64,000 nt of DNA, from contig NC_092323.1 of the NCBI RefSeq assembly GCF_036785885.1, forward strand, positions 12,842,501 to 12,906,500, in the 5' to 3' direction. Positions 1-64,000 of the stretch are shown one piece after another. The DNA is from Coffea arabica. Its lineage: Eukaryota > Streptophyta > Magnoliopsida > Gentianales > Rubiaceae. Within the stretch, counting starts at the first letter, position 1; every line of letters begins with the position of its first letter. The notes under the pieces were generated by a model. The model worked only from the letters and a program-made list of their open reading frames with translations. It was not told where the DNA came from and did not search any database. The position numbers and the translations under genes are program-made.

Positions 1-1144
1 AAGATCTTCCAATTATTTCAAAAAAAAAAAAAAAGTTTACATTAGTCCATTTTGCAACAAAGATAAAAGTATACTAATTACAGAATAAAACCCTCCCTCG
101 GCATTTGACCCTAAACTTTTCTGTTATAGAAAACGAAGTTCCATCAGGATACGTTTGATCGAATTAGTATTTGAGGTAGAGAAGATTCACAGTTTAGTCG
201 AGGCACGTTAGCAATCTGACCCTTGACCTAGTGATCGAAAGCAACATAAACGTGGCTTGTAAAGTAGATTGTGGCTGCTAGACTACTCCAATGGGCATAT
301 GCATGTTTTTATTCAATGTCAATCTGAAAGTCGTTGATGTTGCTTTCACTTAATTAAGCCTCCGTTTGGTGGACCTCTACTGTAGTTGGTACTTATTCCA
401 CATGCAACAAACAAGCTACTCTATCGTCTGATTGCTATTCAAAAGCAAAGGGCATCAAGGAAGAATCAGGAAGAGGGTGACGAGTGAATACCAAATTCCT
501 TCTTTAAGCGGAGAAATCAAGACTAGTAACTGGTCGACCATACGTGTAATATGTTATAGTAATCATATACTAAAAGATTGTAATTCATTTATCTGTTCAT
601 ATTGATATACCTAAACCTCTGCCTCCTTAGCTTTTATCATCTCCTCATGGGATACCACAAAATCAACACATCTTTTTTTTTTTTGAACCCGAAGCCGTAA
701 TTCTTTTTTACAATGTATATTATCACATAGATGTTAGATATAAAACCCTCCATTTCTATATTCAACCAAGAAAAGGTACGTTGGCATTGAGCTTGTAAGG
801 TACGTCACTAAATATGCTAGAACATCAATTTGGTACCAAAGCAAAAAAAAAAAAAGGGTACATTCTGCATCCATGTTCTGCACCTAGTGGAAAATAAATG
901 TCAGGTATCGGATTGCAGGCCCACAATAATTCTGCCATCAGCTGTTGGACATTTATATTGCTTAACGCTACCACCCTCTTCAACTTTCCTCTTGCACAGC
1001 CACTTCTGTTGAATTCTACAACAATGGAAAAGAACTTGGTCAAACATTTTCCCAACCTGTACATCATGTTGGTTCCTTTGGTGTCTTCATTTACAACGTC
1101 AATGAGTATAATATGTACCCCGGATACTGGGACAACCAACAATA
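1..1144. other. Downstream flank of the LMBR1 gene, no gene seen
   Basis: AT-rich non-coding DNA with A and T runs (near 20 and 670). Short open frames at 825-1155 lack any family resemblance and overlap the probable 3' UTR of the minus-strand gene that stops at 1145. Nothing else is supportable here. Confidence 0.6.
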
Positions 1145-4100
1145 TTATCTTGTAGGACCATCAACTCTGATCTCCATTCCAGCTTCATCTTCATCGCTAT
1201 GATTTCCATGTTCAGCAGAAGGTCGCTTCAGTCTTTGGAATATGTCATCAAGAGATTCTGACGAGGATGCACGAGATAAAATTTGGGTCTCTTGAACTTG
1301 ACGCAAAGGCAGAAATTTTTTAGATTCCATGTTTGCTTTAAAAGTTTGAAAACCTGCCTTCATAGATGCCCACCTCGAGGCTAAACCGGACTTAATACCA
1401 CTTGAGCTCCCAGATTTAGAGCTTCCGGCATCAAGCAAAGAGACCTTTGCAGATGCCATATTCTCTGCTAGCTTCTGGTTAGGTATTTGTTTGCTCTGTT
1501 CCCTCATGGAAGCATATTTGCTGCTAATGGCTTCTTTGCTCCCCCCATACTTACTACGGGCCTCCTCCTTCAAAGGTTTTGATGAACTTCCCTTCAGATC
1601 ATCCTCGATCACGTCTGTCGTAACCTTCATTTCAACAGTACTCCTGTCCTGAACATTTTAGTTTGCATTAGCTCTTAGTCAGATACAACCAAGTAGTCCT
1701 AGCAGGAGAGCAGACAAGACATACTGATAGGACATATTGACTATGCTGGTTCTGAAGTGAGAAACTTTACAAGTTGGAGCAATTCGATATCCAAATTCAT
1801 CAGATTCACATTCATCTTCTATATTAAAAGACATATAGTGGAGGTTATCCTGAAGAAGTGACCCACAAAAGCCACTATACCAGGGAAGACAACATACCAT
1901 GTCATGGCTGCCGGACTCCAAATCCGTGCTCATGCCATTGAAGTTCCTGGCCAAAGGAATAACATGCTCACCAACTTTGCGGCCTTGTTCAAGCCAAGTT
2001 CGTTCTGTAAAAGTAGGAAGTTAAATTGGTGTACACAGGGTAATTCCATTCGGAAAGAAACAATAAGCTGTATTGTATCTGAGTGAGAGAAGGGGAGAGA
2101 GAGAGAGGGAGAGGCAATTCTACAGAAAATAGACAAGAATCTGATTTTGATATCCAGCAGTTGAAATAAATGCATATGAACTCTGTTCACCTCTTTGCAG
2201 TATAAGCAATCCTGATGGGTCAAAACCATCCACATCATCTTCTTCAGTCTGAAGTCTAAGTCTCTTCCAGCTCCCAAAGAAAGCGATGACACGGTTAAAG
2301 AAATTGCTAGCAACCAACAGCGTGTATATAACCATGATAAGAGGATATATATTGTTAAATCCTTTACCAAAGAATGGGACAGCACTGTCAATGGTTCCCA
2401 TCCGCTGCAATCAGAAATTTGTTCCATGTCAACAAACTATTCAACAGTGATGGAGATTTAGATCATATCAAAACCAAATTTGACATTGCTATGGGATATG
2501 CCATTATTCATGAACTCAAGGAAGAAACAAAAGGGGTAAATACCCAGTGATGCAGAGACCATGAAAGAGGCTAATAAAGAATATGTTACATTAATATCAC
2601 ATCAACATATCAAAAGGCAAACCATTCCACCTCTCTTGGAAAGGGGACGAAGCCCAAGGGTGTTAATTAATTCCCATTATTGTTAATTTTGATTTCTAGA
2701 AACAGACCTTGTACGATAACTAAAGTGAAAGAATGGATGGCAAAGAAGATTTACATAAATGAGTGAGCTCCCTGCACGTTGAATTTATCATCTATAAGCA
2801 AAACCAATTTGACAATTCAGGAACTGAAGAAATAGAAAATAGCACATTATAATAAAATAAAGCTTCTTCATCACAACTTTTGACCATGCCTCAAACTAAT
2901 TTACTTCGAGGCTTTCTAATGTATATAAAAGGAATTAAACATTTCTGCAGGCAAAAAAATAAATAAATAAATAAACATTTCTGCAGGCAAGATTGAACAA
3001 CAAAATAGTATCGCACACAGTTTGTTGTCTGAAAAATCTGATCATATACAAAAACAAAAGGCAAATATATGTTGAAAAAGGTTTACTGGCTACAAGGAAG
3101 CTCACCGTCTCAAATATAGTTTTTTTATCCCCGTGAAGACTAATGAGATTGAGAAAATTATACGAGATCGGAGGCGCATATCGAGCAACCATCCTGAGAG
3201 ACATGCAAGGAAGTCTTGTTAGGAACAACTTTTTTAAGGGTATTAGTCAAGCATGATTATTCTAGTATTGCCACAAGAAAACTTACGAGCATATCATTAG
3301 CAAGCTGACTGAGCTTGTTTGCCTTGGTGTGAATGAATAGAACATCAGCCTCCCAACTTTAAATAGTGAATAGTAAGTGCAAATGCACATATACATCAAA
3401 GGAACAAATGCAAAGACCTGATGATGGAGAAGAAAGAATTAGACTACAGTTCATGTGAAGACCATGCATTCAGGTGGCAATTTACTTTCTTTGGTGGCCA
3501 GGGGCCATGGAGGGCTGGGGCAGGAGGGAAAATCCTATGCTCAATCTGAACAAAATCAGGTGTGACATGCATGCACAGGCACACAAGGAATCAACACTAC
3601 CAATTGGCAGGGAAAAAAAATCATGAAATTGTGCTTCAGAGAATGCAAGCTAGTTGAAGATATTGCTACTATGACAGCTGCTCACAACCTCATGCTACAA
3701 ATGATTCTACAATATTTCTTTAGTAAGAAGTTAAGCAGACTAAAAGCGCAGCTGTTAGTTAGGATCTGATGCTATTAGAAGGAATCCCCCTGAGACTATT
3801 TTGAACACTTTTGGTGCAATTAGAGAACAATATAGAAAATCAAATTGGCACCTGCACAAGAACCTCTTGATTTCCTGCAGACTTTATCAGTATTGAGAAT
3901 AGAGATAAATCTACTCCTCCAATCAACATGGTTGCCTCTGCCAAAAGAATAGCAGCAGACATGCAACCAAGAATGACAGCCAAAACTTTCTCAAATTGCT
4001 TTTCCAGGATGCACCGCCAGATAAATTCTGCAAAAACATGGTCAAGGTTTCAACCTAACACTAACAACAAGGTGTAACCAACAAACAGAAATACCAACTC

Positions 4101-7100
4101 CAATAGTCCGTCTCTGTGCGGAGTTCAAATATGAATTTGGAAATTGTCAGGACTTTCAATTTCTAGGTTTTCTTTTGCCTAATTTCCTGCCAGATTGAAA
4201 TTCCTAATGATTCTCAACTCTCTGTGCCTATTGTAGATCAAAATACTATCGAATGATAAAATCATTTGATTTATTATAAAGGCAGATTGTGAATCCATTT
4301 TATCATATCTTTATACATGTTCAAAGAATCTTATTTCCAAAGAAGATTGGTTAAATTGTTAACAATTTAATCTCCATGCTTTCCAATTCTGTCAACCTCA
4401 TAAGTGGTTTTAATTTCAAAATCCAGAGGTAAGAATGCACCTGTTACAAGGTCACTTTGCAAACAGTATAACACTCCAATTAGAAGAAATAAAGACTCAA
4501 TAAATATTAAGAAAAGAACAAAAAATTAAATTTCTACCAAGCATAATTTGGATCATCACAAAATGATACTCGTTAGATATATTTGTCAATTCGATTTTCA
4601 CCTTTTATGAAAGATATTTTATCAGTGAAGTGGTTCAAATATCCCTCACTCCCATTATATGAATACACTCCTTCAATCATTTGCTCATTTTGTATACACA
4701 AGTAAATCTCATTCAACTCCTTATTCTAATAAAAGAATGCTTTTATTCCATTAATGTTAAATGAAAATTTCTCAAACACATTACATGAAGTTTAACAACA
4801 AATCTTAAAAGCAATAACAAATGCACCTCAAAACTAATCCTTACTGTCCTAGAAATGGAACACCAATTCCCAAATGCTATTTTTCGTTGATTTCTTTCAG
4901 TAACTGGGTATAAGAGCAAATTCAAAAGACAAACTGAACTTTCATGACAATTACCCAAGGCATCCAGAAAGGATCCAAATGACCCATTCCGCTCAGGTCT
5001 GAGGCTGGAGACATACTTCCTGCAACAACAACAAACAACCGGTGCTCACATTTCAGCTTTACAGACATAAATATGAACCACTTAGAAGTATATAAAATTG
5101 ATAACAAAATACAAAGATAACATGTGATTTTAAACATGCACAATAACACTTGCCATAAATATAATGCAAAAGAAAAAAACACTAGCACTAGCAAGACAAG
5201 AAAAACGGGTAATTTCACCTTGCAAGACGAGACATTTCAGCAAGGAATGCAAAAGAGACATATCTTGCTAAACTCAATAAGGAGATTAGAGCCAAATCAC
5301 AATGAGAGCTATATTTTCATTCAAATCAACTGCATATGTATTATAAAAATAAAGAAAATCAACAATTAAAGGCATCAGAATACTAACCATTTCTCATTAA
5401 GCAATACGAGATTCAGAAACTTAAATACACCCAATCTAAAATATCAAATTATATATTGATTAATCTAAGATTATCTGGATTCATCAAAAGGAAGTACGTA
5501 GCTTAATCCGATAAATGACCTGGAATAACAGGGAAGCATGTCAAATAGTATAGTAAGTTGCAAGCAGAAACCTTTTTCACAAAATAATGTAATAACAAAA
5601 TTTCTAAACAGATGTCACAACAGGCTGTCATATTCTCACTTATTAGCATAAGAATGAGTACAATCTTCTCAATCATCCAAAAATTAGTCCAAGTATCCAA
5701 TATACTATCAGGTCAGACAAGTGGGCTGTCGTGTTCTCCTTCTTCTTCTTCTTCTTCTTGGGGATAAAAAGTTTGGCATGCTTTTGCATACCAGTGCTAG
5801 AGTGCAGACACTATGTCCAACATAAAACCAAAAGCACCTCACATGAAAGATCCAAAGGCATGGTTGGAAATCAGGTTTACCACACAGAAATCTCTCTAGT
5901 GCAGAGCTAACAGTATGATAACCTAACCCTCCCAGGAATCTGCATGGCTTATTTACTGAAGCTCAACATTCTAGTATAATCAAAGCTTGATAAAAAGAAT
6001 CCTTATGATAGTCAAGCAAGCCATTCCATGGACAAAATAAGTACCACAGTCCAAGATAATAAATCCTGCAAAGAATATCTAAAGCTATTTTCAGAGCCAG
6101 TCATGCACACTCACCGAACTTATCTATGTTAATTAGTAATTAAAAATGTAGACAAGAAGCCATTGCAGTCAGTACATAAAAAAGCAGTCCAATATTACTT
6201 GCTCAGCTGATTGTGAATTTGCAACCAACTATATTAAGTGAAAAAGCACAACAAAGCCTAAGAGCTTTGATGGAAACGCTTGAATAAGGAACCAAAATCA
6301 AAGCATCTACACATATTCATGTCGCGTAGACACTTTAAATTACTTGGATAAATACACACGTCTGTACGGATACATTTAGACAAATGCATATACACACAAT
6401 AACGTCTCAGTCTGTGAACCCTTGTTCTTCTTGGAGTTCAATTTTGCACAATATAACCCGTAAGTAATTTTAGACACAAACGTATACGTAATTCATTAAG
6501 TTAAAAAAGGAGGAGTAGGACAAACCATCCAGTTGCACTCCGTTGATCATAATTCTTTGTGGTATCTTCCAATTCAAGAGCCTTCAAGACAAAAGTCATG
6601 TACTCACTGCAACACAAGAATAAAAAATTCATTCCAATTCAACTAGGTGATATGCCAACAGTCAATACCTCATGTCATGATAACAACAGAACGGAAATGG
6701 TTCTGATATTGCCAATTGATACAGAAAAAGGAAATGGGATCAGAGAAGGAACAGGAGAAAAATAGCATAATTTTAGTTCACTTGAGTAACCAATATGGAG
6801 TTAAATGTTTCATCTGAATATTCAGAGTTAAAGTAAATCAAGCTTCAAATCAAAATGATTGTCCTGTTAGGTCAAGAGATAAATATCCTAAAAAGTCACA
6901 AAAAACAGTTAAGGGCTCCTTCCAACATTAGACAATGAGAAATTAAACATCATAGGATCCTTGTGAAAAGCTCTATCTGACACTTTTAAAATGCCAACCA
7001 GAGGAGAAGGACCAGAATAACGGAAGGGTGGGGTGGGGGAGAGAGAAACCAGGTGCGAGAGCTGGATTGTGATGTTGCATCTCCTACATCTTCTTTTCTC

Positions 7101-10100
7101 CATTTGCCAGAATAAAGAATTTGTTATTGCACAATTAACAGAAGCACTCATCTTGAACACGAAAACTTTTAATTTAACACATTGTGATCTCTCTTTGGTA
7201 TCTTCACTTCATTTTCCACCATTTTGCTTCAAGGGACTTTGACTGCTATTTTCTAACTCCATAATCCCAATTTTTGAAGAAATTACAGCTAACTATCTAC
7301 CAATGACTGATTCCAATCCTCATTGAACCAATAAATTTAGACACATCTTCTAAACATCATCTTAACTTGTTTGGTTTGGTAGAATTAAAATGTATCGTGC
7401 CTCATTGGCTGAATGTTACTCTGTTGTTTCTTAATCAACATGGGAGTTCAAAATTCCACCTCCGAGCTGTCTTACTTTTTTATTTTTTCCACATCTTCAA
7501 CTAATTTTTAAATTGATTTGTTTCCATTTCCAGTATGATGTTATTCCCCAAATTATGTGGTTCTCAGTAATGCGCACATATCCCCCAATCCTCAAATTTT
7601 TTGGCTGAAACTTCAAATTTCGGAAACAGTCTCCTTTCCTTCCTCCGTTGCTTTATCTTTTTCTGAAAGAGATCTGATAAATATAATTCCGGTTTTCTGC
7701 ATAGATTGGCTTATAAAACAAATATGCAGATGTGTTACGAAGAGGTTCATTTGTGACTTCTATAATGTTTCCTGAAGTATTCTTTGTCGTTCCATCTAAT
7801 CTCATCCTCACATAAGTTGAGCTTCTTAAGAACTCAAAACATAGCCACAGGGACTGCAACAAGCAGGCAATCATGTGGCAAACAGAAAGAGTGACAGAGC
7901 AAGAGGTAATAAAGCAGGGAAAAATATGCAAGAAGACAACGCCAGGATGTTCACTGAGCAAACAAAGTATTTACTTTACCTTTTGCACCGATAATACTCC
8001 TCTCTAGCCCCCCGAAGATGACACCTTAATGTTGCCATTGATTTTTCATCTGTATCATAATCCATGTCATTTTCACCCAGTCTACCACCTTGTGGTTTGA
8101 AGGATGGGTCTTCCCTAAACTGAAATATCAAATATGTAAAAACTGAAAGAAAAAATCTGCACAATAACTTCATTAGGTGGGAAAGTAGAGGAGAAGAAAT
8201 ACCATCTGCACCAACATATTATCGATAACATCCATGTAACGTCTGAGGGGATCACGCTTGGACATCTGTTTTGATGTTGCCTGAGCAACCTAATGAAACG
8301 ACCATTCACAAGAAATTTGGTAAATATGCCATCAACAACAACAGATCTTAATTAGAAATTTAATCTGTTTTCATAAATTCAAAAACACTTCTGATAAATT
8401 TTAAAAATGTTTTACCATGATATAACTTTATATATGATTTGCTACTTGCTTCCCATAAAAAGCAGAAGAAGGAAGTTAACCTTGTTTCTCTACTAGCATA
8501 TATGTGCTATGTGAGTGTATTTCTATGTGCTTAGTTCTCAGAAAGGGTAGCCACAGCAACAGAACTCGCAATTCTGTCTAAGTTTTTCATTTTCTCCTCA
8601 ATTAGTCACTTACACTAGTATACTACTCCCCAACATTTTCACAATTGTGTATGAGTCAAGCTGCTATAGAATTTCTACAGTACAACCAGAACACATGGTT
8701 TGCAGCTGCTCAAGGGTCAGAATCTTGAGTATCATTTATAAACATTGTACCATCCAATAGAAATGCCACAGAAATACAAAGCTTAATTGAAATTATATAC
8801 ACACAACTGGTACTAAAACACTTACCACTATCGCATTTGATAACTCTTTATGAGCATCATCAAGTTTCACAGCCATTTTGGCAATTTTATGGGACAGAAC
8901 CTTTTGGCGAGTTGTCCAATCAGCATTTCTCCAAATGCCCTTTGGAATCTCACTCAAACCAAAACCAAGAAGAAAAGCACCAGTTACAAGCCCAAATGTA
9001 TTTGAGCATGCCATGGCAAAACCTAGCAAGTCTCGGTCCCTATCAGTGAAAGTATTGTTAAGAAACATTCAAGAGCACAAGAGCCAGGACCAATTGTAAG
9101 TAAAATCAATAGCATGTCACTAAAATTAAGGGCCTAAACAAAGATGCTTGAACCAAGTTTTTAATCCAAGGAAATCAAGTAATAGAAACATAATAACCAC
9201 TAAAAAGATTACTATTAATCAATTATGTCATTGAACCCACCCAAACTGGAAATGCTCTACTAAGTAACCATACTCATTGTCTCAGACAATGAAACTACAT
9301 AATATGCAAGCTTGGTCATTTCCTCCTCATAACTTCCTGAAGTAGGCAATAGAAAAGCATATAGAACACAAGAATTTTATATACTAACACGTGGTAGAAA
9401 GAGATACACAATTTCTTTCCCAAGGCTTTGGCTGGCGTATCCATGGGTAATTTTCCAAGAAACTGAACCTTTTATAGACCTAGATTGTTAAACAACAGGA
9501 CACACGCCTAAAGCAAGACAAAGGAGAGAATGTAGACGAAAAAACAAATGGGATATTCAAGAGGAAGAACGTACCAATTTTTGCTCATAGTAACAAGAAG
9601 AATAAGCCCAAGAAGGCCAATGGACCCCACTATTAAATAGAACACTAAGTTTACATGAATGCTGGTCTTCAATCTTTCTGTAACTGTAAAGTCCCCAGCA
9701 TCCTCAAAACCCTGAATAAGGGGCACTGCAATCCTACTCAGTGATATAAAAGAACATGATCAAGTTAGACAGACAAATCAAAAAGAGTCAGCGGAACAAA
9801 GTATAGACTATTAAAATGGAGAAGAGAAAACCTATTCATCAATAAAACTAAACCACTACAATTTTGGTCCCCAAGGCATTTAGCTAAATGCATGTCAACA
9901 TTAAATGATCGGTTAGATCGGAGCTCAAATCCTGCTTCAACAACAAATTGTAGAAATCACTTCAGACAAAGATTTAGAAAGACATACAATTGAATTAAGA
10001 AGTCAGGATTTCAACAAGTAAAGAAAGATGAGGTGCTTCAATAAACATCTTTCCTACTTCTCAAAAAATGATGCATAGTTATCCCGAACCAGAAGTCTTT

Positions 10101-11012
10101 GGTAATTAGTATCAAAATTATGTAAAAGTGAAAGGGAAGATTGCTGATAACCCCAAGATATCTTTTTTCCGCTATTTGCTAGTTGCACTTCTTTTTTCTT
10201 GGGCCAGGAAACTAACTCAACAATTTGCACTATACTAAAAAGGTAATAGCTCCAGAATTGGACTATAAATCAAAATCAGAATTATTCAACAGTTATACAC
10301 TACAAATCAAAATTAAGTTTTTGCTCCAAACCATCTGCGAAAGAGAGAGCCAATGTAACAAGGCTGTAACACTTCAAAGTGGCATACCAAGTGAGTAAGA
10401 ATGTACTCCAGTATGACCAACTCCAAAAGAAAGAGATTCCTCCATTATAATGACCAATAATAGTCTGTACGGGAAAAAAAAAAAAAGAAAAAAGAAACAA
10501 GATTAATAAAACTAGACCGACCACGCAATAACCAAAAAGCGTTGCTAAATTCTATAATGGTGACTGAAAAGAAGAGTGAGAAACCAGAAAGCTAAATGCT
10601 CCAGCTGAGACAGGCAAGAAATTAGGGAAGATGAATAACACAAAAAAAAAACTAAATAAAAAATAAGGAAGAAAAACAAAAACCTTCCTCGTAAATACTA
10701 CATGCAATTCGAGCTAGAATAACATGTTTCTAACAAGTAACTGATCCCTAATTGACATGATCGATAACATAAGCTAAATTTCCGTACAGAAAAGCAAGAA
10801 AAGAACGCAAATTTTCCAAATCAGAATAGGGCACAAAAATTTACCGTCCAAATATCGGCTGGGACGAGGATGATGATGGAAATTGAGCAAAACCAGGTGT
10901 ACGCTACTGTAAAGTACACGTATCGGGGCACGTCTGGACCGGCGAAATATCTTAGTGTTAAAATCACCATGCCTAGGGTTAGCGGCAAGGAGATCAAATA
11001 GAATACCCACAT
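1145..11012 (-). CDS. LMBRD2: LMBR1 domain-containing protein 2 homologue (LMBD2-type membrane protein)
   Basis: Fourteen exons on the complement: 10845-11012, 10388-10464, 9575-9733, 8826-9039, 8203-8289, 7980-8119, 6526-6606, 4955-5019, 3852-4027, 3287-3417, 3106-3193, 2191-2404, 1898-2004, 1145-1648. All introns are GT-AG and phases sum to a 736-residue protein, close to the usual plant length of about 730. It starts MWVFYLISLPLTLG, a hydrophobic first segment, followed by further membrane segments (for example FFWSWSYWSTFLL, and the block around YAPPISYNF). It ends in a Ser/Lys/Glu-rich hydrophilic tail of about 170 residues. A family-typical cytosolic stretch (REDPSFKPQGG, NDMDYDTDEKSM) lies near residue 240. 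LMBR1-family proteins are multi-pass receptors or transport regulators; animal LMBD2 is linked to G-protein-coupled receptor signalling, and the plant role is not established. The ATG at 11010-11012 is chosen because it begins the conserved N terminus; an upstream in-frame ATG at 11076-11078 would add 22 unconserved residues. Confidence 0.95.
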
Positions 11013-13394
11013 TTTTCTACTTCTTTTTCTAACAATGATCCTGAAATTGAACTGGCTTTTTACAAATTTGGAGGTCAAAATTAGAGTTTAAAATCGTGTT
11101 TTCTGCTTGAATTTGTCGGTGATCACTGTGAATTTCCGGTGCAGCTGAGTTTAGCTAATGTGTGCCGTGTCGCCGACGGCGGACGCAATCCTGCGCCTCC
11201 GTTGCTACTCTATTTCGTCTACAGTGCGCCTGGTGCGCAGTCTACGCGTCTCCCACACTCCACGTTCCTGGGACTTTACTGGGATTTTAAGAATCCCAAC
11301 CGGGAATGCTAGTTTCCTTTAAGTCGTGCAGACGCTTGAACGACTTTATTGCAAAAAGTAAAGCGGCAGCGTCCACACGAGTTTATGACAACTTCAGTAG
11401 CAAGTAAATGTTAGCCGTGGGTTTGTATCCTAATGTGATCAAATTAACTTTTTAATTTTAAAAAAAAAAAAGGGGAAAAGAACCCCTTAATTACAGGTGA
11501 AGAAATATCTATACTTACTATATATAAAGAAAGGGAGTGGAGAGGGTTTAGTATAAACATTTTATTCCCACTTTATGTATTTTCATATTTACTCTCATAC
11601 AAACTAATTATGATAAGTTAAGTGCTTGATTATACCAAACATCTTCTCAAAAGGTAGAGCCTTATTTGGCCGCCATTTTGATTGTTGTTTTTTCGAGTTT
11701 TTACAGAAAATACATTTTTCGTATTAATTTAATGTATGTGAGTTAAAAAAATAATTAGAAAATTTATTCACGAAAAGCATACAAATTTTTTTATGAAAAG
11801 TTTGGAATCCAAACAATACTAGATTTTTGTACTGGCTATCCATTTGATTAAAATTGACAATTGTGACCAACATTGGGTGTTGGTACTATATCCATGGCTG
11901 TATATCTTTAACAATTTTATTTACTTAACCTGGTTCAATTTATATTGCTCTTAAAATTTGTATATTTGGCATTCAGATATTGGTCTAGCTGAACACGAAT
12001 CGGTTGCTATACCACGTTACCAACGAACATGAATCTTTGATTATTCGTATGCGCACAAACATGTAGAGTTTTCATATTTGGGCTATTGCAGAATTGCTTT
12101 TTCGTTTTCATGCCCATTTATTTATTGGAGTTGTGTAGCTGGCCTCTTTTTTTCCCATTCAATTGGACTTGGAAAAGGTTGGGCTCCCACATAATTATAG
12201 TCCAACTTTAAGAATGTACAGGCTCTGTTTGGATTTAACATTTTTTTAAAAATTATTTTTGTTTTTCACATTCATACTACTAAACTATGAAAACAATTTT
12301 TAAAACTTTTGTATCTTTTTTTTCTTTAAAAAAAAAAAGAGGAACAACTTCATATAGTCAAATAGTGCGGGAGCACCTGAGTAAACTTGTCAACGGGTCG
12401 GGTCCGGACCAGAATTCATTATTTCAAACCCGGACCCGGCCTACTATATTGAATATGGATTCGGTCCGCTTATTCAGCGGGTCTTCTACTATATGTTTCG
12501 GATCCGGATCTGACGGGTTTCGGATCCGGATCTGACAGGTCTCAGATCCGCGTCGGGTCTATTCGGAAAAAAATCTATCAAAACTTGTTTTGCAACAATT
12601 TAAAAATGAAACTTATTTTGCCAAGAATTTAAAACGAAGCATGTTTTGCAGCAAATTACAAAGACATTCAAAGTCAATCACAAATCTAAGTCACAAATTA
12701 CAAAGTTAAATCACAAATCACTCACAATAGTCATTTCAAAGTGAACCACAAATCTATCTACAAAAGTCATTCCAAAACGACAAAGTCAATATGAAATCCA
12801 ACAAATTACAACTTCTAAAAGGTTCATTCAAATATTAAATATCAAATACATCATTTCAAGTTTCGCAATTTTCTGCAACAAAAATGAGAAAAAATACATT
12901 TGTAAACTAATTTATAACTAATACAAAAAAAAAACTAAATAAGAAAAGAAATCAAATTGACTTTATTCAAATACATCACCCTAATCAAATTATATTGATA
13001 AATATATATTTTTTAAATGATTAATCCATTTATATTCGAATCTGGATCGAAATACTATATTTCATATCCGACCCTTTTTTAGTTTGACAAAATGGATCTG
13101 GGTCCGGATCCCGATAACGAAATTAAATCCCTATTCGTATCCGAAATAATTTATCGAAATTAAATCCCTAATCGTATTCGAAATAGTTTGATGGATCCGA
13201 TTCGAGACAGGCAGAATCGAGATCTAGTAAATGGGAAGACGACAACCCCTTTCATTTGACCGTATCCACACCGTTAAGCGTTTTATGGGATCATCAACGT
13301 GAAAAGTGTTTTCCATTCAATAACTAAAAGCTTCTGGGGAAAAGGGTTGGGTCTCGGCAACCAAGCAAATGCGCTGTTAAAACTTAAAACTTAA
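11013..13394. other. Intergenic region with repeat remnants
   Basis: No gene seen. It contains the LMBR1 gene promoter side, a Helitron-like 5' end at 11508, poly-A/T runs, and a GC-richer repeat at about 12377-13215 in which forms of CGGATCCGGATCTGAC and GGGTCGGGTCCGGA recur in direct and inverted orientation. The latter looks like a non-autonomous DNA transposon, but clean ends were not found. Confidence 0.5.
11508..11560 (+). mobile_element. Helitron-like 5' terminus (fragment)
   Basis: After a host A the sequence runs TCTATACTTACTATATATAA and on into an AAAGAAAGGGAGTGG-type stretch, the classic look of a plant Helitron 5' end. It resembles the start of the element at 18206. No matching hairpin plus CTRR 3' end was found downstream, so this is probably a truncated copy. 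Confidence 0.5.
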
Positions 13395-13419
13395 GGTGAA
13401 GTCCGGAATTTGGAGTCCG
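13395..13419 (+). promoter_or_regulatory. Shared promoter motif, small-protein gene copy 1
   Basis: The block GAAGTCCGGAATTTGGAGTC is repeated exactly before copy 2 (16556-16581) and in diverged form before copy 3 (29085-29110). It holds two AGTCC units about 14 bp apart. A TATA-like run (TATATATATATG) follows at about 13442, so this is a plausible proximal promoter element. No known factor is assigned. Confidence 0.55.
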
Positions 13420-13823
13420 ATGGTAGGTATACGAGTGGTCCATATATATATATGGGCACATCATCCTTTCCCCATCATTTGCAGTCCGTTCATTTCAAAA
13501 CTGTTGCTGTCTCCCTCCACACCACAACTGGTCCTTGCAGGTATGCTTCCTTTTCTAAACTCAATGGACATCACAAAATTTAGGTTTAGGTGTAGTAATA
13601 AACTACTACTTAAATATGCTTGATCAAATTTCATTCTGACAGAGTTTATGTTAATGTAATGACAATTCGTTAACTTGGAAATTTCTTTTTATGTAATGGA
13701 CATTCATAATAAATTTTTATTTTTTGGGTACAGTTATGTTTTGTTGTATTAGTTACTGCTTATGTGAAGTGGTGTTTGTTAACGATTAGGTAAAGAAGGC
13801 GATCAAGCGTCTAGAAACATCTC

Positions 13824-13988
13824 ATGGCTCGGCTTTGGCAAATTGTATTGCAAAAAATTCTAGGACCTCCAGCTTGGGCGTTTAGAAGAGCTGCGAGACG
13901 ACTACAGCTGATGATTCTCCAATATGAGATGGATGGCCTGAATCCCGAGTATGTTCTGCCAGAAAAGCTTGGCAAGTTCTATGCATGA
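13824..13988 (+). CDS. Unrecognised small protein, 54 residues (family copy 1)
   Basis: Not recognised from any family I know. The frame starts MARLWQIVLQKILGP, then has a basic centre with RRAARR, and ends in YEM-x2-L-x3-YVLP-x7-Y. The N-terminal 20 residues are hydrophobic and could be a membrane anchor or amphipathic helix. A leader intron is likely at 13541-13789 (CAG|GTATGC to GATTAG), with the ATG 34 bases into exon 2. The same arrangement occurs at copy 2 (18017) and, with the same architecture, at copy 3 (29684). Hand alignment with copy 2 gives 38 of 54 identical residues without gaps. The C-terminal block is also kept in copy 3, which argues for real coding. Its function is unknown. 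Confidence 0.72.
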   Translation: MARLWQIVLQKILGPPAWAFRRAARRLQLMILQYEMDGLNPEYVLPEKLGKFYA

Positions 13989-14294
13989 AATAAAAGTCAA
14001 TAGAAATGATAAATAACGCCAAGAAGAATTTGTTTCTTCTTCTTCTTCGTTGTACAGCATTAATGGAGTTTAATTCTCAGACAGAGTTATGTGACTTTTC
14101 TAGCTACTATAGTGCTACTGTATGGGTGGATTCCCGTGATCCGCGTTCGGCAGCAACACCATTTTTCTTTTTGGGTTTAAGACAAAATTGTCTACTCATT
14201 GCAATAAAGAAGAAGGGGAAATGGTCAATTTAGTCCTCCGACATTTTAACTCTCAAGGCGATTTCATCCTTCATCTGTTATTTAGGTAATTTTA

Positions 14295-15764
14295 GGTGGC
14301 GTTTGGTTCGCACATCGGTATCGGATTCGGATTCGGAATCGGATATCTTGGGTTTGGAATGAGATCATTCATTCCAATACATTTGTTTGGTTCAAATACC
14401 TGAAATGTGTATCATTACTATAGTTGATGTTTGGTTCGTCGACTCTTTTGGAATGGAATATAATAAATATATTATAAATCCCATTGTAAATGATAGTTAT
14501 TGGCTCTTTGTAAATGGGATATAAGAAATCTTCACTAATTAAATATATTAATATAAATGTATTAGTAAATTTAGTCTAACTAATTAATAGTTTCTATTAG
14601 TAAACATGTATAATTATTAATATAATTGATAATATTAATTATATTACATAAATTAATATACATTATATAATACATATAAATAATAATATTATTATTATAA
14701 GTTTGTAACTAATTAAATTAAATATTAAATATATAATTAAATATAAATATACAAATGTTATAATTTAAATATATAATTATATAATATATACAAATATTAA
14801 TTATAATAATATTTTATATAAATATAATATATATTACATATTAAATATAGTTATTATTATATATTATTATATTTAAAATAATTATTATTATAATTATATA
14901 ACTTATTAATATTAAATACATGTATATATTATAATTATATGCACATATAATATACATTTATAAATATACATATATATTATAAATATAATATTATATAATA
15001 ATAATAAATTTATAATATATATTATATAAGTATAATTATATTTAACTAAATAATTATAATATATAATTATATAATACAATAACATCATTATTATAAGTTT
15101 GTAACTAATTAAATTAAATATTATATATATAATTAATTATAATTATACAAACTCTATAAAATAAATACATAATTATAATTATATAATATATAAATATTAA
15201 TTGTACTCATATTTTATATAAGTATAATGCATATTAATATTAGATATAGTAATTATTATATATTATTGTATTTAAAATAATAAATATAATTATATAATTT
15301 ATTAATATTATATACATGTGTATATTATAATCATATGCACATATAATATGCATTTATAAATATACATATATATTATAAATATATTATTATATAATATTAA
15401 TAAATTTATAATATATATTATATGAATATAATTATATTTAACTAAATAATTATAATATATATTTATATAATGTACTAATATTATAATTATAATATATTAT
15501 ATATATGTATATATTATAATATATAATATGTATAATATATATAAATATTAATTATATCATTGTATAATTATAATATGTAATTGGATTTGTTTCTTGGAAT
15601 CAAACTTGGGAATCGGACAAAACCCACCAAAATACTTGGGAATGGAGAAACACCAAATTTTTAGAAATCATTCCAAAATTTCAATTCCCATTCCAGTGAA
15701 CCAAACACCATTTATGGAGTTCATTCCATTCCCCGAATCCGATACCCTCTTACCAAACGCCCCC
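14295..15764. mobile_element. Foldback MITE, PIF/Harbinger-like, with AT-rich core
   Basis: The left end GGTGGCGTTTGGTTCG pairs with a right end whose complement is GGGGGCGTTTGGTAAG, and both continue into GGTATCGGATTCGG. Flanking TTA (14292-14294 and 15765-15767) fits the 3-bp target duplication of the Harbinger superfamily. The core (about 14560-15570) is almost pure A+T and contains a roughly 400-bp segment duplicated in tandem (about 14690-15080 and 15085-15480). No transposase frame is present, so it is non-autonomous. Confidence 0.65.
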
Positions 15765-15984
15765 TTAGTCCTTTTAACTTAAAATTAGTAGTCAATTTCA
15801 TCCTTTTGCAATTTTGAAAATTAGTAGTCAACACCATGAAAAGTTGAAAGACTAAAAACATCTATATAAAAAATGAAGGATGAAATTGGTTTAAATAAAA
15901 AAGTTTGAGGATTAAATTGGTCATTTATCTCAATAAATAATTCTAAAGAAAAAAAAAGAAACCAGCACGTTGAATTGAGCCTTT

Positions 15985-16310
15985 CAATTGTTTGTTTGGA
16001 CTGTGATTTTTTGAAGAAAAATTTTTACATTTTTTGTCGACATATTTCTCAATTATTTTTTTTTGTCTTATATATATTAAACTATTACGATATATTTTTT
16101 AACAAAATGTTCTAATCCGTTTGAATTAGCTGTTTTTTTGGAATGTTCTTGAAAAATTTTACTGTAATAGAGTTTTTAAAATATAGAGTTTTTAAAATAT
16201 ATTTTGAAATATTTTTTAAAAATTTAAAAAATTTTATACTACTTTTTAGCATATTTTTTAAAAATTTTTATAATATTTAAAAAATGAGTTTTTGAAAAAT
16301 TGATGGATCC
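15985..16310. repeat. AT-rich MITE-like remnant
   Basis: Stretches such as GTTTGGACTGTGATTTTTTG and TTTGAATTAGCTGTTTTTTT, plus runs of AAAATTTTTAAA, match the style of other AT-rich foldback repeats in this window (21787-27122 and 53396-53998). Ends could not be fixed. No gene is present. Confidence 0.4.
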
Positions 16311-16555
16311 AAAATGAGCCACAATTTAAACAAGATATTTTCTCCATTAAATCACGATGATTTCAAGTTGCAAAAATTTCATTCGGCGGGGCATGCCAAC
16401 CTCATATAATCCCACCGTGCATCACGCGGCGTTCATCTCCCAGTCTCTTTCTAACTGTGTCCCAATTGCTTAAAAGCTACAGGACAAGGATTAGGTCCCG
16501 GCACTTATGGATCATTGATGCAAAAGCCAAATCAAGAAAATGCAGTTAAAACTTA

Positions 16556-16581
16556 GGGTGAAGTCCGGAATTTGGAGTCCG
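16556..16581 (+). promoter_or_regulatory. Shared promoter motif, small-protein gene copy 2
   Basis: It carries the exact 20-base block seen before copy 1, embedded in a longer match beginning GTTAAAACTTA. A TATA-like TTTATAAT lies at about 16589. The downstream leader exon (to 16784) also matches copy 1, including CCGTTCATTTCAAA. Confidence 0.55.
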
Positions 16582-16904
16582 CTGAGAAGTTTATAATAGC
16601 TCCGTACCGATTGCGGCTACATGTCTGCATATAGTTGGATGATCCTTTTCCCCGCTGGCTCCCTTACTGTTCTCTCATAACAGTTTCTGCCCAGAAGAGC
16701 AACCGTGTCGATTCAAACCTGTCTCTCTAAACTTGCACTCCGTTCATTTCAAAGACTGTCGTTACCTACACCTGGCCCTTGCAGGTATGATTCCTTTCTA
16801 AACTCAATGGACGTCACAATTAATATTTAGTTGTACAACTTACTACTTAGATTCGTTTGGAAAAAAAAAAACTACCACTTAGATATGCTTGATCAAATTT
16901 TGGC

Positions 16905-17300
16905 CACGTTTGTCCAATGGATGTTTTTGGATATTTATTTAAAATTTTATCTAGCTTATTGTAAAAAAATTTTTAAAAAATTTTAAGTTATAAAACTTTT
17001 TTTCTTTTCTTTTCTCTCATTTTTCTTCTCCCTCACCTCACAATTCACCCAGCAGATGTTCCGGCATTGACAGCAGCAGCGACAGTTTCTTTTTCCTTTT
17101 TCATAGAAGTTTTAGAAAAAAATTTTTAAATCATAAAACCTTTTTTCTTTTCTTTTCTTTTCTCTCCTCTCCTTCTCCTTCACCGAGCAAAGCTTCCGAC
17201 GCTGACAATGGCAGCGACAATTTTTTTTTCCCTTTTCTCCTCTCCCCCTTTCCTCCCCCCTTGCCTGTTACCTCTCTCCCCTTGCGTTTTAAACAAGAGA
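16905..17300. repeat. Insertion in the leader intron of copy 2
   Basis: Compared with the compact 249-bp intron of copy 1, copy 2 gains sequence after GATCAAATTTT. The insert has two related halves (about 16985-17090 and 17135-17230), each with pyrimidine runs followed by a TTCCGxCxxTGACA block. It resembles a MITE with an internal duplication. A minus-strand open frame at 17131-17331 is low-complexity and not a gene. Confidence 0.45.
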
Positions 17301-17324
17301 GTTTATAGTAACGTACTGACAATT

Positions 17325-17580
17325 TATCCACTGGGCCAATGGCTCAGTGGCCATCAGGAGAGGTACTGACAATTTATCCACTGGGCCAATGGCTCAGTGG
17401 CCATCAGGAGAGGCTTAAGTCTCTCCTTGGGTTGTAGGTGAGGGTTCAAATCTCACCTGCAGTGAAAAAAATCTAAGGGTTGTGCCATAACACTTCTTTG
17501 ATTTAGTTGGGTCTGTATACCCACTAACCCCCTGTCACAGCCTCCTTAGGCTCCCCTCCCTCCTAGATTAGGATAGAGTA
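17325..17580 (+). mobile_element. tRNA-derived SINE with 15-bp target duplication
   Basis: A perfect AACGTACTGACAATT flanks the element at 17310-17324 and 17581-17595. The body has a box A-like TGGCTCAGTGG and a box B-like GGGTTCAAATC, the internal RNA polymerase III promoter. The empty site survives in the copy 1 intron near 13655 (TAATGACAATTCG). The first 50 bases, with part of the left target duplication, are tandemly repeated (17313-17362 and 17363-17412), so that duplication came after insertion. Confidence 0.8.
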
Positions 17581-18016
17581 AACGTACTGACAATTCATTA
17601 ACTTTTAATTTTCTTATCATTTTTTGTACCTGCTATCCAATCCTCATCTTTCCCTTCGCTCCTAAATTTCAACAAATAAAAAATGAAAAATTCACGCCAT
17701 TCTTTATTGAGACGGCCGACAACAAACTATGCATATCAAGAGTGCACTTGAATTTAAAGCTCAAAACAATATGAATTCTCTACATTCTTTCTTAGCTAGC
17801 CAATTGCGTTTGGATGAGAATTAGTAATGATTTCGAGATGAGCTTGAATCTTCGTACAAGTTTCATTTCTCCTAACAATCAACCATGGCCGTGTTATCTC
17901 CACATTCATAATAATTTTTTTTTCAGTACAGTTATGTTTTGTTGTATTAGTTACTTATATAAAGTGGTGTTTATTAACGATTAGGTAAAGAAGCCGATCA
18001 AGCATTTTGAAACATC

Positions 18017-18181
18017 ATGCCTCGGCTTTGGCAAATTGTATTGAAAATAATTCTAACAACCCCAGCTTTGGCACTTAGAAAAGCGTCGAGACGATTTCAG
18101 CGGATGATTATCCAATATGAGATGGAAGGCCTGGCTCCCGAGTATGTGCTGCCAGAAAAGCTTTACAAGTTCTATTCATGA
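18017..18181 (+). CDS. Unrecognised small protein, 54 residues (family copy 2)
   Basis: The frame starts MPRLWQIVLKIILTTPALAL, then RKASRR, and ends YEMEGLAPEYVLPEKL followed by YKFYS. It aligns with copy 1 without gaps. A leader intron is inferred at 16785-17984; at 1,200 bp it is about five times longer than in copy 1 because of the repeat at 16905, the SINE and further sequence. Both splice junctions (GCAG|GTATGA and GATTAG|GTAAAG) are kept. By hand count 16 codons differ by replacement and 3 by silent change versus copy 1; replacements crowd the N-terminal two thirds. Its 3' flank is split by the Helitron starting at 18206, 25 bases after the stop. Confidence 0.7.
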   Translation: MPRLWQIVLKIILTTPALALRKASRRFQRMIIQYEMEGLAPEYVLPEKLYKFYS

Positions 18182-18260
18182 AATATAAGTCAATAGAAAT
18201 CCTAATCTTACATATAGAAAGAGGGAGTTTAGTTTAGCGATAATGGTTTTGGTCCCCTAT

Positions 18261-18752
18261 GGACAATTTTATGAATTCAATTGTGTATGCTATTGGTCAA
18301 GGTTAGTTTCAACTCTGATAATGTGAGACATAATATGGTCCAAATATTTTTTGTGACTATGTTTACCTTATAAGTCAATTATACCTTTTGTTTCTACTAC
18401 ACTCTGTACTGATTGGGATGATATTGAGTGGGTGGACAATTTGTGAATTCAATTGTGTATGCTATTGGTCAAGGTTAATTTCAACTCTGATAATGTGAGA
18501 CATAATATGGTCCAAATATTTTTTGTGACTACGTTAACCTTATAAGTCAATTATACCTTTTGTTTCTTCTACACTCTGTACTGATTGGGATGATATTGAG
18601 TGGATGGACAATTTTGTGAATTCAATTGTTCAACTCTGATCATGTGAGACAGAATATGGTCCAAATATTTTTTGTGACTACGTTAACCTTATAAGTCAAT
18701 TATACCTTTTGTTTCTTCTATAATCTGTACTTATTGGGATGATATTTGAGTC
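18261..18752 (+). repeat. Tandem repeat, about 172-bp unit, 2.9 copies
   Basis: Units begin GGACAATTT at 18261, 18434 and 18606 (173 bp, 172 bp and a shorter third). They share GGTCAAGGTTA, GTGAGACATAATATGGTCC and GGGATGATATT. The third copy lacks about 25 bases near its start. It lies within the Helitron. Confidence 0.85.
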
Positions 18753-18951
18753 TTTGATAATTATATACTAAGTTGAATCTAGGCTCTCTTTCTGGTATGT
18801 GTTATCCAAGTTGGCTGCCCATAGTTATGTTAGTGGGCCAAAATTTGGGTAGACTCGATTTTCAAAAATTCAATAGTCTAAATTGTGCCACACAACTTCA
18901 TCAAATATCATCCCAATAAGTACAGATTATAGAAGAAACAAAAGGTATAAT
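18699..18951. repeat. Perfect 51-bp inverted repeat
   Basis: Bases 18699-18749, the end of the third tandem unit, are the exact reverse complement of 18901-18951, with a spacer of about 150 bp. Part of the spacer (about 18825-18895) has a diverged inverted partner outside the right arm (about 18962-19025), giving an interleaved A-B-A'-B' order. Confidence 0.85.
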
Positions 18952-19898
18952 CATCAAATAATGTAGCACAATTTGAATCATTGAGTTTTTAAAAACCAGG
19001 TCTATCCAAATGTGAGCCCATACAACGTACTTTTACCTTCATCTTGTAATTATTTAGTTCTCCCAAGAAAAACTTATTCTCTTAACTCAAATCTCTCTAA
19101 ATACATAACCAATTAATAAATGCATAAAAGCTCCAAGTTTCAAGTTAATTTTCCTCAATCCTTTGGATTTAAACCTCCAATGGTGTGCTTAAACCTAATA
19201 TTTTTTACAACTGTTTAATAGTTGCATGAAGTAATATAGATGGTTGAATTGATTTTTTGTATTAAATTAAAAGTTTAGCATAGAAAAGTCAGTGCTTTGA
19301 ATATCTTAGTGATTAATTATAAAAAAAATGGATCTTATCATTAGTTACATATATAAATTGAACTTATATTCCTTAGTTTCCCAAAAAAAAAAGAAAAAAG
19401 AAAAAAAAGAGACTTATACTCTTTAGAATAGCTGCATAAGTGCAATAATTTAGTTTCATAAATTGTACTATTTAATATGTAGCTATGTTTGATTGATGAA
19501 TAGATTTAATACTTGAAGTTGCACTACTTTAATATTGCTAAATCAATGATCATTAATCTTAATTGCTTTCAATTCAAAATTAAATTACATTAATCGAAAT
19601 GGGATATGCACAAGTTTGGTGTATGTTTGTATATCGCTAAAAAGTTTTAGCTTATTCAAGTCAATTTGTATTGTTAAATTTCTCTTTTCAATGTTCCATT
19701 GGTTTCTCAACTATGAGATTGCATCTCCTGGATGATTGCAACTTGCAATCTGTAATGTGTTAGAAGTAAGTATCTTGCACTCAAATAAACCCTCCAATTT
19801 ATGGATACTTGGGCAGTAAATTACAAGCATCACTAATCGATGAATACTCTTCCATTCTTTATAGGCACAAAAAAAAATTTTTTTATGACTTTCATCTG

Positions 19899-19936
19899 GG
19901 CAACGTCATGTATCGCATGATGCCCCAACAAACTAG
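19899..19936 (+). mobile_element. Internal Helitron-type 3' end
   Basis: GGGCAACGTCATG can pair imperfectly with CATGATGCCC, and CTAG follows with T next, as at a Helitron 3' end. It is similar in layout to the terminus at 21474-21511. About eight bases on, TCCTATCCTATCC after an A could be the 5' end of a second Helitron. Confidence 0.5.
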
Positions 19937-20927
19937 TAATAAAATCCTATCCTATCCTAAATCCTAAAAGAATAAAAGCGGGAATGGAGTTAGGAACAGT
20001 GACTTTCGTCCCTCATTGGCACCTTGGCTGTGTGACCATTTTTGGAATTTCACAGCAAAGGCTGAAGTGATGGTGCGGTGCTGATGAAGGATCGGTCGGC
20101 TGGGATTTGTTATTGTGATAGCATTTTGCTATCCTACCCCTTGGTACCTATTTTGCCTCTTCAAGAGGAATGCCAACACAGTACGAGTTATTGTCTTTTT
20201 CGTCATTTCAGCCCATTAATTACTCGACAATTGGGACTCAGATACTAATGGTGCGGCCCTCTCCAAAAAAGAAAAAAATACTAATGACGTGGGGCAGTGG
20301 TGCTTTGTTGGTTGTCAGGCTCCTTCTGCTCGATTTAATCATGGTTCAAATTCCTACACATCACCAATAATCATAAAAGAAATAGAGCGGTGTTTCAGCA
20401 TTTGGCCATTGTCTTCTGCTGCGGAATTCCATCAATGGGCTGTGCACTATTCCAATAAATGCAATTGAAATTCCTCCTAAAGTTGCAGAATCAGTTCATA
20501 AAAATTCGATGGTAAACCAATTTTCTGGACATTGCCGACAACAGATTGAAATCCCATGTATCTTTACAATGTGGCAACAATTTTTCAGATTGAAAGGAAA
20601 AATATCTGCAAAACATCTTGATTGAACAGCCATCAATGATAGTTACGAGTGCCCACCTATCTATTATCTTTTCAATATCAGTCTAGTTGCTCAAACTCAA
20701 AGAACCACTGGAATGTCATTTGAGCCATGTTCCTGAAGGCATTGCAAAGATTGGATATCCAATAGGCGTTCCCTACGAATTCAATGGTGCTGGTCACCTT
20801 GCATCCATGGGGAACAACAATAAACCAGCTCACTATAGTAGAGAAAAAGGCCTTTATATTAGTTTCAACTATTGCAGTAAATGATTTCTAAATCACATGT
20901 CCCATCGCTGGTTTGTTTTGGCATAAG

Positions 20928-21285
20928 TAGGGATGTAAATAAATTGAATCGAGTTTCGACGTAATTTTACAAAACTTGAATTTGAGCTCGAGTTCGACGA
21001 GTTCTCAATATAAAACTCAATCTCGTACTCGATTCAAGTTTTAAAAAAATAAAAAAATTTATTTTATTTTTATAATAAAATATTAGGAATATATATATGT
21101 AATTTTACTATTAAAATTATATATATATATATATATATAATCAAGTCGACTGGCAAGCTAACGAATTTGGTAATTTTGAATTTGAGTTCGACTTGATCAG
21201 CTCAATCTCGACTCGATTTTGATCAAACTTGAGCTGAGTTCGAATTCGAACTACTCGCGAGCGACTTAATTCGTTTGCAATCCTA
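20928..21285. mobile_element. hAT-like MITE inside the Helitron
   Basis: The ends TAGGGATGTAAA and TTGCAATCCTA are imperfect inverted repeats. The flanks GGCATAAG and CACATAAA are a decayed 8-bp target duplication (core CATAA). The interior is full of GAGCTCGAG-like words and their degenerate forms, as in the elements at 40802 and 45398. Confidence 0.5.
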
Positions 21286-21511
21286 CACATAAATATATGA
21301 AATAGATGTAAAACTGAATCATTTTGTATCTGAACATCCTTCGATTTTTCCTTTTTCACCACCTATTCTCTCTAATGCTCTCTTTCACTCTAACAAATTC
21401 TATCCAATTCCCAAAATTCTATCCAACAGCTATCATACATATACAAATTGAATACAATAAAAGTACACTGCCTGGGCAACCTCACGCGACGCGCGAGGCC
21501 CTATCAACTAG

Positions 21512-21700
21512 TAACAAATAAAGTCGAGAGAAGAATTTGTTTATTCTTCGTCGCACAACGCTGGAGTTAAATTGTCAGACGTTACCGTGTTACTTTTCTA
21601 AGTACCACAGTGAGGAATCCCGTGATCCACGTTTGGGAGCTACAGGATTTTTTTGGCCCTTTTGGATTTAAAAAGAATTGACTAGTCATTGCAATCCCGT
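21512..21700 (+). other. Displaced 3' flank of small-protein gene copy 2
   Basis: This stretch resembles the 3' region of copy 1 at about 14020-14215, sharing GAAGAATTTGTTT, AATCCCGTGATCC-like words and CATTGCAAT, at very roughly 70% by eye. It directly follows the Helitron 3' end. It therefore reads as the original downstream sequence of copy 2, pushed 3.3 kb away. Confidence 0.6.
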
Positions 21701-22860
21701 GATCCACTTTTCGGATCAGTTTGTATTAGCTGTTTTTTGAGTTATTTTTGAAAAATAATACTGCAGCATTTTGTTTTTGAAATACAAGTTCGTTTGGATT
21801 AGTTATTTTTGGGGTTGTTTTTCAAAAACTATGTGAAAAACTTTTACTGTAGATTTTTTTGGATTATTTTTAGAGGTATTTTTAAAACATATTTTTTGAA
21901 TATTTTTATAATTTATAATTTATATATTTTGTATGCATTTATAATACATTTATATATTTATAAATAAATATATTTATATATTTATATATTTATAAATAAA
22001 TATATTTATATATTTATAAATAAATATATAAATATATTATAAATGTATTATATTATATATAATACATAATATAAATATATTTATAAATGTATAAATGTAT
22101 ATTATTATAAATGATTATATAAATGTATAAATTATAAATTATATTTTTATATTTTTATATAAATATACATTTATGCATTTATAATACATTTATAAATATT
22201 TATAAATAAATATATTTATATATTTATATAAAAATATATAAATGTATCATAAATGTATTATATTATATATAATACATAATATAAATATATTTATAAATGT
22301 ATAAGTGTATATTATTATGAATGTATAAATTATAAATGAATATTATATAAATGTATAAATTAATATATTATAAATATATATTAATATTATGTATATTAAT
22401 ATAAATGTATAAATATATTATATTATATATAATACATAATATAAATGTATATTATAAATATACATAAATATATATATTATGTATAAATTTACATTTATAT
22501 AAATGTATAATATATATAATATATAATATTTATATAAATATATTTTAAATATATTTTAAATAAAATAAAATATTTATAATATGAATAAATAAATAAATAA
22601 ATATTTAATATATATAATATAATTAATATTAATTATAAATATTATAATATTATAAATATGGTGTTTATATAATATTTCAATTTGTAATGTTTATTGTATA
22701 TTTCATTATATAAATATTTATATAATATATAATATAAAATTTTCAATTTGCATAATATACATAATATTGTATATATTTAATATAATATACATAATATACA
22801 TTTATACATTATTACATATTATGTATAGTATATATTATACATAACATTATTATACATTAT

Positions 22861-23867
22861 TGTAAGAGCCCGGTGCAACCCAATGAGTACAAACAAATTC
22901 ACAATGATGCACAAAGATATATCAAATTTAAGCACAATAAAGAAAACTTAATTAAAGAGAAAAGATAAGAAATGCAAACCAAATATCAAACCAATAGCCT
23001 CTTCAATTGATGGCGATGCTAACCAAGATGTACAAGTGAAGGCTCACTCCTTCCTCACCCCAAATACTCTTTGGTTGAGCCAAGGAGTTTTACAACTATT
23101 CTAGTTAACCCTCAACAACCTACACTTGAAAGATCACTCACCCAATTAAGAACTATTTTATACAAATGAGGCAACCTTCACCAAGGTTTTACCACTCCAA
23201 GTGATTGGTTCACCTTCACCAAGGTTTTACTACTCCAAGAGAGTAACCTTCACTTGAGCAACCTCACAACCCAACTTCCCCAACCCCTTATACAACCAAC
23301 AAAGAATCTTTCTACTCAAAAATCTCACTTGTAAGCTTGTATTTTGTGTTGGCAAAAGTCCCTTGTCTTCTTGTGCTTTGGGGTATTTATAGAAGGTGAG
23401 AAATGGCTTCAAAAGACTCTCTAACGGTCAAATATTAAATGCTGTCAAAACTAGCCGTTGGCCTGTCGGACGTCCGAACCACCTGTCGGACGTCCGAACC
23501 CTGCGTTCAAACCACCTGTCGGACGTCCGAATCCTGCGTCCGAACGCCGTCAGAGAGTCATCAAATCTTTGCGAAATTTCTCGGACGTCCGATGAGATCG
23601 ATGTGCGTCCGATGCGTGCGTCCGATCCTTCCGGACGTCCGATGCTTCCTCACGAGCGTCCGACAGAGTTTCCTTCTTGATGTTCTTCATCCTTTCGGAC
23701 GTCCGATAGCTTCCTTTCGGACGTCCCACATGAGTGCCCTGTTTTTGCTTCTTCTTTTGTGCCACAAGAATCTGTTCTAACAAATTGCTCACATAAAAAC
23801 ATTAGCCCAAATCTACATTTTAGTTTGTTAATCATCAAAACCAAGGATTGATCGACCAAGGTCAACA
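22861..23867 (-). repeat. LTR (3' LTR in element orientation)
   Basis: 1,007 bp, TG...CA. It differs from its partner at five sites, all transitions. Seven CGGACGTCC words and several GCGTCCGA half-words lie at about 23463-23730. Confidence 0.93.
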
Positions 23868-23869
23868 AT

Positions 23870-23881
23870 CTCCCCCTTTTT
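23870..23881 (-). other. Polypurine tract
   Basis: On the minus strand this reads AAAAAGGGGGAG, two bases from the 3' LTR, as expected for the plus-strand priming site. Three more AAGGGGGAG-type tracts occur at 23934-23943, 23982-23992 and 24012-24023. Confidence 0.85.
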
Positions 23882-24112
23882 GATGATGACAAACAAAATG
23901 AAGATTTCTTTTATCAAATAAGTTCAAATAAAGCTCCCCCTTAGAAAGTGCCAACATACAAAGAAATTTCAATAAATCCTACTCCCCCTTTTGGCATCAA
24001 TAAAAAACAAACTCCCCCTTTATTTTTCAAATCAAGACCATATTGAATATCAAAATTTTCAATTGTACTTACAACCATATAGCACTTCTTGGATCAAATC
24101 TTCATGATGTAC

Positions 24113-25660
24113 CTAAATATGAGAAATTTCATTTGGTACCCTTTCTTTATAGGGTCCTTGGGAGTTAATACAACATGATCTAGCAATCCACATGGATTTC
24201 ATACCTTTTCTCATATTTTTCTTTACATAGCAATCATTTTGCATATGTCCAAATTGGCAACAAAAGTGACACATGATAGAAGTATTTTGCACATAGGTGG
24301 ATTTAATGCAACTAATTTTCTTACTTCTTATCATAGCAAACTTATTTGTACCTTGAAAAGATTTGCTTTCTTTTGTTTGAGAAAACGTTTGTTTTTCATT
24401 TTGGAGAAACTCGTTCAAGTCATTAATTCTTTTCTTTAACACATTTTGTTCTTCCAACATTTTTTCATAAAACTTTGTTTTCTCTTCCAACTTCCTTTTC
24501 AAATTATTTTTGCAATCAAAAACACTTTTTTGATTTTTTAAATCATCATTTTCCATCCTCAAACATTTGTTTTCTTGAAAAAGTTTGGAGTTTTCTTCCA
24601 ACAAATCATTTATTTTTGTTTTCAAATCTTTATTTTTAGCATAAGATTTTCTCAAACTTTTATGCATTTTAATCATAAGAATTTTCACATCATCATCTTC
24701 ATTATCTTCATCACAAGAAGAGTGATAAGAACTTATCTCATCTTCTCCAACGGCCATTAGTGCCATTTGGGCCAACTCTTCTTTTTCTCTTTTTGAATTG
24801 CATTCATCCCATGTAATTTTGCAATCTCCTCTTGAACATCTCTTGTTGAAGATCTTCTTGAAACTTTTGATGTGAGGAGTTATATCATTGTCCACTTCCA
24901 TGATTTCATTACCCATGAAGGATGGGTTATCCCCCACTTGAGATGTTTTAAAAGCTATGCCTCTCTTATACATTCTTGCATTTTCTTCCTCTTGCACTTT
25001 GAATTTCAGCTTTAATTCATAAGAGGTTAGGGTATCCACAAGAGATTCAATGGACATAGAATTTAAATCCTTTGCCTCTTCTATAGCATTTATTTTGTTT
25101 TCCCATTCTTTTGGCAAGGCATTCAAAATCTTTCTATTTTTCTCACCCAAAGAATATTCTTTTTCAAGCAATTTAAGATCTTCAATAATGTCACAAAATC
25201 TACTACACATCTCATCAACATTTTCAAGAGGATGCATTTTGAAAAATTCATATTGAGAAACAAGCAAAGATTTCTTTTGTTCTTTAATATCTTGGTTACC
25301 TTCATGAAATACACACAATTTATCCCAAATATCTTTAGCTGATTTACAACCTTTAATCCTACTAGATTCATTTACATCTAATGCATTGTACAATATACAC
25401 ATGACCTTGGCATTCAAAGAAAGGTATCTCTTGTCTTTTTCATTCAATTCTTGTCTAGTCTTTAATCTACTCAAATTGATGATAGAGTCAACTATTCTAG
25501 CTTCATAAGGACCATCTTCTACCACATACCATAATTCAATGTAAACAGATTGTAAGAAAATCATCATTCTTTGTTTCCACATGCTAAAATGAGAACCATT
25601 AAACATAGGTGGTCTATCAATAGATTGCCCTTCTAAAAAAGAAACTTTTATGGTTGCCAT
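24113..25660 (-). CDS. gag: Copia-type Gag protein, 515 residues
   Basis: An intact frame with a Copia gag (UBN2/DUF4219-like) N terminus: a MFNGSHFSMWKQRM-type start, then a helical capsid-like region to about residue 250. A long Lys/Glu-rich coiled-coil-like stretch covers about residues 330-430. A zinc knuckle CHFCCQFGHMQNDC (C-x2-C-x4-H-x4-C) lies near residue 475, about 40 residues before the stop. Gag forms the virus-like particle that packages element RNA. The frame ends without any pol extension, and the 245 bases up to the 3' LTR hold only polypurine tracts. The intact reading frame fits the young age of the element. Confidence 0.92.
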   Translation of the reverse strand: MATIKVSFLEGQSIDRPPMFNGSHFSMWKQRMMIFLQSVYIELWYVVEDGPYEARIVDSIINLSRLKTRQELNEKDKRYLSLNAKVMCILYNALDVNESSRIKGCKSAKDIWDKLCVFHEGNQDIKEQKKSLLVSQYEFFKMHPLENVDEMCSRFCDIIEDLKLLEKEYSLGEKNRKILNALPKEWENKINAIEEAKDLNSMSIESLVDTLTSYELKLKFKVQEEENARMYKRGIAFKTSQVGDNPSFMGNEIMEVDNDITPHIKSFKKIFNKRCSRGDCKITWDECNSKREKEELAQMALMAVGEDEISSYHSSCDEDNEDDDVKILMIKMHKSLRKSYAKNKDLKTKINDLLEENSKLFQENKCLRMENDDLKNQKSVFDCKNNLKRKLEEKTKFYEKMLEEQNVLKKRINDLNEFLQNEKQTFSQTKESKSFQGTNKFAMIRSKKISCIKSTYVQNTSIMCHFCCQFGHMQNDCYVKKNMRKGMKSMWIARSCCINSQGPYKERVPNEISHI

Positions 25661-25702
25661 GATCTTTACTCTAAGCGGTTAAGCTTGATCAAAAGAGACC
25701 AA

Positions 25703-25714
25703 GCTCTGATACCA
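25703..25714 (-). other. Primer-binding site, initiator Met-tRNA type
   Basis: On the minus strand TGGTATCAGAGC follows the 5' LTR after a two-base spacer. It is complementary to the 3' end of plant initiator methionine tRNA, the usual Copia primer. Confidence 0.92.
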
Positions 25715-25716
25715 AT

Positions 25717-26723
25717 TGTAAGAGCCCGGTGCAACCCAATGAGTACAAACAAATTCACAATGATGCACAAAGATATATCAAATTTAAGCACAATAAAAAA
25801 AACTTAATTAAAGAGAAAAGATAAGAAATGCAAACCAAATATCAAACCAATAGCCTCTTCAATTGATGGCGATGCTAACCAAGATGTACAAGTGAAGGCT
25901 CACTCCTTCCTCACCCCAAATACTCTTTGGTTGAGCCAAGGAGTTTTACAACTATTCTAGTTAACCCTCAACAACCTACACTTGAAAGATCACTCACCCA
26001 ATTAAGAACTATTTTATACAAATGAGGCAACCTTCACCAAGGTTTTACCACTCCAAGTGATTGGTTCACCTTCACCAAGGTTTTACTACTCCAAGAGAGT
26101 AACCTTCACTTGAGCAACCTCACAACCCAACTTCCCCAACCCCTTATACAACCAACAAAGAATCTTTCTACTCAAAAATCTCACTTGTAAGCTTGTATTT
26201 TGTGTTGGCAAAAGTCCCTTGTCTTCTTGTGCTTTGGGGTATTTATAGAAGGTGAGAAATGGCTTCAAAAGGCTCTCTAACGGTCAAATATTAAATGCTG
26301 TCAAAACTAGCCGTTGGCCTGTCGGACGTCCGAACCACCTGTCGGACGTCCGAACCCTGCGTTCAAACCACCTGTCGGACGTCCGAACCCTGCGTCCGAA
26401 CGTCGTCAGAGAGTCATCAAATCTTTGCGAAATTTCTCGGACGTCCGATGAGATCGATGTGCGTCCGATGCGTGCGTCCGATCCTTCCGGACGTCCGATG
26501 CTTCCTCACGAGCGTCCGACAGAGTTTCCTTCTTGATGTTCTTCATCCTTTCGGACGTCCGATAGCTTCCTTTCGGACGTCCCACATGAGTGTCCTGTTT
26601 TTGCTTCTTCTTTTGTGCCACAAGAATCTGTTCTAACAAATTGCTCACATAAAAACATTAGCCCAAATCTACATTTTAGTTTGTTAATCATCAAAACCAA
26701 GGATTGATCGACCAAGGTCAACA
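25717..26723 (-). repeat. LTR (5' LTR in element orientation)
   Basis: 1,007 bp, same ends as its partner. The palindrome-rich segment is at about 26319-26585. Confidence 0.93.
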
Positions 26724-27466
26724 ATTATTATACACAATAATGTACATAATAATGAAAGTACATTAATAATGTATATATTATAATGTAATGTACATAATAT
26801 ATTATGTATACAATATTTATACATTTATGTATACAATAGTACAATTATGTATATTATATTATGTTTATGTATAATATACAATATTATGTATAATATTGAT
26901 ATATAAATATAGAATTTTCAATTTGTATATCTCAATTTATATTAATATAATATAAATACGTAATATACATAATTGAAATATACATATTAAATATGTATAT
27001 TTGGAGTTGTTTTTGATATAATGTTTGGATGTTTTTGGAATTGTTTTTGAAATACACATTTACTGTAACATTTGGAATGTGAAAAATAATTTTTCAAAAA
27101 CAGAGGCAAAAACAAGGAATCCAAACGGTGTAGAAAGAAGCCAGCATGTCAAACCAGCCCTTCAGTTATGCACTCTATCCTTGAATAAAGGTCCTGTACT
27201 CTGTCTTTTCAATTTAATCACGATGATTCCAAATATTAAAATTTCTCTACTGCAGTATTTAATGATATTCTACTACTAATTAGTGGACAAATTTTGCTTT
27301 CTAAAAGAGATATTCACATGGTTATTTGCTATACCACAAAGCTTAAAGTTGTTTCATTTCTATTTGAAAATAAAATTGATCGATGAAAGTTTGCCAACAC
27401 ATGGATTTAGATCGATAAGCGTAACTTTTCGAATTCAACACGGCAATGCCTTATCATTTATGCCTA

Positions 27467-27770
27467 GTTTGGGAGTTCAGATTTCAAAGGAATAGAAAAG
27501 AAAGGAAGGGAAAGGTGGACTTTTCTCCGTTTGGGACATTTAAGTGAGACAGAAAAGAAAAGAAATGAACGGATCTTGAAGGGAAGCCAAGCGCTGCTAC
27601 AGTGCAAAATTTTTTCTGACAAAAAGGGACGGAAAGCGAAGGAAAACTGATGGAAGCTTACAAAATTTTTTCAAATTGCCCATTTTATCCTCACAAAGGT
27701 ATTGGATAAAATTTTATTGACATATATATCCAAAATCATTCCATTTCTTTTCAGAGCTCCCAAACAACAT
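27467..27770. repeat. MITE-like repeat
   Basis: GTTTGGGAGTTCAGATTTCA at the left is roughly inverted at the right (TTTCAGAGCTCCCAAAC). The interior is purine-rich with AAGAAAAG words. No clear target duplication was seen. Confidence 0.4.
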
Positions 27771-29084
27771 TAAAATTTCTTCTTTTCTTTTTTTTTTATC
27801 CTTTCTTTTCTCTCATGATTTAACCTTTCTCTTCTTTTCTTTTCTATCCTCAACTCACAAACTAGCTAACTCTCTCCACCCCATTCAACCAAGTTGTCAT
27901 GCTTCCCTTTTTAATCTGTCCCAGACTCAAAAGTTTGTTTACATTCAATTTCAACACCTACCCTTTTAAAATATGGTCCTATAATTTGGTAAGTGACAGA
28001 CGCCCATAAAAGTATGTCATGCAACGTAATCTGGGATCATGCATTTTTTAGTTAAACAAAATAGATAGGCTCCACAATAATAAATTTACAACATAACTTT
28101 CTTTTTTAAATGAAAATTTTCACTAATTTTTTTGAATTAATTATGCATACTATAACTTTTGCATATATAACACGTTCTCGTATATGCTCTCACACAAAAT
28201 ACACATTTGCTCTTTTTTTTGTTCACATGCATAAAAATCCACACTTAAATACCACATCTAAATTATTTCATTATTTTCTATTTCTCTCCAACACGCGCAT
28301 ACACACATTTCTTTCTCTCTAAATGAACAAATAAATGTAATTTTTTAAGACATAAAAATACAATATTTTTGCGATATTTCAATTCAACACTATAATTCAG
28401 TTAGCTATTAAACAGATACTACTATATAACTTAATCAATTCAATAACTTAATATCTTCCGCACTTCATTTTAATATTTCAAAATTCAGATCTCTTATCAA
28501 GCGGGCCCAGTGGTCTGATGATTAAAGCTGTCCTTTCGAAACCGACAGATTCGTAATGAAAGCTCGAAAAAATGAATTAGCTCTCGTCCTCAAATTAGTA
28601 GTTTCTACATTAATGAATTAACTCGTAATGATGTTCTTTTTTGCTTCATCTTTGTTGTTCATTTAACTTTGTTTTTGTTAAAAATTTTTAATATCGGTTT
28701 CAATTAAAAAATGTTGGATGGACTAAAATGGACGCAACAAGAATTCATAGGACCGGATAAACGCGAAATTTTGCGTAGAATAAAGAATCGGACTTTGCGG
28801 ATCAGAAAAAATTAGAGGACATTATGTCAGAGAGATTAAGAAACTTAAAACTTGAATATATTAGGAATCACTACCTTTTTTTTTTCCCTCCTTTATATTT
28901 GAGCGGGAGGAAATTCACCAACTCATCATTGTAAATGCAGACAAGCCAAGAAGCACGACAGGGACGAGCCCTTTAATACTGTCCACATATCCACACGGGA
29001 AACTGGTCTATTTCATAAATAAAATCGCTATCCAAATTATTATATTGTTGTGCTACATAATTGGTGTTGTTAGTGTATAGTTCA
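27771..29084. other. Intergenic, no gene seen
   Basis: AT-rich sequence with pyrimidine tracts near 27780. A short tRNA-like or SINE-like scrap at about 28500-28570 has no convincing box B. No coding frame of note. Confidence 0.45.
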
Positions 29085-29110
29085 GATGAAATCCGGACTT
29101 TGAAGTCCAC
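29085..29110 (+). promoter_or_regulatory. Diverged shared promoter motif, copy 3, with TATA box
   Basis: GAAATCCGGACTTTGAAGTC corresponds to the motif before copies 1 and 2. A good TATA box, CTATAAAAGG, follows at about 29116, placing transcription start near 29145-29155. Confidence 0.55.
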
Positions 29111-29683
29111 TCAGAGGCCTATAAAAGGCACTATGATCCGAGGCACAGTTTAGACGCAGATGCAAAAGTTCAGCTGTGAGTTGTAGTCCATTCTACATTT
29201 TGGACTTCATCTTTGAGTTTTTACGATCCTTATAACTGGTATGTACTCTCTCTAAATTCATCAATCACAATCCAAAACTTCTTCATTAATTACCAATCAT
29301 TTCCGGCATGCACGTATTTGATTATAGATATAAGTAAGACTCGCTCATTTCCTGGGGTTAAGATTTCTGGTTCAAATCTCTCTTGCCCTTCTCTACTTCT
29401 TTATGTGACTCGTGTTTATAAAAAGATTGTATTATTTTCCTAGTTTTCTATCATTCATTGACTAGAAAAAAGAACAAGTATACGTGCATGGATGTAACCA
29501 AGATTGACTTGCAATCAAAATTCACAACCACGTTAGCTGCTGAACCTTAACTGATGTCAGAAATGTTACTCTTACGCGGTGTGGTACCTTTATCGTCTGG
29601 TTTTGGCTTTTGGGAGCTAATGTGTATATATATGTACGTAAAAATTTCAGGAGTAAAGGAGGGGGGATCAAGAATTCCGAGAC

Positions 29684-29857
29684 ATGGCTGATTGGATTTG
29701 GATCCTGATGCTCCAAATCGTTCTTCTGCCAGCCCAGGTGTGCAGAAAAGTGTGGAATCATCTTCGGCTGGAAACCATGAAATATGAGATGCGTGATCTG
29801 AACCAGCAGTATGTTCTTCCGGACAATGTATTACAGAGGATGTATTCATATGATTAG
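29684..29857 (+). CDS. Unrecognised small protein, 57 residues (family copy 3)
   Basis: The frame begins MADWIWILMLQIVLLPAQV, strongly hydrophobic, and ends with YEMRDLNQQYVLP and QRMYSYD. The YEM-x2-L-x3-YVLP-x7-Y signature and the single-frame layout match copies 1 and 2, though overall sequence is much diverged. A leader intron of about 412 bp (29239-29650, CTG|GTATGT to TTTCAG) mirrors the others. A possible poly(A) signal, AATGAAATAAA, lies at about 30059. Antisense open frames over the same bases are shadows. Function unknown; a membrane-associated small protein is one guess. Confidence 0.65.
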   Translation: MADWIWILMLQIVLLPAQVCRKVWNHLRLETMKYEMRDLNQQYVLPDNVLQRMYSYD

Positions 29858-30759
29858 TATAGTTAAGTAACTAAGGGTTTAGACTTTTGTCTGGTACACC
29901 AAACAGAAAAGTTGTAAACGTTATCTCTACTCATCCCTAGGAAAAAGAAGGGGGAGTGGGATTTATGAATACTGATTCATGGTCCCTTATTATGTCCTGA
30001 CTTCCGAGTGTTATTGGACAGTAGGACCCTCTGTTCCTTCTATGTATGCCCTTGTTCACAATGAAATAAATTACACACGATTTCCTTGTAGCTGATTGGA
30101 AAGCTCGTCTTTTCCTTCTTTAATAAAGCTAATCAAAGGCTTTGAGCTGGTCGATCTTGAGCCTTTTTTTGCCATTCGTTTCATACTTTGCTCTGCTGCA
30201 CTGGCCTTTAGTTTTTCCTTTCTGTTTTCCCTTTAATTCTTTCAAATTTGACTCGTTTGTAGACTGCCAAACTTGCCTAAGAAAATTGGTTTCTTGTTAT
30301 TGGTTCCATGAACATGTTTACCCAACAAATGATGTCCATATATTACAAGTTTAGTTACTTGTTCATCGATGCACTAGTCAATACAATTAACCTATTGAAC
30401 ATTGATGTTAGTTGCATTGATAGTTTCATTCACAAGTTAGCCTAGAAGTGTTAGTTACAGATACTGCTATTAGTCTTTTTACTTATTTCAATTTGTATCA
30501 TCAGGGTTTACTAATAAGTTTGAACCATGAGTTTTGGTTGCCTTGATTTCTTGCTGGTCCAATAAGCAGACCAGAGTTGCCTTTTATTAGTTAATATCAT
30601 CTGTCTTATGTCTGCCTATTGTTTCAGCTTTGATTCCCATTCTGGCTCCTGCTCTTATTAGATATTGCTGATTGTTTCTTTAAATCTCTGTTATTCCTGC
30701 TCTCCTATAAAATTTGTTTATTTCCCATATGTATATGTATCGCCAATCAACATCCCTGT

Positions 30760-30790
30760 TCGGGCAACCTCGCGCGAAGTGTACTCGATT
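30760..30790 (+). mobile_element. Helitron 3'-end-like fragment
   Basis: CGGGCAACCTCGCGCGAAG closely resembles the hairpin region just before the Helitron terminus at 21474-21498, but the CTAG end is missing. Confidence 0.35.
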
Positions 30791-30935
30791 TGGTTGATCC
30801 GACCCGCACCGTGCGGGTCAACAATTTTCTAACCCTTATCCGTTCTGCATGTCAGCGGTACCCGATTATAGAGTATCCGTTAAAATAGGATCGAGTCAAC
30901 AGGTATCCGTTCTACCTCACTTATCATTTAATTTT

Positions 30936-31369
30936 GGATAAAAAACAAAAAAATCCCTGTGTTAAGCCTAATATACAGAAAAGCCTCCCGTGATTTCAAA
31001 ATATATAACATGACACCCCGTACTTTGAACTAAATTGTAAAGGTAATTGAATCCGTTAAACTTAACGGAATTGGACGAAATGACCATAATGCCCTGATAT
31101 AATTAAGCAAAAGACAGCTCAAAAAAATCGTTTGTTTTATTCTCTAGATAGAGAGAATTGAGCGTTAAGAGGTAGAACATGTATATTTGTTAAAAATTAA
31201 GTATAAATTTTTTTTTAAGTTCCAATAAGTCATTTCTATTAAGTTTAACGGATTCCGTCACTTTTACAATTTAGTTTAAAGTACGAGGTGTCGTGTTGTA
31301 TATTTTGAAATCATAGGGAATTTTTCTGTGTATTAGGTTTATCATAAGGGACTTTTTTGTATTTTACCC
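30936..31369. mobile_element. Mutator-like MITE with long terminal inverted repeats
   Basis: About 130 bp at each end are inverted copies, sharing for example TGATTTCAAAATATA and ATCCGTTAAACTTAA. The flanks TTTAATTTT (30927-30935) and ATTAATTTT (31370-31378) match at 8 of 9 bases, as expected for an older Mutator-type target duplication. No coding frame. Confidence 0.6.
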
Positions 31370-33806
31370 ATTAATTTTTTTTTAAAAAAAATTATATTAA
31401 TTTAATTTTGTATTTTGCACATTCATCTAAGATTTAATAAAGATTTTTTCAAAAAAGTCTTCCATCAAGAAACAAGTATGCGAAGAGAATACAAGAAAAA
31501 GTAAAAAAAAAAAAACAAATTAAAAGAATTCAAAATCAATAAAAAGTTTGGAATAAATAGCACATTTTTTTAAATATACATTTCACGTTAATTAAACTGT
31601 TTTCTATAAACCATAAGGTCATAATCTCTATAAATGAATCTTGTAAATAAACTATAGTTTCTTATATTTATAATACAATTTGTTCAATATAATTATTTAT
31701 TTAGTTCTAAAAATATTATTTTATAGTATGTGCATAAAAATAAAAAATTTAAAATATATATATATATAATTTTAATTGTGTAATCCTAACCCGCCCCATG
31801 TCTAATCGGGTATTCGACCTTCTTTTAATCAGATTAAATAATACAAATTGGGTATCCTAAATTTCAGATCAGATCGGAGATGGCGGGTAATTTTGCCCAC
31901 CCCTAGTTTCCATAAGTTAACCTTATGAAATCGGACCAACCAGCTGATTTACGTTTGATTGAGCTGGTTCAATCAATTGGTCCAACGCGATTTCAGAAAT
32001 AACTCAAAAGGTTACACTGGAACCGGGTCTAAGTTTATTGGGCCAATTTTGTTAGCACCGTATCTTTAAGAACGTAAGAAAGCCCGTTGGTCTATAGTAC
32101 ACTACAAGGATTTTCTCCGTGGGCTACCCACCCATTGCATTTGGGTTTGACATGGCTATCCAAATTCTTCTCTCTCTACTTAAGAGTTAAGAACTTGATG
32201 CAGTACATAATTTGAAGTCAAATTAATGCCTAACTGATGATTATAGACTCAACTTAGATGCTAAGTACTATGATTAAAGCACTAAACTAATTCAAATGTC
32301 AAATTTAGCAGACCACAATTCCAACCTACGTTGTTGATTGTCGATTCAAATGTCAAATTTAGCAGACTCAATTTGGGTGTCATACTTTTGTAGATTTGTC
32401 GATTGGTTTCTCTAAAGCGAGAAGCTGACTTTAATAAAAATAAAGTTGGATGCATCATCCATCATCTAGTCGGCTTAAAAGAAAGGGGGTGTTTAGTAGA
32501 ATGTGGTACTTTTTCTTTAATAAAACAATTTTTTATTTATGATTGGCAACTGCTCCATTCGAATTTTATTTGTTGAAGTTTTTCTTCAAACACAAATTTT
32601 AATATATTTTTTCCAATGGACAGCGTAATTTCACTGCAAGAAATTTTCATGGTAGAAATTAATCAAACACATGATAAAATACAAACAAATTTGAAAATTA
32701 ACATATACAATAGACATCATGTAGCGTTATATATGAGATAAAAAAATAATTTACTAACATATTCCATGTATTTTATGAAAAGTTGTAAATGTAAATGGAC
32801 CCTAATATGTTATGTATTGGAGATCCAAGCTAACGCAACATGGGCTATGAAGATAGGACTTCGAGCCTGCTCGTGTTGATTTCTCTAACACAAGTTTATT
32901 TAATTGGTAAAAACAGCTCATTTTCTTATAAAATGTCATGTGTTCATAATATATGAGAACTATAGTGATGAGTGGTGTGTAAGAATATCTGTAACCTACT
33001 TATGGTCTCGGAAATATGTTTTAAACTGTAACGACGATCAAAGTCAAACTATTCCAGATTAAAAAAACAAGAAAAAAAACTTGAAAGCACACCCCTTTAG
33101 ATTGAACGTAACGAAAGTGTCAGATTTGGGAGCTTTTCTTCTTTCTTCTTTATCATCATTACGTTTGCCTTTCTTCATGTCGTATGATCGTTTTATCCCT
33201 CCCACCATTGACTCTCTGATATTAATGCGGATGCTTTAGAAGATTCCCGGTGTTTTACCAAAACGCTTCGCACTTCTTTTAGAAGTTATTGGATTTCCTT
33301 TTGTCTTTCTATCTTCGTCTTTAATTTCTTGTTACCTTTTTCTCATTCATGTACGCCCCTGCCTCTATTTTCAGCCACCTTTTCCAAAGACAATATAATA
33401 CTAATCATAATAATAGAAATAATCAATCAATATGTGTTTGCCATAATCCATGTTCTGATTGGTGGTGACCGCGCCACACGTGGCTAAGATTTCTCCAACA
33501 AATCTTGCTAGCTGGCCCCTATCCTGTCTTAGTTGCTTGCCCCCTAAGTAATTAATGGCATGAAATTATGGGAAATTTGTCCAACTTGTGTAAATTACGC
33601 ATTAAGTACGGATTAGATATGTATACATGGATACTCGATCCATATTCCCATGCTTTAGTGATTAATCTAATAAAAAACAATTGTGAAATTTCTTGCATTT
33701 TTCAGATCCGTTGCTGATAATTTTTCAAATTGGGACATCGTAGGTCTTGGAGACTTGAAAGCGTATTTTGAGATGAAATATAATGCTATGGTTATGAATT
33801 GAAGAA
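31370..33806. other. Intergenic, no gene seen
   Basis: AT-rich. At 31790-31910 a GGGTATTC/TGCCCACCCCTAG-like stretch resembles a hAT-type terminus. A G-box-like CACACGTGGC is at about 33475. No supported gene. Confidence 0.4.
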
Positions 33807-34082
33807 CGCATTTGATAAAATTAAAATCTGAAAACTTAAATATGAATTTTTAATCTATTTAGTTATTAATATTAAACATGGTATATTTGAATATATATCA
33901 TATTAAGTAATAAGTTAATAGTTCATCACTTATTTTTTAGAGTAAGTTTTGCTTAATAAATTCATTGTCATTTAATTAATTTAGATGTTTAATTTCTTGT
34001 TATCAAATGTATCCAAACATGTTACGATTTGAATCCATTAAGTTTAAAGTATTGAATTGAATTATCAAATATGACATAACTC
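33807..34082. repeat. Dispersed MITE copy 1
   Basis: About 275 bp, related to 37908-38182. Shared words include GCxTTTGATAAAA at the left and AATTATCAAAxATGACxTAA at the right, which are weak inverted ends, plus TTTAATTAATTTAGATGTT inside. Confidence 0.55.
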
Positions 34083-35136
34083 GTGAGTAATTAGGAAAAA
34101 CTCGTGGAGTGATTATTGTGATTCCAACTGTAATTGACACTGAAAATGTACAGTTAACAAGGCGGTTGGCTAGTCTCCTCTCGCAATGCATCAAATCGAA
34201 AAGGACACGTGTCATGCCATTTGAAAAAATCAACACGTCTGTAAGATCTTGCCTTTGGGTAGCCTAGATAAGCCAATCTACTAGGATTTAAACCGGGAAA
34301 CAGGGGTTTTCACCTAATAAAGCAAAAGAAAAGGACTTCCATTGAGAACTGGGAAAGCAAATGGAGGCATAAAGCTGAGTTTCAAGAAGTAGCGGACATG
34401 CCAGCTTTTCCTTTATGCATTTCGTAATTATAATTAAATGGTAAATAGATTTACTATTAACTATCATTTGAGTATACGAAATCACACAATCCAAAGCTTT
34501 TGACAATTGACATTTAACCACTCCTAACTTTTTTAGGGAAACATATGGCGTTTCTAGTTTCATCCTCTCGAGCCGAGTAAATGGATACATTTTTGTATAA
34601 ACATAAATTATAACTGCGCTGATGTAAAATTCACAATTATATCCAAATTAATTTATAAAAATATTGTATTGATGTACCAAAATTGGATACAGGAAAGATT
34701 AATTCTTTTTATTTTGTTTTTTGTCACAACGGCAGAAAATTAGTACTAGAACGGTGTCTAAAACAAGAAAGTTAGACTCAACTGATCACGGCCTTGATCA
34801 CTCAATTAATGTAAAAAGCAGGTAAGAGAAAAAGATAATTGTGTATTATCAACAATCATAGGCCGCCCAAAAGTTACCATGAAATTATTGTCACGAATAG
34901 GATACTTGAGAGTTGAGACATCATGGTACAAATCATGCATTACTTTTAAGATAATTATGGCAATTTTTTGGCCTTAGAGGTAGTCAACTCTACAACAAAA
35001 TTATAGAGAAAGGCATATAATAATGGAGTGATTAGATAGTTCATTGACACTACATCTACAGATCTTTTTTTTTCTTGATATCTTCCCTGGATGGCCTAAA
35101 GTTGTCGGTGGTTAATATGCACATATTTCAAAATGA

Positions 35137-35320
35137 TTTTTTTTCCTGACGGAGTGGGTGTCCGGGTCAATTCTTACGGGGCCCGACTAATCCCACTCTG
35201 GCCCAGGAGAAGAGGTCTCATCCCCCGAACACGTTAATCACGGGACTCGAACCCTTGCGGGTGGCTGGATAACGGCCTTAAGGAAGCAACCGTGACCAAA
35301 CGAGCTGCCTTGTGAGGGGC
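35137..35320 (-). mobile_element. tRNA-derived SINE
   Basis: Perfect TTCAAAATGA target duplications lie at 35127-35136 and 35321-35330. On the minus strand the body starts near GCAGCTCGTTTGGTCACGG (box A-like), has GGGTTCGAGTCCCG (box B) at 35241-35254, and ends in an A-rich tail (T run at 35137). Confidence 0.8.
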
Positions 35321-35403
35321 TTCAAAATGAAAACTTGAATACCTTCAAAATTGTTTCACTTCTTATTGGAAAAATCACTTTCTGAGGATCATCATAAGAA
35401 AAA

Positions 35404-36753
35404 GAGCAAATTATCTTGTTGGTCACTAAACTTTTGCGATCGTTAAATTTTGGTCACTCAACTATTAAAATGCTAGTTTTGGCCACTAAAATGTATAAAA
35501 GTAAGACGCGAGACCATTCTGTTAGATTTAACCGTTAAGTAGACAAATACTGTCTGTCCGCACGATTTCCAATAAAAAAGACAGGGTCAATTAAGGAAGT
35601 TTGAAAATAGATCTTCTTCTTGGCAGGGTCAATTTTGCTTTTCCCTGAACAGCTTAGAAACGCGACAATCAAACTCCACGAGGTTTGTATTTAAATTATT
35701 AGTAGTAATATTCGAGGGAGCTATTTAAGATAAACGTTTTCTTTGATTCAAATAATGTTTGCAGGTGGCTGGAGGCATTAGTATGGAATCCAGGGATCTG
35801 GGAACCAGCATCTCAACCCCATCAAAATTGAAGAGTAAGAAGAAGTTGGAAGCCTCTTCCACTCAAACGACATTGTTCTCAGATACAAACGCTCAATCTG
35901 CAGAGGGATCTCCTTTTATGACCTTCAAATTCATCTTGGGTGTGGCACTGGTTTCAGTGATTATTGGTATCATTATTGGGAAAAGATACTAAGCTGGTTG
36001 GGCTTCCTAGTTGTGGATTTGCTTCTGAAGATGGAGGAATTCAATTTTTTTTCTTGTTTTTAAATAGTATTTATGGGTTTCTCATTTGTAATAGTGTAGT
36101 GAGAAAGAAAAGCCAATTTTTTGGCTGGCATGCTATTTATGTAGGAGGTTAGAGCTGGTTTGGCTTTGGTCCAGTGGGAATTGGTTTTTTTAGGATAAAG
36201 ATCCCCTGGCTGTGCTTTACCTGTATTGCGTTTTGCAGTAAAAGAGAGTTGGTTCTGTGTAATGAAGGTTGATGCGATTAGTTACCCCAAGAATAAGTAA
36301 AAAAAAAAAAGGGTTGATGATAACTAGTAGATGTGCATTTGTTGTGTTGAGGATGTTAACAGTCAAAAAGATAGATGGAAGAATTGAATCATCTTCATAG
36401 GAGGAGGAGGAAGAAAAAGAAGTGAAAGATGGCGGTCTAAGGCTCTGAGGTGTCAAGGAGTAACCAAGGGGCTCGTCACCAAAAAAGGGCAGGGAAACGA
36501 GAGTTAACATATTCAGAAAAGGGTCGGATCAATGCCAAGAAGAAGATCTATTTTCAATTTTCTAAGTTGACCCTGCCATTTGTATTGGAAATTGGGCGCA
36601 CTTACAACATTTGTCTACTTAACGGCTAAATCTAACAGAATGACCTCGCGTCTTACTTTTATACATTTTAATGGTAAAAACAAATTTTTTAATAGTTGAG
36701 TGACCAAAACTCGACGATCGTAAAAGTTTAGTGGGCAACCGAATAATTTGCTC
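35404..36753. mobile_element. Gene-carrying Mutator-like element (Pack-MULE type)
   Basis: Terminal inverted repeats of roughly 240 bp (about 35404-35640 and 36515-36753) begin GAGCAAATTAT and share long blocks such as AAAATGTATAAAAGTAAGAC. They are flanked by a perfect 9-bp duplication TAAGAAAAA (35395-35403 and 36754-36762), the hallmark of the Mutator superfamily. No MURA transposase is present. The 870-bp interior carries a spliced-gene-like fragment (35783-35992) that looks captured from a host gene. Confidence 0.85.
35783..35992 (+). pseudogene. Captured gene fragment, tail-anchored membrane protein C terminus
   Basis: The frame from MESRDLGTS runs 69 residues: a Ser/Lys/Thr-rich stretch, then a hydrophobic segment FILGVALVSVIIGIIIG followed by KRY and stop, like a tail anchor. 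Upstream, an 82-bp intron is plausible (35683-35764, GAG|GTTTGT to TTGCAG). It would join an exon reading EQLRNATIKLHE to VAGGISMESRD in frame, so the fragment kept an intron and came from genomic DNA rather than a retrocopy. The source gene was not recognised. Whether it is transcribed is unknown, though the frame is intact. Confidence 0.6.
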
Positions 36754-36767
36754 TAAGAAAAATAATA

Positions 36768-37092
36768 ATGTCTAAATATTTCTCAGATGATGTTATGTTA
36801 CAAGTATTGCTTTCCAGATGTTTGGTTGTACAACTTTTCGAGGTTGCTTTTGTTGAATATAATGTCACAAGTTTATGGTCTTGTTTGCCAGACAAGTTTT
36901 TTGTCAAGTTTATTTGCTACAAGTTTTTTAAAAACTTAGTTATAGTAATTTCAAAAAACTTATCAAAATTTTTAAACTATATATTTCAAGATATTAAAAA
37001 AATACACTTCAAAAATTTTTTAAAAAACTTCTACAATAAGTTACAGTAAAGTTATAGACAAACACCAAAAAAACTCACTTGCCAAACGGGGC
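36768..37092. repeat. AT-rich MITE-like repeat
   Basis: It ends with GCCAAACGGGGCCTATG and holds runs of AAAAATTTTT and TTACAGTAAAG words, as in the repeat at 53396. It lies immediately right of the Mutator-like element. The open frame here is low-complexity. Confidence 0.4.
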
Positions 37093-37907
37093 CTATGTTT
37101 GTTTACGCCATTGTTGATTGACACATGAAAGAAAAGAAAAAAAAAAAAGAAAGAGAGAGAGAGAGCCCACACTTGACTTCTATGCCACCAAAATCAACTG
37201 TTCTTGATTAATTACTTCTTAAGCCGAAAAGTCCATCTCTATTTTGTCCAATTCTACTTGGAAAAAGAGAATAATTGATTGATCCCGTATATCAATTTGT
37301 GTTTTAATTGTTAAGGTGTGAATATAGAAATAAAATGTGAAATCCAAAAGTTTTTGTTAATCCAGACCTTAATACGGTGTCAATCATGTGTTTCTCTTTT
37401 GTTTTTATGTAAAAAGTATGCTTTCATTGCCAGTTGAAAGTGACAATGCTGGATCATATTAATGTGGTGCAGATTCAACATGCTGGACCATGAACGATTC
37501 CGATATCCCCTTTTGCATGTGGTGAACATTAATCATTCTATTACAAATCTCAGGGAATTGTTTTCTTATTTTGATTGTTCTCAAAAAACTGGTAAATCCT
37601 TTTCCTCTTAGGAGAAAAAAATAAAATAAGAAGGTACAATATCCGTTGGAAAATGTTGTTGGATCATCAACTCGAGAGAGTAATTATTGGAAAAGGAATA
37701 AAGCTTCGACGAGGTGGGAAAAGACTAGCAATCGAAGATGTAACTTTTGTATAGGTTTGGTGAATTGATTTCTTATTACCTTCTCGAGTAAACTTTTCTT
37801 GGCCTTGGTATCCAACTGCTTTGGATTCTTTCTTCCAAGAAATATAAGAATAATGGTTCAGCTTTCATTTTAAGGCTTTTTGGTTGGTCTAATTGGGACT
37901 TAGAGTG
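37093..37907. other. Intergenic, no gene seen
   Basis: Contains a GA microsatellite at about 37150-37166; otherwise unremarkable. Confidence 0.4.
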
Positions 37908-38182
37908 CGTTTGATAAAACTGAAATTTGAAAATTGAAGTATAAAATCTGAAATGTGAAGTTTGAATCCATTAAGTTATTGAATTGTTAAATATTAAATT
38001 TAATATATTTGAGTGCATATCACATTCAATAATAAATGAATAGTTTATCACTTAATTTTGGGAATGCGTTTCGTTTAGAAAATTCAATGCCACTTAATTA
38101 ATTTAGATGTTCAATTTTTAGTTATCAAACGATCTGAATATATTAAGTTTAAATGATGAACTGGATTATCAAACATGACTTA
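37908..38182. repeat. Dispersed MITE copy 2
   Basis: Partner of 33807-34082; very roughly three quarters identical by eye over about 275 bp in the same orientation. Confidence 0.55.
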
Positions 38183-38589
38183 AGTTGTACTATGCCAAAC
38201 TGCACTGACTACGGATCTTACAATGCAATTCCCTCTTGGGATAAGATACCTATAAAAGAAAAGCTCCGAGACTTGGCAAAATTGGACTTTTACGTCAAGA
38301 AGTGGATTAATGTACAACCTGTATTCGTTAGAATTTCTATGCCAAGTAACAGCAACATAATGACCACTACAAGTTGACTTAAATTGGTAAGAACAGATCA
38401 TTTTTTCACAAAAAATCGTATGTTTGAATCTCACTATCAATGTGACAACTGTGTTGATTAACGATTTATAAAAATCCTATGATCACGATGGCATAACCTG
38501 ATCCGTAGTGATGACTAAAATCTAATCCACTAAAACTTTTTTTGTATAAAAAAAATGGGGAAAACAATTAACAGACGTAAAGGTAACAT

Positions 38590-38785
38590 GAAAAATGGCA
38601 TCATGGGAGTGACAATAGTTTATAACCATATTTGAATAAAATTTCATGAATGACTTGGTCAAGTTAAAAAGTCACCATTGCTATATTTCCTGAAATGAAA
38701 AATGGCATCATGGAAGTGACAATAGTTTATTACCATATTTGAATAATTTTTCATGGATGACTTGGTCAAATTAAAAAGTCCCTTC
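38590..38785 (+). repeat. Tandem duplication, about 108-bp period
   Basis: GAAAAATGGCATCATGG, GTGACAATAGTTTAT and GACTTGGTCAA recur at about 38590-38673 and 38698-38780. Confidence 0.8.
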
Positions 38786-40411
38786 CTGACGTAACTTGTT
38801 CTTTTAGCTCAAACTCGTTATTCAAATTGAATGAATTGCTTTGATCGTTACCATCACTAAATAAGCCAAACTTAGCTCACCATTCAGAAAGTTAATTTGC
38901 TATTATTATTATTATTATTTTTAACTTGGTTTGATTATAGTCCATGAATAACTTACATTAAGGATTTTATGGGCTTTGAAATATATTGACTATATTTGAT
39001 TACACATTTTTCTTAAATATTATTCTGTCTGCATCATAAACACTATTTTTTAACCATATTTTTATATTTTAATCAATTTTTTTGTATTTCACGTACATCG
39101 CATTATAAGAAACGGTACACCAACTATGTGAGAGCTCATTACAAAATTTGAATTTCATTTTGCTAAAGAAAGATGACTAATTACCCATGCAAGATACTCA
39201 AACTTGAGCTCAAAATCGACCTGAAATTCTCAGTTATTTACTACCATTGAACGAAAGCTTGAATTCTTATTATGAATCAAACGTGAACAATAATTTTGCG
39301 TGATTGTTGTTTTTCTTAAAGCCAGACACCAACAACAATTCCTGATCCCTGTTCCCTAGCCTGCACATTGAAAACTTGGGGTGTCTTGGCAGGGAAACAG
39401 CTCAGTTGAAGGGACCCAAGCTTATACTGTTGTGATCTGCTGATGAACAATCTTCAACGACTGAGATCCATGCCCACATGCTTGTAATTTGTATGCATCT
39501 GTTTTGCAAAAGGGCTGTCACAAAAAATTTGCCCAGTGGCAAAAGAAGTAGCTATCCATCTCAAAAAGTTTGATTTGATGAATATACCTGCAATCAGATT
39601 TTGTGACTCCAATTCAACCAAAACATATGCAAATAAATCCAGTGTGGTTTTACCTTTGCCATTAGGTCTCCATTCTTGATTAAACTTCTGAAATCTAAAG
39701 AAAAATAAAGGGTCTGTTGGGGTGCTTCCAATAGTGGCTGGGATCTGGTGCTAAATTTGACTAACTGAATATATATTTATATTGGTGTCATGAATTTCAC
39801 TTAAGAAGTCCAAAGAATTGACCATATGGCAAGAAATTAATACAGTTGAAATTTATCAGATTATTCTAATTTCTTGACAGAGAGACCAGCGTATTCTAAT
39901 TTCTTGATTATTCTAATTTCATGACAGAGAGAGACCAGCTTTAGGCCTTCAACATTTGAACTTGACTTGCATCGGCTCGGAAGATGTTATTCTCCACTTT
40001 CAAGTTTCAACTGAAAACTGGCGACTTTCTCATCGATAATGGTAAACAAACCAAATGCACTACCAACTCACCATTAAACAAAGAATTGTGCTGCATTTGG
40101 TTCCTTTTACAGCTACTCATTTGGCTTTGTGCACCTAATATCAACCACAATTTGGACATTTTGCCTGTTACCCTTTTTTTGCTTCTTTAAACCCCCCCCC
40201 CCCCCCCCGCCACCCTTCCAAACCACCATCCCCCATCAAACAAAAAAAAAAGAGAGGAAATTAAAGAAATGATATTCAATTTCTCCTTTTCTTGTAGCCC
40301 CACTAATCACATGATATTGTTCACGACATATTCATTTTACAACAACTAAAAAAATTCTAACACTGACAAGTTCCAAAATCTCATCTTTGGAGGGCTTAAA
40401 CCCCTTCTTTA
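38786..40411. other. Intergenic, no gene seen
   Basis: Non-coding. A C homopolymer of about 18 bases interrupts at 40191-40208, and a repeated TATTCTAATTTC-type motif lies near 39860-39920. Confidence 0.4.
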
Positions 40412-40557
40412 GGCCTTGTTTGGATTGCATTTTCTCGGATTTTTTGTAGGAAAATTACTGTAGCAATTTGATGTATGTGAAGAAAAAAGGTAATAAAAAA
40501 TTGTGATCAAGGAAAACGACGCAATTTTCCGACGAAAAATGACTGTCCAAACGGGCC
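40412..40557. mobile_element. Tourist-like MITE, 146 bp
   Basis: The ends GGCCTTGTTTGGA and TCCAAACGGGCC are inverted repeats, flanked by TTA on both sides (40409-40411 and 40558-40560). That is typical of PIF/Harbinger-derived MITEs. Confidence 0.7.
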
Positions 40558-40801
40558 TTAGTTTTTTCTTTTCTCAGTGCTAGTCAAAACCAAGACTATC
40601 TTAAATGTTAAGCCTCCTCATAGATTAATCTCATATTCGCTCATTCTTTAATATTTTTTGCACTGATCAGTTGAAATTACTCATACTAATGTATATAGCA
40701 CTTCTTTCTTGATTTCGACCCCTATGCTTGCATATTCTAAAAGAGTATCGTTTAATAGCACTCTATCTGACTAATAATTTTTCTAAAAGCATGTAAAGAC
40801 G

Positions 40802-41178
40802 TAGAGGTACTATCGAGCCGAGTCGAGCTCGAGTAGCACCATACTCGAGCACGAGCTCGATCAAAATTTGTGCTACTCGAGCTCGAGCTCGACTCGTTTG
40901 AGCTCGAGTAAGCTCGAGTAAATATCAAGCCCGAGCTACTCGGCTCGAGCTCGAGTTTTGAAATAAATCTATAATTTTTTTAAAAAATATATAATAAAAA
41001 TAAAATATGAAAACTCGATTAAGCTCGGCGAACATTCAAGTACTTATTTCTTGAGCTCGAACTCGACTCGTTAAATTTAACGAGTAGCTCGAGCTCGAAC
41101 TCGAGCTCGATTTTACCGAGCTCGAGTCAAGCTTTTGATCAAGCGCTCGCGAGTAGCTTGACTTGCTAGCACCCCCAA
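40802..41178. mobile_element. hAT-like GAGCTCGAG-rich MITE
   Basis: The flanks TAAAGACG (40794-40801) and AAAAGACG (41179-41186) form a 7-of-8 target duplication. The inside is dominated by GAGCTCGAG words on both strands, able to form an extensive foldback. Terminal repeats are weak (TAGAGGTACT against the complement of GCTAGCACCCCC). Confidence 0.5.
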
Positions 41179-42143
41179 AAAAGACGATGCAGTATCAATA
41201 AAAAGATCATAAAGTGCCCAGAGCATGAGACATTTTCTTTAAAGTCACCCAAGAGGAGCCTCAGAATGCTAATAAACAAAATTTCATACATCTAAAAGGA
41301 ATGGAAAGAAATCATTTTCAATTTTTCATTATCAATATATTCCTGGATAAATTTGGCCTGAATGTAAAATACAGAGGAATAAAGTATAATAAAACACGGG
41401 AAAATAGAAACCATCCAAACGCACGGGCCAGTGGGCCACGCTTAGCAGTCAAACCAACCACCCAGATAATATTGGGCCCCTTTCTATCCCCCATTGACCC
41501 GTCCCAGTCCTCCAATTCTCCGCTACCAAACAATCCCCAACTCAACCCGCATTTTCAGTTTTCACACACACACACACACAGTCATTTTGCCACCCTTGCT
41601 TCTGAACACCTTCTGACAGATACCAAAACACGCACTCACACACTAAAAATTCCTCAGAAACTCATCAGCTCCCGCTTCCCCACCGGACTTCAACGATTCT
41701 TCCACCCTGTCTCCGCCGCCCCACCCAGTCCCACCATAACCAGAATCCGAACCCACCCACCCACCCACGCCGCCACTGTAAAAGCTCTGACCCCAAAAAG
41801 GTCCGTAAATATATTAATAACAAAACAAAACAAAAAGGAAAAACAAAGAGCATCTCGATGTCCACTCCCTCACCCTCTGCTGCTTAAATACTCTGGTTCT
41901 TTCCGCTTTTTTGGAGAAACGGCCTTCAGCTACTGACCTCTGAAATTCCGTTGGTGAATTTATAAAGAACCGCTGCTGGCTGCCCGCTGTAAATTCTGGT
42001 GAAGTAATGTTACGGTCGAAGAAACAGATAGAGACAACGACCTTCTGCTGCTGAGGTGATGTGAAAGGTTGGGGGTAAGGTATATACTTGGAGAAAGAGG
42101 AAGAAGAAATGCTGGGGTGAATAGTTCTATTGAGGAAAGAGCG

Positions 42144-45100
42144 ATGGCAGGGGAGTCTTCATCAGGAGGTAATACCGTCGCGAGGACGTTCAAAGCATTA
42201 GTTGAAAATGCCGAGAGAAAATTCGCGCGTGTGCGCGACGCTCCGACGTACGCGCGTGGGCCGTATAGTCACTACTTCCACAGTGTGTTTAAGTCGTACA
42301 TGAGGTTATGGAAGTACCAGCAGGAGAACCGGGCGGAGCTAATCGGGTCGGGGCTCCAGAGGTGGGAGATCGGGGAGATTGCGTCTCGGATCGGCCAATT
42401 GTATTTTAATCAGTACATGAGAACGAGTGAAGCGAGGTTTTTGATCGAGGCGTACGTGTTTTACGAGGCGATTTTGCATCGGAAGTACTTCGATGAAGGT
42501 TCCAAGAAGGATAAAGGAGTTAGATTTAAGGAGTTGAGGTTTTATGCGAGGTTTTTGATGGTTTCGTTGATTTTGAACCGGACGGAAATGGTTAAATTGC
42601 TTGTTGATAAGTTTAAAGCTCTTGTCGATGATAGTAAATCCACTTTTCCGGTATGAATTGTTGTTTCTTTTCTTTTCTTTCTTTTTTTGAATCCCCTCTA
42701 ATTAGTTTAAATGTTTTCGGCGCGTATGAATGTACCGTACCTTTCATAACTTCTAATTTCACTGTTTCCTTTGAGCTTAAGATTTCGTTTGTGTATGCTA
42801 GCTTTCGTACTTTTTTGGTGTAGTTGAATTAAAAATGTTAGCTTGCATGGCTGAAATCTCAAGCCCAATAGTTATTTGCTTAATCTGTTTAACCAAGAAA
42901 TTGTGATAGGTGATAATTACGATCCGGGTAAAGTTCATTTTTCTTTGGGTATAGATTCATGCAGTTCTAGCGGAACTTTTTGCAACAGCAATGATGACTA
43001 ATTTAGGAGGAAGTTTAGTCTGCTCGAACAATGGCATGATTGGCCTTTTATAGGGAAGTTTAATCTGCAAGAGATGTCCTTACTTTTGTAGCAAGATTAA
43101 TGGGATTAAATGACATTACCTGTAGTTGTGTCTCTTGGTGCATTTTTCCAACAATGCTCATGCTACAAGCAATGATAGACTAATGCAGGGAATGTGAATT
43201 CAAAGATGAATCACATTTCTTCCATAACTGTCTATACGGAAATTATCATCTCAGAAATGGTGGGATGTTTGTGCTCCACTTGATGTCTGTTGGACATTGG
43301 GCTGATGCTGTTTCTCTTCAGTGTGTGCATACACATGATTTTGAAAATTCCTCCCTAGTATTGGGCTTACAGAAATGGAGGAACTTCTTGACCAATCTAC
43401 TTTCCTTTGATCACAGGATACTACGAACTTCAAAGAATGGAAGCTGGTTTTGCAAGAGATTCTTCGATTTACCAAAGCTGATACATCCCTCATAAATGTT
43501 CGACCTTTACGGTTCTGTTCCTTATTTGATTCATATCCATCCTCTCTTCCTTATGTTGCCCGCTTTCATGCTAAGAAGGTATTAAAGTTTCGAGAAGCTC
43601 TACTAACAAGCTATCACAAACATGAGGTAGTTTCTTCTTGATATACTTGGGTGTATCCAACTTGATACATGGAATTATTAACTGTTCTCTTATAGGTCAA
43701 ATTTGCAGAACTTACTCTGGACACTTTTAGAATGCTTCAGTGTTTGGAATGGGAACCTAGTGGGTCTTTCTATGAGAAGCATCAAGTTGAATCACAAGAG
43801 AACGGTGCTTTGGCTGATCACTCTGCTGCTTCAGGACTCATCAATATAAACCTGGCTGCTGATATGACGGATCCATCATTGCCACCAAACCCGAGGAAGT
43901 CTATACTTCACCGCTCTTCTGTCACACAATTGATAGCAGTAAGTGCTGAAAACTATTCAACAACCTATTAATATTTTTGCAATTTGTGGTTCGCAACCTG
44001 TCGATGGATCCTTTGAAAGAGTCTGTTGGGAGTATCTGATTATCTAAGTAGTTCCTTTTCTAGTTACCAAAGAAAAAGTTTAGCTTTGTATTTTCCGTAA
44101 TTACTGTTGAAGGCCCTTAGCCATATGTTAATGTGCTTCGCTTGACCAATTTAAGGCTGCCTGTCTTAGATTCATAGGTAACTAAATTTTAAGTTACTTT
44201 TGCATTCACTTGTACCATTGACCCTTGTCAGCCAAGGGCTACTGACCTTTGCTGGTTCTCAGTCTAATGTGGGGTGCAGAAGATATCTAAGGTTGGCTAG
44301 TCCCCCTCAGCCCTTGTGAAACTCTTGCTTTTGGGCTTCTTTCACTTTACCCCTCTGCATAGCATTCCTTTGTTCCGTAGTCTACTGAGCAAAATCCTTG
44401 CGATTTACACTTTATAATGAATGCTAGTACAATGAAATCTCTAGGTCTAAGTTCTTAACCTTGCTAATAAGGACCAAAAGCTGATCTAGTAAGCCCTTGA
44501 CATAAGTAAAAACGTGTCACCCACTGCATATTCTCATGTTTAAGTACAATAAATGCATTACTTTTCTACTTTTCCAATTAAACTTCTAGTTACAGGTGTT
44601 CTACTTTGTATTTTGGAACCTTCCAGGTTATTGCTACCATTTGTGAAGAGCTACCACCAGATAGTGTCATGCTATTGTACCTGTCAGCTACAGGTAAACT
44701 TTGATTCATACTTTTTTACTTGATACAAGAAAAACATGCACTAATATTTTGAAGTATGGTGTTTGTGATCATTTCAGGGAATGCAGGTCATGGTAGTGCT
44801 TCATCCAGCGAAAGCTCAGGAAGTTCAAGGAAATCTTCAAAGTCTAACCACGGTTACCATGAAAAGAGTAGCTATCTGCGAGATAACCATATTAATGGCA
44901 TGGGCGACTCAAGTCACTTTTTTGAAAGTTGTTTGTGGTTAGGTCCTAGCAGAGATGGAGGTGGGTTTTAATGGCAAAATCCTATTTGCTTGCTTTTAAA
45001 AATCTGTAGCAATAGATCCAATTATTTTCGTATCATTCACTTTTACTAATGCTTGTTTTGTTTTCAGGTCCAAATAACCTGTATCCTGGTGATATAATTC

Positions 45101-47671
45101 CTTTTACAAGAAGGCCTATTTTCTTGATCGTAGATAGTGACAACAGCCATGCATTCAAGGCAGGTTTGTCAAAACTTTGTCTGTTACTTGTTCAACTCAT
45201 CTGGCTTAACGTTGACCTGTGGAATCCGGTTCAGATCGTTTAGTTTGTCTAAGTGACTCGCCGGAGAAGTATGGGATATTTCAGATGTTAGCATCTGGTT
45301 TAGATCTTCATTTGCACCCAGATCTTCATTTGCACTGCTCCTTTTGATCTTTCAGGATTTTTAATCTTTGATGTCTACATTAATCCTTTCTCCCAAGTAG
45401 GGGTGGCAATGAGCTGAGTTGAGCTCGAATGCTGGTGTACTCGAGCTTGAGCTCAAAGTAAACTTCCTGAGCTCGAGCTCAAGCTTGATGAACTTTAAAT
45501 TTGAAGCTCGAGCTTGACTCGTGTAAAATATAAGGAGCTCAAGCTCACTTGAGGAGCAAATTGAGGTTGAGCTTGAAAATGGTAAGACATGTGATTTGTT
45601 TTTAGGAGTGTAGGTTTTTAGGTAATTTAATAATTATAAAAAATTATATATATACACACACACGATGCTCAAAAAGCCCTGAGCTTTTGAGCAGAATATT
45701 TGAGGGCTCGAGTTCCACTAGATAATGGACTCAAGTAGCTTGAGCTTGACTCGAGCCCGGTCGAGCTCAAAATTGACCAAGCTAGAGTCGAGCTTTTGAT
45801 CTAGCAGCTCAATTTGTTGCCACCCCTACTCCCAATGGCCCAAAAGACTCCTTAATTATCTCTGACCTTGTAGGAGGCTTAAAGTGTGTAACATTTCAGT
45901 ATATACTTGACAGGGTGTTGTATTTGAGTGCTTTCCTATTCCGTATATTTTTGCACTTTTTCAGAAACCACCATATCCCCCTTCCTTTTCCTCCCTTGTA
46001 TGTTGCTGTCAAGTCAAAACATCCAGGTTATCTAGCACTAGCTCCACTAGAAGTACCTAAAGTCAAACTTGACTTGAGCCTTGTTAGCTTCCGGCTTGAG
46101 CTGTGCTCCTGATACATTTTGTTACTGCTTGACTTGACTACTCAATTGGATTGATCATTTGTGTGCCTGAACTGAACTCAAGCTTGACTATAATCGAGCA
46201 GATATGAGCTTTGAGCCAAATTGAGCCTAAGCTACTTGTTAGCTGCTCATTACTGTTGTGCTGGTTTTGTTTTTCTTTTAAAGGCTTGTTATCAACTGAA
46301 GGTGCTCTTAAATTGAAATGCTATTACATTGTACTGCTTTATATTCTCATTTGACTGCTAGTTTGGAGTTGGAGTGAGATATACTTATTTTCTGTTCCGC
46401 CTTTTTAAATTGCTGACATACCAATTGCTCTCAGGTTCTACATGGAGCAGAAAGAGGAGAAACACCTGCTTTATTCCTTTCTCCCCTGAGACCATCATTT
46501 AAGAACCCAGCTGACAGTGACACAATGCATTTTGGAAGCCAGTTCACCTTGTTTCTAACTGCTCCTTTTCAGGCTTTCTGCCAATTAGTTGGGTTCTCCT
46601 TATCAGATGATGATGTGGTGGGTGAGATACAGAAATGGAACCTCTATATTGTGGCTTACTAGTTTTCTGCATTCATTTCTTGTTTCTGTTTTTGGTTTTT
46701 TGTGCATTAATTTCTTGTTTCCTCTTTTAGGATGTCCGTACTGATGCTGACAACATAATCTCCACTGCATTCTCTGAGTGGGAGGTAATCCTTTGCACAT
46801 CAACAAGCCTACATCTGGTCTGGGCTCAAGTTCTGTCTGATCATTTGCTTCGGCGTCTAATTCTTAGGTCGGTATATATATACGGCTGTGCTTGAGAATC
46901 TTTGTTTGTTGGTTACTTGTGAAGAAAGTGCAACTTTCCTGTGTAATCAGTCACGCTTTCCAGTTCTCCTCCACAAAAAAATTGTGAGATTTCAGTAGAT
47001 ATTTTGGTTAATGAGTAGAATTCTTACCATTCTTCTATGGCTCCATAAAATTGTTTACTAGTAATTATCTGAAATTATTGATTTGGTTGTCTTTGGATCT
47101 CATCCACTTGATGAGATTGTTGCGTCAATTAATATCTTCTCCCTAACCAACATTTAACCAATTTCACAAGATATCTTGGAACAATCATTCAATTGACAAG
47201 TACTTGGAAGCATTTACCCCACAAAATCAAAAAAAGAGTAATTAGATGGAAAATACCAGTACACTATTGACATGCATTAACAGCTGTAACTGGTTTTCAC
47301 GAGAAATCCCAGTTTGTAGCTGAATGGTTCAAAGAAGGGGTGGCTTATGGAGAGAATGAGAAAATGCTTGGGGTTAATACTTTTGTACTTTATTTGAGCT
47401 TGTGAGATGGACTGATTTTTTATTTGATCATTGTTTGAATGTGGATTATGACTGATATAAGGTTCAATATCTGCTTGGCAGATTTATTTTCTGCAGGGCT
47501 GTGCTGACATTCTTTTGCTTACGGGAGATGAGCGACCAGTATTTGCCCGTTTGCTTACCTGAATTTCCCACCTCTCTCTCTCCCTCCTCTGAGGTGGTGT
47601 TATCAGCTGTCTTTCGAATTGCAAAACACCTCAAGGTTGAAAGGTGTTTTAATTTCCACGGTACAAGTTAA
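42144..47671 (+). CDS. SCAI: SCAI family protein
   Basis: Nine exons: 42144-42650, 43417-43626, 43696-43938, 44627-44693, 44778-44960, 45068-45159, 46435-46617, 46731-46867, 47482-47671, giving 603 residues, about the length of plant SCAI proteins. Family blocks are clear: RIGQLYFNQYMRTSEARFL in exon 1, VRPLRFCSLFDSYPSS in exon 2, CLEWEPSGSFY and NLAADMTDPSLPPNPRK in exon 3, NLYPGDIIPFTRRP in exon 6. Animal SCAI is a nuclear co-repressor of MRTF/SRF and acts in double-strand break repair; the plant role is not established. Exon 6 appears to use a GC donor (AAG|GCAGGT), the only way to keep frame with exon 7. An in-frame upstream ATG at 42069 would add 25 residues; 42144 is preferred because MAGESSSGGN leads directly into the conserved TFKALVENAERKFARV region. 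Confidence 0.95.
45398..45828. mobile_element. hAT-like MITE in SCAI intron 6
   Basis: The ends TAGGGGTGGCAA and TTGCCACCCCTA are perfect 12-bp inverted repeats. The flanking CTCCCAAG and CTCCCAAT match at 7 of 8 bases. The interior is rich in GAGCTCGAG-like words. The element sits inside the intron following the proposed GC donor. Confidence 0.8.
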
Positions 47672-49605
47672 GGACCGAAATTGTCAAATCCAAGAATGTA
47701 CGAAAGGTATACCTGCACTGTCTATTAGCGTGGAGACTTGCCCTACTTTGGTGTCTTACAATGGCTCTCGAAAGTTTGCAGTGTTGGCTTTTTTGTGATG
47801 GGCTGAAGGGAGATGGCACCATTGGTCAGATTTGGCCAAGAAGATTGTGGGGTTAATTGTTTTTGCTTGTGCTATGGATATGATCTATACGCCATGTGCA
47901 AAAATATTCTGGATTTCATTGTTGATGTCGCTGTTGGGTTCCGTTTGTTGATGGGAGTTTTTTAAGTGTTCATTGTTAAGCACAGTGGTACAGTAGCTAG
48001 CGGTATTACCCGGGGGGGGGGGGGTGTAGAGTTTTCAATACAGTGGCGAATTTATTCAAATATCTTGTAAAATAGTAGCAGGCAGAGAGTGAATAGGTTT
48101 TTTTTTGGGGGGGGAGGTGGGGTGTTTAAATTCTTTCATTTTCCCATTCAATACATATGAAGTTCACATGGTAAGCAGTTGTACATGAAAATAGAGTATT
48201 TCCAAAAGACCCTTTTGTCTTGTTGGATGATTTTTGAGCTACGATTCGTTAAAATTTTCTGGATCTGTTCTGTATCTTCAGATATTGGCAACATATTTCA
48301 TAATTTGGCTCTTCGATGACTGACTACATCCAGAAAACCATCCACACCACACAAGAATTCATTCACGCTGTTCATAATTCATTGCAATGGCAATCTCCGC
48401 TGGCATGATTTTGTGGTTATGAACTGATCTGGGGTCTGAAGCCATCAAATCTTTGATCCCTGTGACATTATTTATGGTTGAGTGCCCGAAAGGCGTGGAC
48501 ACAATTGGTCACGGGGCGCCTAATGCCAACTTTCCCGGCTTTAGTAGTTGGGCATGCATGAAATCGTCTTATAAGTGCAGCAGGAATCGTCTTATAAGTA
48601 GTGTTTAATAACATCATCAATATTAATCACAACTAGCGGTAAGAACATGTCTTGGGCCAATCCTTCAATTTCCAACAACAGCGACTTACGAATGATGGGC
48701 TACTGTCAACAGTCAGTACTGGGCCAGGCCTACCAGATGCAGTGTCCACTTTTTTTTTTTGGTTAAACAAAGGGCCTGGTGGTCCTGTGGACCTTAGTCG
48801 TCGGAATTTGCTCCTCCATATAGACCAATCTTGTGGTCCTTGAGGATAGCTCCAAGAAACCTTGTAAGTTTTCACTTATACATGTGAGAGATAGGAAGGT
48901 CATTAAAAAATTTATTTATAAAAAATTTAAAAAATTTTTAGAAGAAAATGGCTTTCCAAATAAAATAATAAATTAACTTTTTATACATTAATAATGTAAT
49001 AATTTTTTTTATACTAACAATCATAAATCAAAGTTACACGAAATAAAAAAATTATCGATCACCATTATTACATAAGTTTCTAGTCTACTACTTGGAACAT
49101 TGCATGCTTCTCGTCTAGCCATTTTTTTTGTTTTTTTTTTCGGGTCCATCTTTATTTGTTTCTCCTTTAACAACTCTTACCTATCAAACTAACCAGAATA
49201 TCTAAAAAATATATTTCTACAACTTTTATTAAGGTTATAAGAAATTTACAACTTTTTGGCCCGACCGTGAATTGGGCATAAATTATGACACCCCAATTCT
49301 AATTCCGAACTAGTCAAAGGGCTCTTTACATAATAAGTAAAAATGAACAAATCAAATTCAAATCTTACTAAAACAAGTTTTTGATCTTTAACTCGATCCT
49401 ACTTAAACCCATTTCAACCAATAGGACTCAACAATTTCCCTTTCTCGATCCGGACCTGCACCTCAAACTTCAAATCTGATCCGTCAACTTCAGCACAGAA
49501 AACACAACAGACGCCTTTATTAACCGTCGGATACCGTACCCAAAAAAGCACACGTCCAATAAATCTGGACCGTCCAATCCCATCAAAAGCCGACACCTCA
49601 TCAGC
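47672..49605. other. SCAI to H3.3 intergenic region
   Basis: Contains the SCAI 3' UTR, a G homopolymer at about 48012-48023, and a second G-rich run near 48105. No gene seen. Short frames at 48633-48875 on both strands overlap a low-complexity pyrimidine run and are not supported. Confidence 0.45.
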
Positions 49606-49613
49606 TATATATA
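49606..49613 (+). promoter_or_regulatory. TATA box of the H3.3 gene
   Basis: TATATATA lies about 45-70 bases before the GA-rich leader (GAGAGAGAGAG at 49667 and 49690). Confidence 0.6.
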
Positions 49614-50235
49614 CCCATTAACCTCTTCTACTTGCAAATTTTCCATTTGATTGCCCAAATTTTACAGAGAGAGAGAGCTTTGGTCTTCCGAGAGAGAGAG
49701 AGAGGGTCTTCTTTTGAGAGGTTTGTTGTACTTCTTCTTTCTTCTTTAGAAATTAATATAATTTATTTAATAGTTTTGTTGGTTCATTTTTGGTTGATTT
49801 ATAGCAGTCTGATTTGTAATCTGCACGTGTGGTCAATTAGGGTTCTTATTTGCTTAGTTTTTTTTTTAAAATTCGGTTTTAAAGGATCGCCGCGTTAGGG
49901 TTAGGGTTTGTTGTTTTGTGGATTGATTTATGTCTTCTCGGTTTGGTTATGCGAATTTGAGTTACGATTTTTTGGTTTTGTGGAATTTTGGTGATAAAAA
50001 GTTAGGGCTTTTTTCTTGAGTTTTTGAATTTGGGGGTTTTTGTTTGTTGTTTGATCTGTCGAAATTGTAGTCGAATTTGAGATCTTAAGGGGACACGTCT
50101 ATTTTTGAACTGGATTGTGGGTCAACTTTATGAAATTCTGAAACAAACTTCGTCTTTTATGGTTTCTTTTTTTTTTTCTCCCGAAATTTTGGTAATACGT
50201 ATCTGGCCTTTTGTTATAGAATTAAGGTTTTCTAG

Positions 50236-53395
<3,160 letters not shown>

Positions 53396-53998
53396 ATACC
53401 TTGTTTGGTAAATAAGTTTTTTGAGTATTTGTCTAAAATTTTACTGTAACATACTGTAAAAATTGTAGGAAAAATTTTTAAGATGAAAAACTTTTTTTTT
53501 TCCTTTTTCTTTCTTTCTTCTTCTCCCTTCCCTCCCCCGCCACCACTCTCTCCGACGCCAAAAGAACCAGCAGTAAACATGGAATTTTTTTTTTTGCTTT
53601 TTCTTTCCCCCTCATCTCCCGCACCCTCTCCCCCACCACCCTCCCCTTCACAACTAGATTGTAGCCGCGATTTGGTCACGTGACCAAATTGGGCAAAGGG
53701 GGAGGGGAGGAGGAGAGGGAGAGGGATAAGAGAGAAACGAAAAAAAAAAGTGGCCAGTGTCGGAAGAGATTGCTGGCAACAAAACTGGCAACACCTAGTC
53801 TTGGGCAGCGGCGAAGGTGGTGGTGCTTTGAGGTGGAAGAAGAAAGGAGGAAGAGAAATTTTTTTTGTATGTTTTGAGTATTTTGAAGTGTGCAAGTTAA
53901 AAATTTTGAAAAGTTTTTTAAAATTATTATAGTTAAAGTTATTAAAAAATTCAAAGGAGACAAATTTGGACAAAAACTCAATTGCTAAACAAGCCCTA
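53396..53998. mobile_element. AT-rich foldback MITE
   Basis: TTGTTTGGTAAATAAGTTTT and TTGAGTATTTGTC at the left are inverted at the right (CAAAAACTCAATTGCTAAACAAG). The centre has opposed pyrimidine- and purine-rich blocks. Open frames of 211 and 101 residues across it are low-complexity shadows. The target duplication is unclear. Confidence 0.55.
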
Positions 53999-54435
53999 AA
54001 AATAATTGGCAGACAGTTTTAAAAGATAGAAGCAATCCAAAAGAGATGCGAGCTTGATTAGGACCACAACAACGTATCAATTCAGTAAACTCCCACACTC
54101 TTTACATTTCTTTCTTGTTCCCTCTCTTTAAGCTCCGAATATGATTGAAACTCATAATTACCCTACTTTCCCTTCTAAAGAACTCATTCTTGTCATAGGC
54201 CCTGCTAGCCACAAATTAAAGCTCGCCGGTTATCGGTTTATTTAACTAGCTATTTCCCTTTTTATTTTGGTGTATAATTAATTGTTAAGTACGAATGGGA
54301 TTGTACGTGATTATGTTATACATTTTCTACTGTTTGTGTCCGCCAATAGACTAAAACCAGAGTTATGGCACAAACTAAAAACTAACCAAAGTACACATTG
54401 ATTACCCGGCAAACTCTAACCATAGTTATGTTTGA

Positions 54436-57400
54436 CTATTCATGAAGATAATCATATACAGAGAAGTCACTATACAACAGAGAGCCATCTGCATAGTGAA
54501 GCATGTAATAGCAAAGATCACAGAAATAGCAAGGATTCTCCTGTGCCCATTTGTCATCAACTGTAACCTTAGTCGCCTTATAAATGTTGCAAACAGAGCA
54601 TTTCCTAAAACGTACTTTAGATTGAAAGGTTATCAGTGGATAAGCAGCTCGGTTCTGTACATCCTCTGGGTGGATCAGCCTCATGTCTCTGATGACAATT
54701 AGGTGTTTGCAATCCCCCTTGAGCACAATAAGATGAACAAAATCAGTCCATGAGAGAGACAACTAAACACTTGAACACGTGGGACAGTTAAAAAGGAATC
54801 ACAGAGATGGGCAAATTGGCAGAAAACAGAGGAAGGAAGAAATCATGAAACAATCTTATTAACATGATGATCATGATGGCATTGGTTATAGGAAGGGCAG
54901 TGATTGCTGGTGGGGGAAAATTTCCTACGACTAAGACCAACTGGGTGTTAGTCATGGAACTGGGATTGCCACATAAATCTCAGTTGAATTTGTTTACTGT
55001 ATAGTTTAATAGTGTTTTCTTCCGTGTAATTAGTCTGCTGACTCTTTGTATAAGCAGGTTTTCTGATCAATGAAAAGCAAATATTTGCTCAAATACAAAA
55101 ATTATTCATGATATTTTGAGCAGTCATCTCCCAAATCTATAGCATGAAATTACAAGTATGAAGTAGTGCAACACAAAGTCAGCAGGAAAGTAAGTATTCC
55201 AACAATTTTCTAATTTCCCTGAACACACAATTCTGATAAGGCAACTATTAAACAGAAAAAGAATAACTTCTAGAATGATTATAAAAATGTATACCTGGTG
55301 ACAATAGAGATATCCAGCACCAAGTCGAAATCCAAGGTCACAAAAGCGAGTTTTTTGCATGTCAACAACTTTGAAGTGTGGTAACTGTAGTTTTTCGTTG
55401 CTGTCTAGAAATGCCTTTCGCTTCTGGTGCTGCTGTTGTTCACCAGCTACAATGAACTCCCATTTTTCAAGTGCAACATTCCTAGAGTGTTCAAGCCACT
55501 TAAAAATGGGCTTACTGTAATCTATAGCATACGGATCCCTCGTGTCATTGCAAAACACATCCTACCAAAAGTACACTTCTCTTAGAGTGAGAAATTGAAG
55601 AACAGCCAAAGGTTTCAGTAATGAAGAAAGCCAATGCACTTACTTCTACCAGGAAGTATCCAGATGCATCATGCTTGCCAGCCTTTTTCATGATCTCATC
55701 GGTCAAACAATATATCATGTCCCTCACTTCAGTCAAAAACTGTCGCCCAAGAACCAAAAATTCTTGTGTCTACAAAATTTATTGCAAAAGTACAAGTTAA
55801 ATTCAGCAGGAAGTAAAAGCATGAACAAAAATCAATCAAACAGATTCTGGCCCCCACCCACCACCCCTGAAAGGAGGGAGGGACAAAGGGCCAAAAAAGA
55901 CAATCCCAAATCCAGATGAAGCTCTGAAAACACCAGAGTCCATGAAAGTGAGAGTAAAGTGCAATTCTAAAAAAAATTACATTGATTTTATTAACAAAGT
56001 GTGATTCAGAATAAAATAATAAATATAAATATCTTTTGACAGACCACTTAAGACCATTTTCACATGCAACCAGAACTACATTTGGTGATTTAAGACAATT
56101 TCGTAGGTTATTGGGTGCCTATTTCTCATTGCAAGAAATAACATACAAGAAGCAGTGTCAGAGTTCAAATTCAATACTCAATTTAACAAATTATGAATTT
56201 ACTCTTGAGTGTTCATAATCAGTAAGTTCCGACTTTTCAAGTTCAAATGGTAAGTACTAAACTCAGATTTAACTATCTCAACCTCAATTAATATTCTGTC
56301 TTTGAAAAGGAAAAAGAGTTTTCTCCTATCATATTCCTCTTTAGAAACTAAAATAATGCACTTCTTAGGGAAAACTGGCATAACGTTTTAGTTTACAGTG
56401 AAAACTAACCAATAGAAAGAAAAATAAACCAAAAAGAGGGCAGAACTCCCATGAGTTGGCTGCTATTTTTCAAGGATATATATTAGGACTACATAACATA
56501 ATTGATCAAAGATTGAGAGCCTTGAGAAGAGATGTCCAGAACATTGAGCTCAGGACAAGGCATTATTTTCCCTTAAAGCAATCAAGTGGCAAATTACAAG
56601 ATGACCAGCAGAGAGAAAATTAAAATAAACAGAAACTCAAAAAGTCAAATAAACTAGAATAAAGATCCAAAATATTACAACTGCTATAGTCTGTGTAAGC
56701 TATGTGTGCATCTTGTTCAATCCAGCTATTCTTAATTCCATTTTACTGTAAAAATAGTCTCACCAAGACATGAATAAGAAGCACTTGGTGAAGAATGGAG
56801 CATTACCCGATCAAAATAATTCTCCAAATAAAACATAAAAGGCAGTCCCGTAGCATGATGCTCAGGTAGGGTTTGAAGGACCAAACTTTACATATTGAGA
56901 GTACATGCGAGGTACTAGAGTTAGAAGCTCCCCCAAAGATACCACAAGGCAATATCAAAAACCTAAATACACTTAACTAACATAACTAAATGCACCAACC
57001 ATGCAATCAGATGGCACATAACCAATTGCAAACATTTACAGCAGTAGAATGCTGGTTACAAGCACCTATAGGAAGACTCTGAAATTTGTACTGCAGAATG
57101 TGCACATGCGTGCACACACACACATACGTATATATAAAACCAACTAAGTATCAGAATAGGCATGTTACTTCACATTTAATCTGGTCAATAGCTCAAGTAA
57201 TAATGGAATAGCACCACCTCGATAAGTTGGAACCACATATGAAATAGTATTAATGACAAAAATCAACTCTAGGTTAAAAATCATACCACAAACAGCCAAA
57301 GTTTTCAAGATTTTGGAGGTTAATTGACATTACAAATCACAACAGAAACTTAATGGTATAAATTTTTCCTTAGCACAGAAATCAATGATCAACAGAATAG

Positions 57401-60400
57401 TAACATGGCACAAGTTGCTTTCTCTGCATGAAAGGCTACCAATAAATTATTTCTAACTGCTGAATATCTGATGTATGAGCAAAATAATTTGTCTAATTTG
57501 GCGTTTTATGTGCAATGAGACAGGAGAAGATAACAACCATCCAGTGCTCATTTTACAATCGGTTATAAGGGTTTGTAAGTGACATTTAATCTTTTCACAT
57601 GCACAAGGTTACGCCAGAACATATGTATGTAAATTGGTTGTTGAGATTACCATGGAGAGAGGAAGAAAGAGCTCTAAAAGAACTGAAAACTGTTTGTGGA
57701 GAACGAAAAGTCATGTTCATTTTCACTTTCATTTTTGGGCTTATAGAATCCATCTCCACTTTTATAGATACCTGGTTGGACAAATTTTTTAAGCAACAGA
57801 TTTCTATCTCGTGTGCCACTTGTCTATTTATAGTGAAAGGGGATAAAAAAAACAAAACAAATGAATCCATTAATTTGGTCCATCTAAAGAGATATGATGA
57901 TTAAATGACTATGCACTATGTAGTAGTATTTCACCTTAGACCATGTTCGTCTGTTATGGTAAACCTCAAGGCAGAGAATGACTTCAGGAAAATGAACTGG
58001 AACTTGCTCAGGAGTCTTGGATGATCCCACCTACAATAAATTTGATAGGAATTTAAGCTATCAAAACTGTGACCAGTTAAAGCGATAAAGAATATGATTA
58101 GTTTGCACCAACTGTCAGCATAGCTAGACCTAGAATACCTATTATCCATATACATTGGTATACGCATAATCTTCATGACTGCCAAAATTAAATAGATCAG
58201 ACCACTTTATGTGTATAGTCCAACAATTTTCCAAAATGGCCTCTAAATTAAAAACTTAATATATTACTCTTGTACTTATATAAGCCTTTCCTTTAGTTAA
58301 AACTCAATCCCTATATTTGGTATCTACACTATGCAATATATTTTCTTATTACAAGCTATTTATGGTTAAAAAACATTATTTTTACAAAAAATCCAAATTA
58401 TAACAAGAAACCATCTTGTTAATGATTATAAAACAGTACAGAAGCTTCATAGCCACTGACTGCTTGATCCATAAAATTACAAAAATAACTCTATCTTCTT
58501 GATCAGGTATACAATGGATTGCAAAAGCAGATAGTGCACAAACAAGTGCTTAGTACTGTTCGAGCAAAAATTACTTTAACCTTCTCATGAGACTTGCTAA
58601 TCAAGTCATGATGCACTAACTTAGATGTGCGTAAACATTAGACTAGATTTTGGGCCTTTCACCAACAAAATAACTCAAAACCATCATGCTCTTAGAGCAG
58701 GTTAAAGCATTAACAAGAAACAATTTGACATAAAATCTGCGAATCTAAGCATATCCATGCTAGTAATCATTTGGACGTGTAAACAAATCCACTGTACTAT
58801 AACTAGGTACCTGACTATAACCTTAAGCATGCATTCCCTTCATTGCTTACATTGCCATTTTCATTATTAAATTAAGAACTGTTTAATACCACAGAAATTC
58901 TCTGGGAACACAATTAGGCCAAAACAGAAGTAAACATATATATATTATATATATAAACGTATATGTATATCTGTATATCTGTATATATTTGTATATGTAT
59001 ATGTATAAATTAAGCAAAACTCTAAAAATAAACTTTAAAAACACATCTAAATAAGTTTGCCTCAGTAGAGGAATGAAAACAGAACATTTTTCTCACATAG
59101 CAAACAAGTCTAATGTTCACTTGCTCCAATCTGCAGGGAAAATAAGCTAAAAACCTGAAGTGGAAATTTAGCTTTATTCAACAGAATACTAAATGAAAAA
59201 AAGGAAAAACCAAATGCTTAAAGTGTCAATTGTGGATAGACACTGCACAGCTTCAGATACACATCAATCAGTAAAAGAAGGCACGTACTCAAGCAAACCT
59301 TAGGTGAAAAACTTGTTGACTTGAGTGACGTCAACTTGTCATTCTTTATCTGGGAACTAGCAGCAGATTGATTTCTGCAACTACCACTGAAATGAAACAA
59401 AAAACACCAAAGCTAAGATGCAAATCAGAAAATGCAGCAATCTACAGGGATTGTTCAACAAGGACGACCAGAGCTAAGAAAGAATGCAAATTTTAACCAG
59501 ATAGTCAAAGTTAAAAGATGCCTACTTGAATGAATGCAATCTTGCTGCTGTTTTATCTTCATCTTGTTTTTGTTTAATTTTTGCGAGTTCTCTCACCTTT
59601 GCAACATACCCTTCCTGAAAATGCATCAAAATTTCTTAAATCACATTGAGGTAAAATTCTCCACAAAAATCAAGGGTTGAAATTGGTAAAATGGCATCCT
59701 CATTTGTGTAAATATTTTTCCAGGTTAGCATTTTTCAGTCCTAAATATTTTCGCAAAGAGGTAAAATCACATCCTTTTGTTTTGCTAATTATATGGATCA
59801 CATTCAGATCCCCCAACTAAACAATCCAGAATGTCAAATTCATCTTAAGTATATCAACATGTCTAGCCCTAGAGGAACAGCAAAAGGAAAGGCACGTATT
59901 TCTTAAGCAACCAAATTCTATCAAATGGTGAACGTTTAACATAACTTTCATCTGGAAGCAGAACAAATGGCAATAAGAAAAAAGAAATTAAAAAACCGGT
60001 AGCATACTTCAAGATTAACTGTTTCCCGATTCACACGCCTCTTCCTCTCTCTCTTTTCCGACACATTATCATTTGATACTGTCTTTTTGACATCTCTGGG
60101 AGCACCAGTTGAGGAGCCACAAGTAACTAAAGTATCCTTTCCTCCCTCCAACCTAGTAACATAAAGAGTTAGAATAGCACATGCATTGCCATCATCTGGT
60201 TCCCATACAAGCCTAAGGAGGCTAAATACATAAAGAGGTAGTATCTGAAAAAAAGAGTGAGAAATTGGAAGTGGTCATAATCAAAACAATCAGTGGCCTT
60301 ACTTAAAAAAGAAAAAAAAAAGAACAAAGCTATGCTGAGAAAGTAGAAACGCTCTCAACACTTGGTATTGAAATTAATAAGTAGCTCTCATAGATTAAGA

Positions 60401-62359
60401 AATAAGTAGCTCTCAGAAGAGTTTTGCACACACAAAGATGGCAACCATGCGAAAGTGTCAAGTGATAATACAGCAGTCTATTGCTTTTTCATGAACAGAA
60501 ATTGCTCCTTGTACTCTTCTTATTAAAAGATCAGTAAAGAAACCTTCCATTTTCCTTTCCCCTTTTATATTACTCATAAGATATCACTAAGATAAGCATG
60601 AAATGTGTGATGTGTGATTCTTTATAGGAGTTTATTGTCGATTTGCTATAATTACAACACTCATAAGATAAGATTTTAATTTCCACTATTTCTTGTAAAA
60701 CTCTGAGAAGAATAAGATAGAGTTTTGAGAGTTAGTTTGCACAATCCAGATATGCAAACAAAGTTGAACAGAAACCACTGATTGACATTATACATAATGC
60801 CTTTTTTATTTTAGTTTTTTATAAGTTGCTATGGTTCAGCTGATAGAAAATTCTCATTCAACTAGCAGCAGAATTATATGATTCTAGGGATAGGTTTGAA
60901 AAATTCACATTCAACTAGCAGCAGAAATATATGATCTTAGGGACAGCTTTGGAACGGTAGACAGTGACTATGAAGATTTCTGCAGTTAAGAAAACTGAGC
61001 TGAACTAAAACTAATGAGATTCACTTTATCTACCTAAAATTTTCATGAGGATCCATACGCCTTACAGTATCTCTAATGGGCAAGCATTGCAGTGAAATGA
61101 CTTCCAAAAATCTTGTTGATTTTAATCTTTCTTAAACCATTTATGTACAAAACCACACAAATACGTAACATCTCATAACCTAATATGTCCTTCATATTAT
61201 GACAGTCCTAAAACTAACCCAACTTTTTCCGCACCACAATCCCAAAGACTTGTGATGACATCTCTCAAACTTCCATTCATCAGTAACGCTTCCCTTCCCC
61301 GGTCAACAAAAAGCAAAGTAAGAAACTACGGTATTTTACCATTCAAGCTAGTAGAAAACATCAGATAAGCTTAGAAAGAAGCAAAATCAGCAAGAAGAAA
61401 TGAAATGTCCGCTAACCTTTGACACGATTGCTCCTGGGATTTTTGTGCAATATTCTCTTTCAGCTGCGCATCCTATCATTATCCACTAAAAGTTTTAAAG
61501 AAAACAAAACCTAAGAAACTGGATAATTCTGAGAAATTACAACTCAAAACAGTTTACCTTTAATGCTTCCTCAAAAGCCCGATTTACCAAATCCTCCTCC
61601 TTAATTATTTTAAGATCATTAACGCTGCAAGTCATTAAAATAAGAGTAAGCATAACTAATAGAACATTCAAATCAGATATCTTCATTGTTAAAAAATGCA
61701 AAGCAACCACAACTAATTCTAAATACATGGGGGTGGGCACCAGGGGAAGAAAAAACAAGACTGACCAAATTTCATCATCAGATATGTCGAGCGAGTCCCA
61801 ACCAATGTCTGCCTTGAGATTCTGCATTAAAAGACAAATTCGTCTAAGTTTGACTACCCAAATATCCCGAACAATTTAAATTCCTAAAACAAAAAGACCA
61901 TTAAAAAGGGCATTCTTCAAAAAAAAATAAAATAAAATAAAATTAAAATTGCTCTCGAAATTTATAATTGAATACATGCATACAGCAAAAAATTCCATAA
62001 AATCAATCATCATAGTGAAATGCTTCCTCTAAAGCAACCTTAAAAAAATCCTTTCTTCTGTACATTGTCAAATACTCGCCAAATATTACCAGCAAGTAAC
62101 CTCAAAAAGTAAAAAAAAAAAAACCCAATAAACATTCATAAACAAGTAAATAAACAAAAAGGTCAAAAAAAGAGTAAATAAACAAAAAAAAAAAAAAAAT
62201 TTCCGTTTCTTTGGGTACCTGAAGTTGTTCAAATACAGAGCTCTCAAACTCAGAAACCCTAGTGAGGCGACCCAGCATATGAGGGCTATAGATGGGACCC
62301 CCATGGGGAATTGAAATGTTTTGTTCGCCCCTGATGCCCGGGGGCTCCATCGCCGACAT
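54436..62359 (-). CDS. SRD2: snRNA-activating protein complex subunit 3 (SNAPC3/SRD2) homologue
   Basis: Eleven exons on the complement: 62219-62359, 61766-61821, 61558-61624, 61417-61472, 60008-60152, 59526-59614, 59299-59386, 57935-58030, 55644-55769, 55295-55561, 54436-54717, giving 470 residues with continuous phase. The C-terminal half is the SNAPC3 domain: [37 protein letters not shown], then a Cys-rich zinc-binding end (CSVC, CYFCDLC) close to the stop. The N-terminal half has an acidic patch (ISDDEIW), basic stretches (KRERKRR) and low conservation. SNAPc binds the upstream element of snRNA promoters for RNA polymerases II and III; Arabidopsis SRD2 is needed for snRNA transcription and for dedifferentiation and organ regeneration. 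A second Met lies three codons into the protein (62348-62350). Confidence 0.95.
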
Positions 62360-62996
62360 AGGAATAATTAGAGTTTCTTACTGTATGTGGCTGGTGAGAA
62401 GTCAGCAAAATAAAAATGGCTACACACAAAATGGGCTGCCGGAGCTGGACGATAGAGGGTGCGAAGGCGCCGGTGGATATGGGGTTTTGGGGTTCTACAC
62501 GGGAAAGAAACAGAAAAAAGATAATTTAGCTTACTTGGCTGTTCATCCGTTTCTGTTTTGGCTTAAGAATAGAACAAAACACTTGTTCTGCATTTTTAGA
62601 AGAACGAAACAGAAACATGTTTTTGTTTCATATATAAACATGTTTGGTTAAATGATGATGTTTTTCTTTTTCTTTTTCCAATTTATCACAAACTTTAGTT
62701 ATATTCTTTTTCAACCCTATCTTCCTAAATAGTGGTAAAATACACTAAAAGCAACTCACAATCCAATTAAAAGTACAATATCAAATTATAAATGATCTTA
62801 CACCATATCAAAAGAAATAATAGTTGAGAATATTTATAAGAATAAATTAAGACCAATTTGAACTCAAGTGGCTACAACTAAATGAAAAAAAAAAAAATTC
62901 ATTAAATGTCAAATAATACACATTCATAGTGGAGTACAGTCTTCCTAACTTATAAAATGCCATCCATCCCGAAATTGTAATACTAATCAAGCATTC
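62360..62996. other. SRD2 upstream region
   Basis: Promoter side of the SNAPC3/SRD2 gene. AT-rich; no further gene seen. A plus-strand open frame at 62292-62651 runs antisense over exon 1 and has no family resemblance. Confidence 0.5.
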
Positions 62997-63151
62997 TTGG
63001 GGGATAACCTCATTGGGCCCCAGGTCCTGTGGTCGACCCTGGCTCTTTTGCCGTCTCGTATATACTCGGGGGGCGGGGTGCACGGACGCAGGGAGATTAG
63101 TCTGGTACAAGTTGGGATACTCCCTCTGTAGACAAAAAATAAAAAATAAAA
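62997..63151 (+). mobile_element. SINE or 5'-truncated non-LTR retroposon
   Basis: Perfect AATCAAGCATTC target duplications (62985-62996 and 63152-63163) flank a GC-rich body ending in an A-rich tail (ACAAAAAATAAAAAATAAAA). No box A/B was convincing, so it may be 5'-truncated. Confidence 0.7.
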
Positions 63152-63163
63152 AATCAAGCATTC

Positions 63164-64000
63164 AACTAAACTAGTTTCAACGTATGGCTACAAATCAAAA
63201 TCTTTTCTTTCACACTCCCAAAACTTTGATGAACACCCTTCTCTCAATAGCTTGAGCGCTTAACTAAGCAACTTTCCAGTAAGTCATATCTATTAGTATG
63301 TAGTAGAGACTAGAGAGGCAATTTGAACACCACCACTATCACCCCAATATGGCACCAATCATGCAAAATTACTCGATGGTTATGAAATCTCAAGAGCCCT
63401 CTTTTCAAAACTTGTATTGACAAGCTTACTTAATACTTGTGAATCTCCTCAACCCTCTTTTCACAGCCTTTTACTGAAGTAGTCAATCCCATTTGAAATG
63501 GTTGTCCCAAATTTCTCTCCTTGGAATGAATCAAAATCCCATGGATAATAAGAAAAAAGTGAAGTAAAATCCAAAAAAGAAAGAAAGAAAGAAAGAAGAT
63601 AATACATAGATTAAAAGTCAAATAATACCATATTAGATTGAAAGTAATATGGAAGGGATAGCCAGTTACAGTTAGTGTGTTTAAGAGAGAAAAGAGCTAA
63701 TTATCGGGAAAGAAGAACAAAGATAGAATATTTTTTTAAATTACCGGGCTAGGATATTTTTGGTATTTACGTTGATGTTGTTTATATGACTTTCACTTGG
63801 CTTGTGTTCGTGAGTCTTTTTTTTTTTTTTTTTTTTTTAAATTGGCTGTAAACGTTTGTCATCACTATTTTCTGCAAATTGGGTGTCCGGATGAAAACTA
63901 TTACGACACTAAGCACGGGCTTAGCTGCTTAAGATTGGCCGGCCGGCCCAACAATGAAATATGTTAATGAAATATGTTTTGTGCTGGACGATTGATATAT
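63164..64000. other. Window end, no gene seen
   Basis: Contains an AAAG microsatellite (about 63578-63596) and a long T run (about 63818-63838). A FseI-like GGCCGGCC occurs near 63938. Nothing codes. Confidence 0.45.

Follow-up and report, generated by a model that had tools for sequence, protein, structure and literature searches.

Three small, related genes on one strand of a coffee chromosome, here called A, B and C, very probably are translated, each into a protein of 6-7 kDa. They lie in a stretch of 64,000 nucleotides of the allotetraploid Coffea arabica (C14:12,842,501-12,906,500; hereafter the window), whose homoeologous counterpart was taken to be on chromosome C13. In keeping with this source, the best matches to a coffee caffeine-pathway methyltransferase lie on C17, where three pieces are 97-99% identical, and on C18 (94-96%). 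The three loci are kin and share a common plan, their frames are open in both subgenomes, and the promoter element in front of them is unique in the genome. We propose that the genes are transcribed, spliced in the leader and translated, and that their products are seated at a membrane and dock to a partner. Our original prediction, made from the letters of the window, had named three frames of 54, 54 and 57 codons in tandem, and all three were found on the plus strand as predicted, spread over 16 kb (Table 1). They do share one strand, but their spacing is wide for a tandem array, with 4.2 kb from start to start between A and B and 11.7 kb between B and C; the latter gap holds about 8.8 kb that is absent from the sister chromosome.

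Table 1. Features of the three loci (positions within the window)
Gene	Feature	Positions	Strand	Basis or counterpart
A	Promoter motif, GAARTCCGGNNTTTGRAGTCCR	13398..13419	+	Genome-wide motif search, paralogue comparison
A	Proposed leader intron	13541..13789	+	Paralogue comparison
A	Coding frame, 54 aa	13824..13988	+	Kin to B and C; homoeologue at C13:10919423, 51 aa
B	Promoter motif	16560..16581	+	Genome-wide motif search, paralogue comparison
B	Proposed leader intron, enlarged by repeats	16785..17984	+	Paralogue comparison
B	Coding frame, 54 aa	18017..18181	+	Copy in the other subgenome identical
C	Promoter motif, then TATAAAA at 29120	29088..29109	+	Genome-wide motif search, paralogue comparison
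C	Proposed leader intron	29239..29650	+	Paralogue comparison
C	Coding frame, 57 aa	29684..29857	+	Homoeologue at C13:10925760

Comparison of the three frames by tblastn within the window gave 70% identity between A and B (E = 7.6e-22), about 38% between A and C (E = 2.4e-6) and 37% between B and C (E = 1.0e-5), E values indicating that the kinship is not due to chance. Alignment of five proteins, the three from the window plus the C13 counterparts of A and C (that of B being identical to B), revealed 16 invariant positions (M1, W, L, L, PA, R, YEM, L, YVLP and the last Tyr), which sit in the core of the predicted helix and in the tail. The predicted C-terminal signature, YEM-x2-L-x3-YVLP-x7-Y, is present as such in C, but A and B have x6 before the last Tyr; in the homoeologue of A, this residue follows YVLP after x3.

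All three genes are also carried by C13, in the order and on the strand seen on C14. Stops and frameshifts were looked for in these homoeologous copies and none was found: all six frames are open, and the sole indel keeps the frame. A genome-wide search (1.2 Gb) with A as query returned six places, all of them family genes, and C returned the same six plus a weak match on C15, which we took as chance (E = 0.75, one stop). When the tail was searched as a degenerate DNA pattern, eight matches were obtained, six in the family and two on C17 and C18, in stop-rich DNA; a control pattern gave none. No other credible member was thus seen in the 1.2 Gb of the Coffea arabica genome with A and C as queries, a census in which the best candidates were scored and very distant members could escape, and the family appears to consist of three genes per subgenome. 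Pattern matches in viral contigs (19) and in prokaryote genomes (159) were followed up as possible relatives, and none was confirmed. Ks amounted to 0.13 between A and B and to 0.80 between A and C, and the regional mismatch rate between homoeologues was 0.034. Since both subgenomes hold all three genes, the duplications predate the subgenome split, and the age of the A-C duplication (Ks about 0.8) implies that the family should exist outside Coffea.

The age of the A-C split also bears on whether the family is new. A plant family already described elsewhere, outside the libraries searched (Pfam, NCBIfam, PHROGs, PDB and Rfam), would account for our data, as orthologues of so old a pair are expected in other plants, and the family may already be known in plant resources. 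The searches speak against this explanation, which we consider rather unlikely. Pfam contained nothing credible for A, B or C (a single sub-threshold match, for C, E = 0.087), NCBIfam gave no match for the three proteins, PHROGs nothing credible (one match for B, E = 0.092), and the PDB one match by sequence (E = 1.9) and none by profile. In the open-access literature, among the matches listed, the YVLP/YEM tail and its variants led to no paper on such a family, one unrelated paper being on silkworm, the DNA strings of the motif led to no plant-promoter paper, and the topics of small ORFs and coffee small peptides gave no lead. With no credible database match and three of three frames open on the homoeologous chromosome, the original prediction of an unrecognised family of tiny genes is supported.

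Next to the frames, the loci share a promoter element. An upstream motif had been predicted and is real: the best ungapped match between A and C was equalled in 2 of 300 shuffles, that between B and C in 1 of 300. The 22-base motif has six matches in the genome, each in front of one family gene, as compared to none for a control pattern; the pattern was derived from the family genes, so that its own matches arise by construction and the informative part is the lack of any other. A wider regulon was considered and rejected, as a looser core gave eight matches versus one for a control pattern, and the two extra sites (C1 and C2), lying inside a 311-codon frame, were taken as chance. Between subgenomes, 39-base stretches around the motif are unchanged in A and B, and the motif region of C has one mismatch in 34 bases. 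Inspection by eye showed GAARTCC recurring in near-repeat form within the element; C also has GGACTT-TG-AAGTCC, an inverted repeat of the form that the site of a dimeric factor would be expected to take. The same inverted repeat was flagged by a bacterial-type promoter scan of positions 29000-29300, a type of scan not applicable to a plant. In C, TATAAAA starts 10 bases past the motif; A has an AT-rich stretch, and none was marked in B. The predicted "undescribed system" goes beyond the evidence, as no element other than the paralogues with their common promoter motif is linked.

A putative leader intron, as predicted, is readable in all three loci when the paralogues are compared, a comparison from which all exon limits given here derive. 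Each proposed first exon is short; the proposed donors at its end are CAG|GTATG in A and B and CTG|GTATG in C, the proposed acceptors TAG| in A and B and CAG| in C, and the introns would measure 249, 1200 and 412 bases, respectively. The exon 2 leader is similar in all three genes, with GATCAAG shortly before the ATG. With transcript starts assumed, the leaders of A and B contain no ATG and that of C contains one, opening an 8-codon frame.

Evidence that the frames are coding is good but not decisive. The frame of B shows no difference between subgenomes in 165 bases, as compared to 54 in 1,020 (5.3%) in the chosen flanks and intron (P = 0.0002, or 0.0007 once three genes are allowed for), and the limits of the identical tract, 17964-18184, are close to those of exon 2. 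Pooling the three genes gave 12 differences in 495 coding versus 157 in 3,677 non-coding positions (P = 0.028), with the motif, proximal promoter, exon 1 and exon 2 leader excluded from the non-coding counts. Without B, homoeologue divergence in A and C was not lower than in the flanks (12/330 versus 103/2,657, P = 0.49), indicating that the constraint signal rests on B, a gene that conversion between subgenomes could also have made identical. All four indels counted in the frames (three between paralogues and one, 9 bases long, between the homoeologous copies of A, with the two extra end residues of C uncounted) are multiples of three, as compared to 40 of 234 in the regional syntenic alignment (P = 0.001), a background drawn from homoeologues whereas three of the four frame indels separate older paralogues. 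These paralogue gaps were taken from the protein alignment, which forces threes; at nucleotide level, gaps of three were recovered at two of these sites, and the first three-base difference was not placed. In simulations with substitutions only, both frames stayed open in 1.5-1.6% of runs at the A-C level of divergence and in 20% of pairs at the A-B level. Omega was 1.30 for A-B (bootstrap 0.52-5.87), 0.67 for A-C (0.33-1.29) and 0.67 for B-C (0.33-1.25), in no pair significantly below 1.

These values leave some room for a non-coding origin, in which a transcript or promoter unit was duplicated, its frames stayed open by chance and B became identical through gene conversion between subgenomes: no omega value falls significantly below 1, constraint is not seen in A and C taken without B, and the promoter motif is conserved as well as the frames are. 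Such a unit would, however, have to preserve the frame at four of four indels and to keep both lineages open at a chance of 0.015, and it matches neither a stable RNA fold nor an Rfam family, which makes it distinctly improbable. A structured or known non-coding RNA was rejected, as Rfam gave no match at gathering score within 13000-31000 and five overlapping segments taken from the three genes showed no unusual fold (z = 0.10, 1.13, -0.14, 0.66 and -0.65). We read the frames as probably coding, with constraint acting on B and divergence outside the core in A and C.

The predicted proteins A, B and C have masses of 6.4, 6.5 and 7.1 kDa and pI values of 10.0, 10.0 and 6.5. Structure models, of modest confidence and built on 3- and 5-row alignments, comprise one long helix followed by a short C-terminal helix; the long helix spans residues 4-38 in A (mean pLDDT 66.1) and 2-43 in C (mean pLDDT 70.1). 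A hydrophobic N terminus had been predicted for all three, which applies to C (maximum of 1.64 on the Kyte-Doolittle scale over 19 residues); the segment is middling in B (1.21) and weak in A (0.63). The N terminus of C could span a membrane or serve as a signal sequence; for that of A, amphipathic and basic is the more fitting description. The barely hydrophobic N terminus of A, together with the differing pI values, weakens any single membrane model.

Two other kinds of small protein were weighed against these properties. Secreted peptide-hormone precursors would carry a signal peptide at the N terminus and, at the C terminus, a mature signal for a receptor kinase of neighbouring cells, in keeping with the hydrophobic start of C and with conservation being strongest in the C-terminal part. 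By hydropathy, though, the N-terminal segments of A and B are poor as well as charged, and 54-57 residues are short for such a precursor, rendering this origin quite unlikely. We are equally doubtful about small organelle proteins, in which a basic, amphipathic N-terminal half would target mitochondria or plastids and the product would help assembly or form a small subunit there. In its favour, A and B have several Arg/Lys, no acidic residue before position 35 and a high hydrophobic moment (0.62); against it, C has Asp at position 3, a pI of 6.5 and a lower moment (0.53), and divergence as fast as omega values of 0.67-1.30 suggest is unusual for small organelle subunits.

Taken as a whole, the reading we tentatively favour, with a little less than even confidence, is that of three coding microgenes whose 6-7 kDa products pair a helix at a membrane with a tail for docking, a model that covers all three most simply. 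A, B and C would be protein-coding genes from duplications older than the subgenome split, each probably transcribed from a promoter with the common 22-base element and each transcript probably spliced in its leader. In each protein a single long helix would predominate, its N-terminal side hydrophobic or amphipathic and carrying the invariant W, L, L, PA and R, and the conserved tail YEMxxLxxxYVLP would follow it. Through the helix, the protein would most likely sit at an intracellular membrane, and its tail would most likely dock a partner; the common promoter element would set how much protein is made, and this amount would dose a regulator. The membrane-plus-docking mechanism itself is possible but somewhat doubtful.

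Whether the genes amount to a new microprotein family in coffee and related plants, with three diverging paralogues co-regulated by a dedicated 22-base element and a new docking or ligand tail (YEM..L...YVLP), is a broader claim that we regard as more unlikely than likely by a fair distance. Genes of 54-57 codons easily escape annotation, and here the family occurs in a crop plant for which public RNA data allow a check. With three paralogues in both subgenomes, a clear signature and a specific promoter element, its trigger and role become testable. The depth of the A-C split predicts an occurrence outside coffee, and if this is so, one more small plant protein family would be added.

Finally, we compared the genes with known systems. 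Conserved-peptide upstream ORFs resemble them in having a short conserved frame behind a leader and differ in that no shared main frame follows here: behind A lies a 75-codon frame at 14006, whose ATG is missing in the A homoeologue, behind B no frame of at least 45 codons starts in the next 1.9 kb, and behind C there is one 38-codon frame, 122 bases past the stop. With transcript ends assumed, no later frame is common to the genes, and this assignment was rejected. As for plant non-secreted microproteins in the broad sense, conservation of the frames favours a standalone short ORF that would be translated. Among short plant proteins, those of the ROT4/DVL (ROTUNDIFOLIA4/DEVIL) group have about 40-60 residues and a conserved C-terminal part, and POLARIS has 36 residues. 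The coffee proteins resemble the former as small plant proteins with a conserved C-terminal part and the latter as very short plant peptides, POLARIS being set beside them by description only. In ROT4/DVL terms, a Pfam-A scan with E values up to 10 found no match to the C-terminal DVL domain in any of the three proteins; in CYSTM terms, the Cys-rich C-terminal transmembrane module is absent, with zero, zero and one Cys in A, B and C and no Pfam match. In one review (PMC10638237), ROT4/DVL proteins are described as short, non-secreted plant proteins localised to the plasma membrane, POLARIS as a very short intracellular plant peptide of the endoplasmic reticulum, and CYSTM peptides as small, non-secreted, membrane-linked plant peptides of the cysteine-rich transmembrane type. 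Membership in ROT4/DVL and CYSTM, the closest kinds that the review names, is excluded, yet both may be analogues of the coffee proteins in their mode of action.

Syntenic comparison of C14, the chromosome carrying the window, with C13, its homoeologue from the other subgenome, revealed that a stretch lying between the short peptide genes B and C (19617-28388) occupies ~8.8 kb on C14, but ~0.3 kb on C13, a difference that represents an insertion or deletion postdating the subgenome split. In the syntenic alignment, C14 and C13 were 97.5-98.2% identical across 3871-11614, and identity dropped to 87.5-95% in the syntenic blocks surrounding the peptide genes (11673-40494).

Inspection by eye showed what looks like a tRNA-derived, SINE-like stretch at 17315-17480, inside the proposed leader intron of gene B, with a partial direct copy adjoining it. 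No such stretch was visible in the leader intron of the C13 counterpart of gene B, which is shorter. Among the neighbours, the minus-strand frame at 1145-1657, which we take to be an ordinary gene, resembles the C-terminal end of LMBR1-like proteins; a Pfam scan of this frame gave no match.

Repeats, retroelement-like frames and neighbouring genes
Feature	Position	Strand	Remarks
AT-rich repeats	14536-15582 and 21896-22864		mutually similar in both orientations (within-window comparison)
Tandem repeat, unit ~173 bases	18260-18751		directly behind gene B; copies 89-93% alike
95/113-codon frame pair	23393-23780 and 26249-26636		two near-identical copies
Copia-type gag frame	24113-25660	minus	Pfam match PF14223
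SCAI	42060-42656		ordinary neighbour gene; PF12070
SNAPC3	54436-54762		ordinary neighbour gene; PF12251

The gag frame is flanked on both sides by the frame-pair copies, and the layout of 23393-26636 is as in an LTR retroelement with gag only.
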